DNA of 64,000 bases from the NCBI RefSeq assembly GCF_900100955.1, contig NZ_FNCC01000009.1:310001-374000 (forward strand), written 5' to 3'. Shown one piece after another: positions 1 through 64,000 of this stretch. The translations under genes and the position numbers were made by a program. This DNA is from Lentzea fradiae. Its GTDB lineage: Bacteria; Actinomycetota; Actinomycetes; Mycobacteriales; Pseudonocardiaceae. Below the pieces are notes generated by a model. That model ran no database searches and was not told the DNA's origin. It saw only the letters and a program-made list of their open reading frames with translations. The first letter of the stretch is position 1. Each line of letters starts with the position of its first letter.

Positions 1-1498
1 CCGCGGCCACCGGCCGTGGCTCACCGCGGTGGCGCGGTCCGGCGAGGAGACCGTGCTGACGTTCGGCGCGGCGGACCGGGCGACGCGAGCGATCGCCGCG
101 CGCCTGACGGCGGAGTTCGGCAGCACGCCGACGACGCTCGCTCTCGCACCCGTCAACGACATCCCGTCGGTGCTGACCGTCCTGGGCGCACTGCGCGCCG
201 GGCACCGGCTGCTGATGCTGGGGCCCGCCGACCCACCGGAACGGACCTCGCAGCAGATCGCGGCAGCGGGTGCCGTCGCCGTGCTGCACACACCGGGCAC
301 GACGCCCCCGGCAGGTGCGGACGCCTTCCACCTGGCCGACTGGCGGGAGGCCCCGGCCGGCGACCTGGCCGCCCGCTGGACCGATCCCCGCCTCGACGCC
401 GCGCTGGACGCGCTCTACTTCGCCACGTCGGGCTCCACCGCGGCGTCCAAGCTGGTCGCCCAGTCGCGGCTGAACGCGACCGCGAACGCCGAGGCCGTGC
501 GCAGGCACCACCGGCTCTCGTCCGGCAGCAGGGTGCTCGGCTGTCTGCCCGTGCACCACGTCAACGGCCTGCACTTCAGCGTCCTGGGCACCCTCATGGC
601 CGGTGCCCAGCTCGTCCTCGCCGACTCGTTCTCACCGCTGACCTACCCCGGCCTGGTCGAGCGCTACCGCCCGCACGTCGCCAGCGTCGTGCCGAGCGTG
701 CTGGAGACGTTGCTGGAGGTGTGGGGACGGCACAGGCTGCCTTCCGGTTTCCGCTACTTCCTCACCGCGGCGGCACCGCTGCCCTCCGCCACGGCCCGAG
801 CCGTCGCCGACCGCATCGGAACCCGTGTCGTACAAGGGTATGGGCTCTCGGAGACGACGAACTTCTCCACGACCATGCCTCCCGGCGTCTCCGGTCCCAC
901 CTACCGCGAGCTGATGCTCGACGCCGAGATCCCCTCGGTGGGCGTGGCCCTGCCCGGCAACGAGGTGGCCGTGCTCGGCCCGGACGGCGAGCGCCTGCCG
1001 GCGGGTGAGGTCGGCGAGGTGTGCATGCGCGGGCTCAACGTCATGACCCGGTACCTGGGCAACGACGAGGCCACGAGTGAGGCGTTCCGCGGCGGCTGGT
1101 TCCACTCGCAGGACCTCGGTTTCCGCGTGGAGGCGGACAACCGGGACTTCTTCGTCCTCACCGGCAGGGTGAAGAACATCGCGAAGGTCGCCGGGGAGAC
1201 GGTGTCGCTCGACGAGATGGACCGTGCGCTGCGCGCCCTCCCCCAGGTGCGCGACGCGGCGTGCGTCGCGCTGCCCGACCGCTTCGCGGGCGAACGGATC
1301 GTGGCCGCAGTGGTCACGACCGGCGACGACGGGCCCGAGATCGCGACGGCGCTCCGTGCCCTCTTCTCCGAGGCCGTGGTCCCCGAACGGTTCATCGCGC
1401 TCGACCGCATCCCGAGGACCCCGACCGGCAAGGTGCTGCGCCCCGAGCTGCGATCGCTGCTACAGCACCGCGAGGAGCAGACCGCCGGACGGTCGTGA
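1..1498 (+). CDS. Class I adenylate-forming ligase (AMP-binding), 5' truncated by window edge
   Basis: Activates a carboxylic acid as an acyl-adenylate, probably for CoA or carrier thioesterification. The frame is open back to base 2 upstream of a GTG at 29 and the upstream residues fit the family, so the true start lies outside the window. The P-loop-like motif YFATSGSTAASK, the motif VQGYGLSETT, the SQDLGF aspartate region, the hinge LTGRVKNIAK and the C-terminal PRTPTGKVLR lysine are all present in order, so the enzyme looks catalytically intact. The substrate cannot be read from the sequence. It converges on an ATP-grasp-like gene across a gap holding a perfect palindrome. Together with the SARP regulator further right, this hints at the edge of a specialised-metabolite cluster (inference). 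Confidence 0.85.
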   Translation, partial: RGHRPWLTAVARSGEETVLTFGAADRATRAIAARLTAEFGSTPTTLALAPVNDIPSVLTVLGALRAGHRLLMLGPADPPERTSQQIAAAGAVAVLHTPGTTPPAGADAFHLADWREAPAGDLAARWTDPRLDAALDALYFATSGSTAASKLVAQSRLNATANAEAVRRHHRLSSGSRVLGCLPVHHVNGLHFSVLGTLMAGAQLVLADSFSPLTYPGLVERYRPHVASVVPSVLETLLEVWGRHRLPSGFRYFLTAAAPLPSATARAVADRIGTRVVQGYGLSETTNFSTTMPPGVSGPTYRELMLDAEIPSVGVALPGNEVAVLGPDGERLPAGEVGEVCMRGLNVMTRYLGNDEATSEAFRGGWFHSQDLGFRVEADNRDFFVLTGRVKNIAKVAGETVSLDEMDRALRALPQVRDAACVALPDRFAGERIVAAVVTTGDDGPEIATALRALFSEAVVPERFIALDRIPRTPTGKVLRPELRSLLQHREEQTAGRS

Positions 1499-1572
1499 CC
1501 CGCCGCTCCCTCTCCACCGCCCGTGTGTCACCTGGCCAGGGATCACCGACGCCTCTGCGTGACGCGGCTTTA

Positions 1573-1593
1573 GTACGCGGGGCCCCCGCGTAC
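1573..1593. terminator. Perfect GC-rich palindrome between convergent genes
   Basis: A 21-base palindrome with arm GTACGCGGGG, a central C and the exact complement. It lies 74 bases past the ligase stop and about 100 bases past the end of the opposing ATP-grasp-like gene. The identical sequence recurs at 48925-48945, with a one-base variant at 48895-48915, again between convergent genes. It probably acts as a bidirectional terminator. The rest of the 1499-1696 gap holds no gene. Confidence 0.6.
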
Positions 1594-1696
1594 GCCGAGA
1601 CAGTACGAAAGGGCCCCGCGTGCGGCAGGGGAAACGCGAAAGAGAGTCGCGAGGCGGGCGGGGGGTTGCGGACAGTGCTTCTGGGAGCGTGTTTGC

Positions 1697-2788
1697 TCAG
1701 TCCTCCTCGACGACCACGCGTACTCCGGCGCTGGCTTGCAGGGCGCGGGAACGCGCCTCGACCGCCGAGGCCCCTTCCACCAGGAGGAAACCCGCGTCGT
1801 GCGCGGTCAGCAGCTCGCCCGGCCGGTGCGGGAAGAACACCTCGACCACGCCGGGCGACCTGCTCGCCTCGGCCAGCCCGGCGACGGAGACCAGCCGTCC
1901 CGGCCTGCCCGGCCGGAGGAACTGCACCGTGGCCGTGCGGGCGGTGGACGGCTTCAGCACCGCCCCGTCCGTGAGCATCCGGACCAGCTCGGTCTCCAGG
2001 TCCAGGCCGGTGCTGAACTCCAGCAGCGACAGGAACTCGTCGGGCCCGAACCAGGTGCGCGCGGAGTCGACCCGTGCGCCGTTCTCCGTGAGCATCACGG
2101 TCACGTGCGCCGGTCCGCGCTCGTACCCCACGAGGTCGAGCAGGGAGGTGACGGCGGCGCGCACGTCCGCCTCCTGCCGTGCGGTCAGCGGCGCGGGGTG
2201 CAGCAGGTGCCCGGACGAGGTGGCCGTGACACCGACGACCTGGTGCATCCCCTCGAACGTCAGCGTGGTGACCACGACCGCGGGCACCCCCGGTGCCGGG
2301 CCCGCCTGGCGGGAGAAGTCGCGGTGCAGGCGCGGCCGGGGCTCGGTGTCGTCCACCCCGCTCCGCTGCGCCGCGGTGTCCTGGTCGCGCAGCGCGGCGA
2401 AGAACCCGAAGTCCAGCGCGGCGTCCACATCGGAGCCCCGCTCCGCGTGCCTGCTCCTCACCGCGTCCACCCGGTCGAGCAGCCGCACGGCGGCGGACGG
2501 TCCCGGCATCAGCATCGACTGCCTGCGCAGGCCGTGGGAGCGGCCACAGCGGCACAGCACGTGCGCGATCCTGTTGCGGCGCACCGTTTTCACGACGAGC
2601 ACGTCGAGGACGGCCAGGTCGCCGAGATCGACGGCGAGCACCTGCTTCGCGGCCGACCCGAGCAGCCGGAGCTGTCCGCTGTCGTACCGGCTCGGGTCGA
2701 CGACGGCCCAGACGTCGAAGCCCTCCTTCACCGCCTTGAGGACGAACCCCGGGCTCGGCTGCACCACGAGAACGCGGATCGGCCACAT
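1697..2788 (-). CDS. Degenerate ATP-grasp / L-amino-acid-ligase-like protein
   Basis: A 363-residue protein from the ATG at 2788, which precedes RVLVVQPSPGF. Longer upstream starts add only low-complexity Arg/Gly sequence. The C-terminal half follows the layout of ATP-grasp amino-acid ligases: FEGMHQVVGVTATS, a Pro-containing linker, GPAHVTVMLTENGARVDSAR, STGLDLE, and a terminal LAL-type domain (RPGRLVSVAGL, SPGVVEVFFPHRPGE). The usual ATP-binding Lys-Pro segment and glycine-rich loop are missing from the middle. The expected Glu-x-Asn-x-Arg metal/ATP site is replaced around VDSART. It is shorter than the roughly 400-430 residues usual for active ligases. It may therefore be a pseudoenzyme or a decaying gene. 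Substrate unknown; the neighbouring adenylate-forming ligase suggests a former joint pathway. Confidence 0.55.
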   Translation of the reverse strand: MWPIRVLVVQPSPGFVLKAVKEGFDVWAVVDPSRYDSGQLRLLGSAAKQVLAVDLGDLAVLDVLVVKTVRRNRIAHVLCRCGRSHGLRRQSMLMPGPSAAVRLLDRVDAVRSRHAERGSDVDAALDFGFFAALRDQDTAAQRSGVDDTEPRPRLHRDFSRQAGPAPGVPAVVVTTLTFEGMHQVVGVTATSSGHLLHPAPLTARQEADVRAAVTSLLDLVGYERGPAHVTVMLTENGARVDSARTWFGPDEFLSLLEFSTGLDLETELVRMLTDGAVLKPSTARTATVQFLRPGRPGRLVSVAGLAEASRSPGVVEVFFPHRPGELLTAHDAGFLLVEGASAVEARSRALQASAGVRVVVEED

Positions 2789-3446
2789 CGACTCGGCGCC
2801 GAGGCCCCAGGCGCCATCACGGGTAATCCGGCTTCGCCGGCCAGACCCAGCCACCACTCCTCCAACTTCGACTTCCGGCGCCGCGCCCGTGGCCCCCTCC
2901 CGGGCGGGGACCGGCAGGCGGTCCCGCCGGACCACCGCGAGCCGGTCCCGGCCCGCACGGCGACTCCGCACCGCCCCCAGTGGCGGTTCGGCCGAACCAC
3001 CACCTTGCACCGCGACGGCCGGTCCGGCACTCCCTGGGCCCCGTCGCGTGCACGAACACCCGGCAACTCCGGTACCGATGTACGTGGTCGTCCCGTTTTC
3101 GCGGCGGCCGAGCCGCGGGACGACGTGCGGCAGGACCCGTGCGGAGACCCGATGGTCCCGGCGAGCCGGAGCAGCGCACCGACCACGTCCCCGGCCGGCT
3201 CGGACCGCGTGCACCACACGATTCTTCCAGTGGGCGTTCCCCAACGGATCCCGTTCCGTGCCCGTTCCGCCCGGCGCTCACGCCCGCGGCGGGACGCCGG
3301 CCGTCCGCGACCCCGGCCGGGCACTCGTCACGGCCGGTTCCCCCGGTTGACCGCGCGAGGAGTATCGAGGTCGGAACGACCTGGGAACGGGGTCGTCCAG
3401 CATTGAGCTCGACACAGGTTCCTGCACACGAACGAGCGGAGTTCCC
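2789..3446. other. Divergent intergenic region without a recognisable gene
   Basis: About 660 bases between the start of the ATP-grasp-like gene and the small secreted peptide. Open frames here have Arg/Gly/Pro-rich translations with no domain signal and look like high-GC shadows. Short dyads such as GGTCG-gaa-CGACC near 3370 are present. Both flanking genes start away from this region, so promoters for both should lie here, but I cannot define them. Confidence 0.4.
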
Positions 3447-3593
3447 ATGCGTTGCAAGCTGGTCGGTTTCGTCCTCCTCCTGATCGCCGCCGCGGGCGTT
3501 CCGGCCACCTCCGCGTCAGCCGCACCGTCCGACCACAGCCGGCCCGTCTTCACCACGCAGGACCCCGGCGGCGGCGAGGGCCCCAACAGCTGA
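3447..3593 (+). CDS. Small secreted peptide, 48 residues
   Basis: ATG at 3447 follows GCGGAG at about 6 bases. The product has a textbook signal peptide: basic start MRCK, a Leu/Val/Ile core, then an Ala-rich AxA-type site near residues 24-26. The predicted mature tail of about 22 residues is Pro/Gly/Asp-rich and ends EGPNS. It contains no cysteine after cleavage. The stop codon lies inside a perfect 22-base palindrome that also contains the stop of the opposing SARP gene. No homologue is recognised. It could be a peptide signal, a precursor peptide or a cell-surface peptide. The start, SD and signal peptide support a real gene. Confidence 0.6.
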   Translation: MRCKLVGFVLLLIAAAGVPATSASAAPSDHSRPVFTTQDPGGGEGPNS

Positions 3594-3608
3594 CATCGAT
3601 GTCAGCTG
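3587..3608. terminator. 22-base perfect palindrome spanning two convergent stop codons
   Basis: The half CAGCTGACATC is followed immediately by its exact complement, with no loop bases. The TGA of the peptide gene (3591-3593) and the TGA of the SARP gene (3604-3602) sit symmetrically in the two arms. As RNA it folds on either strand. As DNA it is a perfect dyad that could also bind a protein. Confidence 0.55.
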
Positions 3609-6600
3609 GATCGCCGGTACTGCTCGTCGATCCCCAGCTCGCCGAACAGCTCGTCAGCCCGCCGCCGGCGCTCGGCGGCGGCGCGGACGTCCCCGAGTGC
3701 CTCGTACGCCTCCGCGAGACCTCGCAGCGCACGGGCCTCCTCGACCAGGTAGCGCGCCTCGGAGGCGACCAGGTACGCGTTGCCGTGCAGATGCAGCGCG
3801 ACCTGGCTCCGCCCGTCCCGCAGCTCCAGGCCACCGAGGATGTTCTCGACCCTGGCCTGCCTGATCGGCGTCCGGCTGCTCCGGCAGAGGGTGAGCGCGC
3901 GCTCGGCCAGGGTGGCGACGCGGGCGTGCTCACCCCGCCGGTGGGCCACCTTCGCGGACAGCGCCAGCACCAGGGCGCGGTCGGCGGCGGGTGAGGTGTC
4001 GTCGGCCAGCTCCACCGCCTGGTCGAGGTGGCGCTGAGCCTCCTCGTCCTGGCCGAGGCCGAGGTGGGCCGTCGCCAGGTCGGCCAGGGACACCAGCTCG
4101 TTGTCCCTGGTCCCGAGCTCCCGGTTGAGCTCCAGCGCACGACGTGCCGCGGCGGCGGCCTCCTCGAAGTGGCCCCACTGCTCGTACAGGGTGCTGAGGT
4201 TGGTGAGCGACTCGGCCTCCGCCCGGCGCGCGCCGAGCTCGCGCTTGAGCGCGATGGACCGCTGGAGCCGGGACAGCGCCTCGTCGAACCGGCCGAGCGC
4301 GGCCAGCAGCACGCCGAGCACCCCGGTGTCCTTGGCCTCCCCCAGCCGGTCTCCCAGCCGCAGCGCGAGGTTCAGCGCCTCCGTCGCCGCCTCGATCCCG
4401 TCGTAGAAGCGGCCGAGCTTCCAGTCCGCGATGGCCAGGTTGGACAGGCTCACCCGCAGCAGGGCGCCGTGGCCCAGCTCGCGGGAGGACGCCACGGCGA
4501 TCTCGGCGATCTCCCGGTACTCCTCGAACTGGCCCTTGGCGTCGAACTGGAAGACGGCGTTGCGGGCCAGCGCCGCCGCGTGGCGGTGCAGGCCCATCCG
4601 GTGGGCGAGCGTCACCGCGTTGCGCAGGGCGTTCTGCTCGCGCGCCAGCCAGGCCCTCGCCTGGGTGCCGTCACGCAACGGCGGCAGGCTCGCCCTGTCG
4701 TCGCGCAGCTCGGACTCCAGCACCACCCGGCCGGGGAACGCCAGGTCGCAGGCCAGGTCGGTGGCCAGCACGTAGTAGTTGAGCAGGCGTCCGACCGCCA
4801 CCTCGTCCTCGGGCTGACCGCGGTCCCGCTCACCGCCGGTCCCCTGCTGGCGGCCGAGCCGTCGCGCGAAGCTGCGGACGAGGTCGTGGAAGGCGTAGTA
4901 GCTCAGCTCGTGCTGCTGGATCAGGTGCACGTCCAGCAGGTGCTCCATGATCTCCTCGGCCTCCTCCACACCGGTGTCGAGGAGGGCGGCGGCCGAGCGG
5001 GCGTCGATGTTGTTGTGCCCGGGGTGCAGCGCGAGCAGGTGCAGGGCCGCGCGGTGCTGGGGGGTGAGCCCCAGGTAGGACAGCTTCAGCGTCAGCTCGA
5101 CGCTGCGCTCCCCCGACCGCAGCTCGTCGAGCCTGCGCGACTCGTTGCCCAGCCGGTCGACGAGGTAGGCGATCGTCCACCGCGGCCGGTTGTGCAGGCG
5201 TGCCGCGGCGATGCGCAGCGCGAGCGGCAGGTGCCCGCACAGCTCCGCCATCGCGGCCGCTGCGGCGGGCTCGGCGGCCACGCGCTTCTCGCCCAGCGTG
5301 TCGACCAGCATCGCGAGGCTGGCCTCCGGGGACATCGTCCCCAGCGAGATCCAGTACGCGCCGTCGAGGTCGAGCAGCCGGCCCCTGCTCGTGACCAGCA
5401 TCATCGAGTGCGCGCCCGGTGGCAGCAGCGGCCGGACCTGCGCGGCGCTGCCGGCGTTGTCGAGCAGGAGCAGCAACCTCCGTTGCGCGGCGATCGCCCG
5501 CCACTCGGCGACCTTGCCGTGGGCGTCGCCGGGAATCCTGTCGCTCGGCACACCGAGCTGCCTCAGCAGCGTCTCGGCGACGGCGTCGACGCTCAGCGCC
5601 GGCTGCTGCGGCGTGTAGCCGCACAGGTCCACGTACAGCTGCCCGTCCGGGTACTGCTCGGCGAGCAGGTACGCGGCGCGCACGGCCAGGGAGGTCTTGC
5701 CGATGCCTCCCATGCCGTCGATCGCCACGATGCGACCGCCCTCTTCACGCGCGTAGTCGAGCAGCTCGTCCAGCTCGCGCTCGCGTCCGGTGAAGTCCCG
5801 CAGGTCGTAGGGCAGCGAACAGGTGGGCGTGTCGGTCTCGGGGATCAGCTCCGCAGGGGCGTGCACCTGCTGCGGGGTGACCAGCGACGGGTCGTTGCGC
5901 AGGATGGCGTCGCGCAGCTCCGTCAGTCTGACGTCCGGGTCGATCCCCAGCTCGTCGGCCAGCAGCCGGCGCAGGTGGTTGTACGCCTCCAGCGCCTCCG
6001 CCTGCCTGCCCGACCGGAACAGCGCCAGCATCAGCTGGTGGTGCAGGGTCTCCCGCAACGGGTACGCGGCCACCAGCTCGACGAGCTCGCCCACCAGCTC
6101 GGCCGCCTCGCGGTTGGCCAGCCGCAGCTCCATCAGCTGCTCGACGGCGGCGAGCCTGCGCTCCTCCAGCGCGGCGGAGGCGGCGTTGATCAGCCGGCCG
6201 CCACCACCGGACAGGACCGGGCCGCGCCACAGCGCGAGCGCCCTGGTCAGCAGGGTCGCCGTCTCGGCGGCGGACCCCGCGGCCGCGGCCTCGCGCGCCT
6301 GGCCGAGCAGGGACAGGAACCGGTCGAGGTCCAGGTCGACCCAGCCGGTGACGGCCCGGTACCCCGAGCCCTCGGTGGTGATCAGCCGCGCGCCGCCGGG
6401 GATGACCTGGCGCAGCTTCGCCACCGCCTTGCGCACCTGGTGCCCGGCGGTCGCGGGCGGGGCGTCCTCCCAGACCGCCTCGACCAGCCGCGGCACCGAC
6501 AGCACCTGTCCCGGTTCGAGCAGCAGGCTCACCAGCACGCGCTCGTGCACCGGGCCGCCGAGTCGCAACCGAGTCGTCCCGGCCCAGCACTCGAGCAGTC

Positions 6601-6640
6601 CCAGGACGTTGAACCGCAGGTGTGGCTCAGAATGTGACAA
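3602..6640 (-). CDS. AfsR/SARP-family regulator with NB-ARC ATPase and TPR domains
   Basis: A 1012-residue cytoplasmic transcription factor of the type that activates actinobacterial antibiotic clusters. Residues about 10-95 form an OmpR-type winged-helix domain (VLVSLLLEPGQVLS, QVRKAVAKLRQVI). Residues about 105-250 are a bacterial transcriptional activation domain (LRETLHHQLMLALFRSGRQAEAL). A P-loop GMGGIGKTS with Lys315 begins an NB-ARC/STAND ATPase, including LLLLLDNA and TSR motifs. The C-terminal third is TPR-like helical repeats. The start is TTG at 6640 with GGAG about 10 bases upstream. It converges on a small secreted peptide. It is most likely a pathway-specific or signal-responsive activator; its targets are not shown here, but the neighbouring ligase genes are candidates. 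Confidence 0.9.
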   Translation of the reverse strand: MSHSEPHLRFNVLGLLECWAGTTRLRLGGPVHERVLVSLLLEPGQVLSVPRLVEAVWEDAPPATAGHQVRKAVAKLRQVIPGGARLITTEGSGYRAVTGWVDLDLDRFLSLLGQAREAAAAGSAAETATLLTRALALWRGPVLSGGGGRLINAASAALEERRLAAVEQLMELRLANREAAELVGELVELVAAYPLRETLHHQLMLALFRSGRQAEALEAYNHLRRLLADELGIDPDVRLTELRDAILRNDPSLVTPQQVHAPAELIPETDTPTCSLPYDLRDFTGRERELDELLDYAREEGGRIVAIDGMGGIGKTSLAVRAAYLLAEQYPDGQLYVDLCGYTPQQPALSVDAVAETLLRQLGVPSDRIPGDAHGKVAEWRAIAAQRRLLLLLDNAGSAAQVRPLLPPGAHSMMLVTSRGRLLDLDGAYWISLGTMSPEASLAMLVDTLGEKRVAAEPAAAAAMAELCGHLPLALRIAAARLHNRPRWTIAYLVDRLGNESRRLDELRSGERSVELTLKLSYLGLTPQHRAALHLLALHPGHNNIDARSAAALLDTGVEEAEEIMEHLLDVHLIQQHELSYYAFHDLVRSFARRLGRQQGTGGERDRGQPEDEVAVGRLLNYYVLATDLACDLAFPGRVVLESELRDDRASLPPLRDGTQARAWLAREQNALRNAVTLAHRMGLHRHAAALARNAVFQFDAKGQFEEYREIAEIAVASSRELGHGALLRVSLSNLAIADWKLGRFYDGIEAATEALNLALRLGDRLGEAKDTGVLGVLLAALGRFDEALSRLQRSIALKRELGARRAEAESLTNLSTLYEQWGHFEEAAAAARRALELNRELGTRDNELVSLADLATAHLGLGQDEEAQRHLDQAVELADDTSPAADRALVLALSAKVAHRRGEHARVATLAERALTLCRSSRTPIRQARVENILGGLELRDGRSQVALHLHGNAYLVASEARYLVEEARALRGLAEAYEALGDVRAAAERRRRADELFGELGIDEQYRRSS

Positions 6641-7190
6641 CGGTGAATGCTCCAGACCTCTATCGACGCACTCGGTCCAGCGGAACTCGCATCATGGAGC
6701 GGTTACCGCGACCGCTCCGGACTCCAGAACACCCTGCTTCAGCTCATCCCGCGCGACCCGCGGGACGAAAAAGCACTTTGTCCGATTCCATGTCGATTCC
6801 CGGACGCCTCCGTTCGGCCTATCGGCCACGAGCGGGACGGCCGCATTCACCCCTTCCGGAAGTCATCCCCAGGCCAAGCCACACGGTAGCGTCGGTTTCC
6901 GACATTTGCACACACCGACCAATTAGCGTCTCATTAGGCTCCGGCCGTCCCGTGCCGGTGCGCGACGAGCCGGACCTGCGGCTTTTCCCCAAGCGCAGGC
7001 CGGATACACCGAAACCTGAGAATTAAGTGGGAGTTTCTGCACATCCCCTATGGGAAGTCCTGCCGCCCGCAGTGCGAAGGCGGCGCCCAGGGCCTCTTCG
7101 CGGACGGTCGCCGTTCCTCGAGCCGGCGCATTTTACAGCAATTGAAGGGGTGCGGTGCCCGCCCGGTTTCCGCCCGGAAGCCCGCCGCGG
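6641..7190. other. Upstream region of the SARP gene; no gene seen
   Basis: About 550 bases between the SARP start and the MFS gene end. It is less GC-biased than the flanks. The open frames present do not resemble proteins. Two ATTAG motifs at 6922-6926 and 6933-6937 are spaced exactly 11 bases, the spacing typical of SARP direct-repeat sites. They lie nearly 300 bases from the start and could be chance. Confidence 0.35.
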
Positions 7191-8366
7191 TCAGGAGTTC
7201 TTGACCGGTTTCAGCATCGGTGTCAACGCCAACGCCGGCAACAACAAGACCGGCACGATCAGCAGCGCTTTCAGGACACCCACCTCGTTGCCGAGGAACC
7301 CGACGAGAGGCGGCCCGGCGAGGAACGCCGTGTACCCGATGACGGCGACCACGCTCACCCGTGCGGCGGCCCGTTCGGGATCGTCGGCGGCGGCGCTCAT
7401 GCCCACCGGGAACCCGAGCGCGGTCCCCAGCCCCCACACGCCGACGCCCACCACGGCCAGCACGGGCGAGGACGCGAACACCGCGAGCGCCACACCGGCC
7501 GCCGCCAGCACGATCGACAGACCCACCGCCGGCACGCGGCCCCAGCGGTCCAGCGCGATCGTGCCGAAGACGCGCCCGAACGTCATCGTCGTGACGAACA
7601 CGCCGAACACCGCGGCGCCCAGGGCCGGGTCCAGGTCGTACCCGTCGACGAACGCGACGCCCACCCAGTCGTTCGCGGTGCCCTCGGTGAACGCCAGCAC
7701 GAGCACCAGCAGGCCGATCAGCAGGGTGCGGGGTTCGCGCCACGCGGCCAGCACACCGCTGCCCCCGCCGTGCTCGGCCTCACCGGCCAGGCGGTACGTG
7801 CGCGTCGCGAACAGGGTGCCGACCGCCACGACGAGTGCGACGACGCCGAGGTGCGCGGTCACCGGGAGCAGCGCCCACGCCGCGAACGACGCGAGGCCCG
7901 CCGCGACCACCGTGCCGAGGCTCCACATCGCGTGGAAGCGCGGCATGACCGTCTTGGCCAGCGCGCGTTCCACCTCGGCGGCCTCGACGTTCATCGCGAC
8001 GTCGCACAGGCCGGAGCCGTAGCCGAGGGTGAAGATGCCGATGCCCGTCAGGACGGGTGACGGGAACGCGCCGATGCCGATGCCCGCGACCGCCAGTCCT
8101 ACCGACACGGTCACGGCCGCCACCGCCACGGCGCGTTTGGGGCGCAGGCGGTGGGTGACCTCGCCGGCGGTGAGCATCGCGGCGAAGGCGCCGACCGACA
8201 TCGACAGCAGCAGGAGACCGAGCGCGGCGGGGGTGAGGCCCAGTGCGTCGCGGGCGGTGGGGACCCTGGCGAACCAGGTCGCCACGCCGACACCGTTGAG
8301 GCCGAACGTGACCGCCACCCCCGCAGCCGCGGCACGGACCTGTTCGCGTGACACCGCGACCGCCAT
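7191..8366 (-). CDS. MFS transporter, YbjJ/YfcJ-like sugar or drug efflux family
   Basis: A 391-residue inner-membrane protein with about twelve hydrophobic segments, no signal peptide and a short cytoplasmic loop after the sixth helix. ATG at 8366 is chosen because AAAGGAG lies 7 bases upstream; an earlier in-frame start would run through the operator. Motifs such as GVATWFARVPTARDALGL at the N-terminus and FGRVFGTIALDRWGR in the second half fit the major facilitator superfamily. It is divergent from a LacI regulator with a clear operator between them, so it is probably induced by a small molecule, perhaps a sugar. The substrate is unknown. Confidence 0.8.
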   Translation of the reverse strand: MAVAVSREQVRAAAAGVAVTFGLNGVGVATWFARVPTARDALGLTPAALGLLLLSMSVGAFAAMLTAGEVTHRLRPKRAVAVAAVTVSVGLAVAGIGIGAFPSPVLTGIGIFTLGYGSGLCDVAMNVEAAEVERALAKTVMPRFHAMWSLGTVVAAGLASFAAWALLPVTAHLGVVALVVAVGTLFATRTYRLAGEAEHGGGSGVLAAWREPRTLLIGLLVLVLAFTEGTANDWVGVAFVDGYDLDPALGAAVFGVFVTTMTFGRVFGTIALDRWGRVPAVGLSIVLAAAGVALAVFASSPVLAVVGVGVWGLGTALGFPVGMSAAADDPERAAARVSVVAVIGYTAFLAGPPLVGFLGNEVGVLKALLIVPVLLLPALALTPMLKPVKNS

Positions 8367-8408
8367 CCCGGTTCTCCTTTCTCGATACACCGACATCCAA
8401 CCCCACAC

Positions 8409-8424
8409 GTGGAAGCGTTTCCAC
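8409..8424. promoter_or_regulatory. LacI-type operator between MFS and LacI genes
   Basis: GTGGAAGCGTTTCCAC is a 16-base dyad with central CG and one mismatched pair, typical of LacI-family operators. It lies between the divergent starts at 8366 and 8440 and probably mediates repression of both genes by the adjacent LacI protein. Confidence 0.7.
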
Positions 8425-8439
8425 AGCAATACTGTGAAG

Positions 8440-9423
8440 ATGACGGCAGAACGCACCGCCACGCTTGACGACGTGGCACGCGCCGCGGGCGTGTCCCGGG
8501 CGACCGCCTCACGTGTTGTCACGGGCCAGGGTCACGCGTCACCGCGGGCACGCGACAGGGTCAACGCCGCTGTGGCGGCTCTGGGTTATGTGCCGGACGC
8601 CTCCGCTCGCGCGTTGGTCACCAGGACCGGCACCCGTCTCGCCATCGCCGTCATCGGCCGCACCGCCGCCGTGCTCGACGACCCTTACGTGGGGCGGGTG
8701 CTGACGTCGGCGGCGCACGTGGCCGCGGAGCGCGAGGTCGGTGTCTCGTTGCACTGGATCCCCTTGGCCGACCTGGCTTCGCTGTCCCGGCTCGCCGGGA
8801 GCCGCGGGCTGGGCGGGCTCGTGGTGGTGAACCCGACCCCGCCGGCGCTCGCGACCGTGCCGCGCGACCTGCGCGGACGGGTGGCCGCGGTCGGCGTGGG
8901 GGCGCCGCACGTGCCGTCGTTCGACGTCGACAACCGGTCCGGCACGGACGGTGTCGTGCGGCACCTGGTGCGCACGGGACGGCGGCGGATCGCGATGGTC
9001 AGCGGGCCGGACTGGCTGCCGTGCGGTGCCCGTGCCATCGAGGCGTACCAGCGGGTGCTGCACGAGAGCGGCGGCGAGCCGAGAATCGTGCCGGGGGACT
9101 TCACCGTCGCGCGTGGCGCGAAGGCGGCGATCGAGATCATGGCGCGGTGGCCGGACACCGACGCGGTGTTCGCGCTCAGCGACCTGACCGCGCTGGGGGT
9201 CCTCGACGGACTCCACGGGCTCGGCGTGCGGGTGCCGGGAGACGTGGCGGTCGCCGGGTTCGACGACATCGCCTTCGCCGGGCTCGCCCGGCCCGCTCTC
9301 ACCACGACCACGCATCCGGTCGAGAAGATCGCCACGGCCGCGGCGGCGGCCGTCCTGGACCGCCGTGACACGAGCGGCGCCACGTTCTACCCGTCGACGC
9401 TCGTGGTGCGCGAAAGCGCCTGA
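8440..9423 (+). CDS. LacI-family transcriptional regulator (MFS-linked)
   Basis: A 327-residue repressor with the LacI helix-turn-helix TLDDVARAAGVSRATASRVV at residues about 8-27 and hinge helix ASARALV. The remaining part is a periplasmic-binding-like effector domain ending VVAGFDDI...TTTTHPVEKI. ATG at 8440 is used; a GTG two codons upstream is also possible. It is divergent from the MFS transporter with a dyad operator between. The ligand is not identifiable from sequence. A strong hairpin follows its stop. Confidence 0.85.
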   Translation: MTAERTATLDDVARAAGVSRATASRVVTGQGHASPRARDRVNAAVAALGYVPDASARALVTRTGTRLAIAVIGRTAAVLDDPYVGRVLTSAAHVAAEREVGVSLHWIPLADLASLSRLAGSRGLGGLVVVNPTPPALATVPRDLRGRVAAVGVGAPHVPSFDVDNRSGTDGVVRHLVRTGRRRIAMVSGPDWLPCGARAIEAYQRVLHESGGEPRIVPGDFTVARGAKAAIEIMARWPDTDAVFALSDLTALGVLDGLHGLGVRVPGDVAVAGFDDIAFAGLARPALTTTTHPVEKIATAAAAAVLDRRDTSGATFYPSTLVVRESA

Positions 9424-9438
9424 TGTCGTGACGACACA

Positions 9439-9484
9439 AGAGGTCCCGCCGGACGGGGGCGCGTATCCGTCCGGCGGGACCTCT
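9439..9484. terminator. Bidirectional hairpin terminator
   Basis: A perfect 18-base-pair stem (arm begins AGAGGTCCCGCC) with a 10-base loop, 15 bases past the LacI stop and about 50 bases from the end of the opposing repeat-protein gene. There is no long U-tract, as usual in actinobacteria. Confidence 0.75.
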
Positions 9485-9535
9485 GTTCCGAAGCGCTCGC
9501 CCCGTTGCGAAGACGGGACCTGACCGCGGAGGCGG

Positions 9536-10315
9536 TTACCTCAGCTGACAGGTGGCGAAACGCTCCAGTCCTTCGGGCTTCACCGCTACCCGGCCCACGG
9601 CCGTCTCGATGCGGTTCAGCGCCGCGACCCTCTTGTCCTCCAAGGGACCCAGGATCGCGTTCTGCACGAAGTCGGGTCCTCCCTGACCGACCGAGGTGCG
9701 CAGGCGCTCGTTGGCCTCGGCGATCTGCTTGTCCAGGTTGGCGAGCTCGCGCTGCACCTCCGCCTGCGCCGCCGACGGAACGGCGGGCAGCGCGGGCGCC
9801 GGGCACGCGATGGCCCCGCCCGCCGCACCGCCGTCCGGCACCTCGGCCGACGGGGACGGCGGGGTGCTGGAGCCGCCCGCCGGGGCGGACGGTTCCGGTA
9901 CGGCGGGGGCGTCACCGAGCCCGCAGGTCGCGAACCTCTCCAGGCCGTCGGGCTTGTCCGCGACGCGGCCGATGGCCGTCTCGATGCGATTCAGCGCCGC
10001 GACGCGCTTGCTCGCGAGCGGGCCGAGGATGGCGTTCTGCACGAAGTTCGGCCCTCCCTCCCCCGCCGAGGTGCGCAGGCGCTCGTTGGCCTCGGCGATC
10101 TGCTTGTCCAGGTTGGCGAGCTCGCGCTGCACCTCGGCCTGCGCCGCCGCGGGCACCGCCGGGACGACCGGCCGCGGGCACGCGATCGACCCGGTCACCT
10201 CCTCGCCGCCCGCGAAGGCGGCGGCCGCGGTGACTGCGGACAACGCCGCCGCCACCGCGACTCCGGCGATCAGAACCCGCTTCCTGCGTTCCGGTTGTGC
10301 ATGCGCTCTCGACAT
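9536..10315 (-). CDS. Secreted protein of two nearly identical Cys-bounded repeats
   Basis: A 259-residue product from ATG 10315, with GTGAGG about 8 bases upstream. Residues 1-36 are a signal peptide (RRKR, Ala/Val core). Residues 44-133 and 169-258 are two copies of one domain with an exact 125-residue offset and only scattered substitutions. Each copy starts IACP and ends FATC, giving the only four cysteines, Cys46, 131, 171 and 256. This suggests one disulphide per domain (inference). The central part of each repeat (QAEVQRELANLDKQIAEANERL) is predicted helical or coiled coil. The linker is Pro/Ser/Gly-rich. No known family is recognised. It lies downstream of araA on the same strand. Confidence 0.75.
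   Translation of the reverse strand: MSRAHAQPERRKRVLIAGVAVAAALSAVTAAAAFAGGEEVTGSIACPRPVVPAVPAAAQAEVQRELANLDKQIAEANERLRTSAGEGGPNFVQNAILGPLASKRVAALNRIETAIGRVADKPDGLERFATCGLGDAPAVPEPSAPAGGSSTPPSPSAEVPDGGAAGGAIACPAPALPAVPSAAQAEVQRELANLDKQIAEANERLRTSVGQGGPDFVQNAILGPLEDKRVAALNRIETAVGRVAVKPEGLERFATCQLR
9542..9811 (-). repeat. Second copy of the 375-base-period intragenic repeat
   Basis: Encodes residues 169-258 of the repeat protein. It is nearly identical at DNA level to 9917-10186, for example a run of about 60 bases from the TTGGCCTCGG at 9711 with a single difference from the copy at 10086. This implies recent duplication or gene conversion. Confidence 0.8.
9917..10186 (-). repeat. First copy of the 375-base-period intragenic repeat
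   Basis: Encodes residues 44-133 of the repeat protein. It pairs with 9542-9811 at a constant 375-base offset, so the repeat stays in frame. Confidence 0.8.
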
Positions 10316-10442
10316 GGTCGAAACCTCACGAGTAGGGGACGTTTTCTGCCGGCACACCAGGAGTACGGGCTCCGAAGATGATCGGTTCAACCCCTGGAAG
10401 GCGCCGCGGAGAAGTCCCTTCACACGCCAGGTTTTCAAGGTT

Positions 10443-11945
10443 CTAGCGGAGCCCTCCGGCGAGACGGTGGTAGGCCGCGTTCCACCGCAACCGGTCGGTG
10501 AACGACGCGGGAGTCGTCTCGGAGTCGATGAGCACGAGCTCCGTGTCCGCCATCTGTGCGAAGTCGCGCAGCACCTCACCTCCGACGGCCTGCGTCATCA
10601 CCGTGTGGTGCGGACCGCCCGCCGTGAGCCAGCACTCCGCCGACGTCGACAGCGACGGCGCGGGCTTCCACACCGCCCGTGCGACCGGCAGCGCAGGCAG
10701 CGGCTCGTCCGGCGGCACGACCTCGACCTCATTGGCCACCAGGCGGAACCGGTCGCCGAGGTCGGCGAGACCGACCACCACGGCGGGCCCGGAGGCCGCG
10801 TCGAACACCAGCCGCACCGGGTCCTCGCGGTCGCCGATGCCGAGCGGGTGGATCTCGCACGACGGCTGGTCCCCGGCGATCGTCGGGCACACCTCCAGCA
10901 TGTGCGCGCCGAGGATCTTCGGCTCGCCCGGTCCGAAGTGGTAGGTGTAGTCCTCCATGAAGGACGTTCCGCGGCCGGTCCCCGCGCCCATCGCCTTCAC
11001 CGCGGCGAGCAGTGCCGACGTCTTCCAGTCGCCCTCGCCGCCGAAGCCGTAGCCGTCGGCCATCAGCCGCTGCACGGCGAGGCCCGGCAGCTGCCGCAAC
11101 CCGCCCAGGTCCTGGAAGTTCGTGGTGAACGCCCCGAAACCGCCGTCGCTGAGGAACGACCGCAGCCCGATCTCGATGCGGGCCGCGTACCGCAGCGACT
11201 CGTGCCGCTCCGCCCCGCGCGCCAGCTCCCCGGCGAGCCGGTAGGTCTCGGCGTAGTCGGCCACGAGGAGGTCGATGTCCGCGTCGGACACCGCGTCGAC
11301 CACGGCCACGAGGTCGTTGACGCCGTAGGTGTTCACCGAGACGCCGAACCGCAGCTCCGCCTCGACCTTGTCGCCCTCGGTCACCGCGACGTCGCGCATG
11401 TTGTCGCCGAACCGCGCCAGCCGCAACGACCTCAGGTGCGCGTACCCGGCCGCGGCGCGGGCCCACCCGTCGATCCGGTCCGCCACCACCGGGTCGCTCG
11501 CGTGCCCTGCGACGGTCTTGCGCGCCACCCCGATCCTGGTCTGCACGTAGGCGAACTCGCGGTCGCCGTGCGCGGCCTGGTTGAGGTTCATGAAGTCCAT
11601 GTCGATGCTGGACCACGGCAGCGCCTCGTTGAGCTGCGTGTGCAGGTGCAGCAACGGTTTGCGCAGCAGGTCCAGCCCGGTGATCCACATCTTGGCCGGG
11701 GAGAACGTGTGCATCCACGCGATCACGCCGATGCACGACGGGTCGTTGTTCGCCTCCTGCATCACCGCGCGGATCGCGGCGGAGTCGGTGAGCACCGGCT
11801 TCCACACGATCTCCGCGCTGATCCTGCCGGAGTCGGACAGCATCCGCTGGATCTGCTGGGACTGGGCCGCGACCTGGTCGAGCGTCTCGGGGCCGTAGAG
11901 GTGCTGGCTGCCGGTGAGGAACCAGATCTGGGGCTTGTCCGGCAT
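10443..11945 (-). CDS. araA: L-arabinose isomerase
   Basis: Converts L-arabinose to L-ribulose in the cytoplasm, the first step of arabinose use. The 500 residues match the family length. Landmarks of the metal/active site are present: [18 protein letters not shown] and [12 protein letters not shown], plus the C-terminal GGPHHT histidines. The N-terminal [12 protein letters not shown] is diagnostic. ATG at 11945 has AAGGAG 5 bases upstream. It is third in araB-araD-araA, 32 bases after araD, and should be co-transcribed from the araB promoter. Confidence 0.97.
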
Positions 11946-11977
11946 GTGCTCTCCTTCTGGCTCACGGACTTGCGGGC

Positions 11978-12631
11978 TCACTGGCCGTAGACGTTCTGGT
12001 AGCGCTCGTAGAGCCGGTCGACGTGCTCCTGGGCGATGACGTCGGGCTTGCCGAGCTGGAGTGCGAAGTGGACGGTGCGGGCGACGTCCTCCAGCAGCAC
12101 CGCGGCCTTCACCGCGGCACGGGCCGTCGCGCCCACGGTGAACGGGCCGTGGTTGCGCATCAGCACCGCCGGGGACCGGCTGGCGCTCAGCGTCTCGACG
12201 ATCCCCTTGCCGATCGAGTCGTCGCCGATCAGGGCGAACGGCCCGACCGGGATGTCGCCGCCGAACTCGTCCGCGATCATCGTCAGCACGCACGGGATGG
12301 GCTCACCGCGGGCCGCCCACGCTGTGGCGTAAGGGGAATGCGTGTGCACGACACCGCCGACGTGCGGCATGTGCCGGTACACGTAGGCGTGCGCGGCGGT
12401 GTCGGAGGACGGCGCCAGCTCCCCCTCCACCAGCTTGCCGTGCAGGTCCGTCACGACCATCGCGTGCGGTCCCAGCTCGTCGTAGGACACACCGGACGGC
12501 TTGATCACCATCAGGTCCTGGTCCGGGACGCGCGCCGACACGTTGCCCGCCGTCCAGGTGACCAGCTCGTAGCGGGTCAGCTCGCGGTGCAGCTCGGCGA
12601 CAGTGCGGCGCAGCTCCGTCGTGGCGGACAT
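11978..12631 (-). CDS. araD: L-ribulose-5-phosphate 4-epimerase
   Basis: Converts L-ribulose 5-phosphate to D-xylulose 5-phosphate, delivering arabinose carbon to the pentose phosphate pathway. The 217 residues are typical of class II aldolase/epimerases. It has GNVSARV, IKPSGV, the zinc-binding [12 protein letters not shown] and a further NHGPF histidine. Its ATG shares one base with the araB stop (TGATG), indicating translational coupling. Confidence 0.95.
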
Positions 12632-14313
12632 CAGCTCTTCCTCTCCAGGGCGTCGCGCCGGTAGCCGCGCAGCCGGTGCATGACGTCGTTCGCGCCGCGG
12701 CCGAAGTAGTCGTGCAGTTCCTGGTACTCCAGGAAAAGCCGTTCGTACGCCTCGACGTTCTCCGGGATCGGCGTGAAGGCGTTGTGCCGCACCGAACCCA
12801 TCGCCGCGGCCGCCGCGCGGATGTCCGGATAGGACCCGGCGGCCACCGCGGCGTGCATCGCGGACCCGAGCGCGGGCCCCTGCGCGGAGCCGATGACCGA
12901 CAGCGGCAGGTTCACGACGTCGGCGTAGATCTGCATCAGCAGGCGGTTCTTCATCAGCCCGCCCGCGATCACCAGCTCCGTGACCGGCACGCCCGCGTCC
13001 GTGAAGCCGTCGATGATGACCCTGGTGCCGAACGCCGTGGCCTCCAGCAGCGCGCGGTAGACGTCCTCCGCCTTGGTGGCGAGGGTCTGGCCGACGACCA
13101 CACCGGACAGCTCGTGGTCGACGAGCACGGACCTGTTGCCGCTGTGCCAGTCGAGCGCGATGAGCCCGTGCTCACCGACCTCCTGCCGGGCGGCCAGCTC
13201 GGAGAGCAGCTCGTGCACCGTGATGCCGCGTTCGGCGGCCTGCTCGTGGTAGGCGGGCGGCACCTGGTTGCGCAGGAACCACGCGAAGATGTCGCCGACG
13301 CCGCTCTGCCCGGCCTCGTAGCCCCACAGCCCCGGCACGATGCCGCCGTCGACGACGCCGCACATGCCCGGCACCTCGCGCAGCACGTCGCCGCTCATCA
13401 CGTGGCACGTGGACGTGCCCATGATCGCGACCATCTGGCCGGGCTCGACCGCCTGCGCGGCGGGCGCGGTGACGTGCGCGTCGACGTTGCCGACCGCGAC
13501 CGCGATCCCCTCCGGCAGCCCGGTCCACGCGGCGGCCTCGGCGGACAGCGAACCCGCCTTGTCCCCCAACGCCGACAACGGGTGGTCGAGCTTCTCGGCC
13601 ACGAAGTCCGCGAACGCGGGGTTCAGCTCCGCGAGGAAGTCCGCGCCGGGGTAGCCGCCGTCCTGGTGGATCCCCTTGTAGCCGGCGGTGCACGCGTTGC
13701 GCGTGTAGAGACCCGTGAGCTGCCAGACGATCCAGTCCGCGGCCTCCACCCAGTGCGTCATCGCCGCGTAGACCTCGGGTGCCTCCTCCAGCACCTGTAG
13801 CCCCTTGGCGAACTCCCACTCCGAGGAGATGAGCCCGCCGTAGCGCGGAAGCCACGACTCCTTGCGCTGCCGGGCCAGCTCGTTGATCCGGTCCGCCTGA
13901 CCCTGGGCCGCGTGGTGGCGCCACAGCTTCACGTAGGCGTGCGGGTTCTCGGCGAACTCCGGCAGCTCGCACAACGGCGTGCCGTCCCCGGTCACCGGCA
14001 CCATCGTGCAGGCGGTGAAGTCCGTGCCGATGCCGATCACCTGGTCCGCGGAGATCCCGGCCGCCTGGACGGCCTGCGGCACAGCGGTTCTCAGGACCTC
14101 GACGTAGTCGGAAGGCACCTGCAGCGCCCATTCCGGTGGCAACGGCCGGCCGGTCGCGGGCAGCACCTGGTCCACGACACCGTGCCGGTACTCGTGGACC
14201 GCCGTGCCGAGCTCGGCACCGTCGCGCACGCGCACGACCACGGCGCGACCGGACAGAGTGCCGAAGTCGACCCCCACCACACAGGCGTCGCGGTCGATCG
14301 TCTTGTCAGTCAC
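12631..14313 (-). CDS. araB: Ribulokinase
   Basis: An FGGY-family kinase that phosphorylates L-ribulose with ATP. GTG at 14313 gives 560 residues, the normal length. It starts just before VVGVDFGTLSGRAVVVRV, and an upstream extension has no family match. Other landmarks are GTDFTACTMVPV, the substrate region GLISSEWEFAKGLQV, GNVDAHVTAPAA and MGTSTCHVM. The C-terminal ATP-binding segment is VIAGGLMKNRLLMQIYADV. There is no good SD, and the likely -10 hexamer ends 7 bases before the GTG, so the mRNA may be leaderless. It heads the araBDA operon and is controlled by the operator at 14323-14334. Confidence 0.95.
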   Translation of the reverse strand: MTDKTIDRDACVVGVDFGTLSGRAVVVRVRDGAELGTAVHEYRHGVVDQVLPATGRPLPPEWALQVPSDYVEVLRTAVPQAVQAAGISADQVIGIGTDFTACTMVPVTGDGTPLCELPEFAENPHAYVKLWRHHAAQGQADRINELARQRKESWLPRYGGLISSEWEFAKGLQVLEEAPEVYAAMTHWVEAADWIVWQLTGLYTRNACTAGYKGIHQDGGYPGADFLAELNPAFADFVAEKLDHPLSALGDKAGSLSAEAAAWTGLPEGIAVAVGNVDAHVTAPAAQAVEPGQMVAIMGTSTCHVMSGDVLREVPGMCGVVDGGIVPGLWGYEAGQSGVGDIFAWFLRNQVPPAYHEQAAERGITVHELLSELAARQEVGEHGLIALDWHSGNRSVLVDHELSGVVVGQTLATKAEDVYRALLEATAFGTRVIIDGFTDAGVPVTELVIAGGLMKNRLLMQIYADVVNLPLSVIGSAQGPALGSAMHAAVAAGSYPDIRAAAAAMGSVRHNAFTPIPENVEAYERLFLEYQELHDYFGRGANDVMHRLRGYRRDALERKS

Positions 14314-14320
14314 GACCTGA

Positions 14321-14348
14321 GTGTTATCGCTAACAATCGGTGAGTCAA
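14321..14348 (-). promoter_or_regulatory. araB promoter with LacI-type operator
   Basis: Reading leftwards, TTGACT (14348-14343), a 16-base spacer and TAACAC (14326-14321) form a sigma-70-like promoter. The dyad GTTATCGCTAAC (14323-14334) covers the -10 and spacer. The same 12 bases in inverse orientation occur upstream of the LacI gene at 15840-15851. This is a classic repressor arrangement. Confidence 0.7.
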
Positions 14349-14792
14349 GATGCGCTGGGAATGTCGTGATTCCGCAGGGAGAGCGCCGAATGTGGGGCGT
14401 GGTGAGCGCACGACAAAGCCCGGTCCGATCGGGTGACCGGACCGGGACGGCCACTCACTCGCCGTGGACCGGCCGGAGGTGACGGGGCGCGGACGAGGGC
14501 GGGAGTGGGCCAACCGGGGACAGGGCGCGAGTTGAGACGGCTCGGACGCGGCCGGGCAGGAGGTTCGGGCAGCTCGGGGCGCACGGGGGCAGGGGCGACT
14601 CACGGAGAGTTCGTCCCTGGTGGCAGCACGATCACCGGCGGCCCCGCAGCGGAGTGGCACCCGCGGCCAGTGGCACTCGGCCGGTCACCGGCACCAAGCC
14701 GGTCACCGGCCAGCAGCCCACGACACTCGCCGCCGGCGACGCCCCGCGGCAGGGTCTCGTCCCCGCTCGGGACACCCGCGCGGGCGAGGGCC
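14349..14792. other. Gap between LacI gene end and araB promoter; one hairpin
   Basis: About 440 bases. A near-perfect hairpin at 14679-14711 has two GCCGGTCACCGGC-type arms around an ACCAA loop with one C-C mismatch. It is placed about 80 bases after the LacI stop and is a plausible terminator for it. No credible gene is seen. Confidence 0.45.
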
Positions 14793-15806
14793 TCACCTCG
14801 GTGGCGGCGCCACACTTTCCCGCTTCACCAGCGTCGGTTCCACGGTCCGCCGCGGTGCCGCCGCTCCCCCGTCGCTGACCTGCTGCAACAGCAACCCCAG
14901 CGTCTCCCGCGCCACGGCGGCGAAGTCGGGGCGGACGGTGGTGAGCGGCGGGATGAAGTACGCCGCCTCCGGCACGTCGTCGAAGCCGACCACGCTGAGG
15001 TCGTGCGGCACGCGCCTGCCGCGTTCGCTCATCGCCCTCAGCAGGCCGAGGGCCAGGTGGTCGTTGGAGCAGAAGACGGCCGTCACCTCGGGCATCCTGG
15101 CGAGCATCTGCCCCGCCCGGTAGCCGGCGGCGGCGCTCCAGTCCGCCGTCACGACGGGCGGGACCTCGGCGTGCGCGGCTTCGAGCGCCTGGCGCCAGCC
15201 GTGGACGCGGCCGGCCGCGTCGAACCAGTCGGCGGGACCGGAGACGTGCCACACCGTCTCGTGGCCCGCCTCCAGCAGGTGCCGGGTGGCCTCGTACGCG
15301 CCCGCCGCCTGGTCGACCGTGACCAGCGGGGTGGGGCGGTCCGGGTCGCCGTCCACCGTCACGAGCGGGACGCCCGCCGGGACGTCGGCCAGGGCGTCGG
15401 CGGCGGACGAGGTGGGGGCGATGACGACGATGCCCGCCACCCGCTGGTCGCGGTGGCGTTCGACGGCGGCGGAGATGGACTCGCGGTCGAGCACCTTGAC
15501 CCTGCCGACGCTGACCGCGAACCCGGCCGCGGCCGCCGCCTCCTCGAAGGCGGACAGCAGCGAGGCCGGGCCGTACAGCGTCGAGTTCTGCGCCACCACG
15601 CCGATCAGCTGCGTCTTGCCGGTGACCAGGGCGCGGGCCGCCCGGTTGGGGCGGTAGTCCAGTTCCTTGATCGCCGCCTGCACGCGCAGCCTGGTCTGCT
15701 CCCGCACGTTCGGGTGGTTGTTGAGCACACGCGAGACCGTCTGGTGCGACACCCCGGCGAGTCGTGCGACATCGGTCATCGCGGGGTCACGCGACGTCTT
15801 CTCCAC
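14793..15806 (-). CDS. LacI-family repressor of arabinose genes
   Basis: A 337-residue repressor with HTH MTDVARLAGVSHQTVSRVL near the N-terminus, hinge NRAARALV and the sugar-binding core ending VVGFDDVPEAAYFIPPLTTVRPD. GTG at 15806 has CGGAGA about 7 bases upstream. It sits between araBDA and the GH51-GH43 genes on the same strand. Identical operators lie upstream of itself and araB, and related ones upstream of GH51 and the transporter. I infer that it is an autoregulated arabinose or arabino-oligosaccharide sensor. It is not a GntR-type AraR; the function rests on context. Confidence 0.85.
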   Translation of the reverse strand: MEKTSRDPAMTDVARLAGVSHQTVSRVLNNHPNVREQTRLRVQAAIKELDYRPNRAARALVTGKTQLIGVVAQNSTLYGPASLLSAFEEAAAAAGFAVSVGRVKVLDRESISAAVERHRDQRVAGIVVIAPTSSAADALADVPAGVPLVTVDGDPDRPTPLVTVDQAAGAYEATRHLLEAGHETVWHVSGPADWFDAAGRVHGWRQALEAAHAEVPPVVTADWSAAAGYRAGQMLARMPEVTAVFCSNDHLALGLLRAMSERGRRVPHDLSVVGFDDVPEAAYFIPPLTTVRPDFAAVARETLGLLLQQVSDGGAAAPRRTVEPTLVKRESVAPPPR

Positions 15807-15839
15807 TACGGTCTCCGATCTTCGATCTGCACCGGTGAT

Positions 15840-15851
15840 GTTAGCGATAAC
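15840..15851. promoter_or_regulatory. Operator upstream of the arabinose LacI gene
   Basis: GTTAGCGATAAC, the exact reverse complement of the araB operator at 14323-14334, 34 bases upstream of the LacI start. It overlaps a possible -10 (TAACAT on the minus strand). It implies autoregulation. Confidence 0.7.
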
Positions 15852-15886
15852 ACCTGGTCGGCATCGATGCAGTGCTCATTGTCCAC

Positions 15887-17329
15887 TCATCCGAGACGGA
15901 ATGTGGCCCTGCGGCGCGCTTGCTGGTCATTGTCAGGTTTCGAAACAACGAATCGACCCGTGTCGTGTGCGAGATAGGTGTCAGTCCCGACACGGAGCGA
16001 TACCGCTGAACTGTCACCCAGCCCCGAAATGCGAACAAAACTCGCAGCACGGCCATAGGCGTCCGAGTCTTCGAACGGGTCGATGCGAATCGACGACGAA
16101 TCCACGCGCACGTAGCGGTCCGGGTAGTTCACCGACTGCAACGAGACCGTGCCCGCACCGAGCAGCCCCGGCACGAACCGGAACTGCGTGTCGGCGAGCT
16201 CGCGGACGTTGCCGTCGACGCGCAGCCGGTAGTCGTAGTGCCGCACGAACAGCCCGGGCGCGTCGAGCGGCGACAACCGCACGATCGGCCCACCCTTGCC
16301 CACCGGTACGCCGAACGACGGTGTGCCGTCGGTGTTCCAGTGCAGCTGCTGCACGCGGGTGTGCCGGTTCGGGTCGAACAACGGGTCGCCGTTGATGTCG
16401 CGGTAGTCGCGCGAGTGGTAGACGAGCACGTCGGTGGACCCGACCGTGGTGAACGAGTTGTGCCCTGGACCGTACTGCGACGTCTGCACGTTGGTCGTGA
16501 ACACCGGGTTCGGCGACTTCGTCCACGACCGCGCGTCGAGCAGGTTCGCGTTCTCGTCCGCGGTCAGCAACCCCATGCAGTACCGGGAGTCGGTGGCGCT
16601 GGCCGAGAACGTCACGAAGACGCGGCCGTTGCGGACCAGCACCGCGGCTCCCTCGTTGACCTTGAACCCCTGCGTCTCCCACGACAGCGTCGGCGTGGCG
16701 ATCCGCACGGGCGCCGTCCGCAGCGCGAACGGTGAGGCCATCTCGGCGATGTAGAGGTTCGAGTTGGTGGCGATGCCGGGTTCGCTCTGCGCCCAGAGGA
16801 AGTAGCGCTTGCCGCGGTGCTCGAACGTGGTCGCGTCGAGGGTGAACGTGTCCCACGCCGTCACCATCTGGCCGCGCAGCACCCAGCCGCCCTCGCGCGG
16901 GTCGGCGTTCGGCGACTCCAGCACGTAGGTGCGGATGCGGAACGGGTCGTCCTTGTCCCCCGCGGCGAAGTAGACGTACCACCTGCCGTCGATGCGGTGC
17001 AGCTCCGGCGCCCAGATGTAGCCACCCATCCGGCCGGACGACGGCCTGCGCCAGATGGTGCGTTCCCGCGCGGAGGCCAGACCGTCCAGAGTGGACGCCC
17101 CGCGGATGACGACCCGGTCGTACTCGGGCACGGACCCGGTCAGGTAGTACATGCCGTCGGTCGGGGGCGTGATGAACGGGTCGGCGCGTTGTTCGACGAG
17201 CGGGTTGCGGGTCGGCAGCGCGGGGTCGGGTTCGGCAGCGGCGGCGGCACCTGCCGGTGCGGCGGACGCGAGCGCACCGGTCGCGGCGATGACGCCGCCC
17301 GTGCGCAGCAGGGATCGTCGGTTGATCAC
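15887..17329 (-). CDS. Secreted GH43 arabinanase/arabinofuranosidase with CBM42
   Basis: A 480-residue extracellular enzyme that should release arabinose from arabinan or arabino-oligosaccharides. A Tat-like signal (RRSLLRTGG, Ala-rich core) occupies about residues 1-32. The five-bladed propeller of GH43 has the catalytic-base motif RADPF (Asp50), GGYIWAPELHRI, and the acid motif KVNEGAAVL. Residues about 345-480 resemble an AbfB/CBM42 arabinose-binding module (SVNYPDRYVR, TDTYLAHD, ATFRLG). This layout matches exo-1,5-arabinofuranosidases of streptomycetes. Its GTG overlaps the GH51 stop in GTGA, so the two are translationally coupled. Confidence 0.88.
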   Translation of the reverse strand: MINRRSLLRTGGVIAATGALASAAPAGAAAAAEPDPALPTRNPLVEQRADPFITPPTDGMYYLTGSVPEYDRVVIRGASTLDGLASARERTIWRRPSSGRMGGYIWAPELHRIDGRWYVYFAAGDKDDPFRIRTYVLESPNADPREGGWVLRGQMVTAWDTFTLDATTFEHRGKRYFLWAQSEPGIATNSNLYIAEMASPFALRTAPVRIATPTLSWETQGFKVNEGAAVLVRNGRVFVTFSASATDSRYCMGLLTADENANLLDARSWTKSPNPVFTTNVQTSQYGPGHNSFTTVGSTDVLVYHSRDYRDINGDPLFDPNRHTRVQQLHWNTDGTPSFGVPVGKGGPIVRLSPLDAPGLFVRHYDYRLRVDGNVRELADTQFRFVPGLLGAGTVSLQSVNYPDRYVRVDSSSIRIDPFEDSDAYGRAASFVRISGLGDSSAVSLRVGTDTYLAHDTGRFVVSKPDNDQQARRRATFRLG

Positions 17330-19794
17330 GAGCGGCTCCTGATCCGGAGGAACGTGACGGAGTGCGGCGGAAACGTGTGGGTGAAGGTGCTCGCCACCCG
17401 CACCTGCCCGGTGCTCGGGCGGATCGGCTGGGTGAACTCGGTGTTCACGTCGTCGGGAAGGCCCTGCAGCACGGTCGCCCTGGCGGATGCGGACACCGGG
17501 ACGCCGAGCTCCACGCGGGTGCGGGCGGGACTGCCCTGGGCGTTGACGACCTTCACGACCAGCTCACCGGTGGCGGTGTCGCGGGTGACGACCTGGCGGA
17601 ACGGCTCGGCCACGCGGTCGTCGGTGAACTCGCCCCACTTCCGGCCGTCGAGGAAAAGCGCGACGTGCCGGCCGCGCACCTCGATCCGCACGTCGTAGGT
17701 GCGACCGGTGTCGACGCGGGTGCCGTCGGAGATCAGCGTGCTCTTGCCGCCGCCGGCGGCCTTCTCCACCGCCGACTGGGTGTTGTTCCAGCCACCCAGG
17801 TTCCACCAGTAGTGGTTGCCGGTGTCCTGCACGCCGAACGCGACGAGGAAGCCCTCGCGGCCGGACTGCTTGGTGGCCTTGACGTTCAGCGTGTAGTTCT
17901 GCCAGCTCCGGTCACCCGCCGTGACGAGCGTGTCCTCGGCGGCGGCGTCGGACTGGACGTAGGCGCCGTTGACGACGTTCCACGTGCCGCGGCCCGACTT
18001 GGTCCACCGCGAGTCGCCGCCGGAGAAGTCGTCGCTGAACAACGTCTCACCGGAGGCGCCGGTCACCGTCACGTCGTCATAGCTCGCGGCGGTCGCCCAG
18101 GTCGAAAGCCCGATGGCGCCGGTGATCGGCGTCCGGGTGGACGGGGTGGCGGTCGCGGTGCTCGGCACGACGTGGTCGCCCACGTTGGTCATGAAGAGCT
18201 TCTGCACCTCGTAGCTGGCCGAGCCCCACGACGCGTGGTTGTTGAACCAGATCATGTCCGGCCGCCACTGCACGTAGTCCTCGTTGGCCAGCAACGGCGC
18301 GTAGGAGGCGAGCTTGACGACGTCGGCGTTGCGTTCGAGGCCCGTCATGAACGCGGCCTCGCTCAGCGCGTTGAAGAACGTGTTGTCCTGGGAGGCGTAC
18401 TCGCCGAGGAACACCTTGGGGCCGTTGCGGTCGTACGAGTCGTAACGGTCGTTGTTCTCCAGGAACCAGCTCGGGCTGTTGTAGTAGTGCTCGTCGACCA
18501 TCTGCACCCCGGCCTGCCGGTTGAGCTGCCAGAGGCGGTCGAACGTGCCGCCGGCGTCGTCCGGGCCGGAGTTGCTCACCACGACGATGTCCGGGTACTT
18601 CGCGTTGATCGCCGCGCGGAACTCGGTGAAGCGGGCGAAGAACTCGTCCGGCAGGTTCTCCTCGTTGCCGACGGCGAGGTGGGTGAGCTTGAACGGCTCG
18701 GGGTGGCCCATCTCGGCGCGTTTGCGGCCCCACGTCGAGTCGGCGGGACCGTTGGCGAACTCGACCAGGTCGAGCGTGTCCTGGATGTGCCGTCGCAGCA
18801 ACGCCGGGTCGTCGGTGGCGCGGTTCTGGCCGCAGCCGGTGACCAGCGCGGGCACGACGGGCAGCGGCATCGCGCCGATGTCCTCGGCGAACTGGAAGTA
18901 CTCGAAGTAGCCGAGCCCGTAGGACTGGTTGTAGCCCCAGAAGTTCCAGTTCGTGGCGCGCTGCTCGACCGGGCCGATGGTGTCCTTCCACTGGTACGAA
19001 CGGCGGCGTTCGTAGTCCGGCGCGTCGTAGCCGTGGTGGCTGCCGGTGTTGACCAGGCAGCCGCCGGGGAACCGGACGAAGCCTGGCTTGAGCGCGGCGA
19101 TCTTCTCCGCGAGGTCGCGGCGCAGGCCGTGACCCTTGAACGTGTCGCGTGGCAGCAGCGAGACCATGTCCAGGCGCAGGGTGCCGGTGCCGTCGCCGGT
19201 CACCAGGAGCCGGCCGGTGGTCGTGGACCGCTTCGCGCGGATCGTGCCGGTGTAGCGGGTCCAGCCGTCACCGCGGACGTCGACGCGCACCGGGTCGCCC
19301 AGCGGCGTGCCGGCCGGGTCGGTGACGGTGGCGGTCAGCCTGGCCGTCCGGTCGGCGCGGGCCCAGACGGAGAAGTCGTAGTGCTGGCCCTTGGTGACGG
19401 CGATACCGCTGTTGTAGCCGGAGTTGATGACCCCGGCGGGCAGGCCGAGCTTCAGGTAGCGGCGGTTGCGCTCGTTGAGGCGGGCGTCGTCGTCGGCGAC
19501 GTCGACCGTGCCGCTGTGCGGTGCCCACGACGTCAGGCCGGTGTAGCCCGCGTTGTCGGCGGGGTCGTACTCGAACGACCGGTTCTGGACGAGCTCGGCG
19601 TACAGGCCGCCGTCGGCGGCGCGGTTGATGTCCTCGAAGAACACGCCGTACATCGAGTCGTCGATGGACGGGCCCGTCCTCGTGGTGTCGACTCGCAGGG
19701 TGTAGTCGGTCTCGACGGCGGCGCCGGAACCGGGAACGGCGACCAGGAGACTGGCCGCAAGAAGGGCGGACAACAGGGCGTGCGTGCGGTGCAC
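17326..19794 (-). CDS. Secreted GH51 alpha-L-arabinofuranosidase, multidomain
   Basis: Cleaves alpha-L-arabinofuranosyl side chains from arabinoxylan or arabinan outside the cell. GTG at 19794 has a strong GGGGGAGGA SD. Residues 1-26 are a signal peptide. A CBM4_9-like sandwich precedes the (beta/alpha)8 barrel. The acid/base is Glu378 in AVGNEEN and the nucleophile Glu465 in FLGEYAS. A LamG/DUF1080-like jelly roll (about residues 565-735, LFSDDFSGGDSRW) separates the barrel from the C-terminal beta domain typical of GH51, which ends PPHSVTFLRI. The 822-residue length is explained by this extra module. It heads a two-gene operon with GH43 and is divergent from the arabinose transporter. Confidence 0.92.
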   Translation of the reverse strand: MHRTHALLSALLAASLLVAVPGSGAAVETDYTLRVDTTRTGPSIDDSMYGVFFEDINRAADGGLYAELVQNRSFEYDPADNAGYTGLTSWAPHSGTVDVADDDARLNERNRRYLKLGLPAGVINSGYNSGIAVTKGQHYDFSVWARADRTARLTATVTDPAGTPLGDPVRVDVRGDGWTRYTGTIRAKRSTTTGRLLVTGDGTGTLRLDMVSLLPRDTFKGHGLRRDLAEKIAALKPGFVRFPGGCLVNTGSHHGYDAPDYERRRSYQWKDTIGPVEQRATNWNFWGYNQSYGLGYFEYFQFAEDIGAMPLPVVPALVTGCGQNRATDDPALLRRHIQDTLDLVEFANGPADSTWGRKRAEMGHPEPFKLTHLAVGNEENLPDEFFARFTEFRAAINAKYPDIVVVSNSGPDDAGGTFDRLWQLNRQAGVQMVDEHYYNSPSWFLENNDRYDSYDRNGPKVFLGEYASQDNTFFNALSEAAFMTGLERNADVVKLASYAPLLANEDYVQWRPDMIWFNNHASWGSASYEVQKLFMTNVGDHVVPSTATATPSTRTPITGAIGLSTWATAASYDDVTVTGASGETLFSDDFSGGDSRWTKSGRGTWNVVNGAYVQSDAAAEDTLVTAGDRSWQNYTLNVKATKQSGREGFLVAFGVQDTGNHYWWNLGGWNNTQSAVEKAAGGGKSTLISDGTRVDTGRTYDVRIEVRGRHVALFLDGRKWGEFTDDRVAEPFRQVVTRDTATGELVVKVVNAQGSPARTRVELGVPVSASARATVLQGLPDDVNTEFTQPIRPSTGQVRVASTFTHTFPPHSVTFLRIRSRS

Positions 19795-19815
19795 GGAATC
19801 CTCCCCCGCTCGGAA

Positions 19816-19830
19816 GTGAGCGTTAACATA
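19816..19830 (-). promoter_or_regulatory. GH51 promoter -10 and operator
   Basis: On the minus strand TATGTT (19830-19825) lies 18 bases after a TTGCCC -35-like hexamer. GTGAGCGTTAAC (19816-19827) overlaps it and matches the ara operator GTTAGCGATAAC at 10 of 12 positions. It probably belongs to the same LacI regulon. Confidence 0.55.
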
Positions 19831-19858
19831 GGACTGCGACTTCGTTACGGGCAAGGTC

Positions 19859-19887
19859 TTGACGACACAGATGTGAACGTTCACTCT
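19859..19887 (+). promoter_or_regulatory. Transporter promoter with perfect dyad operator
   Basis: TTGACG (19859-19864), a 17-base spacer and CACTCT (19882-19887) face the transporter. The perfect 12-base dyad GTGAACGTTCAC (19873-19884) fills the spacer, so a bound repressor would block RNA polymerase. It differs from GTGAGCGTTAAC at the GH51 promoter by two bases. Confidence 0.6.
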
Positions 19888-19954
19888 TGGCAGCCTGACA
19901 CCGCGGACACGCGGTCTAGCTCCGCGACAAAGCCGTCACCCCGGAGGAATCCCA

Positions 19955-20920
19955 GTGCTGAAGAAGATCACGACAGCCGTCAGCGTGGTCCTGCTGAGCG
20001 CGCTCACGGCCTGTGGCTCGGGAGGTGGTGGGGGCACCGGCTCGTCCGGCGACACCATCACGATGGGCTTCGCCCAGGTCGGTGCCGAGAGCGGCTGGCG
20101 CACCGCCAACACCAAGTCCATCCAGGACGAGGCGAAGGCCGCCGGCATCGACCTCAAGTTCTCCGACGCCCAGCAGAAGCAGGAGAACCAGATCAAGGCG
20201 ATCCGCTCCTACATCCAGCAGAAGGTGTCGGTGATCGCGTTCAGCCCCGTCGTGGAGACGGGCTGGGACACCGTGCTGCTGGAAGCCAAGCGCGCGAACA
20301 TCCCGGTCATCCTCACCGACAGGTCGATCGACTCGGACGACACCTCGCTGTACAAGACGTTCCTCGGCTCGGACTTCGTCGAGGAGGGCCGCAGGGCGGG
20401 CGACTGGCTCGTGGCCAACGTGAACGGCCCGACGAACGTGGTGGAGCTGCAGGGCACCACCGGCGCCGCGCCGGCGATCGACCGCAAGAAGGGCTTCGAG
20501 GAGAAGATCGCCGCCAAGCCCGACATCAAGGTCGTGGCGTCGCAGACCGGTGACTTCACGCGGTCCGGCGGCAAGCAGGTCATGGAGGCGTTCCTCAAGT
20601 CCCAGCCGCAGATCGACGTCGTCTACGCGCACAACGACGACATGGGCCTCGGCGCCATCGAGGCGATCAAGGCCGCGGGCAAGGTGCCCGGCAAGGACAT
20701 CAAGATCATCACCGTGGACGCGGTGAAGGACGGCATGACCGCGCTGGCCAACGGCGAGATCAACTTCATCGTCGAGTGCAACCCGTTGCTGGGCAAGCAG
20801 CTGATGGAGCTCGCGAAGAAGGTCGTCGCGGGCGAGGAGGTGCCGGCGCGGGTCGTCACCGAGGAGGGCACCTTCACCCAGGAGCAGGCCAAGGAAGCGC
20901 TCCCGAACCGCCAGTACTGA
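19955..20920 (+). CDS. ytfQ: Sugar ABC transporter binding lipoprotein, YtfQ-like
   Basis: An extracytoplasmic sugar-binding lipoprotein of 321 residues. GTG at 19955 has GGAGGA upstream. The signal peptide ends in the lipobox LTAC (Cys20). The body follows E. coli YtfQ closely in remembered motifs: GFAQVGAESGWRTANTKSI, DAQQKQENQIKAIRS, VVETGWDTVLLEAKRA and GEFTR-like TGDFTRSGGKQVMEAFL. YtfQ binds galactofuranose and arabinofuranose-type sugars. Next to GH51, GH43 and araBDA, arabinose or an arabinofuranosyl product is the likely ligand here. First gene of the importer operon, followed by a strong hairpin that may favour its expression over the membrane genes. Confidence 0.9.
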   Translation: MLKKITTAVSVVLLSALTACGSGGGGGTGSSGDTITMGFAQVGAESGWRTANTKSIQDEAKAAGIDLKFSDAQQKQENQIKAIRSYIQQKVSVIAFSPVVETGWDTVLLEAKRANIPVILTDRSIDSDDTSLYKTFLGSDFVEEGRRAGDWLVANVNGPTNVVELQGTTGAAPAIDRKKGFEEKIAAKPDIKVVASQTGDFTRSGGKQVMEAFLKSQPQIDVVYAHNDDMGLGAIEAIKAAGKVPGKDIKIITVDAVKDGMTALANGEINFIVECNPLLGKQLMELAKKVVAGEEVPARVVTEEGTFTQEQAKEALPNRQY

Positions 20921-20954
20921 CGCCGGGGCTGGACACCGCTCGGCCCTGAAGACA

Positions 20955-20992
20955 CCGTGGGACCGTCACCTGCGCCGGTGACGGTCCCACGG
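20955..20992 (+). terminator. Intra-operon hairpin after the binding-protein gene
   Basis: Perfect 16-base-pair stem (arm CCGTGGGACCGTCACC) with loop TGCGCC between the binding-protein stop and the ATPase start. It is probably a partial terminator or mRNA stabiliser that raises binding-protein yield relative to the ATPase and permeases. Confidence 0.7.
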
Positions 20993-21015
20993 CCCAGCGA
21001 CGAAAGCCAGAGCAC

Positions 21016-22551
21016 ATGACCGAGTCACCGCCGCCTGTCGTCGAGATGCGGGGCATCAGCCTCGCGTTTCCCGGCGTGAAGGCGTTGCAGGACGTCGACT
21101 TCCGGCTGTTCCCCGGCGAGGTGCACGCCCTCATGGGCGAGAACGGCGCCGGGAAGTCCACCCTGATCAAGACGCTGACCGGCGTGCACCGCCCGGACAG
21201 CGGCCAGGTCTCGCTGGCGGGCGAGGACGTGGCGTTCTCCTCCCCCGGCGAGGCCCAGCAGGCCGGGATCAGCACGGTCTACCAGGAGGTCAACCTCTGC
21301 GCGAACCTCTCGGTCGCGGAGAACATCCTGCTCGGCCGTGAGCCTCGGAAGCTGGGCGGCATCGACTTCCCGGCGATGCGCACGCGCGCGGCCGAGGTGC
21401 TCGCGCGCATCGGCGTGCACATCGACCCTGGGTCGAGCCTCGGCGAGCACCCGATCGCCGTGCAGCAGCTGGTCGCCATCGCCAGGGCCATCGCGGTCGA
21501 CTGCCGCGTGCTGGTGCTCGACGAGCCGACGTCGAGCCTCGACGCGGGCGAGGTCGCCGAGCTGTTCCGGATCATGCGGGTGCTGCGCGACGAGGGTGTC
21601 GCGATCCTGTTCGTGTCGCACTTCCTCGACCAGGTCTACGAGATCTCCGACCGGATGACGGTGCTGCGCAACGGGGCGCTCGTCGGTGAGCACCTCACCG
21701 CGGACGTCGACCGGCGCACGCTCATCGCGCAGATGATCGGCCGCGACCTCGGCGCGCTGGAGGCGATCGAGGACGCGGCGGAGAAGCACCAGGTCGAGGG
21801 ACCCGTGCTCGTGCGGGCCGAGGGCCTGGGCAAGCGCGGCGCCATCGAGCCGTTCGACCTGGACATCCGCTCGGGCGAGGTGGTCGGGCTGGCCGGGTTG
21901 CTCGGCTCCGGCCGCACCGAGCTCGCCCGGCTGCTCTTCGGCGCGGACCGCGCGGACTCCGGAACCCTGCTGGTGGACGGGAAGCCGGTGAAGCTGCGCG
22001 GGCCTCGGTCGGCCATCGCGGCGGGCATCGCGTTCAGCTCCGAGGACCGCAAGGGCGAGGGCCTCGTCGCGGACCTCTCGATCCGCGACAACCTGGTGCT
22101 CGCGATGCAGGCGGCCCGTGGCTGGACCCGCCCGCTGCCGCGCAGGACGAAGGACCAGCTCGTCGAGAAGTACCTGAAGGCGCTGGACATCCGGCCGGCC
22201 AACCCGGACGCGCTGGTGCGCACCCTGTCCGGCGGCAACCAGCAGAAGGTGCTGCTGGCGCGGTGGCTCGTCACCGAGCCGCGGCTGCTGATCCTCGACG
22301 AGCCCACCCGCGGCATCGACATCGGCGCCAAGGCCCAGATCCAGCAGCTCGTCACGACGCTGGCCGCCGAGGGCACCGCCGTGCTGTTCATCTCGGCGGA
22401 GCTGGAGGAGGTCGTGCGCATCGCGGACCGGATCGTCGTGCTGCGCGACCGCCGCAAGATCGCCGAGCTGGACGGCTCGACCGGCGTGGACGAGGTGGTC
22501 GAGCTCATCGCGGGCGGGGCCGCCCCCGAACCGGAGAAGGTGGTGTCGTGA
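21016..22551 (+). CDS. ytfR: Sugar ABC transporter ATPase, YtfR-like (two ABC domains)
   Basis: A 511-residue fused ATPase that powers the pentose/furanose importer. The first domain has Walker [11 protein letters not shown]-loop VYQEVNL and Walker B VLVLDEPTSS; its signature region is atypical (IAVQQLVAIARA), as usual in this CUT2 class. The second domain has the degenerate P-loop GLLGSGRTELARLLFG, signature [15 protein letters not shown] and [11 protein letters not shown]. This pattern is normal for YtfR/RbsA. The SD is weak. It is followed 31 bases later by the first permease. Confidence 0.93.
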   Translation: MTESPPPVVEMRGISLAFPGVKALQDVDFRLFPGEVHALMGENGAGKSTLIKTLTGVHRPDSGQVSLAGEDVAFSSPGEAQQAGISTVYQEVNLCANLSVAENILLGREPRKLGGIDFPAMRTRAAEVLARIGVHIDPGSSLGEHPIAVQQLVAIARAIAVDCRVLVLDEPTSSLDAGEVAELFRIMRVLRDEGVAILFVSHFLDQVYEISDRMTVLRNGALVGEHLTADVDRRTLIAQMIGRDLGALEAIEDAAEKHQVEGPVLVRAEGLGKRGAIEPFDLDIRSGEVVGLAGLLGSGRTELARLLFGADRADSGTLLVDGKPVKLRGPRSAIAAGIAFSSEDRKGEGLVADLSIRDNLVLAMQAARGWTRPLPRRTKDQLVEKYLKALDIRPANPDALVRTLSGGNQQKVLLARWLVTEPRLLILDEPTRGIDIGAKAQIQQLVTTLAAEGTAVLFISAELEEVVRIADRIVVLRDRRKIAELDGSTGVDEVVELIAGGAAPEPEKVVS

Positions 22552-22582
22552 GGACCCCGACCGCACCGCAGGAGGTGGCCCG

Positions 22583-23566
22583 ATGAAGAACCGGCTGCTC
22601 TGGCCGCTCCTGGCCCTCGTGGCCCTGCTGCTGCTCAACCTGGTCGTCACCCCGTCGTTCTTCTCCTTGCGGGTGCAGGACGGCCACCTCTACGGCGGCC
22701 TGGTCGACGTCCTCAAGAACGGCGCGCCGACCCTGCTGATCGCCCTCGGCATGACGCTGGTCATCGCCACCAGGGGCATCGACCTGTCGGTCGGCGCGGT
22801 GGCCGCCATCGCGGGCGCCGTCGCGTGCGTCCACATCGGAACCTCCGACAGCGCGGGAACGGCCATCGTGGGCATGGTGCTCGCGCTGGCGCTCTGCGCG
22901 CTGCTGGGGCTGTGGAACGGGTTCCTGGTGGCGGGCCTGGGCATCCAGCCCATCATCGCCACCCTGGTGCTGATGACAGCGGGCCGCGGTGTCGCCATGC
23001 TGGTGACCGAGGGCCAGATCGTCACGGTCAACAACACCGCCTACAAGCAGGTCGGCGCCGGGTTCGTGGTCCTGCCGACCGCGATCCTGATCGCCCTGCT
23101 GGTGCTGGGCGTCGTCGCGTTCGTGACGCGGCGGACCGCGCTGGGCATGCTGATCGAGGCCGTCGGCGTGAACCCGGAGGCGTCCCGGCTCGCCGGGGTG
23201 CGCTCCCGCACGATCATCTGGACCGTCTACGTGTTCGCCGCCGTGTGCGCGGGCATCGCCGGGCTGATGATCAGCTCGAACGTGAGCGCCGCCGACGCCA
23301 ACAACGCCGGGCTGTGGATCGAGATGGACGCCATCCTCGCCGTCGTCATCGGCGGCACGTCGCTCGCGGGCGGGCGGTACTCGCTCACCGGGACGCTGCT
23401 CGGCGCCCTGATCATCCAGACCCTCACCACCACCGTCTACACGATCGGCGTCGCACCGGAGGTGACGCTCGTCTTCAAGGCGGTCGTCGTCATCGCCGTG
23501 TGCCTGGTGCAGGCGCCGAAGGCCCGTGCGGCACTGAGCTTCCGGAAGGTGGCCGTCCCGTCATGA
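22583..23566 (+). CDS. ytfT: Sugar ABC transporter permease, YtfT-like
   Basis: A 327-residue inner-membrane subunit with eight to ten hydrophobic helices and no signal peptide. The CUT2 motif TRGIDLSVGAVAAIAG and the late ILAVVIGGTSLAGGRYSLTGTLLGA are present. ATG at 22583 follows AGGAGG at 8 bases. It overlaps the second permease in ATGA, so the pair is co-translated and should form the heterodimeric channel of the arabinose/galactofuranose-type importer. Confidence 0.92.
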   Translation: MKNRLLWPLLALVALLLLNLVVTPSFFSLRVQDGHLYGGLVDVLKNGAPTLLIALGMTLVIATRGIDLSVGAVAAIAGAVACVHIGTSDSAGTAIVGMVLALALCALLGLWNGFLVAGLGIQPIIATLVLMTAGRGVAMLVTEGQIVTVNNTAYKQVGAGFVVLPTAILIALLVLGVVAFVTRRTALGMLIEAVGVNPEASRLAGVRSRTIIWTVYVFAAVCAGIAGLMISSNVSAADANNAGLWIEMDAILAVVIGGTSLAGGRYSLTGTLLGALIIQTLTTTVYTIGVAPEVTLVFKAVVVIAVCLVQAPKARAALSFRKVAVPS

Positions 23567-24525
23567 CCGCTCTCTCCCAGCGGGTGCCGTCGCGGTTCCT
23601 GCCCGTCATCGCGACCGTCGTGCTGTTCGTCCTCGCCTTCGGCGCCGGGTCGGCGCGCTACGACGGCTTCGCGTCCGGCCAGGTGATCGCGAACCTGTTC
23701 ATCGACAACGCCTTCCTCATCGTGCTCGCCGCGGGCATGACGTTCGTGATCCTCAGCGGCGGCATCGACCTGTCCGTCGGCTCCGTCGTCGCGCTGTCCA
23801 CGATGGTCACCGCCGCCGGGCTGCGCGCGGGCTGGCCGGTGCCGCTGGTGGTGCTGGCGGTGCTGCTCATCGGCTCCACGCTCGGGCTGCTGATGGGGAT
23901 CGTGATCCACAAGTTCGACATCCAGCCGTTCATCGTGACGCTGGCGGGCATGTTCCTGGCCCGCGGCCTGTGCTTCCTGATCAGCGTCGAGTCGGTGTCG
24001 ATCAAGAACAGCACGTTCCGCGACGTCGCCACGGCCGCGATCGAGCTGCCCGGCGGCGTCACGATCACCTACAACGTGGTGATCGCACTGGTCGTCGTCG
24101 CCGTCGCGGTGTACGTCCTGCACCGCACCCGCTTCGGCCGCACCGTCTACGCCGTCGGCGGCAACGAGTCGTCCGCGCTGCTGATGGGCCTGCCCACCGC
24201 ACGCACGAAGGTCGGCGTCTACGTGATCAGCGGCTTCTGCTCGGCGTTGGCGGGCCTGCTGTTCAGCCTCTACATGCTGTCCGGCTACGGCCTGCACGCC
24301 GTCGGCATGGAGCTGGACGCCATCGCGGCCGTCGTGATCGGCGGAACGCTGCTGGCGGGTGGCGTCGGGTACGTGCTCGGCGGCGTCGTCGGCGTCCTCG
24401 TGCTCGGCACGATCCAGACGCTGATCTCGTTCCAGGGCACGCTCAGCTCGTGGTGGACGAAAATCGTGATCGGCGTCCTGCTGCTGGTGTTCATCGCCGT
24501 GCAGCGGACTATGGTTCGGCGGTGA
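23563..24525 (+). CDS. yjfF: Sugar ABC transporter permease, YjfF-like
   Basis: A 320-residue partner permease with the paired CUT2 motifs LSGGIDLSVGSVVALS and IAAVVIGGTLLAGGVGYVLGG. ATG at 23563 overlaps the upstream stop (ATGA), and its own stop overlaps the GTG of the following expansin gene. Probably supplies the second half of the transport channel. Confidence 0.92.
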   Translation: MTALSQRVPSRFLPVIATVVLFVLAFGAGSARYDGFASGQVIANLFIDNAFLIVLAAGMTFVILSGGIDLSVGSVVALSTMVTAAGLRAGWPVPLVVLAVLLIGSTLGLLMGIVIHKFDIQPFIVTLAGMFLARGLCFLISVESVSIKNSTFRDVATAAIELPGGVTITYNVVIALVVVAVAVYVLHRTRFGRTVYAVGGNESSALLMGLPTARTKVGVYVISGFCSALAGLLFSLYMLSGYGLHAVGMELDAIAAVVIGGTLLAGGVGYVLGGVVGVLVLGTIQTLISFQGTLSSWWTKIVIGVLLLVFIAVQRTMVRR

Positions 24526-25358
24526 GACGCACCGGTCCCCTCCTGTTCGTCCTGGTCGCACTCCTGGCGGTGCTCGGTGTGGCGGTGCTGCGCGACCCGC
24601 CGGGCGTCGCCGGCGCACCCGTGGCCGCCGCGTCGCCCGCTGCCGAGACGACCACCCCCGAGACGACCACCCCGGTCCCCACCACTCCACCGGTCACCAC
24701 GACCACCACCACGCAGGCTCCTCCCCCGGCGCCGGTCGCGGCTCCTCTCGCCAGGAAGATCAAGCCCGGCGAGGAGCGGACCGGCGTCGCGACGTTCTAC
24801 GACTCCGACGGCGGCGGCGCCTGCTCGTACGACCCCGGACCGGACCCGCTGACCGCGGCGATGAACGAGACCGACTACGACAACGCCGCCGCCTGCGGCG
24901 CGCACGTGCGGGTGGAGCACGGCGGCAAGAGCATCACCGTCCGGATCACCAACCTGTGCCCCGCGCCCTGCCGTCCCGGCCAGCTCGACCTGAGCGCGGA
25001 GGCGTTCGCGCAGCTCGCGGCGCCCGTCCAGGGCGAGGTCCCGATCACCTGGACGCTCGTGAGCCCGCAGACCTCCGAGAAGGTCGCGATCCGCTACAAG
25101 ACCGGCTCCAGCCAGTGGTGGTGCGGCATCCAGGTGCTCGGCCACCGCAACCCAGTGGCACGGCTGGAGGTCCAGGCGGGCGGGCAGTGGCGGGAGCTGA
25201 ACCGCGCCCAGTACAACTACTTCCTGTCCGAGTCGGGCGCGGGCTGCGGTGGCGCGCTGGCGGTCACCGACGTCTACGGCGAGAGGCTGGAACTGGGCGC
25301 GCTGCCCGTGCGGCCCGGCGTCGTCCAGCCCACGAACGGGCAGTTCACCGCCCGCTGA
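24522..25358 (+). CDS. Secreted bacterial expansin-like protein (DPBB + CBM63-type)
   Basis: A 278-residue exported protein. GTG at 24522 overlaps the permease stop (GTGA). An N-terminal hydrophobic segment (LLFVLVALLAVLGVAVL) is followed by a Thr/Pro-rich linker to about residue 85. A double-psi beta-barrel follows (GVATFYDSDGGGACSY, AACGAHVRV, VRITNLCPAPCRPGQLDLS) with the conserved Asp of QLDLS. The C-terminal domain (VAIRYKTGSSQWWCGIQVLGHRNPVARLEV) resembles the aromatic cellulose-binding face of YoaJ/EXLX1. Expansins loosen cellulose-hemicellulose contacts without hydrolysis. Its coupling to a sugar importer is unusual and suggests induction by arabinose-containing wall material. Confidence 0.85.
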   Translation: MRRTGPLLFVLVALLAVLGVAVLRDPPGVAGAPVAAASPAAETTTPETTTPVPTTPPVTTTTTTQAPPPAPVAAPLARKIKPGEERTGVATFYDSDGGGACSYDPGPDPLTAAMNETDYDNAAACGAHVRVEHGGKSITVRITNLCPAPCRPGQLDLSAEAFAQLAAPVQGEVPITWTLVSPQTSEKVAIRYKTGSSQWWCGIQVLGHRNPVARLEVQAGGQWRELNRAQYNYFLSESGAGCGGALAVTDVYGERLELGALPVRPGVVQPTNGQFTAR

Positions 25359-25396
25359 CTCGCGGCGGAATCATCCCGGCGCGAGAATTGTTGATC

Positions 25397-25828
25397 GTGG
25401 ACATGGGACAAGTGGAGCTCAGCCCCGCCGAGTGGGTGCAGAACCAGACGAAGAAGATCCTGGAGACCGGGACCACCGACAGCGTGGAGATCCTGGGCAG
25501 GAAGATCGTGCTCCTCACGGTCCGCGGCGCCAAGACCGGCAAGCTGCGCTACACCCCGGTGATGCGGGTGGAGCACGAGGGGAGCTACGCGGTCGTGGCG
25601 TCCAACGGCGGTGCGACCGAGCACCCGACCTGGTACCACAACATCAAGGCGCACCCGGAGATCCTGCTGCAGGACGGCACGGAGACGAAGACGTACGTCG
25701 CCCGCGAGTCCGAGGGCGACGAACGCGCCGCGTGGTGGGAGCGCGCCGTCGCCGCCTTCCCGAACTACGCCGAGTACCAGGAGAAGACCGACCGGCTCAT
25801 CCCGTTGTTCGTGCTCGACCCGAAGTGA
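25397..25828 (+). CDS. Deazaflavin (F420)-dependent nitroreductase family protein
   Basis: A 143-residue split-barrel protein of the Ddn/FDOR type. Family marks are VRGAKTGKLRYTPVMRVEHEGSYAVVASNGGATEHPTWYHNI and the C-terminal FPNYAEYQEKTDRLIPLFVL. It should bind F420 or a related flavin and reduce small molecules; the substrate cannot be told. Candidate starts are GTG 25397, ATG 25403 and TTG 25388. It lies 38 bases after the expansin and may be read from the same transcript, although its role differs. A hairpin follows at 25834-25870. Confidence 0.85.
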   Translation: MDMGQVELSPAEWVQNQTKKILETGTTDSVEILGRKIVLLTVRGAKTGKLRYTPVMRVEHEGSYAVVASNGGATEHPTWYHNIKAHPEILLQDGTETKTYVARESEGDERAAWWERAVAAFPNYAEYQEKTDRLIPLFVLDPK

Positions 25829-25833
25829 CGTCC

Positions 25834-25870
25834 CGGGGCTGTCCCTCCTACCAGCGCAGGGACAGCCCCG
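25834..25870. terminator. Bidirectional terminator overlapping the esterase 3' end
   Basis: Perfect 13-base-pair stem (arm CGGGGCTGTCCCT) with an 11-base loop. It starts 6 bases after the nitroreductase stop, and the stop codon of the opposing esterase (25850-25848) lies in the loop. Confidence 0.7.
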
Positions 25871-26942
25871 CCAGGTAGTCGCCCAGCTTGGCCGCGATGA
25901 GCCGGTGGTCGCGGGCCGAGAAGTGCCAGTCGCACCCGAGCCGGTCGAGTGCCGGGTCGGCGTAGTTCCAGTAGTGGAGCCGTTGCTCGCCCAGCGCGAC
26001 GCGGTCCCGCACGACCTGGCTCGCGGCCTCGGGGAACGCGCCCGACGCGTCCGGCACGCTCACGATGATCGTCGTCGCGGGGCCGTAGCGGGTGCGCAGC
26101 TTGTCGAGGAACCCGTGGTAGGCGGTCTTGTACTCGGCCACCAGGGTTTCCGGCGTCCACGGTTCGCCGGGTTTCACGGCGGTGGAGAAGTCGTTGGTGC
26201 CCAGGCCGACCACGACGACCCGCGGCCGCCAGGTGGGCGGTTTGCGCCAGACGTCGCCCTCGACGTGCAGCAACGCCCGGTCGTAGTAGTCGCGGTAGCT
26301 GGTGCCGGGGGTGTGGCCGTCGTAGTTGCGCACCATGCCCAGGCCGGAGAACCCGTTGATCTGGTAGTCGGCGTCCAGTGCCTTCGCGGTCAGCGCCCCG
26401 AAGCTCAGGTCGGTGTTGGTGTTGCGGGTGACGCCACCCGTGGCCGAGCAGTCGCGGCCGGTCGACATGTTGCCGTAGCCGGCGGTCAGGGAGTCTCCGA
26501 TGAACTCGACCTGCCGGGTCCGCGGCCCTGGTTTGGGCAGCACCGCCCCACCGCTCGTGGCGACGAACCCGCCGAACTCGCCCGCGGCGTGCGGGCTTTC
26601 AGTCCGCTTGACCAGACGCACGCGATGGTCACCGTCGCTCAACCCCTCGACCCGGTAGGTGGTGCGGCCGGGAGCCACCAGTGTCGCGGTGGTGACGCCG
26701 TCGACCTGCACGTCGTAGTCGTTGGCGGCGTCGTTCAGCACGATCCCGACGCCGGTGCCGCGGAACCGCCCCTCGAAGTACACGCCGGGCCAGCTGTACT
26801 GCCCGGTGCTCGTGACGCGGCCGGCGGTGTGCGCCTTGCCGAGAGGACTGGCCGCCTGCTGTTCTGGAGCGGCGCACGCCGCCGTGGTGACCGCGAGGGT
26901 CGCCACGGCGGCGAGCACCACCGCTGTTCCGGTTCGATGCAC
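25848..26942 (-). CDS. Secreted CE2-like SGNH acetyl esterase
   Basis: A 364-residue exported protein that should remove acetyl groups from xylan or other hemicelluloses. GTG at 26942 has GGAGG 6 bases upstream. The signal region ends AVTTAACAAP, where a cysteine makes a lipoprotein possible. Residues about 40-125 form a jelly-roll domain as in carbohydrate esterase family 2. The SGNH part has EFIGDSLTAGYG (nucleophile Ser), VVVGLGTNDFS (Asn block) and the catalytic pair in DWHFSARDHRLIA. Its position after the xylanase on the same strand supports a role in acetyl-xylan breakdown. A hairpin between the two suggests separate transcription. Confidence 0.82.
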   Translation of the reverse strand: MHRTGTAVVLAAVATLAVTTAACAAPEQQAASPLGKAHTAGRVTSTGQYSWPGVYFEGRFRGTGVGIVLNDAANDYDVQVDGVTTATLVAPGRTTYRVEGLSDGDHRVRLVKRTESPHAAGEFGGFVATSGGAVLPKPGPRTRQVEFIGDSLTAGYGNMSTGRDCSATGGVTRNTNTDLSFGALTAKALDADYQINGFSGLGMVRNYDGHTPGTSYRDYYDRALLHVEGDVWRKPPTWRPRVVVVGLGTNDFSTAVKPGEPWTPETLVAEYKTAYHGFLDKLRTRYGPATTIIVSVPDASGAFPEAASQVVRDRVALGEQRLHYWNYADPALDRLGCDWHFSARDHRLIAAKLGDYLAGLSLRW

Positions 26943-26997
26943 CCGCAACCTCCGATGGTCCGCGGCGGGCGGCATCTCACCGTAGCGCGGTTGGGAA

Positions 26998-27036
26998 GCG
27001 GGTGACCGGGAGTGCCGCATTCTCCCGGCCACCCGC
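26998..27036 (-). terminator. Terminator after the GH10/bxl operon
   Basis: A 15-base-pair stem (arm GCGGGTGACCGGGAG) with one mismatch and a 9-base loop, just downstream of the xylanase stop on the minus strand and upstream of the esterase gene. Confidence 0.65.
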
Positions 27037-27044
27037 GGGCTTGG

Positions 27045-28085
27045 CTACTTCTTGCCGTACAGGCGGAAGTAGGCGGGCTTCGGCTTCAGGTTCTCGTCGA
27101 AGAGGCAGGCCGCGTCCTCACCGGGGAACACGTCGGGCACCCACGAGTGCCGGTCGGTGAAGCCCCAGGTGGTGAACTCGACGCACCGCTTGACCGCGTG
27201 GCAGGCGTCCCATACGTTCCCGAAGTAGTCCGCCTGCGCCTTGAGCTTCTCCGGCGTCACGGGCAACGGGATGCGCACGTCCATCTCGGTGATGGCGACG
27301 TCCACGCCGAGGTCCGCGAACCGCTTGATGTTCTCCTTCACGCCCTGCGGGAAGTCGTACATCAGCGACAGGTGACCCTGGATGCCGACGCCGTGGATCG
27401 GGACGCCCTTGCGCTTCAACGACTTCACCAGCTCGTACGTGGCGTCGCTCTTGGGGTTGAGCCCCTCGATGTTGTAGTCGTTGATGTAGAGCTTGGCCTT
27501 CGGGTCGGCGGCGTGGGCCAGGCGGAACGCGTCGGCGATGTAGTCGTCGCCGAGCTTCGTCTGGAACACCGTCTCCCGGCGCGTGCCGTCCTCGTTGAAC
27601 GCCTCGTTGACGACGTCCCACGCCCTGATCTTACCGCGGTAGCGGCCGGCCTCGTCCGCGATGTGCTTGCGCACCACGGACTTCAGCTCCGCTGCCTCCA
27701 GGTCGGCGACCCAGTCGGGCAGCTGGCTGTGCCAGATCAGCGTGTGGCCCCTGATCGACTTGCCGGTCTTCTTGGCGTAGTCGACGATCGCGTCGGCACC
27801 GGACCAGTCGTACTGGCCGCGCACGGCCTCGACCGTGCCCCACTTCATCTCGTTCTCGGGCGTGACGCTGTCGAACTCGCGCGTCAGCACCTTCTTGTAG
27901 TCCGCCTCGGCGCTCAGGTGCTGGGCAGCCACCGCGCTGCCCACCCACCTGTTCGTCTTGCTGTGCAGCGGTCCACCGTGGTGCGGCGGTTCCGGGTGGT
28001 GGTGCCCCGGTCCCACCGCCGAGGCGGGGACGGCCTGGACGAGCATCACCACGGCGGCGATGCCTGCGGCTAATCGGGTTCGCAC
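27045..28085 (-). CDS. Secreted GH10 endo-1,4-beta-xylanase
   Basis: Hydrolyses the xylan backbone into short xylo-oligosaccharides. GTG at 28085 has AGGGAG upstream; the product is 346 residues with a signal peptide ending PASA. A natural His/Pro-rich stretch (GPGHHHPEPPHHGG) lies near the mature N-terminus. The GH10 barrel contains the acid/base Glu161 in DVVNEAF and the nucleophile Glu267 in ITEMDVR, with substrate motifs NEMKW, RGHTLIWHSQLP and HGVGIQGHL. No binding module is attached. It is the last gene of the xylobiose importer operon, 20 bases after the second permease. Confidence 0.95.
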   Translation of the reverse strand: MRTRLAAGIAAVVMLVQAVPASAVGPGHHHPEPPHHGGPLHSKTNRWVGSAVAAQHLSAEADYKKVLTREFDSVTPENEMKWGTVEAVRGQYDWSGADAIVDYAKKTGKSIRGHTLIWHSQLPDWVADLEAAELKSVVRKHIADEAGRYRGKIRAWDVVNEAFNEDGTRRETVFQTKLGDDYIADAFRLAHAADPKAKLYINDYNIEGLNPKSDATYELVKSLKRKGVPIHGVGIQGHLSLMYDFPQGVKENIKRFADLGVDVAITEMDVRIPLPVTPEKLKAQADYFGNVWDACHAVKRCVEFTTWGFTDRHSWVPDVFPGEDAACLFDENLKPKPAYFRLYGKK

Positions 28086-28105
28086 GATTTCACTCCCTTG
28101 TGAAG

Positions 28106-28921
28106 TCAGCCCTTGACCGAACCGGTGAGGCCACCGACCATGCGGCGTTCGGCGAGCACGAAGAACGTGAGCGCGGGAATCATGGACAACGCCGTGAAGG
28201 CCAGGACCTTCGCCGTGTCCTGCGTGTGTTCGGACTGGAACATCGCCACGCCCAGCGGCAGTGTGAAGTTCGTGGAGTCGTTGAACACGAGCAACGGCAG
28301 CAGGTAGAAGTTCCAGCTGGTGACGAACGCGAGCACGGACACCGTGATCAGCGCCGGCCGCGACAGGGGCAGCAGGATCCGCCAGAAGAAGCCGAGCTTC
28401 GCCGCTCCGTCGAGCAGCGCGGCGTCCTCCAGCTCGTTGGGGATCGCGTGCATGAACGGCCGCAGGATCACGATCGTCACCGGCAGCGAGAACGCCGCCT
28501 CCGGGATAGCGACGCCGAGCGGGTTCTCCAGCAGGTTCAGCTCGCGCAGCCACAGGTACAGCGGCAAGGTGGCCACGCCGAGCGGGAACAGCAGTCCGAG
28601 CGTGAAGAGCGTGTAGAACCCCTCACGGCCGCGGAACCGGTAGCGGGACAACGCGAACGCCGCCATCGAGCCGAGCACGACCGCGAGCGTCGTGGCGATC
28701 ACCGCGATCAGCGCGCTGTTGCCGAGCAGGCGCCAGAACACCGGCGAGCCTGCCACTTCCGCGTAGTTGTCCCACACGAACGGCGCCGGCAAGCCGGCAG
28801 GTGACGAGTTGATCTGCGCCGTGGTGCGGAAACCGCCCAGCACGACGAAGAGCAGTGGCACCACCGTCATGCCCACGACCGCGAACGCGGCGAGATAACC
28901 GATGGCGTTACGACGTGACAT
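28106..28921 (-). CDS. bxlG: Xylobiose-type ABC permease (MalG/BxlG class)
   Basis: A 271-residue membrane protein with six hydrophobic helices. The cytoplasmic EAA loop is NELEDAALLDGAAKLGFFWRILLPLSRPA, the contact site for the ATPase. ATG at 28921 lies one base from the upstream permease stop. With the partner permease and lipoprotein it forms a CUT1 importer. The gene name follows the Streptomyces bxl layout, inferred from neighbours. Confidence 0.88.
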   Translation of the reverse strand: MSRRNAIGYLAAFAVVGMTVVPLLFVVLGGFRTTAQINSSPAGLPAPFVWDNYAEVAGSPVFWRLLGNSALIAVIATTLAVVLGSMAAFALSRYRFRGREGFYTLFTLGLLFPLGVATLPLYLWLRELNLLENPLGVAIPEAAFSLPVTIVILRPFMHAIPNELEDAALLDGAAKLGFFWRILLPLSRPALITVSVLAFVTSWNFYLLPLLVFNDSTNFTLPLGVAMFQSEHTQDTAKVLAFTALSMIPALTFFVLAERRMVGGLTGSVKG

Positions 28922-28922
28922 C

Positions 28923-29894
28923 TCAGCGCACTCCCGTCAACGCGCCGTCCGTGTCGCGACGCAGAGCGAACCGCTGGTACAGCAACGCGAACAGGAAGCA
29001 GATGATGAACAGGATCACCGCGACGGCGCTGCCGAAACCGAACTCGTAGCGCTTGAAGCCGTGGTCGACGAGGTAGGTCGCCATCGTCGTCGACGCGTTG
29101 GCGGGACCGCCGAGCGTCATGATCCAGACCAGGTCGAACAGCTGCAACGACCCGATCACCGACAGGAAGACCCAGATCCGGATCGTCGGTCCCAGCAGGG
29201 GGAGCACGACGTGCCGGGTGGTCTGCCAGGCGCTCGCGCCGTCGAGCGCCGCGGCCTCGCGCAGCTCCGGGGGAACGCCCTGGAGACCGGCGAGCAGCAG
29301 GATGACACCGAAACCGATGTACTTCCACGTGATCACGAGGAACAGCGTGTAGAGCACGATGGACGGGTCGGCGAGCCAGAGCTGCACCAGGCCACCCAGG
29401 CCGATGCCGCGCAGGATCGAGTCGACGAAGCCGCCCGGCTGCAGCATCAGCAGCCAGATCACGGCGGTCACGGCCTCGGACAGCACGTACGGGGCGAAGA
29501 CCACCATGCGCAGGAAGGTCCTGCCGCGGATCTTGCGGTTGAGCAGCATCGCGAGGCTGATGCTGAGCGGCAGCTGCACGACGATGGACAGCACCGCGAT
29601 GATCAGGTTGTGCCCGATGGCGCCTTGGAAGACCTCACCGGACAAAGCGTCGACGTAGTTCTGGAACCCGACGAAGTCCGAGAGAGGACCGAAGCCGTTC
29701 CAGGAGTAGAGGCTGTAGTACGCCGCGACCCCGATGGGGATCAGGACGAACCCGGCGAACAGCACGAGTGCCGGGGTCAGCAGGAGGGCGAGCTCGAGGC
29801 GGGTGCGTGTTCGGGACCGCCGCCGGGTGCCCCCGGCCGCTGGCGCGTGCGGCACGGGGGCGGTCGGCGGCCGCGTGGTGATCGCGGCACTCAT
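28923..29894 (-). CDS. bxlF: Xylobiose-type ABC permease (MalF/BxlF class)
   Basis: A 323-residue CUT1 permease with a basic cytoplasmic N-terminus and six transmembrane segments. Its EAA loop is PPELREAAALDGASAWQTTRHVVLPLLGPT. The start is ATG 29894, overlapping the binding-protein stop; GTG 29897 directly before it is also possible. It pairs with the following permease. Confidence 0.88.
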   Translation of the reverse strand: MSAAITTRPPTAPVPHAPAAGGTRRRSRTRTRLELALLLTPALVLFAGFVLIPIGVAAYYSLYSWNGFGPLSDFVGFQNYVDALSGEVFQGAIGHNLIIAVLSIVVQLPLSISLAMLLNRKIRGRTFLRMVVFAPYVLSEAVTAVIWLLMLQPGGFVDSILRGIGLGGLVQLWLADPSIVLYTLFLVITWKYIGFGVILLLAGLQGVPPELREAAALDGASAWQTTRHVVLPLLGPTIRIWVFLSVIGSLQLFDLVWIMTLGGPANASTTMATYLVDHGFKRYEFGFGSAVAVILFIICFLFALLYQRFALRRDTDGALTGVR

Positions 29895-31168
29895 CACTTG
29901 TTCCCGGCAGCTGCTTCGCTGACCGACTTCACGATGGTGTCAGGGCCTCCCTGGCCCGCGAAGAAGTTCGCGATGGCGTCGTTCAACGCCTGGCCCACCT
30001 TCGTCGGGAACGCGGTGTCGAAGTAGAACTGGAGGTGCGACGCCTTGCTCATGTTCTCCGAGATCGTCTTGTGGGCCTCGCTCTTCAGCGCGGCCACGCC
30101 GGCCTCGGTCACCGGAAGACCGGATCCCGTCTCGGCCAGGATCTTCTGCACCTCGTCGCTGACGAGGTGGCCGAGGAACTCCGAGCACGCCTGGGCGGCA
30201 CGCGTGGTGCAGGAGAACCCGTCACCACCGCCGAGCAGCACGGTCGGGTCGCCCTCTCCACCGGTCACGGCGGGGAAGGGGAACCAGCCGAGCTTCGAGT
30301 CCAGGTCCTTGTCCTCGGTGAGGGCGCGCATCACGTCGGGGTTCCAGTCGCCCTGGAGCTCCATCGCCGCCTGACCGTTGGCGAGGAGACCGGCCGAGCT
30401 GCCCGCGCCCTGCTGGGCGGGGGTGCCGACGAAGCCGTCCTGGAACGGCTTGGTGTCGAGGAACGCCTTGAGGTTCTCGCCCGCCTTGGTGAAGCACGGG
30501 TCGGTGAGCTCGGTCTTCTCGACCGCCTTCTTCAGCGTGTCGACCGAGCACTGGCGCACCGCGAAGTAACCCCAGTAGAACGCGTCCGGCCAGCGGTCCT
30601 TGCCGCCGATCGCGATCGGGGTGACGCCGGTGCCCTTCAGCTTCGTCACCGCGGCGTTCAGCTCTTCCACGGTGCTCGGCGGCGTCGTGATGCCGGCGGC
30701 GGCGAACAGGTCCTTGCGGTACCAGAACCCGACGGCGTGCATCAGGTACGGGACACCGAGCTGCTTGTCGCCGACCTTCCAGCCGTCGGCGTACTTGCCG
30801 ACCGGGCCGATCCAGCCCTTGGAGGACTCGGTGATGTCGGCGATCTTGCCGGACTTCATCTGGTCGGCGAGCTGGCCGCCGCCCCACTGCTGGAAGATGT
30901 CCGGCGGGGTGTTGCCCTGCAGAGCCAGGGGCACCTTGGTCTGGAACTGCTCGTTCTGGAGCGGTTCGATGTTGAACGAAGTGTTCGGGTGGGTCTTGGT
31001 GAAGCCGTCCGCGACTTCCTGCCACTTCGACTTCATCGGTTCGGTGGTTCGGTTGTGCCACCACGTGAGCGTGACGGGACCTTCGGTGGAGGCGTCTCCG
31101 CCACCACCGCACCCAGCCAGCACGAATGCCGCGGCGGCGAAGAGGGCAAGGGGCTTGTTGGAACGCAT
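29894..31168 (-). CDS. bxlE: Xylobiose-type ABC transporter binding lipoprotein
   Basis: A 424-residue CUT1 substrate-binding lipoprotein with lipobox VLAGC. Motifs VTLTWWHNRTTEPMKSKWQEVADGF, PDIFQQWGGGQLADQM and GVPYLMHAVGFWYRKDLF are of the extracellular sugar-binding type. It is flanked by a GH10 xylanase in the operon and by a divergent GH3 beta-xylosidase, so xylobiose or xylo-oligosaccharide is the likely ligand, as for BxlE of streptomycetes. No ATPase gene is nearby, so a shared ATPase such as MsiK would be needed. The promoter is TTGACA at 31252-31247. Confidence 0.87.
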   Translation of the reverse strand: MRSNKPLALFAAAAFVLAGCGGGGDASTEGPVTLTWWHNRTTEPMKSKWQEVADGFTKTHPNTSFNIEPLQNEQFQTKVPLALQGNTPPDIFQQWGGGQLADQMKSGKIADITESSKGWIGPVGKYADGWKVGDKQLGVPYLMHAVGFWYRKDLFAAAGITTPPSTVEELNAAVTKLKGTGVTPIAIGGKDRWPDAFYWGYFAVRQCSVDTLKKAVEKTELTDPCFTKAGENLKAFLDTKPFQDGFVGTPAQQGAGSSAGLLANGQAAMELQGDWNPDVMRALTEDKDLDSKLGWFPFPAVTGGEGDPTVLLGGGDGFSCTTRAAQACSEFLGHLVSDEVQKILAETGSGLPVTEAGVAALKSEAHKTISENMSKASHLQFYFDTAFPTKVGQALNDAIANFFAGQGGPDTIVKSVSEAAAGNK

Positions 31169-31223
31169 GGGAGGTCCACTCCTGACGACGTCGGCCGAGT
31201 TGGACTGCGTGTGTTGGGGCCAG

Positions 31224-31252
31224 AGACTCTCAGCAGGTCGGCCTCGTGTCAA
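31224..31252 (-). promoter_or_regulatory. bxlE promoter
   Basis: On the minus strand, TTGACA (31252-31247), a 17-base spacer and GAGTCT (31229-31224). The -35 abuts the dyad at 31254-31267 and the resulting transcript would start near 31217. Confidence 0.55.
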
Positions 31253-31253
31253 T

Positions 31254-31283
31254 CGTTGTCGATAACGTTTTACACCGCTAGCC
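31254..31283 (+). promoter_or_regulatory. bxlR promoter and shared operator
   Basis: CGTTGTCGATAACG (31254-31267) is an imperfect LacI-type dyad between the two divergent promoters. TTGTCG (31256-31261) and TAGCCT (31278-31283) are spaced by 16 bases and face the LacI gene. The -10 lies 7 bases before the GTG, which suggests a leaderless mRNA. The inner 12 bases match the ara operator at 10 of 12 positions. Confidence 0.55.
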
Positions 31284-31290
31284 TGACCCC

Positions 31291-32304
31291 GTGCCCCCTC
31301 GCCAACGCGTCACCATCCGAGACGTCGCCGCTCAAGCCGGCGTCTCGGTAGCCACCGTGTCCAAGGTCCTCAACCAGCGGTACGGCGTCTCCGCGGACAC
31401 GTTCGCGCGGGTCACGGCCGTGATCAAGGAAATGGGCTACGAGGCGAGCCTCGTGGCCCAGAGCCTGCGCAACCACCGCACGAACGTCATCGGGATCCTC
31501 GTCGCCGACATCGAGCCGTTCAGCACCGAACTGCTCAAAGGCGCGGCGGACGCCATCCGCGGCACCGGTTTCGAGCTCGTCGTCTACTCGGCGGGCGGGC
31601 GGATCGGCGACCCGCAGGGCTGGGAGCACCGGTACCTGACGCGGCTGAGCGGCACGCTCGTGGACGGCGCCGTCCTGGTGACGCCCGCGGTCGACCTGGA
31701 AGGCATCCCGGGAACCCCGGTCGTCGCGGTCGACCCGCACACCGGGCGCGCGGCGCTGCCGACCATCGACTCGGACAACCTGCACGGCGGACGGCTCGCG
31801 ACCGAGCACCTGCTCGCGCTGGGCCACCGCCGGATCGCGCTGATCACCGGCCGCGAGGACCTGAAGTCCGCGCAGCAACGCGAGACCGGCTACCGCGGCG
31901 CGCTCGCCAGCGCCGGTCTGCCGGTGGACGAGAACCTGGTCAGGCGTGGTGACTACGAGGCAGACATAGCGGCCGAGTCGGCCCGCAGGCTGCTGCGCGA
32001 ACCCGACCGTCCCACGGCCGTGTTCGCCGCCAACGACATCACCGCCATCGCTGTCATCCAGGCCGCGCAGGAGCTCGGGCTCCGCGTGCCGGAGGACCTC
32101 GCGGTGGTCGGTTTCGACAACATCCCCGAGTCCGCGCTGTGCACACCGCCGCTCACGACGGTGCAGCAGCCGATACGCGAAATGGGCCACCGGGCCGTCG
32201 AGCTGCTGGTGCGGCTCATCAACGGCGACGAGCCCACCGACACCCACATCACTCTCAGCACCGAGCTGGTCGTCCGGCAGTCGACCCGCCCACTGACCCC
32301 GTGA
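31291..32304 (+). CDS. bxlR: LacI-family regulator of xylobiose genes (BxlR-like)
   Basis: A 337-residue repressor with HTH TIRDVAAQAGVSVATVSKVL, hinge ASLVAQSL and an effector domain ending VVGFDNIPESALCTPPLTTVQQPIREMG. The start is GTG 31291 with no SD, consistent with a leaderless transcript. It is divergent from bxlEFG-xylanase and 10 bases upstream of the GH3 gene. The whole arrangement matches the bxlRA/bxlEFG locus of streptomycetes, so xylobiose or xylose is its probable inducer. Confidence 0.87.
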   Translation: MPPRQRVTIRDVAAQAGVSVATVSKVLNQRYGVSADTFARVTAVIKEMGYEASLVAQSLRNHRTNVIGILVADIEPFSTELLKGAADAIRGTGFELVVYSAGGRIGDPQGWEHRYLTRLSGTLVDGAVLVTPAVDLEGIPGTPVVAVDPHTGRAALPTIDSDNLHGGRLATEHLLALGHRRIALITGREDLKSAQQRETGYRGALASAGLPVDENLVRRGDYEADIAAESARRLLREPDRPTAVFAANDITAIAVIQAAQELGLRVPEDLAVVGFDNIPESALCTPPLTTVQQPIREMGHRAVELLVRLINGDEPTDTHITLSTELVVRQSTRPLTP

Positions 32305-32314
32305 GGTCGTTCCT

Positions 32315-34612
32315 GTGACAACAGAAGCAACCACGCCGGACGAGTTCTGGCGCAACCCCCACGCTCCCGTGGCAGACCGCGTGCGCGACCTGATCGCACG
32401 CATGACGCCGCAGGAGAAGATCGCGCAGCTGCAAGGCATCTGGGTCGGCATCGACGCCGCCGGCGAGATGGCTCCGCACCAGCACGAGTTCGCCGTGGCA
32501 CCGCAGGACTTCGACAAGCTGACCGCCAACGGGATCGGTCAGCTCACCAGGGTCTTCGGCACGCGGCCGGTCGCGCCGGAGGTGGGCGTGCACACGCTCG
32601 CCCGCACGCAGCGGCAGGTCATCGAGTCGAGCCGCTTCGGCATCCCCGCGGTGGTGCACGAGGAGTGCCTCACCGGCCTGGCCGCGTGGCAGGCCACGGT
32701 GTTCCCTGCTCCGTTGTCGTGGGGTGCCACCTTCGACCCGGACCTGGTGCGGCGGATGGCCGCGAAGATCGGTGAGTCGATGCGCCGCATCGGCATCCAC
32801 CAGGGGCTCGCGCCCGTCCTCGACGTCGCGCGCGACCTGCGGTGGGGCCGGATCGAGGAGACCATCGGCGAGGACCCGCACCTGGTGGGCACGATCGCCT
32901 CCGCCTACGTCGCCGGCCTGGAGTCGGCGGGGATCGTCTCGACGCTCAAGCACTTCGCCGGCTACTCGGCCTCCCGCGCCGGCCGCAACCACGCGCCGGT
33001 GTCGATCGGCCCGCGCGAGCTGGCGGACGTGATCCTGCCGCCGTTCGAGATGGCGCTGAAGGCGGGCGCCCGTTCGGTGATGAACTCCTACGCCGACAAC
33101 GATGGCGTGCCCGCCGCGTCCGACCCGACGCTGCTCACCACGAAGCTCCGCGAGGAGTACGGCTTCACCGGGACCGTGGTCGCCGACTACTTCTCGGTGG
33201 CGTTCCTGCACAAGCTGCACGGCGTGGCCGCCGACCGGGAGGACGCCGCGCGGCTCGCCCTGACGGCGGGCATCGACGTCGAGCTGCCCACCGTGGACTG
33301 CTTCGGTGACCCGCTGCTGGAGGGCATCGACGCGGGCAGGGTCGACCTCGCGCTGATCGACAGGGCGCTCGAACGGGTGCTGGCGCAGAAGATCGAGCTG
33401 GGCCTGCTCGACCCCGGCTACTCGCCCGTCGGCGACGCCGGCGTGGACCTGGACGACGACGAGTCGCGCGCCATCGCCCGCGAGGTCGCCGAGAGCTCGA
33501 TCGTGCTGCTGCAGAACGACGGCGTGCTGCCGTTGTCCGGCAAGCGCCTCGCGGTCATCGGGCCGCGCGCGGACGAGGCGGGCGCCATGATGGGCTGCTA
33601 CTCGTTCCCGCTGCACGTCGGCGTGCACTACCCCGACGTCGAGATGGGCATCGAGGTCCCGACGGTGCTCGAGGCGCTGAGCGCGGACCACGAGGTCGTG
33701 TTCGCCCGCGGCTGCCCTGTCACCGGCGGCACCGACGACGAGATCGCCGAGGCCGTCCAGACCGCCCGGCAGGCCGACGTCGCCGTCCTGGTGCTCGGCG
33801 ACCACGCGGGCCTGTTCGGCAGGGGCACGTCCGGCGAGGGCTGCGACGCCTCCGACCTGAACCTCCCCGGACGGCAGGAGGAGCTGCTCGAAGCCGTGCT
33901 GGGCACCGGCATGCCGGTGGTGCTGGTGCTGCTGTCGGGCCGTCCCTACGACCTGTCCCGGCAGGCCGACCGGCTCGCGGCCGTCGTGAGCGGCTTCTAC
34001 GCCGGTGAGGAGGGCGCGGCGGCGATCGCGGGTGTCCTCAGTGGACGCGTGAACCCGTCCGGCAGGCTCCCGATCAGCTTCCCCGGCGCCGGCTCCACCC
34101 AGCCGTCGACCTACCTCACCGCCAAGCTCGGCACGCGCAGCGAGGTCAGCAACGTCGACCCGACGCCGCTGTACCCGTTCGGCCACGGCCTCTCCTACCA
34201 CCCCGCCACCTGGACGACGGTGGGCAGCGAGGAGCGCGAGTGGCCGACCGACGGCGTCTGCCGCGTGCACGTGGTGCTGCGCAACGAGCTGGAGACCGCG
34301 ACCACCGAGGTGGTGCAGCTCTACCTGCACGACCCGGTGGCGGAGGTCGCGAGGCCCGTCCGGCTGCTCGTCGGCGCGGTGAAGGTCCACCTGGAACCCG
34401 GCCAGACCCGTACGGTGACGGCCGAGCTGCACGCCGACCTGACCTCTTACACGGGACGGTCCGGCCGGCGCCAGGTGGACACCGGTGACGTGGAGCTGCA
34501 CGTGGGCACGTCCAGCGCGAACATCCACACCGCGCTGCGGCTGACCCTGACCGGCGAGCGCCGCGAGGTCGGGTTCGACCGGGTGATGTCGCCGGTGTTC
34601 GAGATCCGGTGA
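32315..34612 (+). CDS. bxlA: GH3 beta-xylosidase (BxlA-like)
   Basis: A 765-residue enzyme that cleaves imported xylobiose or xylo-oligosaccharides to xylose. There is no signal peptide, so it acts in the cytoplasm. The (beta/alpha)8 domain has the nucleophile Asp291 in VVADYFSV, preceded by STLKHFAGYSASRAGRNHAPV. The second domain has RGTSGEGCDASDLNLPGRQEELL, and the C-terminus ends in an Fn3-like domain (EVVQLYLHDPVAEVARPVRLLVGA). GTG at 32315 is used, with GAGG overlapping the LacI stop. Some relatives also cut arabinosides. Co-transcribed with bxlR. Confidence 0.92.
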   Translation: MTTEATTPDEFWRNPHAPVADRVRDLIARMTPQEKIAQLQGIWVGIDAAGEMAPHQHEFAVAPQDFDKLTANGIGQLTRVFGTRPVAPEVGVHTLARTQRQVIESSRFGIPAVVHEECLTGLAAWQATVFPAPLSWGATFDPDLVRRMAAKIGESMRRIGIHQGLAPVLDVARDLRWGRIEETIGEDPHLVGTIASAYVAGLESAGIVSTLKHFAGYSASRAGRNHAPVSIGPRELADVILPPFEMALKAGARSVMNSYADNDGVPAASDPTLLTTKLREEYGFTGTVVADYFSVAFLHKLHGVAADREDAARLALTAGIDVELPTVDCFGDPLLEGIDAGRVDLALIDRALERVLAQKIELGLLDPGYSPVGDAGVDLDDDESRAIAREVAESSIVLLQNDGVLPLSGKRLAVIGPRADEAGAMMGCYSFPLHVGVHYPDVEMGIEVPTVLEALSADHEVVFARGCPVTGGTDDEIAEAVQTARQADVAVLVLGDHAGLFGRGTSGEGCDASDLNLPGRQEELLEAVLGTGMPVVLVLLSGRPYDLSRQADRLAAVVSGFYAGEEGAAAIAGVLSGRVNPSGRLPISFPGAGSTQPSTYLTAKLGTRSEVSNVDPTPLYPFGHGLSYHPATWTTVGSEEREWPTDGVCRVHVVLRNELETATTEVVQLYLHDPVAEVARPVRLLVGAVKVHLEPGQTRTVTAELHADLTSYTGRSGRRQVDTGDVELHVGTSSANIHTALRLTLTGERREVGFDRVMSPVFEIR

Positions 34613-34639
34613 CGCGCCCGCGTCGTTGAACGGCAGGCA

Positions 34640-34687
34640 CCTCCGCCGCCCGGTAACGTCCGCTCCGGACGGACCGGACGGCGGAGG
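34640..34687 (+). promoter_or_regulatory. Long hairpin sequestering the terC ribosome binding site
   Basis: CCTCCGCC (34640-34647) pairs with GGCGGAGG (34680-34687) and CCGGT (34650-34654) with ACCGG (34673-34677), separated by a 2x2 internal loop. An inner GTCCG-CTC-CGGAC stem caps it. The GGAGG of terC lies in the 3' arm, so translation may be gated. It does not look like a known riboswitch class to me. Confidence 0.45.
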
Positions 34688-34695
34688 GGTGCTTC

Positions 34696-35694
34696 GTGCT
34701 GGAGATCAGCGGACTCACGTGGGCGGGGACGATCGGGCTGATCGTCCTGCTGCTGGCGGTGGACCTCGTGCTCGCCGCCGTGCGGCCGCACCGGGTCGGG
34801 TTCCGCGAGGCCACGCTGTGGTCGGTGTTCTACATCCTCGTCGCCGTCGGGTTCGGCGTGTGGTTCGCGAGCGCGTACGGCGGCAGCGCGGGCACCGAGT
34901 ACTTCGCCGGCTACATCGTCGAGAAGAGCCTCTCGGTCGACAACCTGTTCGTCTTCGTGATCATCATGACGACGTTCTCGGTGCCCGAGGAGCACCAGCA
35001 CAAGGTGCTGACGTTCGGCATCGTGCTGGCCCTGATCATGCGCGGCATCTTCATCGCCGTCGGCGCCACGCTGCTGTCGTTGTTCTCGTTCATGTTCCTG
35101 GTGTTCGGACTGCTGCTCATCTTCACGGCCGTGCAGCTGTTCCGGCACCGCGACGAGGACCCGGACGTCGAGAACAACATCGTCGTGACGACCGCGCGCA
35201 AGCTCCTGCCCGTCAGCGAGGACTACGTCGGCGGCAAGATCTTCACCAAGATCGACGGCAAGCGGCTCGCGACGCCGCTGTTCGTGGTGCTGGTGGCGAT
35301 CGGCGGCGTCGACCTGCTGTTCGCGCTCGACTCGATCCCCGCGGTGTTCGGCGTGACCGAGGAGCCGTTCATCGTGTTCGCCGCGAACGCGTTCGCGCTG
35401 CTGGGCCTGCGCGCGTTGTTCTTCCTCGTCAAGGGCCTGCTGGACCGGCTGGTCTACCTGTCCGTCGGCCTGTCGGTCATCCTGGCGTTCATCGGCGTGA
35501 AGCTGATCCTGCACTGGGCCCACGTCGACCTCTCGCCGAGCGTGCCCGAGGTGCCGACGCCGCTCAGCCTCGGCGTGATCGTGGTGATCCTGGTGGTCGT
35601 GACGGTGGCGAGCCTGGTCAAGACGCGCAACGACCCGTCTGCCAAGGCGCGCCCCGGTTCGCTGCGGGCATCGCGGAAACGCGAGCGCGACTGA
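34696..35694 (+). CDS. TerC-family integral membrane protein (Alx/MeeF type)
   Basis: A 332-residue membrane protein with about nine helices. It carries the paired acidic TerC motifs VEKSLSVDNLFVFVIIM and LFALDSIPAVFGVT, and the intervening cytoplasmic loop with FTKIDGKR. TerC proteins are linked to manganese export and metalation of secreted proteins. GTG at 34696 has GGAGGGG 6 bases upstream, which lies in a hairpin. Its 3' end overlaps the opposing pseudokinase gene by 77 bases. Confidence 0.9.
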   Translation: MLEISGLTWAGTIGLIVLLLAVDLVLAAVRPHRVGFREATLWSVFYILVAVGFGVWFASAYGGSAGTEYFAGYIVEKSLSVDNLFVFVIIMTTFSVPEEHQHKVLTFGIVLALIMRGIFIAVGATLLSLFSFMFLVFGLLLIFTAVQLFRHRDEDPDVENNIVVTTARKLLPVSEDYVGGKIFTKIDGKRLATPLFVVLVAIGGVDLLFALDSIPAVFGVTEEPFIVFAANAFALLGLRALFFLVKGLLDRLVYLSVGLSVILAFIGVKLILHWAHVDLSPSVPEVPTPLSLGVIVVILVVVTVASLVKTRNDPSAKARPGSLRASRKRERD

Positions 35695-36469
35695 CCTGGG
35701 CGCGCGGCCTGCGGGGCTTCGGCGCGATGAGCGTCGGCGGCCCGAGCGCAGGCAGCGCGCGCACGCACTCCTGCGCGGTCGGACGGCGGGAGGCCGAGGG
35801 CGCGGTCATCGCCGCCAGCAGCCGCTGGAGGTCGAACGGCAGGTCGTCCGGCACCTCGGGGGTGGCCTGCGGACGTCCGGTGAGGCACTCCAGCAGCACC
35901 AGGCCGAGCGCGTAGACGTCGACCGCCGGGGTGATCTCCCCGCCGTGCGACTGCTCCGGCGCCTGGTAGGCGGCCGTGCCGAAGATCTGCCCCGCCAGCC
36001 GGAGACAGGCGCTGTCGGCGAGGTGGGCGAGCCCGAAGTCCGCGAGCCGCGGCGCGTTGTCGTCAGCCAGCAGCACCGTTGCGGGCCTGACCGCACAATG
36101 CACGAACCCGTGCGAGTGCACGTGCGCAAGCGCGTCAGCCAACGCCGCCCCAAGCCGCCGCACGTCGGCGACGTTGAGACTCCCCGCCGTGACGCGGTCG
36201 TGCAACGTGCGCCCCTCGACCCGTTCGAGCACCGCGTACGGCACCTCCGCGGCGGGGTCTGCGTCGAACACCCCGATCACCCCGGGGTGCGACAACCGCG
36301 CGAGCGCGCGGATCTCGTCGTGGACCCGGCGCGTGCCCGGCCGGAAGAACTTGATCGCGACGTCGCGGGCGAGCACGGTGTCCCTGCCACGGCGCACCTC
36401 GGCCCTGCCGCTCGCCGTCAGCAGCTCGCCGACCTCGTAGCGGCCGGCGAGGAGAGTTGTGTCCGGCAT
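35618..36469 (-). CDS. Ser/Thr protein kinase-like protein lacking catalytic residues (pseudokinase)
   Basis: A 283-residue cytoplasmic protein with the Hanks-type kinase fold: RYEVGELL, Lys40 in DVAIKFF, DFG at Asp144, and FGTAAYQAPEQ followed by the subdomain IX region VDVYALGLVLLECLTGRP. The catalytic loop is HCAVRPAT (from His124) in place of HRDLKPxN, so the catalytic Asp, the Lys and the Asn are all replaced. The glycine-rich loop reads TASGRAEV rather than GxGxxG. There is no transmembrane segment or PASTA domain. It may act as a scaffold or ligand sensor. ATG 36469 is used; ATG 36505 is an alternative adding 12 residues. Confidence 0.78.
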   Translation of the reverse strand: MPDTTLLAGRYEVGELLTASGRAEVRRGRDTVLARDVAIKFFRPGTRRVHDEIRALARLSHPGVIGVFDADPAAEVPYAVLERVEGRTLHDRVTAGSLNVADVRRLGAALADALAHVHSHGFVHCAVRPATVLLADDNAPRLADFGLAHLADSACLRLAGQIFGTAAYQAPEQSHGGEITPAVDVYALGLVLLECLTGRPQATPEVPDDLPFDLQRLLAAMTAPSASRRPTAQECVRALPALGPPTLIAPKPRRPRAQVSRARVSAMPAANRGAPWQTGRCAS

Positions 36470-36590
36470 GGTCGAGGATTCCCCCCGGACGGGTGATCCA
36501 ATCATGGCCCCTCGTAACGATTTCGCCTCGTGGCTGGTGTCGTTCTCGCGGCCGCATTCATTTCCGTCCACGAGAACGAGGTGAGAAATC

Positions 36591-37001
36591 GTGCGTGCGA
36601 TTCCGGTGTTCGTGATGAGTGCCGTCGCGACAATGGCCTTCGCATTTCCGGCCTCGGCGGCGGCGATCGACGCTTCCGTCGCGCTGCAACCCCAGGCGAG
36701 GCTGGAGGCACGCGGCGCCGCCGTCACCGTGCCCATGCGCGTGATGTGCGCGAACGGCGCTTCCGGGTCGCTGTGGGTGCAGGTCACGCAGAACGTGCGG
36801 GGCGAGCTCGCGGTCGGCGACAGGTACGCGCCGAGCGTTCCGTGCAGCGGTCGGTTCCACAAGGTCGACGTGACCGTGGTGTCGCGCACGAAAGCGTTCC
36901 GGCCGGGGGTGGCTTTCACTTCCGCGACTTTGAACGTCTTCCTGGCGCCGGACGGTTCCGGCGTCGCGGAGGAGAACCGGGAAATGACGATCGTCCGGTA
37001 G
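36591..37001 (+). CDS. Small secreted protein of unknown function
   Basis: A 136-residue product from GTG 36591 with GAGGTGA upstream. Residues about 1-24 are a signal peptide ending PASAAA. The mature part is rich in beta-prone stretches (AAVTVPMRVMCANGASGSLWVQVTQN) with two cysteines, Cys53 and Cys84 or thereabouts, spaced for one disulphide. It resembles short Ig-like secreted proteins common in actinomycetes. No function is recognised. It is divergent from the pseudokinase and ends at a hairpin terminator. Confidence 0.72.
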   Translation: MRAIPVFVMSAVATMAFAFPASAAAIDASVALQPQARLEARGAAVTVPMRVMCANGASGSLWVQVTQNVRGELAVGDRYAPSVPCSGRFHKVDVTVVSRTKAFRPGVAFTSATLNVFLAPDGSGVAEENREMTIVR

Positions 37002-37012
37002 CTCGTCCGGGT

Positions 37013-37039
37013 GGCTGAGCCGGATGGACCGGCTCAGCC
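37013..37039. terminator. Bidirectional hairpin terminator
   Basis: Perfect 11-base-pair stem (arm GGCTGAGCCGG) with a 5-base loop between the small secreted protein and the convergent LacI gene. Confidence 0.7.
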
Positions 37040-37043
37040 GCTG

Positions 37044-38057
37044 TCAGGGCTGCCGCCGCACCGCCGTCGACGCGCGGACCACCAGCTCCGGCTGAAACTT
37101 CACGTGCCGGTGCTCGTGCCCGGGCTCGTTCTCCCCCAGCAACAACCGCGTCGCCGTCCGCCCGAGCTGTTCCCGAGGCTGCCGCACCGAGGTGAGCGGC
37201 ACGGCGGCAGCCGCCGCGAACTCGATGTCGTCGTACCCCACCACGGCGAGGTCGTCCGGCACCCGCAGGCCCTGCTGCGTCATCGACTGCAACAACCCGA
37301 GCGCCAGCAGGTCGTTGGCGCAGAACGCCGCCGTGGGCCGACGCGACGAGGGCAGGCCGACGAGCCGCTCCCCCGCGTTGCGGCCCTCCCCCACCTGCAG
37401 GCCCCTGGTCTCCAGGAACGTCAGCGCGTCGGCGGGCAGTCCGGCGGCCTCCACCGCGCGCAGCGCGCCTTCGCGGCGGTCGCGCACCTGCTGGATCGAC
37501 AGGGGGCCGCCGACCATCGCCATGCGGGTGTGGCCGTTCTCGATCAGGTGAGTGACGGCCAGTTCGCCGCCGAGCACGTCGTCCACGGCCACCGAGCAGC
37601 GCGTGCCGTCGGTCGCGCCGCGGTCGACCAGCACCACGGGTGTGCCGCGGTCGAGGAGCTGGGCGCTTTCGGCGTCCACCGGGGTGATGAGGATGCCCTC
37701 GACGCGTTGTTCGTGCAGGAGTTCGAGGTACTCGCGTTCGCGGTTGCCGTCGGAGGCGCTGTTGCACAGGAACAACGCCAAACCGGCGTCGCGGGCCGCG
37801 TCCTCCACGCCACGGGCCACGTCGGTGAAGAACGGGTTCGCGGCGTCGAGCACGACGTAGGCCAAGACGCGGCTGCGGCCCGCCCTGAGCTGGCGGGCGG
37901 ACTCGTTGCGGACGAAGCCGAGCTCCTCGATCGCGGCCAGGACCCGCTGGCGGGTCGCGGGGGCGACCACGTCGGGGCGGTTCAGCACGTTCGAGACCGT
38001 CGCGTTCGACACGCCGGCGTGCTGCGCGACGTCGCGGATGCCCACTGACGGCTTCAC
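37044..38057 (-). CDS. LacI-family repressor of rhamnose genes
   Basis: A 337-residue repressor with HTH GIRDVAQHAGVSNATVSNVL, hinge NESARQLRAG and effector core ending VVGYDDIEFAAAAAVPLTSVRQP. GTG at 38057 has AAGGAG 6 bases upstream. It is divergent from the rhamnose operon with two related dyads between. The same operator core precedes the GH78 rhamnosidase at 52170-52181. I infer rhamnose or a catabolite as effector. Most known Rha regulators are AraC or DeoR types, so this is a lineage-specific solution. Confidence 0.86.
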   Translation of the reverse strand: MKPSVGIRDVAQHAGVSNATVSNVLNRPDVVAPATRQRVLAAIEELGFVRNESARQLRAGRSRVLAYVVLDAANPFFTDVARGVEDAARDAGLALFLCNSASDGNREREYLELLHEQRVEGILITPVDAESAQLLDRGTPVVLVDRGATDGTRCSVAVDDVLGGELAVTHLIENGHTRMAMVGGPLSIQQVRDRREGALRAVEAAGLPADALTFLETRGLQVGEGRNAGERLVGLPSSRRPTAAFCANDLLALGLLQSMTQQGLRVPDDLAVVGYDDIEFAAAAAVPLTSVRQPREQLGRTATRLLLGENEPGHEHRHVKFQPELVVRASTAVRRQP

Positions 38058-38069
38058 GGCGGCTCCTTT

Positions 38070-38085
38070 GTTGAAACGTGACAAC
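38070..38085. promoter_or_regulatory. Rha-type operator near the LacI start
   Basis: GTTGAAACGTGACAAC has one half identical to the consensus half GTTGAAACGT. It lies just upstream of the SD of the LacI gene on the minus strand, so it may serve autoregulation. Confidence 0.5.
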
Positions 38086-38104
38086 GAATCGTACCTCGCA
38101 ACCC

Positions 38105-38164
38105 TTGACATGGTGACGCAGCGCACCCAGAGTTCACGTAGCTCAACCGTTAAAACGTTTCAAC
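38105..38164 (+). promoter_or_regulatory. rha operon promoter and operator
   Basis: TTGACA (38105-38110), a 17-base spacer and CAGAGT (38128-38133) face the operon. The near-perfect 16-base dyad GTTAAAACGTTTCAAC (38149-38164) lies just downstream of the expected start site, where a repressor would act as a roadblock. Confidence 0.7.
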
Positions 38165-38182
38165 GAAGAGACGGAGACGGAC

Positions 38183-39682
38183 GTGGACCGACCTCCCGTG
38201 GTGGCGCTGGACGAGGTGAGCAAGTCCTTCGGCGCCGTCCGCGCGTTGTCCGGCGTGTCGTTGCGGCTGCTGCCCGGCGAGGCCCACGCCCTGCTCGGGG
38301 AGAACGGCGCCGGCAAGTCGACGCTGATCAAGACGCTGGCCGGGGTCCACCGGCCGGACGCGGGACGGGTGCTGGTCGACGGGGAGGCCGTGCGGTTCTC
38401 CGGTCCCGCCGACGCGCTGGCCGCCGGTATCGCGATCATCTACCAGGAGCCGACGCTGTTCGGGGACCTGTCGGTGGCGGAGAACGTGTTCATGGGCCGC
38501 CAGCCGCTCGGGCTCGGGCGGCGCATCGACGTGGCCGCGATGCACGCGCGGACGTCGGAGCTGTTCGCGCGCCTCGGTGTCCGGCTCGACCCGGCGCGTC
38601 CGGCGCGCGGGCTGTCCATCGCGGACCAGCAGCTCGTGGAGATCGCGAAGGCGCTGTCGTTCGCCGCGCGCGTGATCGTCATGGACGAACCCACGGCGGC
38701 GCTGTCCGCGCACGAGGTGCAGCGGCTTTTCGGTGTGGTGCAGGCGTTGCGCGACCAGGACGCCGCGGTGCTGTTCGTGTCGCACCGGCTCGGCGAGGTC
38801 TTCGAGCTGTGCCAGCGCGCCACCGTGCTGCGCGACGGCGAGTTCGTCTGGTCCGGCGGGCTGGAGGACGAGACGCCGGACTCGGTGGTGCGGCGGATGG
38901 TCGGCCGCGAGCTGTCGCAGCTCTTCCCCAAGCAGGACACGACGGCGGGCGAGGTGCTGCTGTCCGTGCGGCGGCTGACCCGCGAGGGCGTGTTCACCGA
39001 CGTGTCGTTCGACGTGCGGGCGGGCGAGATCGTCGCGTTGTCCGGACTGGTCGGCGCCGGGCGCAGCGAGGTCGCGCGGGCGGTCTTCGGCATCGACCGG
39101 CCCGACGCCGGGTCGGTCGAGGTGCGCGGGAAGAAGCTGCGGCACGGCTCCCCCACCGCCGCGATGGCCGCCGGGATCGGGTTCGTGCCGGAGGACCGGC
39201 GCCAGCAGGGCCTCGTGATGGACGCGTCGATCGAACGCAACACCGCCCTGGCCTCGCTGGGCCGGCTGTCGACGTTCGGCTTGCTGCGCGGGAAGTCCGA
39301 ACGCGCGCTGGCCGAGGACTGGGCCGTGAAGCTGCGGCTCAGGTTCGCGCGGCTCGGCGACCCGGTCGGTGTTCTCTCCGGCGGCAACCAGCAGAAGGTC
39401 GTGCTGGCCAAGTGGTTGGCGCGCAACCCGTCCGTGCTGATCGTCGACGAACCCACCCGCGGCATCGACGTCGGCACGAAGGCCGAGGTGCACCGGTTGC
39501 TCTCGGAGCTGGCGGGGCAGGGCGTGGCGGTGCTGATGATCTCCTCGGAGCTGCCGGAGGTGCTCGGGATGGCCGACCGCGTGCTGGTGATGCACGAGGG
39601 GCGCCTGGTGGAGGAGCTGGCCCGACACGAGACCACCGAGGAACGGGTCGCGCTCGCGGCCGCCGGGCAGGTGGCCTCGTGA
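38183..39682 (+). CDS. rhaT: Rhamnose-type sugar ABC transporter ATPase (two ABC domains)
   Basis: A 499-residue fused CUT2 ATPase. Walker [11 protein letters not shown]-loop IYQEPTL, signature-like [15 protein letters not shown] and Walker [13 protein letters not shown] make up the first domain. The second has [31 protein letters not shown] and [14 protein letters not shown] at 38183 has GGAGA upstream. First gene of the rha operon and directly behind the operator. The symbol follows the Rhizobium rhaSTPQ transporter and rests on the downstream rhamnose enzymes. Confidence 0.9.
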
Positions 39683-40713
39683 CGGCGACGGCCACCGCAC
39701 CCTCCCGCCGCACCGCGGCCCGGCGCCTCACCACCCGCGTGGGCCGCGTCCGCGAGCTCGGCATCGTCGTGGCGCTGGCGCTCGTCGTCATCCCCACCGC
39801 GATCGTGAACCCGCGGTTCGTCCAGCCCCAGAGCCTGCGCGACCTCGCGCTCAACGCCTCGATCGTCGCGCTGCTCGCGGTGGGCCAGACGCTCGTCGTG
39901 ATCACCCGCAACGTCGACCTGTCGGTGGGCTCGGTGCTCGGCCTGTCGGCGTTCCTGACGGCGCAGCACTTCGCCGACCACCCCGGCACCCCGCTGCTCG
40001 CGGGCATCGGGTTCGGCGTCGCCACCGGGTTCGCCTGCGGGCTGCTCAACGGCCTGCTGGTGGCGCTGGGCAACGTCCCCAGCCTCGTTGTGACGCTCGG
40101 CACCCTGTACGTCTTCCGCGGCGTCGACTACGCGCTGGCCCAAGGGCGGCAGGTCAACGCCTCCAACCTCCCCGACGCGCTGCTGGACCTCGGCGGCAGC
40201 CGGGTCCTCGGCGTTCCCGTGCTCGTCCTGGTCACCGTCGCGGTGATCGTGGTCGCCGCCGTGTACCTGCGCTCCTACCGGTCGGGCCGCGAGCTGTACG
40301 CGATCGGCTCGAACCCGGAGGCGGCCACGCTCGCGGGCATCCCCGTCGCCCGGCGCACCCTCACCACGTTCGTCCTTTCCGGACTGATCGCGGGCCTCGC
40401 CGGTGCGCTCTGGGTCGCGCGATACGGCACGGTCGACGCGGCGGCGGGCACCGGGCTGGAGCTCCAGGTCGTCGCCGCGGTGGTCGTCGGCGGCGTGGCG
40501 ATCTTCGGCGGGTCGGGGACGGTGGCGGGGGCGGCGCTCGGCGCGCTGCTGCTGGGCACGATCACGAGCTGCCTGGTGGTGCTGCAGATCCCGGCGTTCT
40601 GGCAGCAGGCCATCTCCGGGGCGCTCCTGCTGAGCGCCATCACGGTCGACCGGCTGCTCGCGCTCCGGCTCGCGAAGGCGTTGCGCACCACGGAAGGGAC
40701 GAGCCATGCGTAA
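39679..40713 (+). CDS. rhaP: Rhamnose ABC transporter permease 1
   Basis: A 344-residue CUT2 permease with a basic N-terminus, then eight to ten helices. The motif [19 protein letters not shown] and [25 protein letters not shown] are present. GTG 39679 overlaps the ATPase stop (GTGA). Its TAA overlaps the next permease by 8 bases. Confidence 0.88.
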
Positions 40714-41665
40714 CCTCCTGCGGTGGGAGACCGCGTTGGTGTTCCTGCTGGTCGTGGTGGCGCTGGCTGGTCAGGTGAGCACGGACGGCTCGTTCCTGTC
40801 CGGCGGCAACCTCTTCTACCTCGGCCTCGACATCGCGGAGATCGCGCTCATCGCGTTACCGCTCACGCTCGTGATCGTGGCGGGCGAGATCGACCTCTCG
40901 GTGGCCTCCGTGCTCGGCCTGTCCAGCGCGCTGATCGGCTGGCTGTGGAACGCGGGCTGGTCGCTGGAGACGATCCTGCCGGCCGTGATCGTCGCGGGAG
41001 CCTTGTGCGGGGCGGTCAACGGGCTGCTGGTGACGCGGCTCGGCCTGCCGTCGCTCGCCGTCACCATCGGCACGCTCGCCCTCTACCGGGGTCTCGCGCT
41101 GGTCGTGCTGGGAGACACCGCGGTCGCGGACTTCCCGGCGAGCTACACGTCGTTCGGCACCACCCCGATCCCCGGCACCGACATCCCGTACCCGATCGCG
41201 CTCGCCGCCGTGCTCGCGGTCCTGTTCGGCATCGCGCTGCACGCCAGCTCGTTCGGCCGGGCCGTCTTCGCGATCGGCGCCAACGAGGAGGGCGCGCGGT
41301 TCTCCGGCATCCGGGTCAAGCGCGTTAAGCTGACCCTGTTCGTGCTCGCCGGCGCGGTGGCCGCCATCGCGGGCATCGTCTACACGTTCCGCTTCTCCAG
41401 TGCCCGCGCGGACAACGGCGTCGGGCTCGAGCTGGCCGTCGTCGCGGCGGTCCTGCTCGGCGGCGTGTCCATCTTCGGCGGCAAGGGGACGCTCTTCGGC
41501 GTCCTCGCGGGTGTGCTGCTGCTCGGCGGCCTGCGCAACCTGCTGATCCTGCAGGACACCTCCACCGAGGTCCTCACCATCGTCACCGGCTTGCTGCTGC
41601 TGGTGAGCGTTCTCGCTCCCTCGATCACCCGACGCGTCGGAACTCTGCGAAAGGCCGCGCCATGA
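40706..41665 (+). CDS. rhaQ: Rhamnose ABC transporter permease 2
   Basis: A 319-residue CUT2 permease with VAGEIDLSVASVLGLSSAL and VVAAVLLGGVSIFGGKGTLFG. It overlaps both neighbours. Two different permeases for one system is the usual state for rhamnose and autoinducer-2 type importers. Confidence 0.88.
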   Translation: MRNLLRWETALVFLLVVVALAGQVSTDGSFLSGGNLFYLGLDIAEIALIALPLTLVIVAGEIDLSVASVLGLSSALIGWLWNAGWSLETILPAVIVAGALCGAVNGLLVTRLGLPSLAVTIGTLALYRGLALVVLGDTAVADFPASYTSFGTTPIPGTDIPYPIALAAVLAVLFGIALHASSFGRAVFAIGANEEGARFSGIRVKRVKLTLFVLAGAVAAIAGIVYTFRFSSARADNGVGLELAVVAAVLLGGVSIFGGKGTLFGVLAGVLLLGGLRNLLILQDTSTEVLTIVTGLLLLVSVLAPSITRRVGTLRKAAP

Positions 41666-42726
41666 AGACACGCTCGTTGCTCGCTCTGGTGATGACCGGG
41701 GCGGTCGCTCTCACCGCCTGCGGTGGCGGCACCACCAAGGACAGCGCCGCCCAGGAGACGGGCGGTGCCACCAACGCCGCCAAGGCCGACCCGAACGCGC
41801 CGCTCAAGGAAGGTCTGAAGATCACCTTCCTGCCCAAGCAGGTCAACAACCCGTACTTCACCGTGGCGCAGAAGGGCGCGGAGAGCGCGGGCACGGCGGT
41901 CAAGGGCGAGGTGAAGGCGACCGGCCCGTCCGACGCCGCCGCCTCGTCGCAGGTCACCTACATCAACACCGCGGCGCAGCAGAGGCAGGACGCGCTGGTG
42001 ATCTCCGCGAACGACGCCAACGCCGTCGCGCCCGCGTTGAAGACCGCGCGCTCCCAGGGGCTCAAGGTCGTCACGTTCGACTCCGACGCCGCGCCGGACG
42101 CCAGGGACGTCTTCATCAACCAGGCCACCTCCGACGAGATCGCGGCGGGCCAGGTGAAGCTGATCTCGGAGGCGGTCGGCGGCAGCGGTGAGATCGCGAT
42201 CCTGTCCGCGACCCCGAACGCCACCAACCAGAACGCGTGGATCGAGGTCATGAAGACCGAGCTGGCGAAGCCCGAGTACTCGGGTCTGAAGCTGGTGGAG
42301 ACCGCGTACGGCAACGACGACGACCAGACGTCGTTCCAGAAGACCCAGGGCCTGTTGCAGGCGCACCCGGACCTCAAGGGCATCATCTCGCCCACCACGG
42401 TCGGCGTCGCGGCGGCGGCGCGCTACCTCAGCTCGTCGGAGTACAAGGGCAAGGTCCAGCTGACCGGTCTGGGCACGCCCAACCAGATGCGCAAGTTCGT
42501 CCAGGACGGCACCGTGAAGTCGTTCGCGCTGTGGGACCCGAGCAAGCTCGGCTACCTCGCCACCTACACCGCCGCCGCGCTCGCGTCCGGCCAGATCACC
42601 GGTGCCGAGGGCGAGAAGTACCAGGCGGGCGACCTCGGCGAGTACACGATCGGCGCGAAGGGCGAGGTCGTCCTCGGCCCGCCGACGGTGTTCACCAAGG
42701 ACAACATCGACCAGTTCGACTTCTGA
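41662..42726 (+). CDS. rhaS: Rhamnose ABC transporter binding lipoprotein
   Basis: A 354-residue lipoprotein with lipobox LTAC (Cys20 region), then LKITFLPKQVNNPYFTVAQKGAE, typical of RhaS. Other marks are NDANAVAPALKTARSQGLKVVTFDSD and SPTTVGVAAAARYL. ATG overlaps the permease stop (ATGA). Unlike the arabinose importer, the binding-protein gene is last among the transporter genes. Confidence 0.9.
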   Translation: MKTRSLLALVMTGAVALTACGGGTTKDSAAQETGGATNAAKADPNAPLKEGLKITFLPKQVNNPYFTVAQKGAESAGTAVKGEVKATGPSDAAASSQVTYINTAAQQRQDALVISANDANAVAPALKTARSQGLKVVTFDSDAAPDARDVFINQATSDEIAAGQVKLISEAVGGSGEIAILSATPNATNQNAWIEVMKTELAKPEYSGLKLVETAYGNDDDQTSFQKTQGLLQAHPDLKGIISPTTVGVAAAARYLSSSEYKGKVQLTGLGTPNQMRKFVQDGTVKSFALWDPSKLGYLATYTAAALASGQITGAEGEKYQAGDLGEYTIGAKGEVVLGPPTVFTKDNIDQFDF

Positions 42727-42727
42727 C

Positions 42728-43039
42728 ATGCGCGTGTGCTTCACGTTGCGGGTCCGCCCCGACCGGCTCGGCGAGTACCGGGCGCGGCACCGCGAGGTGT
42801 GGCCCGAGATGCGGGCCGCCCTCCGCGAGGCGGGGTGGCGCGACTACTCCCTCTTCCTCGCCGAGGACGGCCTGCTCGTCGGCTACCTGGAGTGCGACGA
42901 CTTCGACGCGGCGCTCGCGGCGATGGCCCGCACCGAGGTGAACGCGCGCTGGCAGGCCGAGATGGCGGAGCTCTTCGTCGGCGACGGCAACGCCGACGAG
43001 CGGATGCGGCCCCTCGACGAGGTCTTCCACCTCGACTGA
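42728..43039 (+). CDS. rhaM: L-rhamnose mutarotase
   Basis: A 103-residue cytoplasmic enzyme that interconverts alpha and beta L-rhamnose, speeding supply to the isomerase. Start ATG 42728. The family signature VRPDRLGEYRARHREVWPEM and GWRDYSLFL with the C-terminal PLDEVFHLD is complete. It starts one base after the binding-protein stop. Confidence 0.93.
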   Translation: MRVCFTLRVRPDRLGEYRARHREVWPEMRAALREAGWRDYSLFLAEDGLLVGYLECDDFDAALAAMARTEVNARWQAEMAELFVGDGNADERMRPLDEVFHLD

Positions 43040-43055
43040 CGCTTTGGGGAGAACG

Positions 43056-44210
43056 ATGAGTGTGAAGGACGCGCTGCGCGAGCAGCGGATCGAGACCCCG
43101 TCGTGGGCCTACGCCAACTCGGGCACCCGGTTCAAGGTGTTCGCGCAGCAGGGGGTGCCGCGCACGCCGTACGAGAAGATCGACGACGCTGCGGTGGTGC
43201 ACCGGCTGACCGGGGTCGCGCCGACCGTCGCGCTGCACATCCCGTGGGACAAGGTCGACGACTACGGCAAGCTCGCGTCGTACGCGCGTGACCGCGGAGT
43301 CGCGTTGGGGGCCATCAACTCCAACGTGTTCCAGGACGACGACTACAAGCTCGGCAGCGTCTGCCACCCCGACCCGGTGGTGCGACGCAAGGCGCTCGGG
43401 CACCTGCTCGACTGCGTGGACATCATGGACGCCACCGGGTCCCGCGACCTCAAGCTGTGGTTCGCCGACGGGCTCAACTACCCGGGGCAGGACAACATCC
43501 GCGCCCGCCAGGACAGGCTCGCCGAGGCGTTGCACGAGACGTACGCACGGCTCGGCTCGGACCAGCGGATGTTGCTGGAGTACAAGCTCTTCGAGCCCGC
43601 GTTCTACGTCACGGACGTGCCGGACTGGGGCACGGCGTTCGCGCACTGCCAGCAGCTCGGCGACAGGGCGCAGGTCGTGATCGACACCGGGCACCACGCC
43701 CCCGGCACGAACATCGAGTTCATCGTGTCGTTCCTGCTGCGGGCGGGGAAGCTCGGCGCGTTCGACTTCAACTCGCGCTTCTACGCCGACGACGACCTCA
43801 TGGTCGGGGCGGCCGACCCGTTCCAGCTGTTCCGGATCATGCACGAGATCGTGCTGGCCGACGCGCTGAAACCCGCCGCGGGCATCGCGTTCATGCTCGA
43901 CCAGTGCCACAACCTGGAGCCGAAGATCCCGGCGATCATCCGGTCGGTGCTGAACGTCCAGGAAGCGACGGCCAAGGCGTTGCTGGTCGACCACGCGGCT
44001 TTGGACGAGGCTCAGCGGGCCGGTGACGTGCTCGGGGCGAACGCCGTGCTGATGGACGCCTACAACACCGATGTGCGGCCGTTGTTGCGGGAGCTGCGGG
44101 AGGACATGGGGCTCGACCCCGACCCGATGGCCGCGTACCGGCGGTCGGGGTACGCCGAGCAGATCGTCCGGGACCGGGTCGGTGGCGAGGCCGCCGGGTG
44201 GGGTGCGTGA
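43056..44210 (+). CDS. rhaI: L-rhamnose isomerase (RhaI class)
   Basis: Isomerises L-rhamnose to L-rhamnulose. The 384-residue TIM barrel has LHIPWDKVDDYGKLASYA, KLWFADGLNYPGQDNIRARQDRL, LEYKLFEP and DTGHHAPGTNIE with metal-binding residues, and FDFNSRFYADDDLMVGAADPF. This is the Pseudomonas/actinobacterial RhaI type rather than E. coli RhaA. ATG 43056 follows GGGGAG. Confidence 0.94.
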   Translation: MSVKDALREQRIETPSWAYANSGTRFKVFAQQGVPRTPYEKIDDAAVVHRLTGVAPTVALHIPWDKVDDYGKLASYARDRGVALGAINSNVFQDDDYKLGSVCHPDPVVRRKALGHLLDCVDIMDATGSRDLKLWFADGLNYPGQDNIRARQDRLAEALHETYARLGSDQRMLLEYKLFEPAFYVTDVPDWGTAFAHCQQLGDRAQVVIDTGHHAPGTNIEFIVSFLLRAGKLGAFDFNSRFYADDDLMVGAADPFQLFRIMHEIVLADALKPAAGIAFMLDQCHNLEPKIPAIIRSVLNVQEATAKALLVDHAALDEAQRAGDVLGANAVLMDAYNTDVRPLLRELREDMGLDPDPMAAYRRSGYAEQIVRDRVGGEAAGWGA

Positions 44211-46234
44211 TGGAGCAGGTCGAGGCGCTGCTGGCGCGGAGCAACCGGCTGGGCGCGGATCCGCGCAACACCAACTACGCGGGCGGGAACACCTCGGCCA
44301 AGGGCGTCGAGGTCGACCCGGTCACCGGACAGCCCGTGGACCTGCTGTGGGTCAAGGGATCGGGCGGTGACCTGGGCACGCTGACCGAGGCGGGACTCGC
44401 GGTCCTGCGGCTCGACCGGCTGCGCGCGCTGACCGGGGTCTACCCCGGCATCGAGCGCGAGGACGAGATGGTCGCCGCGTTCGACTTCTGCCTGCACGGC
44501 AAGGGAGGCGCGGCGCCGTCGATCGACACGGCCATGCACGGCCTGGTGGACGCGGCGCACGTCGACCACCTGCACCCGGACGCGGGCATCGCGTTCGCCA
44601 CGGCGGCCGACGGCGAGGCGCTCGTCAAGGCGTGCTTCGGCGACCGCGTCGTGTGGGTGCCGTGGCGGCGGCCCGGTTTCCGGCTGGGGCTGGACATCGC
44701 GGCCGTGAAGCGGGACAACCCGCAGGCCATCGGTGTGGTTCTGGGCGGGCACGGCATCACCGCGTGGGGCGCGACGAGCGAGGAGTGCGAGGCGCGCTCG
44801 CTGGAGATCATCGCCACCGCCCAGCGCTACCTCGACGACCACGGCCGCCCCGACCCGTTCGGCGAGGTGGTGCACGAGGCGTTGCCGGAGCGGGAACGCC
44901 GCGTCCGCGCCGCCGAGCTGGCACCGGTGGTCCGGGGCCTGGCCTCGACGGACAACCCGCAGGTCGGCCACTTCACCGACACCGCGGTGGTGCTCGACTT
45001 CCTCGCCCGCGCACGGCATCCGGAGCTGGCGGCACGGGGAACCTCGTGCCCCGACCACTTCCTGCGCACCAAGGTCCGGCCTCTCGTGGTGGACCTGCCG
45101 CCGACAGCGCCGTTGGGCGACGTCGTCGCGCGGTTGAAGGAACTGCACCAGGAATACCGCGAAGACTACCGGGCGTACTACGAGCGGCACGCCGAGCCGG
45201 ACAGCCCGCCGATGCGCGGCGCGGACCCGGCGATCGTGCTGGTGCCGGGCGTCGGCATGTTCAGCTTCGGCCGCGACAAGCAGACGGCACGGGTCGCGGG
45301 CGAGTTCTACGTGAACGCCATCAACGTCATGCGCGGCGCGGAGTCCGTCTCCCGGTACGCGCCGATCGAGGAAAGCGAGAAGTTCCGCATCGAGTACTGG
45401 GCGCTCGAAGAGGCCAAGCTGCGACGGATGCCGAAGCCCAAGCCCTTGGCGACCCGGGTCGCGCTCGTGACCGGCGGTGGTTCCGGCATCGGGCGGGCCA
45501 TCGCCGAACGGCTGGCCGCGGAGGGCGCGTGCGTGGTGGTCGCGGACCGCAACGCGGACACGGCACGTGAGGTCGCGGAAGGCATCGGTTCGGCGGACGT
45601 GGCCGTGCCGGTCACGGTCGACGTGACGTCGGCGGAGGGTGTCGCCGAGGCGTTCCGGGCGGCCGTGCTCGCGTTCGGCGGCGTGGACCTGGTCGTCAAC
45701 AACGCCGGTCTGTCGATCTCCAAACCGCTCGCCGAGACGACAGAAGCCGACTGGGACTTGCAGCACGACGTGATGGCCAAGGGGTCGTTCCTCGTCTCAC
45801 GGGAGGCCGCGAAGGTGTTGCGCGCCCAGGGAACGGGCGGCGACATCATCTACATCTCCAGCAAGAACGCGGTGTTCGCCGGACCGAACAACGTCGCGTA
45901 CGGCGCGGCCAAGGCCGACCAGGCGCACCAGGTGCGGTTGCTCGCGGCCGAGCTGGGCGGTGACGGCATCCGCGTCAACGGCATCAACCCGGACGGCGTG
46001 GTCCGCGGTTCCGGCATCTTCGCGGGCGGCTGGGGTGCGCAGCGCGCCGCCGTCTACGGCGTGCCGGAGGAGAAGCTGGGCGAGTTCTACGCCCAGCGCA
46101 CCCTGCTCAAGCGGGAGGTCCTGCCGTCGCATGTCGCGGCGGCCGTCATCGCGCTGACGGCGGGCGACCTGTCGCTCACCACGGGCCTGCACGTGCCGGT
46201 CGACGCCGGTGTGGCAGCGGCGTTCCTGCGATGA
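44210..46234 (+). CDS. rhaEW: Bifunctional rhamnulose-1-phosphate aldolase/lactaldehyde dehydrogenase
   Basis: A 674-residue fusion. The N-terminal part (to about 400) is a class II aldolase with GGNTSAK, zinc histidines in VDHLHPDAGIAF and GGHGITAWG. It splits L-rhamnulose 1-phosphate to dihydroxyacetone phosphate and lactaldehyde. The C-terminal part is a short-chain dehydrogenase with the NAD motif VTGGGSGIGRAIAERLAAEG, NNAG and the catalytic Ser/Tyr/Lys (ISSKN, YGAAKADQ), which should oxidise the lactaldehyde. ATG 44210 shares a base with the rhaI stop; GTG 44207 is an alternative. Confidence 0.92.
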   Translation: MEQVEALLARSNRLGADPRNTNYAGGNTSAKGVEVDPVTGQPVDLLWVKGSGGDLGTLTEAGLAVLRLDRLRALTGVYPGIEREDEMVAAFDFCLHGKGGAAPSIDTAMHGLVDAAHVDHLHPDAGIAFATAADGEALVKACFGDRVVWVPWRRPGFRLGLDIAAVKRDNPQAIGVVLGGHGITAWGATSEECEARSLEIIATAQRYLDDHGRPDPFGEVVHEALPERERRVRAAELAPVVRGLASTDNPQVGHFTDTAVVLDFLARARHPELAARGTSCPDHFLRTKVRPLVVDLPPTAPLGDVVARLKELHQEYREDYRAYYERHAEPDSPPMRGADPAIVLVPGVGMFSFGRDKQTARVAGEFYVNAINVMRGAESVSRYAPIEESEKFRIEYWALEEAKLRRMPKPKPLATRVALVTGGGSGIGRAIAERLAAEGACVVVADRNADTAREVAEGIGSADVAVPVTVDVTSAEGVAEAFRAAVLAFGGVDLVVNNAGLSISKPLAETTEADWDLQHDVMAKGSFLVSREAAKVLRAQGTGGDIIYISSKNAVFAGPNNVAYGAAKADQAHQVRLLAAELGGDGIRVNGINPDGVVRGSGIFAGGWGAQRAAVYGVPEEKLGEFYAQRTLLKREVLPSHVAAAVIALTAGDLSLTTGLHVPVDAGVAAAFLR

Positions 46235-47553
46235 CCGCGGTGGCGGCGGTCGACCTCGGCGCGTCGAGCGGCCGTGTCATGCGCGGCGTCGTCACCGGCG
46301 GCGCCGTCCGGGTCGAGGAGGTGCACCGGTTCGCCAACGGGCCGGTGCACCACGACGGCGCGCTGCGCTGGGACGTGCGGCGCCTGCACCGCGAGGTGGT
46401 CGCCGGGCTGAGACTGGCCGGTGACGTCACGAGCATCGGCATCGACAGCTGGGCGGTCGACTACGGCCTGCTGGACGAGCACGGCGAGCTGCTCGCCGAC
46501 CCGGTCTGCTACCGCGACTCCCGCACCGACGGCGTCCGGCCCGCCGAGGGCCTGTACGAGGTCAACGGGTTGCAGTTCCAGCCGTTCAACACGATGTTCC
46601 AGCTGATGGCGGAACCGTTGCTGCCCAGGGCGTCCCAGCTCCTGCTGGTCCCCGACCTGATCTCGTACTGGCTCACCGGAGAACGCGGCGCCGAGCACAC
46701 CAACGCCACCACAACGGGCCTGGTCGACGTCAGGACGGGCCAGTGGTCGCCGGAGCTGACCGCGGACCTCCCCGCCGGGCTGCTGCCGGACCTGCGCCAC
46801 CCCGGCGATCCGGCGGGCACGTACGGCGGCGTCCCGGTCACCGCGGTCGGCTCGCACGACACCGCCTCCGCCGTCGTCGCCGTGCCCGCCCGCAACGACC
46901 GCTTCGCCTACATCTCGTGCGGCACCTGGTCGTTGGTCGGCGTCGAGCTCTCCGCACCGGTGCTCACGCCGGAGAGCCGTGCGGCCAACTTCACCAACGA
47001 GGGCGGCGTGGACGGCACGATCCGCTACCTGCGCAACGTGATGGGCCTGTGGCTGTTGCAGGAGTGCGTCAGGGTGTGGCAGGTCCAGCTCACTCCCCTG
47101 CTGCGGGAGGCCGCGCACGCCACGGGGACGGTGTTCGACCCCAACGATCCGGTGTTCCTGCCACCCGGCGACATGCCGGACCGCATCCAGCGGCACTGCG
47201 GCAGGACCATGACCAGGCCGGAGGTCGTCCGGTCCGTCCTGGACAGTCTGGCACTGGCCCACCGCGACGCGGTGCTGGACGCGCAGCGGTTGTCCGGCAA
47301 GGAGGTCGACGTCGTGCACGTGGTCGGTGGCGGCTCGCGCAACGACCTGCTGTGCCAGCTGACGGCGGACGCGTGCGGCCTGCCGGTGGTCGCGGGCCCG
47401 GCCGAGGCGACGGCGCTGGGCAACGTGCTGGTGCAGGCGCGTGCCGCGGGAGCGGTGCCGGGCGGTCTGGCGGACATGAGGCGTCTGGTGCGGCAGTCCC
47501 TGCCGTTGCGGCGTTTTCTGCCGCGCGGAGTCGAACATCGTCGAACTGTTTGA
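46231..47553 (+). CDS. rhaB: Rhamnulokinase
   Basis: An FGGY-family kinase of 440 residues, slightly shorter than E. coli RhaB. AAVDLGASSGRVMRG binds ATP; SWAVDYGLLDEHGEL and CYRDSRTDGV lie at the sugar site. YISCGTWSLVGVEL and the C-terminal HVVGGGSRNDLLCQLTADA are also typical. ATG overlaps the aldolase stop (ATGA). Last catabolic gene of the operon; no clear terminator follows. Confidence 0.94.
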   Translation: MTAVAAVDLGASSGRVMRGVVTGGAVRVEEVHRFANGPVHHDGALRWDVRRLHREVVAGLRLAGDVTSIGIDSWAVDYGLLDEHGELLADPVCYRDSRTDGVRPAEGLYEVNGLQFQPFNTMFQLMAEPLLPRASQLLLVPDLISYWLTGERGAEHTNATTTGLVDVRTGQWSPELTADLPAGLLPDLRHPGDPAGTYGGVPVTAVGSHDTASAVVAVPARNDRFAYISCGTWSLVGVELSAPVLTPESRAANFTNEGGVDGTIRYLRNVMGLWLLQECVRVWQVQLTPLLREAAHATGTVFDPNDPVFLPPGDMPDRIQRHCGRTMTRPEVVRSVLDSLALAHRDAVLDAQRLSGKEVDVVHVVGGGSRNDLLCQLTADACGLPVVAGPAEATALGNVLVQARAAGAVPGGLADMRRLVRQSLPLRRFLPRGVEHRRTV

Positions 47554-47608
47554 CCCCTTCGCGCCTGGCCTCCTAGCTTGAGGCTCTGGCGCGGAAAGGG
47601 GTTTCAGG

Positions 47609-48844
47609 ATGCGCAGGCGCTCGTTCCTCGGTCTGGCCGTGACGGGGGCGCTCACCGCCCCCGCCGTAGCGCACGCGGCACCACCCGGCGAGCGCTGGGT
47701 CCACACCTGGACGTCGATGCCGCAGCTCACCGAGCCGCACAACATGCCGCCACCGCCGTTCACCGACGGCGAGCTGGTGATGGCCGGTGCGACACTGCGC
47801 CAGACCGTCCGGGTCACCGTCGGCGGAAAGCGCTTGCGCCTGCGGTTCAACAACGCGTTCGGCGGCGCGGTCCTGCCGCTGACCGCCGTCACCGTCGCAC
47901 TTCCCGCCGGTGGCAAGGCGGGCGTCAGCGCCGTCCAGCCCGGCAGCGTGCGGCGGGTGACGTTCAACGGACGGTCCTCAGTGGACGTCCGCATCGGTGC
48001 ACTGGTGGTGTCCGACCCGCTGGACTTCGCGCTGGCCCCCGGCACGAACCTCACCGTCACCGCGTACCTCGCGCGGGGCCAGGCGTCGAGCAGCATCACC
48101 TCGCACCCCGGCTCGCGCACCACGTCGTACCTGCTGGCCGGCGACCACGTCACGGCCGCCGACCTGCCCGGCTCGACGCCCACCGACCACTGGTACTTCC
48201 TCAGCGGAGTCGAGGTCCTCGCCAGGAAGGCCAACGGCGTCGTCATCATCGGCGACTCGCTGACCGACGGACGCGGGTCCACCACCAACGGCAACGACCG
48301 CTGGCCCGACCAGCTCTCCGAGCGGCTGCCCGGTGTCGCGGTGCTCAACCAGGCGGCGGGCGGCAACCGCGTGCTCGACGACGGGCTGGGGCCGAGCGTG
48401 CTCGCCCGCCTGGACCGCGACCTGCTGGCGCAGAGCGGGGTGCGCAAGGCGATCCTGTTCGAGGGCGTCAACGACATCGGCACCGCTGAGCCCACGGCGG
48501 CAGCGCAACAAGCCGTCGCCGACGACCTCATCGCCGCCTACCAGCAGATCGTGGACCGCGCACACGCGCACGACATCGAGGTGTTCGGCGCGACGCTGCT
48601 GCCGTTCGGCGGCCACGACTACGACGACCCCGGCGGGCACCGCGAGGTGGCCCGTCAGTCGGTGAACCGCTGGCTCCGGACCAGCGGAACCTTCGACGCG
48701 GTGTTCGACTTCGACGCCGTCGTCCGCGATCCCGCCGACCCGCGACGGTTGCACCCCGTCCCGGACGTCGGCGACCACCTCCACCTCAACCCGGCCGGGT
48801 ACCGCATGCTCGCGCACGCGGTCCCGGTCAAGCTCCTCCGCTGA
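47609..48844 (+). CDS. Secreted SGNH-family esterase
   Basis: A 411-residue exported hydrolase with a Tat-like signal (MRRRSFLGLAVTGAL, ending AHA). After an N-terminal beta-rich part (about residues 30-195) comes the SGNH domain: VVIIGDSLTDGRG (nucleophile Ser), AAGGNRV (Gly), LFEGVNDIG (Asn) and DHLHLNPAGYR (Asp and His). The two-part layout is common among actinobacterial and fungal GDSL esterases. The location after the rhamnose operon suggests deacetylation of rhamnogalacturonan or a related pectin, but the substrate is inferred. ATG has AAAGGGG upstream. Confidence 0.82.
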   Translation: MRRRSFLGLAVTGALTAPAVAHAAPPGERWVHTWTSMPQLTEPHNMPPPPFTDGELVMAGATLRQTVRVTVGGKRLRLRFNNAFGGAVLPLTAVTVALPAGGKAGVSAVQPGSVRRVTFNGRSSVDVRIGALVVSDPLDFALAPGTNLTVTAYLARGQASSSITSHPGSRTTSYLLAGDHVTAADLPGSTPTDHWYFLSGVEVLARKANGVVIIGDSLTDGRGSTTNGNDRWPDQLSERLPGVAVLNQAAGGNRVLDDGLGPSVLARLDRDLLAQSGVRKAILFEGVNDIGTAEPTAAAQQAVADDLIAAYQQIVDRAHAHDIEVFGATLLPFGGHDYDDPGGHREVARQSVNRWLRTSGTFDAVFDFDAVVRDPADPRRLHPVPDVGDHLHLNPAGYRMLAHAVPVKLLR

Positions 48845-48894
48845 CCACCACCCACCACCACCCCGTCCCACCACCCTTTCGTGTGTCCGTTGCT

Positions 48895-48945
48895 GCACGC
48901 GGGGCCCCCGCGTACCCGCTGTCAGTACGCGGGGCCCCCGCGTAC
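48895..48945. repeat. Two tandem copies of the GC-rich palindrome
   Basis: Copies at 48895-48915 (GCAC start) and 48925-48945 (GTAC start) with a 9-base spacer. The second is identical to 1573-1593. They stand between convergent esterase and rhamnosidase genes, so they may terminate both. The remaining 48845-49028 region has no gene. Confidence 0.65.
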
Positions 48946-49028
48946 TCAAGGCAGGGCACGGGGAGCTACCGGGCTCGCCTGGTGGGGTGGCGCTCGGGTG
49001 GGTGAAGGCGGGGGTGGAAGGGCTGGGG

Positions 49029-52000
49029 TCAGGCTGGTGTGGGGTCGGTGCCGTTGAACTTCCAGCGGCCGTGCGGCACCTTCACCACCGAGAAGCTCCT
49101 CCCCTGCGGCACGTGGACCTCGGCGGTGGCGCCCACGGGCACCTCGACGGTCAGCCGCAGCGTGCCGTCCACCTTGGCCCACGAGACCGCGATGCGACCG
49201 CGGATGCTCTCGAACTCGAACTGGGCCCACGACACGCCGTTCGTCGCGTTTGGACGGACGGTGAAGGTGCGGAAGCCCTCGTCACCGGGCCGTAGCCCGG
49301 CCACGTTCTCGTACAGCCACTGCACGAGCGTGCCCTTGAAGTAGTGGTTGCGCGAACGTGTGCCGGTGTCCCACATCTCCCACATCGTGTCGGCGCCGTT
49401 CGCGAACCAGTCGCCCCAGTTCGGGTACGACCGCTCCACGGCCATCGCGTGCGCCACGTCCGCGTGTCCGGTGTCGCTCAGCACCTGCAACAGCACGCTG
49501 GCGCCGAGACAGCCGACGTTGAGGTGGTTGCCGTTGGCCCGGATCTCGGCGGCCAACCGGTCGGCGACGGCCTGCACGGACCCGGCGGGCACCATGCCGA
49601 ACGCGAGCGGGACCGCGTTCGACGTCTGCCGGTAGTCCGGGTCCCTGGACGTGCGGTAGCGGTCGCCGTCGAGGAACGTCCGGTTGAACGTGGCCAGCAA
49701 CCCGGCCGCGACCTCGCGGTAGCGCGGGATCGGTGTGCCGATCACGTCACCGAGCTCGGCGGTGTGCAGCAACGCGCGGTAGAGGTACGCCGTGGCGGTG
49801 AGCCGGGTGTCCTCCGGCGGGTTGCCGCCGGAACCGGGCGGCAGCCAGTCGCCGAGCGCGGTCACGGCGAGGCCGTCGCGCAGCCGGTTGATCTCCCAGT
49901 CGAGGTAGCGGGTGAGCACCGGCCAGTGCTGGGCGGCGAGCCGGTCGTCGCCGTAGACGCGGTACATCTCCCGCAGCACGAACGGGTACACGGTCGTCCA
50001 CTCGGGCGCGGGCGCGAGGTCCCGGTAACCCCAGCCGCCGCTGGGCACGATCACCGGGATCTGGCCGGCGGCGTCCTGGGCGTCGGCGAGGTCGCCGAGC
50101 CACTTCGTGAAGAACTTCGCCAGGCCGAACTCCGCCAGCATCGAGGGTGCGCCGACCTGCGCGTCACCCGTCCAGCCGTTCTTCTCGAAGACCGGTGTGT
50201 CGGTGGGGATGCCGTGCAGGTTGTTGAGGACCGTGCGGCGCATCGCGGAGTCGTACTGCTCGAACAACGGCTCCGAGCACCGGAACCTGCCCACGCTCGG
50301 CACGTCGGAGTGCACGACCTTGCCCACCAGACGTGGTGCGGCGGTCAGGCCGGTCACCTCGACGTAGCGGAAGCCCTTGTAGGAGAACTTCGGTTCCCAC
50401 GTCTCGCCGCCTCCGGCGCAGATGTACTCGTCGAGCTGGCACCGGGAGCCGCTGACGAGCGGGTTCTCCGCGAGCACCGTGCCGTCGGGCTTCAGCACCT
50501 CGCCGTGCTTGAGCCGGACGGTCGTCCCGGCGGGCGCGGTGACGGTGAGCTGCGTCCAGCCGGACATCGTGCGGCCCATGTCGGCGACGAACACGCCGGG
50601 CTTCGGTTCGGTGACGGCGACCGGTGTCACCGACTCGATCACGCGGATCGGTTCGTGCTCCTGGGCTTTCAGCGTGCCCTTCGGTCCCGGCCGCACGGGT
50701 GCGGTCCGCCACCCGCTGTCGTCGAAGCCCGGTTTCGTCCAGTCGCGCGGGGCGAGGCGGGCGTCGTAGGTCTCGCCGAGGTACAGCGAGTTCGACACCG
50801 TGGGGCCTTCGGTGAGGCGCCACGACCCGTCGGAGGTGATGGTCGTGCGCGTGCCGTCCGGGTGGTCGACCTCCAGCTGTGCCAGCAGTTTCGGCTCGTC
50901 GTGCCACGGCGGCCGGTCCCACGCCCACGCGTTCGGGGTCTTCATGCCGTAGAAGCCGCGGCCGAGCGTGACGCCGATGGCGTTGCGGCCCCGCTTGACC
51001 AGGTCCGTGACGTCGTGCGTGGCGTAGAGAACGGTGTTGTCGTAGTCGGTGAAGCCGGGGTCCAGCACGCGGTCGCCGACGCGGCGGCCGTTGATCTCGG
51101 TCTCGTGGTAGGCGAGGCCGCAGACGTAGAGCCGGGCCCGCGCGACGGGCTTGGCCAGCGCGAACTCCTTGCGCAGCAACGGCGCCGGCTGCTCGCGCAC
51201 GGTGACGTCCGACCGCCACGGGCCCTGGCCGTACGGGTCGAGCACGGTCGCCGCCGCCCACGCCGAGTCGTCGAAGTCCGGGTTCTGCCACCCCTGCTGC
51301 TCGGTCGCGGTCACCTTCCAGCCGGGACCGGTGACGAGCTCGCGCTGCTGCCCGTCCGGCAGGTCCGCGACGAGCCTCAGCAGCAGACCGGCCGGGCCTT
51401 CCGAGCGGTTCGTGGCCCGTGCGGCCACCACGATCCGCCGGCCTGCCAGCGCGGTGACGTCGGCGCGCTGCCCGACTTTCCAGATGTCGGTCTGCACCGG
51501 GACGTGCACGACCTGAGTTCCGTTGACGTACAACGTGAAGTCGTCGTCGGCGGTCGCGACGAGCCGGGCTCGCACCGCGTCGGCGGGCAGGTCGAGCGAG
51601 GCGCGGAACCACCGGCTCTCCGCCGGGGTGGTCTCCGACCAGATCCACCGGGTGCCGGTGAAGCCCAGCGCGGTGTCCTGTGCGCCGATCCAGCTCGCCT
51701 GCCAGGCGGTGCCGAGCAGGGCGGTCTCCCACCAGCTCGTGGTGCTCCAGGCCGACGGCCGGTTCGAGCCGTCCCACACCCGGACCCGCCAGTGGTAGCG
51801 GGTGCGCGGCTTGAGCTGCTTGCCGGCGTAGGCGACGCCCGTCGTGCGGTCGGAGGCGACCCGGCCGGACTGCCAGACGTCCGACCGGCCCGGCGCCGTG
51901 CCGACCTCGACCTGGTAGGCGGTCTGCCGCGCGCCGGTGCCCCCGGCGGCGAGCACCCAGCCCAGCCGGGGCACGGCGACGTCGGTGCCGAGCAGCGTCT

Positions 52001-52145
52001 CCGCGTACTCCGCGGTGGTGCGCACGACCCGCAGCCCTCCACCGGCCTTCTCCTCACCGGCACTGGCCGCCCCGGCCACCGCGGCCGGGAGGGCGGTCGC
52101 GGTCAGCCCGACCGCCGACGTCCTGAGGAACACCCGTCTGCGCAC
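49029..52145 (-). CDS. Secreted GH78 alpha-L-rhamnosidase
   Basis: A 1038-residue exported enzyme that frees terminal L-rhamnose from rhamnogalacturonan, glycosides or gums. Tat-like signal RRRVFLRTSAVGL. Fn3-like N-terminal part with TAYQVEVGTAPGRSDVWQSGRV, two jelly-roll domains (WIGAQDTALGF, ARLYVCGLAYHETEINGRRVGD), then the (alpha/alpha)6 barrel with SVGRFRCSEPLFEQYDSAMRRTVLNNLHGIPTD, EKNGWTGDAQ and NWGDWFANGADTMWEMWD. The C-terminal beta domain follows. GTG 52145 has GGTGGAGG upstream. The same operator core as the rha operon lies at 52170-52181. Confidence 0.93.
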   Translation of the reverse strand: MRRRVFLRTSAVGLTATALPAAVAGAASAGEEKAGGGLRVVRTTAEYAETLLGTDVAVPRLGWVLAAGGTGARQTAYQVEVGTAPGRSDVWQSGRVASDRTTGVAYAGKQLKPRTRYHWRVRVWDGSNRPSAWSTTSWWETALLGTAWQASWIGAQDTALGFTGTRWIWSETTPAESRWFRASLDLPADAVRARLVATADDDFTLYVNGTQVVHVPVQTDIWKVGQRADVTALAGRRIVVAARATNRSEGPAGLLLRLVADLPDGQQRELVTGPGWKVTATEQQGWQNPDFDDSAWAAATVLDPYGQGPWRSDVTVREQPAPLLRKEFALAKPVARARLYVCGLAYHETEINGRRVGDRVLDPGFTDYDNTVLYATHDVTDLVKRGRNAIGVTLGRGFYGMKTPNAWAWDRPPWHDEPKLLAQLEVDHPDGTRTTITSDGSWRLTEGPTVSNSLYLGETYDARLAPRDWTKPGFDDSGWRTAPVRPGPKGTLKAQEHEPIRVIESVTPVAVTEPKPGVFVADMGRTMSGWTQLTVTAPAGTTVRLKHGEVLKPDGTVLAENPLVSGSRCQLDEYICAGGGETWEPKFSYKGFRYVEVTGLTAAPRLVGKVVHSDVPSVGRFRCSEPLFEQYDSAMRRTVLNNLHGIPTDTPVFEKNGWTGDAQVGAPSMLAEFGLAKFFTKWLGDLADAQDAAGQIPVIVPSGGWGYRDLAPAPEWTTVYPFVLREMYRVYGDDRLAAQHWPVLTRYLDWEINRLRDGLAVTALGDWLPPGSGGNPPEDTRLTATAYLYRALLHTAELGDVIGTPIPRYREVAAGLLATFNRTFLDGDRYRTSRDPDYRQTSNAVPLAFGMVPAGSVQAVADRLAAEIRANGNHLNVGCLGASVLLQVLSDTGHADVAHAMAVERSYPNWGDWFANGADTMWEMWDTGTRSRNHYFKGTLVQWLYENVAGLRPGDEGFRTFTVRPNATNGVSWAQFEFESIRGRIAVSWAKVDGTLRLTVEVPVGATAEVHVPQGRSFSVVKVPHGRWKFNGTDPTPA

Positions 52146-52169
52146 GTCGCCTCCACCTTCGTCGCTGGA

Positions 52170-52227
52170 TGAAACGTTTCAATCGCGGCGGCGGCTTCAG
52201 CGTGTTGGGTGTTTCGAAGTGTGTCAA
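52170..52227 (-). promoter_or_regulatory. Rhamnosidase promoter with rha-type operator
   Basis: Minus-strand TTGACA (52227-52222), a 17-base spacer and CACGCT (52204-52199). TGAAACGTTTCA (52170-52181) is a perfect dyad just downstream of the expected start site, the same layout as at the rha operon promoter. Confidence 0.7.
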
Positions 52228-52236
52228 GGCGCACAG

Positions 52237-52268
52237 CAACAGGCTGTCCGCAATCGGACAGCCTGTTG
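52237..52268 (-). terminator. Terminator after the mannanase gene
   Basis: Perfect 14-base-pair stem (arm CAACAGGCTGTCCG) with loop CAAT, 17 bases past the mannanase stop. Confidence 0.8.
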
Positions 52269-52285
52269 AATCGTTTAAACCCGTG

Positions 52286-54538
52286 CTAGGCGGTCGTGCA
52301 GGTGCCCCCGTTCAGCGTGAACGACGACGGTGCCGGGTTCGAGCCGCTGTGCGTGCCGTTGAAGCCGATGCCGGTCGACGCGTTCGGCGCGAGCGCGCCG
52401 TTCCACTCCAGGTTCTTCGCGGTCACACCGGTGCCGGACTGGGCGAACGTCGCTCCCCAGCCGGGCAGCGTCACGCGCTGGCCGTTGGCGTAGCTGAACG
52501 CGAGCGTCCACCCGTTGAGCGCGGTGGTGCCGGTGTTGGTGATCGTGATGCTCGCGGTGAACCCGCCGCCCCCGCCCCAGTCCTGAGCGGAGTAGGCGAC
52601 CTTGCACGACCCGGTGCCGCCGCCGCTCGTGGTCGCGGAGCCGATGCCGGACAAGGCCGAGACGTTGCCCGCCGCGTCCCTCGCGCGCACCTGGTACCGG
52701 TAGGTGGTCGACGGGGTCAGGCCGCTGTCGGTGAAAGTGGCCGTGGTGGTGATGCCGGCCGTGGTGAACGAGCCGTTGCCCACCGCGCGAAGCACCTCGT
52801 AGCCGGTCACACCGACGTTGTCGGTCGACGCCGTCCAGCTGAGCGTGAGACCGGTCGAGGTGATGCCGGACGCCGTGGGCGTGCCAGGCGTCGTCGGCGC
52901 CTCCGTGTCGCCGCCACCGCCGCTGTAGATCTTGGCCTCCTTCGACGTCTGGCGGACACCGTTGGCACCGTTGAGGAACCGCTCGCCCCACGGCGTGAGG
53001 CTGCTGGGGTCGAAGGAGTTCGTCATGTCGAGGTAGCCGACGTCGCTGCTGTTGCCGCTCCACGACCAGCCGAGGTACCCGAGACCGCGGGCCTGCGCCT
53101 GGGCCATGATCGTGTCCTCGTCGGGGTCGCCGTCGCTGTGGTCGTGCCCGAACTCCCCCACCGCCAGGGGCAGACCGGCGGTCCGGAACGCGTCGAAGTA
53201 GGCGTTGACCTTGTCCGCGGTGTTGTAGACGCCGTACATGTGGATGGAGAACACGGTGTTGCGCAACGGGTCCGCGGCCAGCACCGACGCCGCGTTGTCG
53301 CGCATGATGCCGCCCCAGTCCTGGCCCCACATCGGGGCGTCGGCCATCAGCAGGTGCTGCAACCCGGCGCCGCGCAGCCGGTTGACGGCACTGCTGGTGG
53401 CGCTCGCCCAGGTGGCGCTCACCTCCTGGTTGTTGCCGAACGGCTCGTTGCCCAGGTTGATGACGACGTAGTCCTCCTGGCCCTTCAACGCGTTCGCCAC
53501 GCCGATCCAGTACGTCGCCGCCTGGTCGAGTGATGCCGCACCGCTCTGCTCGCCGTAGCCGGTGGTGTCGTGCACCTCCAGCACGCAGATCAGCTTCGAC
53601 TGCTTGCACAGCGAGACGACGTTCGACACCTCCGCCGCCGAGGTCGGGCCCCACCGCTGGCCGCTGCCGAGCACGACCCGCACCGTGTTGGCGCCGAAGG
53701 ACTTGATGTCCGCGAACGCCCTGGTCTGCGTCTGGTACCAGACGTGCGCGTGGTTGACGCCGCGCATGACGAACGGGGTGCCGTCGCCCTCGACGACCTG
53801 CGTGCCCTGGACGTGCAGGCCGATCGCCGGTGCCCCGCCGCCGAGCGCCGCCACGACCGCCGGGTACCAGCGGTTCTCGATCTTCTGGATGCCGGTGGTG
53901 CTGTTGGGGTGCACGCCGTCGGTGGTGTCGGCCGCGGTGTTGAACCCGGTCCACTGGTCGACGACGGTGATCGGGGACGCCGCGGTGCTGTTGGCCCGCG
54001 CCCAGCCGGGGATCAGGTTGTTCAGGTCGACGACCCGCTGCGCGCACGCCGAGCAGTTGGCCGGGGTCATCGGGATGATCTGGGCGACGAGGAGCTTGAT
54101 CGACGGGTTGCTCGCCCGCATCTGGCCGAGCATCGTCGTGTAGGCGTTGATGATCGTGCTCGCGGGGACGTTGCTCCACACGTCGTTGGTGCCGAGGTGC
54201 ATCAGCACGACGTCCGGCCGCGCGGAGGCGAGCCAGCCGGGCAGCCGGTTGTCCCGCACGATGTTCGTGGCCAGGATGCCGCCGTGGCCCTCGTTGTCGC
54301 CGTCGTAGGTGAAGCCGCAGCCCGGTGCGGGCAGCGAGCCGACGAAGTCGACGTCGTGCCCGGTTTCCTGCAGGTGCCTCCAGAGCAACGCCCGCCAGCA
54401 GCCCGGTGACCCCGTGATGGAGTCACCCAGCGCCATGATCCGCGCCGGGGCCGCGGACGCGGTGACAGCCGTGGGGATGACCGCGCAGGCGGCGAGGAGC
54501 AGCCCGGCCAGCACGGCCCGGAGAAGTCGCAAGGCCAC
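52286..54538 (-). CDS. Secreted modular esterase-GH5 mannanase-Fn3-CBM2 protein
   Basis: A 750-residue exported protein with four modules. A signal peptide ends near residue 29. Residues about 32-230 are a CE3-like SGNH esterase (IMALGDSITG with Ser40, MHLGTNDVW, DGVHPN). Residues about 235-540 are a GH5 barrel of the bacterial beta-mannanase kind (FVMRGVNHAHVWY, VLEVHDTTGYGE) with acid/base Glu365 in NLGNEPFG and nucleophile Glu462 in VGEFGHD. An Fn3 domain (TPGTPTASGITSTGLTLSWTAS) leads to a CBM2 with terminal cysteines (CKVAYSAQDWGGGGGF...GGTC). It likely deacetylates and cuts acetyl-mannan bound near cellulose. GTG 54538 follows AGGAGG. Confidence 0.88.
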   Translation of the reverse strand: MALRLLRAVLAGLLLAACAVIPTAVTASAAPARIMALGDSITGSPGCWRALLWRHLQETGHDVDFVGSLPAPGCGFTYDGDNEGHGGILATNIVRDNRLPGWLASARPDVVLMHLGTNDVWSNVPASTIINAYTTMLGQMRASNPSIKLLVAQIIPMTPANCSACAQRVVDLNNLIPGWARANSTAASPITVVDQWTGFNTAADTTDGVHPNSTTGIQKIENRWYPAVVAALGGGAPAIGLHVQGTQVVEGDGTPFVMRGVNHAHVWYQTQTRAFADIKSFGANTVRVVLGSGQRWGPTSAAEVSNVVSLCKQSKLICVLEVHDTTGYGEQSGAASLDQAATYWIGVANALKGQEDYVVINLGNEPFGNNQEVSATWASATSSAVNRLRGAGLQHLLMADAPMWGQDWGGIMRDNAASVLAADPLRNTVFSIHMYGVYNTADKVNAYFDAFRTAGLPLAVGEFGHDHSDGDPDEDTIMAQAQARGLGYLGWSWSGNSSDVGYLDMTNSFDPSSLTPWGERFLNGANGVRQTSKEAKIYSGGGGDTEAPTTPGTPTASGITSTGLTLSWTASTDNVGVTGYEVLRAVGNGSFTTAGITTTATFTDSGLTPSTTYRYQVRARDAAGNVSALSGIGSATTSGGGTGSCKVAYSAQDWGGGGGFTASITITNTGTTALNGWTLAFSYANGQRVTLPGWGATFAQSGTGVTAKNLEWNGALAPNASTGIGFNGTHSGSNPAPSSFTLNGGTCTTA

Positions 54539-54583
54539 GAAGACCTCCTGGGAAGAGGGATGCCGAGGTGGATGTCCGATTTC

Positions 54584-54610
54584 CGGGAGCGCTCCCAGAA
54601 CCGGACACTA
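54584..54610 (-). promoter_or_regulatory. Mannanase promoter with CebR-type box
   Basis: The perfect 12-base dyad GGGAGCGCTCCC (54585-54596), flanked to give 13 of 14 matches to the streptomycete CebR box TGGGAGCGCTCCCA. A -10-like TAGTGT (minus strand 54610-54605) lies just upstream, so the box spans the expected start site. Confidence 0.7.
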
Positions 54611-54691
54611 GCCAGCCGATGACCGGGTGACACCGCCGGTTGGCCCACCGCGCGAACCTGTCCGCTGCGGACAAGGACGCGCGGCCGGCGG

Positions 54692-55687
54692 TCAGCGCGG
54701 TACCGAGCTGGCCCGGCTGGAGAGCTTGGGCGCCAACAGGGTCAGCGCCGGAGCGGGCACACCCGCGAGACGGGCGGCGAGCAGCTCGACGGCCCGCCTG
54801 CCGAGCTCCTCCGCGGGCAGCTGGACCGACGTCAGCTGGCGTTGCTCGGCGTACTCGTCCGGGCAGATCGCCACGACCGCGACGTCCTCCGGCACCTTGC
54901 GGCCCAGCGCCCGCAGACCGGCCACGACCCAGCCCAGCGCGGCCTCGTTGTGCACGACCAGTCCGGTCATCGCGGGCTGTGCGCGCAGCAGGGCGCGCAA
55001 CGCCCCGAGCACCGACTCGTAGTCGTCCTCGGCGGGCAGGGCGGTCGAGGCGATCCCCCTGCGCATGGCCGCGGCGCCGAAGCCCGCCATCGTGCGCTGC
55101 GCGTACCCGGTGTTGCGCTGGTAGACGACGCTCGGGGCGCCGAGGAACCCGACGTGCCGGTGGCCGAGGCCGACGAGGTGCTCGACGCACCGCGCGCCCG
55201 CCGCCTCGAAGTCCAGGTCGACGCACACCAGCCCCTTGGCCGCCGCCGGGCGTCCGATGAGGACGGACGGCTGCGGCATCTCGCGCAGCGGCGGGACCCG
55301 CACGTCGTCCAGCTCCACGTCCATCACCAGGAACCCGTCGGCCCTGGCACCGGCCGCGACCCGCCGCAGGCCCTCCGCGCCCTGGTCCGCGGTCATGATC
55401 AGCACGTCCATGTCGTGCCGCCGGGCCGCGGTGACCACCGAGGTCACGATCCGCATCTGCGCGGGCAGGTGCACGCCGGGCCGCAGCGGCAGCACCAGCG
55501 CCACCACGTTCGCCCTGTTGCCCGCGAACGCTCTCGCTCCGGCGTGCGGGTGGTAGCCCAGCTGGCGGATGCTCTCCCGCACCCTCGACCGGGTCCGCGG
55601 CGAGATGGACCTCTTGCCTGTCAGCACGTACGACACGGTGCTCGGGGCTACCCCGGCATGTTTCGCCACGTCCGCGATGGTGACCAC
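54692..55687 (-). CDS. LacI-family regulator (lyase-linked, paralogue of 59252 gene)
   Basis: A 331-residue repressor with HTH TIADVAKHAGVAPSTVSYVL, KRSISPRTRSRVRESIRQLGYHPHAGARAF and an effector domain that includes VVHNEAALGWVVAGLRALGRKVPEDVAVVAICPDEYAE. GTG 55687 has GGAGG upstream. It is divergent from the rhamnogalacturonan lyase across 250 bases and lies upstream of the mannanase gene. It is strikingly similar along its length to the regulator at 59252, so the two are paralogues flanking the lyase-esterase pair. Confidence 0.85.
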   Translation of the reverse strand: MVTIADVAKHAGVAPSTVSYVLTGKRSISPRTRSRVRESIRQLGYHPHAGARAFAGNRANVVALVLPLRPGVHLPAQMRIVTSVVTAARRHDMDVLIMTADQGAEGLRRVAAGARADGFLVMDVELDDVRVPPLREMPQPSVLIGRPAAAKGLVCVDLDFEAAGARCVEHLVGLGHRHVGFLGAPSVVYQRNTGYAQRTMAGFGAAAMRRGIASTALPAEDDYESVLGALRALLRAQPAMTGLVVHNEAALGWVVAGLRALGRKVPEDVAVVAICPDEYAEQRQLTSVQLPAEELGRRAVELLAARLAGVPAPALTLLAPKLSSRASSVPR

Positions 55688-55834
55688 GCCGGCACCTCCG
55701 GGCTCCGCGGTTCCGCGCGACCGTCTCCCCGTCGAGACCGGGTCGAACCGCTTCGAATTTCTTGGAACGTGGCACGTATCGAGACAGGCCGTCAAGAACC
55801 ACGATCGCCGTTTCGACGCGTTCGACGGACTTTT

Positions 55835-55883
55835 CGTCGAATTTACCGGCCATTCGACGGTTTATCCTGGAAAGCGCTTACCA
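55835..55883. promoter_or_regulatory. Dyads in the LacI/lyase divergent promoter region
   Basis: CGTCGAAT (55835-55842) and ATTCGACG (55852-55859) form an inverted repeat with a 9-base spacer. TGGAAAGCGCTTACCA (55868-55883) is a 16-base LacI-type dyad with one mismatched pair. One or both probably control the lyase. Confidence 0.5.
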
Positions 55884-55937
55884 CCTTCTGGCACAACGAC
55901 TTGCGCGGAGGCTGCCGCACGGTCCAGGGTAACCACC

Positions 55938-58211
55938 GTGGATCCGCGACGAAGCGCTCTGCTCCCGTTGGTGGTACTGGCCCTGGTCATCGGGCAGCCA
56001 CCCGCGTCCGCGCACGGCGGACGCCAGGACCGCGGGCTCGTCGCGGTCACCACGCCCGGCGGCGTCCACCTGAGCTGGCGGTTGCTCGGGCACGAGGCCA
56101 CCGGCGCCACCGCCACCGGCCTCGCCGGACCGGACTTCGCCGTCTACCGCGACGGCAGGCGGCTCGCGACCGTCACGGACAGCACGACGTTCACCGATCC
56201 CGCCCCCGTCCCCGGTGCGCGGTACCGGGTCGCTCCCGTCGTGCGCGGCCACGAGCTCGGACGCAGCGGCGCGGTGACGCCGTGGGCCACCACGTTCCAC
56301 GACCTGCCGCTGCGCAAGCCGCCGGGCGGTGTGACCCCGGCCGGGGAGACCTACACCTACTCCGCCAACGACGTCAGCCCGTGCGACGTGGACGGTGACG
56401 GCCGGTACGAGTACGTCGTGAAGTGGGATCCCGGCAACTCCAAGGACGTCTCGCAGGCCGGCTACACCGGCCCGGTCCACCTCGACACCTACCGGTTCGA
56501 CGGCACGTTGCTGCACCGCGTCGAGCTGGGCGTGAACATCAGGGCGGGCGCGCACTACACCCAGTTCCTCTGCTACGACTTCGACGGGGACGGACGCGCG
56601 GAGCTGATGACGAAGACCGCGCCGGGCACCAGGGACGGACGCGGCCGGTACGTCACCATGCCGCGCGAGGACGTGCGAGCCGGGTACTCCCACACCGACG
56701 ACTACCGCCTCAGTCCTGCCGGGTACCGGGCGCGTCTGATCACGACGTTCCAGGGCTGGCACGCGCATCCGGAGGTCGTGGCGGGACGCTGGCCCGCGAC
56801 GCTGGAAGAGGCGTTCGGGATCGAGCCGCGGTACGCGTACCCGTTGTCCGAACAGGACGCCGCCGCACTCGCCGACCACTTCATGGACGTCTACGCCCCG
56901 AGTCGCAGCGCCAACAACAGGCTGCGCGCGTTCGCGGGGTTCGTCGTCGACGGTCCCGAGTACCTGACGGTCTTCGACGGTGAGACGGGACGCGAGCTGC
57001 GGACCGTCCGCTACGAACCCGGTAGGCACGACGACGGCCTCATGTGGGGCGACTACGCCATGTCCCGCATCGAACCGGGCAACCGCGTGGACCGCTTCCT
57101 GTCCGCGGTCGCGTACCTCGACGGCCGCCGCCCGTCCGCCGTCTTCGCCCGCGGCTACTACACGAGGTCGACGGTGGCCGCCTACGACTGGGACGGCAGA
57201 AGACTGGCGAAGCGCTGGCTCGCCGACAGCGGCTGGGTGCCGATGACCAATCCGTTCAACGACAGCCCGCACGGCCGTGACGGCACGAACCCGAGCCACG
57301 CCGCGCTCACCACGCAGGGCGCCCACTCGATGAGCGTGGCCGACGTGGACGGCGACGGCAGGCAGGAGATCGTCTACGGCGGCGCGACCCTCGACGACGA
57401 CGGGTCGTTGCTCTACAGCTCCACCGGCGTGCTGCCACCCGGCAGCACCGAGCCGGGGGCCGTCGCCAAGGTCGGTCACGGTGATGCCCTGCACGTCACC
57501 GACATCGACCCCGCGCGACCGGGTCTGGAGATCTTCATGGTGCACGAGGGCGCGCGCAGTGCCCCGTTCGGCTACGCGCTGCGCGACGCGGCGACCGGCG
57601 CGACGATCTACGGCGCCTACTCGGGGATGGACACCGGTCGCGGCATGGTCGGCGACGTCCTCCCGGACGTGCCGGGCCTGGAGACGTGGTCGTCCATGCC
57701 CGGCGGGGAGAGCTCCGGCGGCCTGTGGAGTGCGGACGGCCGCCGGCTCGACACCCGCTCCCCCGGGACGAACATGAGCATCCGCTGGGCGGGTGACCTC
57801 ACCACGCAGATCGTCAACGGCGCCCAGGACGCGACGCCGACCGTCGACGACTGGCGGCGCGGCACCCTGCTCACCGCCACCGGCACCCGGACCAACAACG
57901 GCACCAAGGGAACCCCGTCGCTGGTGGCCGACGTGTTCGGCGACTGGCGCGAGGAACTGGTGGTGCGCACGGAGGACAGCTCGGCGCTGCGCTTCCACGT
58001 GAGCACCGAGCCGACGCGTCACAAGATGTACACGTTGATGGCCGACCGCCAGTACCGCGTCGAGGTCGCCCGTCAGCAGACGACGTACAACCAGCCGTCG
58101 TACCCCGGCTTCCACCTCGGGGCGGGCGTCGACTGGTCACGCGTTCCCCTCCCCCGGTGGTGCGGGGTACGTTCGCCAGGACCCGCACCAGAGGAGATCC
58201 AGTGCCCGTAA
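55938..58211 (+). CDS. Secreted rhamnogalacturonan lyase (PL11)
   Basis: A 757-residue exported lyase that cuts the galacturonate-rhamnose backbone of rhamnogalacturonan I by beta-elimination. Signal peptide ends PASAHG. A small beta domain (VHLSWRLLGHEATG, FAVYRDGRRLATV) precedes the eight-bladed propeller, with calcium-type repeats such as DVDGDGRYEYVVKWDPGNSKD, FDGDGRAELMTKTAPGT and DVDGDGRQEIVYGG. Late marks are FGDWREELVVR and YNQPSYPGFHLGAG. GTG 55938 has AGGG upstream. Its stop overlaps the next gene by 10 bases. Products contain terminal rhamnose sites for the GH78 enzyme. Confidence 0.93.
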   Translation: MDPRRSALLPLVVLALVIGQPPASAHGGRQDRGLVAVTTPGGVHLSWRLLGHEATGATATGLAGPDFAVYRDGRRLATVTDSTTFTDPAPVPGARYRVAPVVRGHELGRSGAVTPWATTFHDLPLRKPPGGVTPAGETYTYSANDVSPCDVDGDGRYEYVVKWDPGNSKDVSQAGYTGPVHLDTYRFDGTLLHRVELGVNIRAGAHYTQFLCYDFDGDGRAELMTKTAPGTRDGRGRYVTMPREDVRAGYSHTDDYRLSPAGYRARLITTFQGWHAHPEVVAGRWPATLEEAFGIEPRYAYPLSEQDAAALADHFMDVYAPSRSANNRLRAFAGFVVDGPEYLTVFDGETGRELRTVRYEPGRHDDGLMWGDYAMSRIEPGNRVDRFLSAVAYLDGRRPSAVFARGYYTRSTVAAYDWDGRRLAKRWLADSGWVPMTNPFNDSPHGRDGTNPSHAALTTQGAHSMSVADVDGDGRQEIVYGGATLDDDGSLLYSSTGVLPPGSTEPGAVAKVGHGDALHVTDIDPARPGLEIFMVHEGARSAPFGYALRDAATGATIYGAYSGMDTGRGMVGDVLPDVPGLETWSSMPGGESSGGLWSADGRRLDTRSPGTNMSIRWAGDLTTQIVNGAQDATPTVDDWRRGTLLTATGTRTNNGTKGTPSLVADVFGDWREELVVRTEDSSALRFHVSTEPTRHKMYTLMADRQYRVEVARQQTTYNQPSYPGFHLGAGVDWSRVPLPRWCGVRSPGPAPEEIQCP

Positions 58212-59167
58212 TCGACCTGTCGGAAGAAGAGCTGCGACTGCACCGCGTCACGACGCCGGAGCCCGCGGACCTCGACGAGTGGTGGGCGGCCCACCTCGCG
58301 AAGACCACCGCCGCGGCGACGCCGACGTCGCTGACCCGGCACGAGCCCGAGCTGTACGGGCCGCTGGAAGTGCACGACGTGGAGTTCTCCGGCGCGCACG
58401 GTCACCGCGTCCGCGGCTGGTTCCTGCGCCCGCGGAGCGACGAGCCGCTGCCGGTCGTCGTCACCTACATCGGGTACGGCGGCGGACGCGGTCTCCCGGC
58501 CCAGCACACGCTGCTGCCCAGCGCGGGCTACGCCGTGTTCGTCATGGACAGCCGCGGCCAGGGCGGCCAGTGGTCGGTGGGCGCCACCGGCGACGCGGGC
58601 GCGGGCACCGGCCCCGAGCACCCCGGCGTGATGACCAGGGGCATCTCCAGCCCCGACGACTACTACTACACCCGGCTCTTCCTCGACGCCGCACGGGCCG
58701 TGGACGTCGCGGCCGAGCTGCCGGGCGTCGACCCCGGCCGCATCGGCGTCACCGGGGGCAGCCAGGGTGGCGCGCTCGCCCTCGCCGCCTCGGCGCTGCG
58801 CCCCGGCCAGGTCAAGGTGTGCCACTCCGACGTGCCGTTCCTGTGCGACCTGCACCGCGCCATCCACATCGGCACCACCCGGCCGTACACCGAGATCAGC
58901 GACTTCCTCGCACAGCACGACGCGCTGGTGCCGACGGTGCTGCGGACGCTGCAGTACGTCGACTGCGCGCTGCTGGCCCGCCGGATCACCGCGGCGTCGC
59001 TGCTCAGCGTCGGTCTGATGGACGAGACGTGCCCACCGTCCACTGTGTACGCCGCGTACCACGAGATCAGCGCCCCCAAGGAGATGACGGTGTCGCGGTT
59101 CGGCAAGCACACGACGCCCACCAGCCACGTGGAGACGCAGCTGCGCCACTTCCGCGACCACCTGTAG
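58202..59167 (+). CDS. CE7 acetyl-xylan/oligosaccharide esterase
   Basis: A 321-residue alpha/beta hydrolase with no signal peptide, so probably cytoplasmic, as other CE7 enzymes. Motifs: YIGYGGGRGLP, DSRGQGGQ, GGSQGG with nucleophile Ser187, MDETCPPS with Asp274 and a terminal histidine near His303. It should deacetylate imported oligosaccharides. GTG 58202 with GAGGAG overlaps the lyase stop, indicating coupling. Given that neighbour, acetylated rhamnogalacturonan fragments are a likely substrate. Confidence 0.9.
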   Translation: MPVIDLSEEELRLHRVTTPEPADLDEWWAAHLAKTTAAATPTSLTRHEPELYGPLEVHDVEFSGAHGHRVRGWFLRPRSDEPLPVVVTYIGYGGGRGLPAQHTLLPSAGYAVFVMDSRGQGGQWSVGATGDAGAGTGPEHPGVMTRGISSPDDYYYTRLFLDAARAVDVAAELPGVDPGRIGVTGGSQGGALALAASALRPGQVKVCHSDVPFLCDLHRAIHIGTTRPYTEISDFLAQHDALVPTVLRTLQYVDCALLARRITAASLLSVGLMDETCPPSTVYAAYHEISAPKEMTVSRFGKHTTPTSHVETQLRHFRDHL

Positions 59168-59251
59168 TCGCCCGACCCCGGAGCGTCCCGATGTTGTTCT
59201 GGGCGAAACGACTGGTTATCGTTGCGCGCCACGACCCTGCGGGAGGCCCGG

Positions 59252-60253
59252 TTGATCACGATCAAGGACGTCGCCAGGCACGCGGGTGTGTCCATGAGCA
59301 CGGTGTCGTACGTCCTGAGCGGGAAGAGGCCGATCTCGCCCGCGACGTCGCACCGCGTGCGGCGCAGCATCCGCGAGCTCGGCTTCCACCCGCACGCGGG
59401 CGCGCGGGCGCTGGCGAGCAGCCGCACCCGCGTCCTCGCCCTCGTCGTTCCACTGAGGACGGACCTCGACCTGCCGGTGATCATGCAGTTCGTGACGTCG
59501 ATCCTGACGACGGCCCGCGCGCACGACCACGACGTCCTGCTGCTGACGAAGGAGTCCGGAGCCGACGAGGTGCACCGCGTGATCGCCTCGTCGCGCGCCG
59601 ACGCGGTGCTGGTGATGGACGTCGAGGCGGACGACCCCCGCCTGCCGTCGCTGCGCGCGCTGGAGGTGCCGGTCGTGCTGGTCGGCGTGCCGGCCGACGC
59701 CTCCGGGCTGAGCTGCGTCGACCTCGACTTCACCGCGAGCGGCGCGCGGATGGTGGCGCACCTGGCCGACCTGGGACACCGGTCGATCGGGATGGTCGGG
59801 TCCCCGCCCGCCGTCTACGAACGCGGAACCGGTTACGCGTCCAGGTTCCTGGCCGGTGTCACGGACTGCGCGCGGCGGCGCGGGGTCGAGGTGCACGTGC
59901 ACCCGTGCGCGCCCACGCAGTCCGCGCTCAGCGAGTGCCTGTACGACCTGCTGCGACCGGACCGGGCCATCACCGGGCTCATCGTGCACAACGAGGCCGT
60001 GCTCGGTGGTCTCGTGCAGGAGCTGCGCCGCCGCGGCCGCCGGGTGCCGGAGGATCTGTCGGTGATCGCGCTGTGCCCCGACACGACGGCCGCGGCCCAG
60101 CAGGTGCCGCTCACGTCGATCGCCGTGCCCGCCGCGGAGGTGGGCGTGATCGCGGTGGAGACGCTGATGCGCGGGCTCGCGGGTGAGCGCTCCCACGGCG
60201 TCCGCCTGCTCGCCCCGCACCTGACCGAACGCGGGAGCACGGCGGTCAGGTGA
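59252..60253 (+). CDS. LacI-family regulator (paralogue of 54692 gene)
   Basis: A 333-residue repressor starting at TTG 59252 with GGGAGG 5 bases upstream. HTH TIKDVARHAGVSMSTVSYVL and KRPISPATSHRVRRSIRELGFHPHAGARAL closely parallel the regulator at 54692. The effector part shows LIVHNEAVLGGLVQELRRRGRRVPEDLSVIALCPD. It lies 84 bases after the CE7 gene on the same strand. The ligand is unknown; an oligosaccharide of pectin is a reasonable guess. Confidence 0.84.
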   Translation: MITIKDVARHAGVSMSTVSYVLSGKRPISPATSHRVRRSIRELGFHPHAGARALASSRTRVLALVVPLRTDLDLPVIMQFVTSILTTARAHDHDVLLLTKESGADEVHRVIASSRADAVLVMDVEADDPRLPSLRALEVPVVLVGVPADASGLSCVDLDFTASGARMVAHLADLGHRSIGMVGSPPAVYERGTGYASRFLAGVTDCARRRGVEVHVHPCAPTQSALSECLYDLLRPDRAITGLIVHNEAVLGGLVQELRRRGRRVPEDLSVIALCPDTTAAAQQVPLTSIAVPAAEVGVIAVETLMRGLAGERSHGVRLLAPHLTERGSTAVR

Positions 60254-60320
60254 CGTCCGTTCCGGCGACGGAAGGTCACCGGGGAGTTGCGCTTCGTCGC
60301 CGAACGTCCCACCCTGGACT

Positions 60321-60401
60321 TCGAAAACGATTTCGACAGCAGGCCGATTTGTCGAACAAGTCGTCGAACGGACTGTCGAATCTCGTTCGAAAGGGTTTCG
60401 A
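60321..60401 (+). promoter_or_regulatory. Cluster of TCGAA dyads covering the start of the next LacI gene
   Basis: TCGAAAACGATTTCGA (60321-60336) and TCGAAAGGGTTTCGA (60387-60401) are inverted repeats with 4- and 3-base spacers. The second covers the SD and the A of the ATG. Further GTCGAA motifs lie between. This looks like an autoregulatory site. Confidence 0.55.
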
Positions 60402-61411
60402 TGGGCAGGCGGCGGTCGGAAGCGGTGACGCTCGGGGACGTGGCGAGACTCGCCGGCGTGTCCATCGCCACCGCGTCGAAGGCGATCAACGACCGCGGCG
60501 AGGTCGCGGCCACGACACGGGCGCGCGTGCTGCGGGCGGCGGCCGAGCTGGCCTTCCAGCCCAACCCGATGGCGCAGGGACTGGTCGCGGGCCGCACCCG
60601 TGCGGTCGGCGTGCTCACCGACGAGCTCGACGGCCAGTTCACCGTCCCGGTCCTGCTGGGAGCCGAGAAGGCGCTGGCGGACCTGGAGATGTCGGTGCTG
60701 TTGTGCGACACGCGCGGCGACACCATCCGGCGCAACCACCACATCCGCACGTTGCTGGCCCGCCAGGTCGACGGCTTCATCGTCGTCGGCGACAGCGACG
60801 ACATCCGCGCGTCGCTGACCGCCGAGCTACCGGTCCCGGTGGTGTACGTGCACTGCCGGTCGACCGGCCACGGCGACCTCAGCCTGGTGCCCGACGACGA
60901 GGGCGCCGTCCGGCTGGCGGTCGAGCACCTGCTCGCGTTGCGGCGCAGGAACATCGGCCACATCACCGGACCGCAGTCGTGCCGCGCCGCGCGCGACCGG
61001 GCCGCCACCACGTCCGCCGTCCTGTCCGAGCACGGCCTGACCCTCGCGGGCGGTCACGCCCTGCACGGCGAGTGGTCGCAGCGCTGGGGCCGCCAGGCCG
61101 CCCGGCTGCTCATCGCGACGGCACCGGAGACCGACGCCGTGTTCTGCGGCAACGACCGGATCGCGAGCGGTGTCGCGCAGGAGCTGGCCGGGCTGGGCAG
61201 ACGGGTGCCGGAGGACGTCGCGATCGTCGGGTACGGCAACAGGGAGATCTTCGCCGCCGACTGCTCCCCGCCGCTCACCACGGTCGACCTCGGCCTGCCG
61301 TTGCTGGGCGAGGCCGCGGTGGCGCACCTGGTCGCCGCGATGGCCGGAACGCCGTCGTCCGGGGTGATCCGCCAGCCGTGCCGCCTGGTGCTGCGCGAGT
61401 CGACGGCGTGA
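60401..61411 (+). CDS. LacI-family regulator
   Basis: A 336-residue repressor with HTH TLGDVARLAGVSIATASKAI and hinge NPMAQGLVAG. The effector domain has VLTDELDGQFTVPVLLGAEKAL and VAIVGYGNREIFAADCSPPLTTVDLG. ATG 60401 follows AAAGGG. It belongs to a different subgroup than the two preceding paralogues. Its stop is separated from the convergent cupin gene stop by one base. That operon, starting beyond the window, is a candidate target. Confidence 0.85.
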   Translation: MGRRRSEAVTLGDVARLAGVSIATASKAINDRGEVAATTRARVLRAAAELAFQPNPMAQGLVAGRTRAVGVLTDELDGQFTVPVLLGAEKALADLEMSVLLCDTRGDTIRRNHHIRTLLARQVDGFIVVGDSDDIRASLTAELPVPVVYVHCRSTGHGDLSLVPDDEGAVRLAVEHLLALRRRNIGHITGPQSCRAARDRAATTSAVLSEHGLTLAGGHALHGEWSQRWGRQAARLLIATAPETDAVFCGNDRIASGVAQELAGLGRRVPEDVAIVGYGNREIFAADCSPPLTTVDLGLPLLGEAAVAHLVAAMAGTPSSGVIRQPCRLVLRESTA

Positions 61412-61412
61412 C

Positions 61413-62126
61413 TCACCCGGCAGGGCCGAGGCCGTGCACCGGTTCTCCGTCTCCCGCGTCGTAGGTGTCGAGCCGGCCGCACATGCCGAACCGCCGCGGG
61501 CTCCGGGGTTCGAGCGCGTGCACCTCCGCCTCGCCGAGGTGCCCCGCGTCGCCGGACCGCAGCCGGACGAGGTGCTCGCCGGTCAGCTCGGCCGCCGCCA
61601 GCGCACCCGACCGCCACCTCTTCTCCCAGCTGTCCAACGACTCCCGCTTGAGCGCGAGCGCGGCGGCGTAGAACTCCTCCACCGCTTCGGATCCGCCGTC
61701 GCGCAGCTCCCGGAACCCTTCCAGCGCCAGGTCTCGCCGACGACGTGCCGTCTCCTCGTCGCCCGCGGCGGCTTCCGCCGCGTACCGCCGCGGGTCCGCC
61801 AAGACCTCGGCCGGGAACGTGAACACCGCGTCACCGGCCTCGGGCAGGCCGCTGTTCTGCATCACGACGACGAGCCGCAGGTCGCCGTCGTTCACCAGCC
61901 GGTGGATGGTGCCCGGCGTGAACCAGACGACCGAGCCCGCGTGCAGCGGCGTGGCGGCGAACCCGCGCGAGGTCAGCGTCTGCACGCTGCCGGTCCCGCC
62001 GACGACGCAGTAGCACTCCGAGCACGTGAGGTGCACGTGCGGCGAGCCCCCGCACACCCCGTCGGCCGCCGGCCAGTCGTACACGTGCAGACCGGAGATG
62101 CCCACCCCACCGGGGAACGGCGTCAC
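61413..62126 (-). CDS. Cupin-domain protein
   Basis: A 237-residue cytoplasmic protein. GTG 62126 overlaps the upstream stop (GTGA); GTG 62129 is equally possible. A single cupin barrel occupies about residues 15-110, with SPHVHLTCSECYCVVGGTGSV and PLHAGSVVWFTPGTIHRLVNDG giving His and Glu/His metal ligands. The C-terminal half is helical and charged (DEETARRRRDLALEGFRELRDGG), with no domain I recognise. The partners suggest sugar metabolism, such as an epimerase or sensor role, but the reaction is unknown. Confidence 0.72.
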   Translation of the reverse strand: MTPFPGGVGISGLHVYDWPAADGVCGGSPHVHLTCSECYCVVGGTGSVQTLTSRGFAATPLHAGSVVWFTPGTIHRLVNDGDLRLVVVMQNSGLPEAGDAVFTFPAEVLADPRRYAAEAAAGDEETARRRRDLALEGFRELRDGGSEAVEEFYAAALALKRESLDSWEKRWRSGALAAAELTGEHLVRLRSGDAGHLGEAEVHALEPRSPRRFGMCGRLDTYDAGDGEPVHGLGPAG

Positions 62127-63004
62127 CACGGGTGTTCCTCCACATAGGACTCCAGCCGGTCGCGGTCCCACGCACCGCACCCCACCACCACCCGGTACCG
62201 CAGGCTCAGCTCGTCGCCGGGCGCCAGCGAGACGGTGTCGAAGAAGGCGAACGACGGGTTGACCGCCGCGAACGGCTCGCTGCGCACGAACCAGTGGGTG
62301 TTCTTGTTGTCCGGGTGGTCGAGGAACAGCAACGTCGACGAACGGTCCACCTCGTCGTGATGACCGGCGAACGCGAGCCACGGCCCCGTCCGCCCCATCA
62401 TCGCCTCGCCCGCGCCGCCGTCGGCCGCGATGACCTCGCCGCCGGTGAACGACCGCGGCCCGCGCCAGAAGAACCCCGTGTACCCGGCCAGCTCGCGGCC
62501 GTTCGTCGTGGGGCTGCCGAGCTCGAGCGGGGTGGCGCGCAGGTTCGTCAGCGTCGTCGCGAACTCCAGCGTCCACGCGTCGTCCAGCACGTCGCGCACC
62601 TCGAACGACCGCACCTCGCCGACCCAGTTCTCCCCCGCCTGCGTGAACCACGACAGCTTCTCGGTGAAGCCGCCGGAGGACAACTCAAACGAGTCGTGCC
62701 GCATGCTCCCCACGTTCGGCAGCACCACGTAACCCTGGTCGCGGACGTACGTGACGCCGCCCCAGAAGTTCTCGCCGGACACGTCGGTCGCGGTCATCTG
62801 CAGACCTTTGTGCCAGCGGTGGTCGTGCGGCCGGAACGCCGTGACGACGTCGCCGTCGAGCGTGCGGACGGGGTGCAGGTAGGGCTTGGGCCCCTCGAAC
62901 TCCGGTGTCGACGGCCCGTGCACGTACTGGAAGACCTCGACGTCGCCCACCGACACGGCGAGCACCGACTCGTCCTGCCTGGAGATCACCGGGAGTTCGC
63001 CCAC
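62123..63004 (-). CDS. PmoA-like (DUF6807-type) protein
   Basis: A 293-residue protein from GTG 63004. The motif PHDHRWHKGLQMTATDVSGENFWGG and the beta-rich body with HHDEVDRSSTLLFLDHPDN and SEPFAAVNPSFAFFDTVSL mark the family annotated as methane-oxygenase PmoA, a misleading name. No signal peptide is seen. It overlaps the oxidoreductase gene by 19 bases and the cupin gene by 4. Members often neighbour Gfo/Idh dehydrogenases in sugar operons; the activity is not established. Confidence 0.75.
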   Translation of the reverse strand: MGELPVISRQDESVLAVSVGDVEVFQYVHGPSTPEFEGPKPYLHPVRTLDGDVVTAFRPHDHRWHKGLQMTATDVSGENFWGGVTYVRDQGYVVLPNVGSMRHDSFELSSGGFTEKLSWFTQAGENWVGEVRSFEVRDVLDDAWTLEFATTLTNLRATPLELGSPTTNGRELAGYTGFFWRGPRSFTGGEVIAADGGAGEAMMGRTGPWLAFAGHHDEVDRSSTLLFLDHPDNKNTHWFVRSEPFAAVNPSFAFFDTVSLAPGDELSLRYRVVVGCGAWDRDRLESYVEEHPW

Positions 63005-64000
63005 GGCGCACCGATCCCTTCCATCGTCGCGTAGAACGGGCTGTCCGGGCCGATCTGGCCCGCCTTCACCACGGTGCCGGTGAACGCCGACGCGTAGAGC
63101 GCGGCGATGAACTCCATCGTGGTGCGGGTGTCTTCCAGGGTCACCGGCGGTTTCTCGCCGTTGTCCAGTGCGTCCAGGAACGCCGCCACCTGCCAGCGGT
63201 GGCCGCTCACCAGCCCGGACGACGGCTCGTCACGCCACCGCAGGGCCACGTCCTCGCGACCGGGCGCCGGGGTGACCGACCAGTGCGCGTCGGTGTAGCC
63301 GTAGAGGTGCTCGACCTCGACGGTGGCGTGCTCGAAGTCGAACCGCAGCTCCGAGGTCTCCCTCGGCGACAGCAGGGAGTTCACCACCGACGCGACGGTG
63401 CCGTCCGCGAACGTCACGAGCGCCATCGAGACGTCCTCGGTCTCCACGTCCCGCGCCTGCCGGGCGGCGACCGCCCGGATCTCCTGCCACGGCCCCAGCA
63501 CCGACAGCAGCAGGTCGAACTGGTGGATGCCGTGGCCCATCGTCGGGCCGCCACCCTCGCTGCGCCACGTGCCGCGCCACGGCATCTCGAAGTAGGAGTC
63601 GCCGCGGTACCAGAGCGTGTCGCACTTGGCGACGAACGACCGGCCGAACACGCCCTCCGCGGCCAGCCGCCGCAGCCGCACCGCCGCCGGGCCGAAGCGG
63701 TGCTGGAACACCGTGGCGACCGACGCCTCCGAGACGCGTTCGGCGGCGATCAGCGCGTCGACCTCGCCCAGCGACAAGGCGGGCGGTTTCTCCACCAGCA
63801 CGTGCACGTTCGCCGCCAGGCACTCCAGGGCGAGCGGCACGTGGTGGCGCGGCGGGGTGCACACGTGCACCACGTCCAGCTCCTCCGAGGCGAGCATGTC
63901 ACCCACCGACGAGTACGACCGCGCCACGCCCTGCTCTCCGGCGAACGTGCCCGCGCGGCCCGCGTCGACGTCCGCCACGGCGACGAGCTCGACCCGGTCC
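62986..64000 (-). CDS. Gfo/Idh/MocA-family oxidoreductase, 5' truncated by window edge
   Basis: The frame is open to the window end, and the residues before the GTG at 63978 (RVELVAVADVDAG) fit the Rossmann strand, so the N-terminus lies outside. The substrate domain has EKPPALSLGEVDAL with the conserved EKP lysine, FQHRFGPAAVRLRRL, the GHGIHQFDLLLSVLG histidine and a C-terminal TMEFIAALYASAFTGT. It should oxidise or reduce a sugar or inositol using NAD(P). First visible gene of the operon with the PmoA-like and cupin genes. Confidence 0.86.
   Translation of the reverse strand, partial: DRVELVAVADVDAGRAGTFAGEQGVARSYSSVGDMLASEELDVVHVCTPPRHHVPLALECLAANVHVLVEKPPALSLGEVDALIAAERVSEASVATVFQHRFGPAAVRLRRLAAEGVFGRSFVAKCDTLWYRGDSYFEMPWRGTWRSEGGGPTMGHGIHQFDLLLSVLGPWQEIRAVAARQARDVETEDVSMALVTFADGTVASVVNSLLSPRETSELRFDFEHATVEVEHLYGYTDAHWSVTPAPGREDVALRWRDEPSSGLVSGHRWQVAAFLDALDNGEKPPVTLEDTRTTMEFIAALYASAFTGTVVKAGQIGPDSPFYATMEGIGAPWANSR

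What the first reader, a model, noticed from the sequence alone, without database searches (positions are those of the whole stretch)
24522..25358. Expansin gene translationally coupled to an arabinose importer
The GTG overlaps the permease stop. Bacterial expansins are usually alone or fused to cellulases. Coupling to a sugar importer implies wall-loosening is induced with uptake of hemicellulose or pectin sugars.
Basis: partly seen in the sequence, partly recalled or inferred. Interest (0 to 1): 0.58.

Follow-up and report, generated by a model that had tools for sequence, protein, structure and literature searches.

The report
Expansin inside an arabinose operon
A soil actinomycete carries a plant-wall-loosening protein gene as the last gene of its arabinose uptake operon, an arrangement shared by about half of its genus, so the sugar that signals plant hemicellulose may also switch on wall loosening.

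Summary
Confirmed: the GTG of an EXLX1-type expansin (24522-25358) overlaps the TGA of a sugar-ABC permease by GTGA. The permease is gafD/yjfF of a gafABCD (ytfQRT-yjfF) importer whose binding protein best matches a mycobacterial L-arabinofuranose/D-galactofuranose binder. The window also holds araBDA, a LacI-type regulator and arabinofuranosidase genes, with four related LacI-type palindromes at their promoters, so by position the expansin is in an arabinose regulon. Of 24 Lentzea genomes, 11 keep the gafD-expansin GTGA overlap; one has the pair 7 nt apart; three have this gaf type but no expansin; eight carry the expansin elsewhere; one has neither. No other genus sampled in the family has the pair (0 of 52 gafD genomes). 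In six of those eight the expansin overlaps, by the same GTGA, the stop of a CE2 esterase gene, twice behind a GH5 cellulase. So one expansin gene is last gene of two carbohydrate operons in sister lineages. GTGA overlaps are common (17-25% of neighbours). Coupling, induction and loosening are untested; three D1 residues important for creep in Bacillus EXLX1 differ. New variant of a known kind; moderate interest.

The parts
24522..25358 (+). EXLX1-type expansin: signal peptide or N-terminal anchor, Thr/Pro-rich linker (~35-75), double-psi barrel D1, D2 (CBM63 by recall)
24522..24525 (+). GTGA: expansin start codon overlapping the permease stop
23563..24525 (+). gafD/yjfF-type ABC permease
   Evidence: NF008630, 440 bits against cut-off 363
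22583..23566 (+). gafC/ytfT-type permease (ATGA overlap with gafD)
   Evidence: NF041862 best hit, 332 bits, below its cut-off 535
21016..22551 (+). gafB/ytfR-type double ATPase
   Evidence: NF041861 best hit, 671 bits, below its cut-off 850
19955..20920 (+). gafA/ytfQ-type sugar-binding protein
   Evidence: NF041827 best hit, 356.5 bits, below cut-off 510; PDB 6hbd 446.7 bits, 5ocp 303.5, 2vk2 285.1
19872..19885 (.). LacI-type palindrome TGTGAACGTTCACT on the gafA side of the divergent promoter region
19815..19828 (.). LacI-type site AGTGAGCGTTAACA on the GH51 side
17326..19794 (-). GH51-type alpha-L-arabinofuranosidase with signal-like start (a longer ORF starts at 19884)
   Evidence: Pfam ASD1_dom, Alpha-L-AF_C, CBM_4_9
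15887..17329 (-). GH43 with AbfB domain
15839..15852 (.). palindrome TGTTAGCGATAACA before lacI
14793..15806 (-). LacI-family regulator, likely of the arabinose genes
14322..14335 (.). palindrome TGTTATCGCTAACA before araB
12631..14313 (-). araB ribulokinase
   Evidence: TIGR01234, 843 bits
11978..12631 (-). araD-type L-ribulose-5-phosphate 4-epimerase
   Evidence: NF005123, 381 bits
10443..11945 (-). araA L-arabinose isomerase
   Evidence: NF002795, 790 bits
25412..25828 (+). F420H2-dependent quinone reductase-like gene; follows gafD directly in four genomes that have no expansin there (G003, G013, G004, G023)
   Evidence: PF04075
25848..26921 (-). CE2-type carbohydrate esterase, a neighbour of the expansin in many Lentzea loci (a longer ORF starts at 27032)
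   Evidence: CE2_N

Best explanation
The expansin is the fifth gene of the L-arabinose importer operon gafABCD-exp and is transcribed from the gafA promoter, which a LacI-type arabinose repressor probably controls together with araB, lacI and the GH51/GH43 arabinofuranosidases. When side-chain L-arabinofuranose is cut from arabinoxylan or arabinan outside the cell and taken up, the repressor is released and the whole set, expansin included, is made. The secreted (or N-terminally anchored) expansin then binds cellulose-hemicellulose junctions through D2 and loosens them, giving the arabinofuranosidases, the GH10 xylanase and the CE2 esterase better access. Shown: genes, overlap, conservation, operator-like palindromes, family membership. 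Inferred: one transcript, coupling of translation at GTGA, arabinose induction, secretion, loosening.
For: Overlap in 11 of 24 Lentzea genomes, adjacency in a 12th. gafA-type binding protein and araA-D-B, lacI, GH43, GH51, gafABCD in one stretch. One degenerate motif matches 4 sites in 64 kb, all in the ara/gaf stretch, none in 100 shuffles; both promoter-region sites recur in all 24 sequences aligned from 23 genomes, the GH51-side site being cut by the fragment's edge in 8 of them. No CebR box with up to 1 mismatch in the 10 named gaf-linked loci. Purifying selection on the expansin: median dN/dS 0.24 over 55 of 55 pairs. Equivalents of D82, W125, W126, Y157 and K119 are present (D156, W199, W200, Y231, K193; roles from PMC5072189 passages). 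In genome G001 (L108) the importer-expansin pair stands with lacI and a gene whose first residues match the window's araB, again with four such sites.
Against: No expression data. The motif was widened to fit the sites, so its zero expectation is optimistic, and similar sites lie before other sugar genes of the genome. GTGA overlaps are common (17-25%). The Shine-Dalgarno match before the GTG is weaker than the median but within the usual range (-4.5 kcal/mol for the sequence shared by the window, -3.2 to -7.0 in relatives; median -6.5 in 283 called genes), so dependence on upstream translation is not shown. Three of the 14 genomes of this gaf clade have no expansin after gafD. The equivalents of Thr14, Asp71 and Tyr73, which the review seen in passages lists as important for creep, are Y93, N144 and C146; Thr14 and Tyr73 are replaced likewise in 9ms5 and 4jcw, Asp71 is not.
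Confidence: 0.62

Rival explanations
1. Passenger: the expansin came to lie behind gafD by rearrangement of a CE2/GH5-linked expansin group; co-transcription is a by-product without selected link to arabinose.
For: CE2 lies about 0.5 kb from the expansin in 9 of 12 gaf-linked loci and directly beside it in seven of the others. In six genomes the same expansin overlaps the CE2 stop by GTGA. Sites without the expansin exist for both partners: gafD followed by the quinone-reductase gene in G003 and G013, GH5-CE2 without expansin in G011. GTGA overlaps are common.
Against: The gafD-expansin junction is present in 11 of the 14 genomes of the gaf clade while median expansin dS among them is 0.45, and one genome of the other clade has the same order.
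Confidence: 0.25
2. The expansin acts on the bacterium's own envelope or on other microbes (peptidoglycan) rather than on plant walls, and the sugar operon only sets its timing.
For: Two solved relatives are deposited under names with 'peptidoglycan-binding' (9ms5, 9ms4); three D1 residues important for creep in B. subtilis EXLX1 are replaced.
Against: Neighbours are plant-polysaccharide genes in both lineages; the residues that bind cellulose in B. subtilis EXLX1 are present.
Confidence: 0.08
3. The importer handles mainly D-galactofuranose, not arabinose.
For: NCBIfam names the family after galactofuranose; the residue aligned to the Shewanella Phe that possibly excludes galactofuranose is Asn52 here, as in the mycobacterial protein that binds both.
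Against: araBDA, arabinofuranosidase genes and shared palindromes alongside.
Confidence: 0.05

Closest known systems
EXLX1 bacterial expansins (Bacillus subtilis YoaJ, PDB 2bh0/3d30; 4jcw, Clavibacter by recall; 9ms5)
   Same: Both domains align; equivalents of D82, W125, W126, Y157 and K119 present
   Different: Thr/Pro-rich N-terminal linker; Thr14, Asp71, Tyr73 equivalents are Y93, N144, C146 (in a CPAPC stretch); last gene of an importer operon
exlx-gh5 operon of Erwinia tracheiphila and relatives (PMC7729394, abstract and passages)
   Same: Expansin presumed co-transcribed with a carbohydrate-active gene
   Different: There the partner is a GH5 with its own signal peptide, about 50 nt apart; here a membrane permease with a 4-nt overlap. 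Another Lentzea lineage has a CE2 esterase, twice behind GH5, as partner
GafABCD / YtfQRT-YjfF importers (Shewanella ANA-3, M. smegmatis MSMEG_1712; PMC10191376, abstract start and passages)
   Same: Four-gene importer, binding protein close to 6hbd/6hb0/6hyh, beside L-arabinose genes
   Different: An expansin gene follows gafD in 12 of 24 Lentzea genomes
CebR cellulose regulon of actinobacteria (PMC4898821, passages)
   Same: LacI-family control of wall-degrading genes; two CebR-type boxes lie before the expansin of L. atacamensis (L103)
   Different: The named gaf-linked loci have no such box within 10 kb; the palindromes of this window's ara/gaf promoters have another sequence

Membership tests
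EXLX1 expansin | Match to the EXLX1 model over both domains | tested here: met
   NF041144 235 bits, residues 88-275 over profile 1-193/194
EXLX1 expansin | Functional Asp82 of D1 | tested here: met
   D156, invariant in 18 aligned proteins
EXLX1 expansin | Cellulose-binding residues W125/W126/Y157 and K119 of D2 | tested here: met
   W199, W200, Y231, K193; the W199 position is W, Y or H in relatives, the other three are invariant in 18
EXLX1 expansin | Thr14, Asp71 and Tyr73 of D1 (creep in B. subtilis) | tested here: not met
   Y93, N144, C146. These are activity residues of one protein rather than family-defining: Thr14 and Tyr73 are also replaced in 9ms5 and 4jcw
EXLX1 expansin | Cellulose binding and non-hydrolytic wall loosening | not testable with these tools
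   needs protein
GafABCD importer | gafA-B-C-D gene set in order | tested here: met
   three of four subunits are best hits below NCBI's equivalog cut-offs
GafABCD importer | Furanose-binding gafA close to characterised members | tested here: met
   446.7 bits to 6hbd, 303.5 to 5ocp
GafABCD importer | Ligand binding | not testable with these tools
   needs protein
Arabinose regulon (LacI-type) | Shared operator-like sites before araB, lacI and at the gaf/abf promoters | tested here: met
   4 sites in the window, all in the ara/gaf stretch
Arabinose regulon (LacI-type) | Binding by the LacI protein and induction by arabinose | not testable with these tools
   needs a DNA-binding assay and RNA
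Translationally coupled gene pair | Conserved start-stop overlap with weak or no own ribosome site | tested here: inconclusive
   Overlap in 11 of 24 genomes; Shine-Dalgarno energy weak but within the usual range

The most novel reading that the evidence does not exclude
Regulon capture by a portable start: within one bacterial genus a single, probably vertically inherited expansin gene was attached, each time through the same GTGA start-stop overlap, to the end of two different carbohydrate operons, the arabinose importer in one lineage and a CE2 esterase operon (twice with GH5 cellulase) in the other. The cue for wall loosening would thereby differ between lineages: a hemicellulose side-chain sugar in one, possibly cellulose or mannan breakdown products in the other.
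Probability: 0.35. Interest if true: 0.55.

Novelty: new variant of a known kind. Interest (0 to 1): 0.42.

Why it matters
Which signal tells a saprophytic bacterium to make an expansin was not stated in the papers seen here, which deal mostly with plant pathogens and protein function. Here the gene order gives a directly testable answer, the side-chain sugar L-arabinose, and sister species with another partner gene offer a natural control. It also gives a setting in which an expansin belongs to a hemicellulose uptake system rather than to virulence.

Tried and rejected
An expansin paired with a sugar importer as a wider pattern: not found. Of 80 named loci only the 10 gaf-linked ones have gafD before the expansin (nine of the 80 have less than 7 kb upstream, and the expansin of L164 was not called). 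Three Amycolatopsis loci (L135, L153, L160) have a distant CUT2-like transporter starting about 5-6 kb downstream, and two Saccharothrix loci (L114, L119) have the expansin 127-242 nt, as called, behind an ABC ATPase gene that looks oligopeptide-type (not searched against a library). Neither is the same arrangement.

The idea that all expansins outside the gaf clade are under CebR: rejected. Boxes with up to 1 mismatch lie within 3 kb upstream of the expansin in 4 of 70 non-gaf-linked named loci (L103, L109, L127, L164; two of them Lentzea); in others they are downstream, farther away or absent.

A simple 'expansin moved from the CE2 operon to gafD' history: not decided. G001 lies in the other gaf clade yet has gaf copy-expansin-quinone reductase-CE2 in order, with its CE2 and quinone-reductase proteins on the other clade's side at modest support (0.769 and 0.787), while its expansin falls outside both groups. 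So the pairing may predate the split and have been lost. The expansin of G006 groups with the gaf-linked ones (0.787), its CE2 with the other lineage (0.915).

Remnants of a lost expansin: supported for G008 (14 of 21 bases after GTGA; 17 of 10000 shuffles reach it), marginal for G004 (11 of 21; 648 of 10000), none for G023 (8 of 21; 6306 of 10000) (best of six references, base-wise shuffles, so somewhat generous). The alignment meant to show this failed and was not used.

An early figure of 37 nt for the G001 gap (notebook, and the label ADJ37) was measured from the first matched residue; the ATG is 7 nt after the stop.

Structure prediction was not run; the sequence comparisons placed the protein well.

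Full report
OBSERVATION. The permease 23563-24525 ends in TGA 24523-24525, and the next gene starts GTG at 24522 and runs to 25358. NCBIfam calls the product an EXLX1-family expansin (235 bits, cut-off 100) and the permease YjfF (440 bits, cut-off 363). The own genome has one expansin over the cut-off; the second match covers only the first 104 of 194 profile positions, below the cut-off.

SURROUNDINGS. The importer is ytfQ-ytfR-ytfT-yjfF in type, a set that PMC10191376 proposes to rename gafABCD (passages seen). Three of the four subunits are best hits that stay below NCBI's equivalog cut-offs. The binding protein best matches the structures 6hbd, 6hb0 and 6hyh (about 446 bits), then 5ocp and 2vk2. 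The same paper says that the M. smegmatis protein (6hbd, 6hbm, 6hyh) binds L-arabinofuranose and D-galactofuranose, and that the Shewanella protein's failure to take galactofuranose is possibly due to a Phe. My alignment puts Asn52 there in the window, as in the mycobacterial protein (numbering inferred). On the other strand lie GH51 and GH43 arabinofuranosidase-type genes, a LacI-family regulator, and araB, araD and araA.

REGULATION. The GH51-gafA intergenic region holds two LacI-type sites that recur in all 24 sequences aligned from 23 genomes (G001 gives two copies; in 8 sequences the GH51-side site is cut by the edge of the fragment). A relaxed scan found related perfect palindromes just before araB and before lacI. 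One degenerate pattern covering all four has exactly four matches in 64 kb and none in 100 shuffles. Because the pattern was widened to fit the sites, that expectation is optimistic, but all four sit at promoters of the ara/gaf genes. In the whole genome a stricter pattern with one mismatch gives 14 forward and 6 reverse matches against 0 and 1 for the reversed control. Several lie before genes that look, from their first residues, like other sugar-ABC and glycosidase genes, so the motif is not specific to arabinose. The expansin, last in gafABCD-exp, leaves no intergenic space for a terminator before it.

CONSERVATION. Among 24 Lentzea genomes the permease is in 23 (E up to 1e-60). I count five states, all 24 accounted for: GTGA overlap of gafD and expansin in 11 (the window and 10); adjacent with 7 nt and a TAGGAG site in 1 (G001, one of two gaf copies); gaf of the same clade without an expansin after it in 3 (G004, G008, G023); expansin elsewhere in 8; neither in 1 (G019). 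Of 249 genomes drawn from the family, 68 have this permease (E up to 1e-80) and 23 an expansin (E up to 1e-25). Outside Lentzea that leaves 52 and 9; all 9 also have the permease, and in none of them do the listed coordinates put the two side by side. Among 14 gafD loci of other genera (L083-L096), other genes follow gafD, or none was called (L090); none shows the quinone-reductase gene. So the pairing arose within Lentzea or at its base, as far as sampled.

WHERE THE EXPANSIN SITS OTHERWISE. In 6 of the 8 'elsewhere' genomes the upstream neighbour is the CE2 esterase, whose stop overlaps the expansin's start by the same GTGA (L105, L111, L112, L113 and L017; L110; in L017 the CE2 frame is judged from its likeness to L111). 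In two of these (L105, L113) a GH5 gene overlaps the CE2 start in turn (GH5 by Pfam in L105; 91% identical in G003). In L. atacamensis (L103) the expansin stands behind two CebR-type boxes, one perfect and one with 1 mismatch, and faces a CE2 gene with a CBM2-like start. In L. indica the GH5-CE2 pair exists without the expansin (L278), and the expansin lies near a contig end elsewhere. Conversely gafD is followed by the quinone-reductase gene with no expansin between in G003 and G013. Thus both partners exist with and without the expansin. In the 12 gaf-linked loci CE2 lies about 0.5 kb downstream in 9, about 3.5 kb in L107, 7.7 kb in L106, and was not found in L102.

HISTORY. The gaf tree separates a clade of 14 genomes (11 overlapping, 3 without expansin; 0.994) from one of 8 plus both G001 copies (1.0); it is midpoint-rooted. 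The rpoB-region tree (23 of 24 genomes; G017 had no match) does not show the 14 as one clade: the window, G010, G016 and G023 form a group with G019 (0.959) that joins the other lineage at 0.207. I report that as a conflict. The expansin tree groups the gaf-linked proteins other than that of G001 (0.791) and the six CE2-linked ones (0.992); the CE2 tree is similar, with the exceptions for G001 and G006 told under Tried and rejected. This favours vertical inheritance with local rearrangement over repeated transfer, without proving it; the order of events is open.

IS THE COUPLING SPECIAL? Four-base overlaps are ordinary: 116 of 677 co-directional pairs as called and 168 of 677 possible (80 loci, my own gene caller). 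The ribosome-site match before the expansin is -4.5 kcal/mol for the sequence that the window shares, -3.2 to -7.0 in relatives, median -6.5 in 283 called genes. Coupling is plausible, not shown. The expansin is under purifying selection, median dN/dS 0.24 in 55 of 55 pairs of 11 gaf-clade sequences; gafD 0.11 (NG86, so dS is rough).

PROTEIN. By alignment to 2bh0, whose chain numbering fits that of the review, D82, W125, W126, Y157 and K119 correspond to D156, W199, W200, Y231 and K193 (roles from PMC5072189, passages). Thr14, Asp71 and Tyr73, listed there as important for creep, correspond to Y93, N144 and C146. The first and last replacement are also seen in 9ms5 and 4jcw, the change at Asp71 is not; 16 of the 18 aligned proteins of the genus have Asn there. 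Loosening should be assayed, not assumed. Whether the N-terminus is cleaved or stays as an anchor was not tested.

LITERATURE. Searches for bacterial expansin+operon+actinobacteria (2 papers), expansin+ABC transporter+Lentzea (0), microbial expansin/EXLX1/Streptomyces/horizontal gene transfer (17 by three of four terms, 15 listed), expansin/CebR/cellulose utilization/Streptomyces (24, 10 listed), bacterial expansin+arabinose (18, 15 listed), bacterial expansin/sugar transporter/gene cluster/operon (493 by three of four terms, 10 listed) and Lentzea+expansin (0) showed, in the titles and abstract starts listed, no report of an expansin in a sugar-importer operon. I opened five papers by passages and a sixth that had one relevant passage. 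The library holds open-licence papers only, so others may hold one. The nearest case seen is the exlx-gh5 operon (PMC7729394).

VERDICT. A real arrangement, seen in one genus, that makes the expansin part of an arabinose uptake operon by position. The mechanism is probably ordinary operon membership; the interest lies in the choice of signal and in the same gene having two different overlapping partners in sister lineages. New variant of a known kind, interest 0.42.

Noticed in passing
The two are sisters in the gaf tree.
   Followed up: partly
L103 9593 and 9755; L109 7382; L127 7597 and 7752: CebR-type boxes (all perfect but L103 9755, 1 mismatch) upstream of an expansin or of the gene preceding it, in Lentzea and Crossiella.
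   Followed up: partly
window 54584-54597: CebR-like box with one mismatch (CGGGAGCGCTCCCA) in the gap before the reverse-strand gene 52286-54514.
   Followed up: no
window 27045-34612: A second hemicellulose-like set beside the arabinose set: GH10, ABC importer genes and a GH3-like gene (both judged by eye), LacI-family regulator.
   Followed up: no
window 38198-47553: A further sugar importer with what look like L-rhamnose catabolic genes (judged by eye only).
   Followed up: no
L114 4824-10834, L119 4444-10606: Saccharothrix expansin gene 127-242 nt, as called, behind a run of ABC transporter genes that look oligopeptide-type: possibly a second importer-expansin association.
   Followed up: no
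L177 8298-8588 (G023): Only a fragment-length match to CE2 (57% over residues 253-354) after the quinone reductase in a genome without the expansin: perhaps decay of the expansin-CE2 pair.
   Followed up: no
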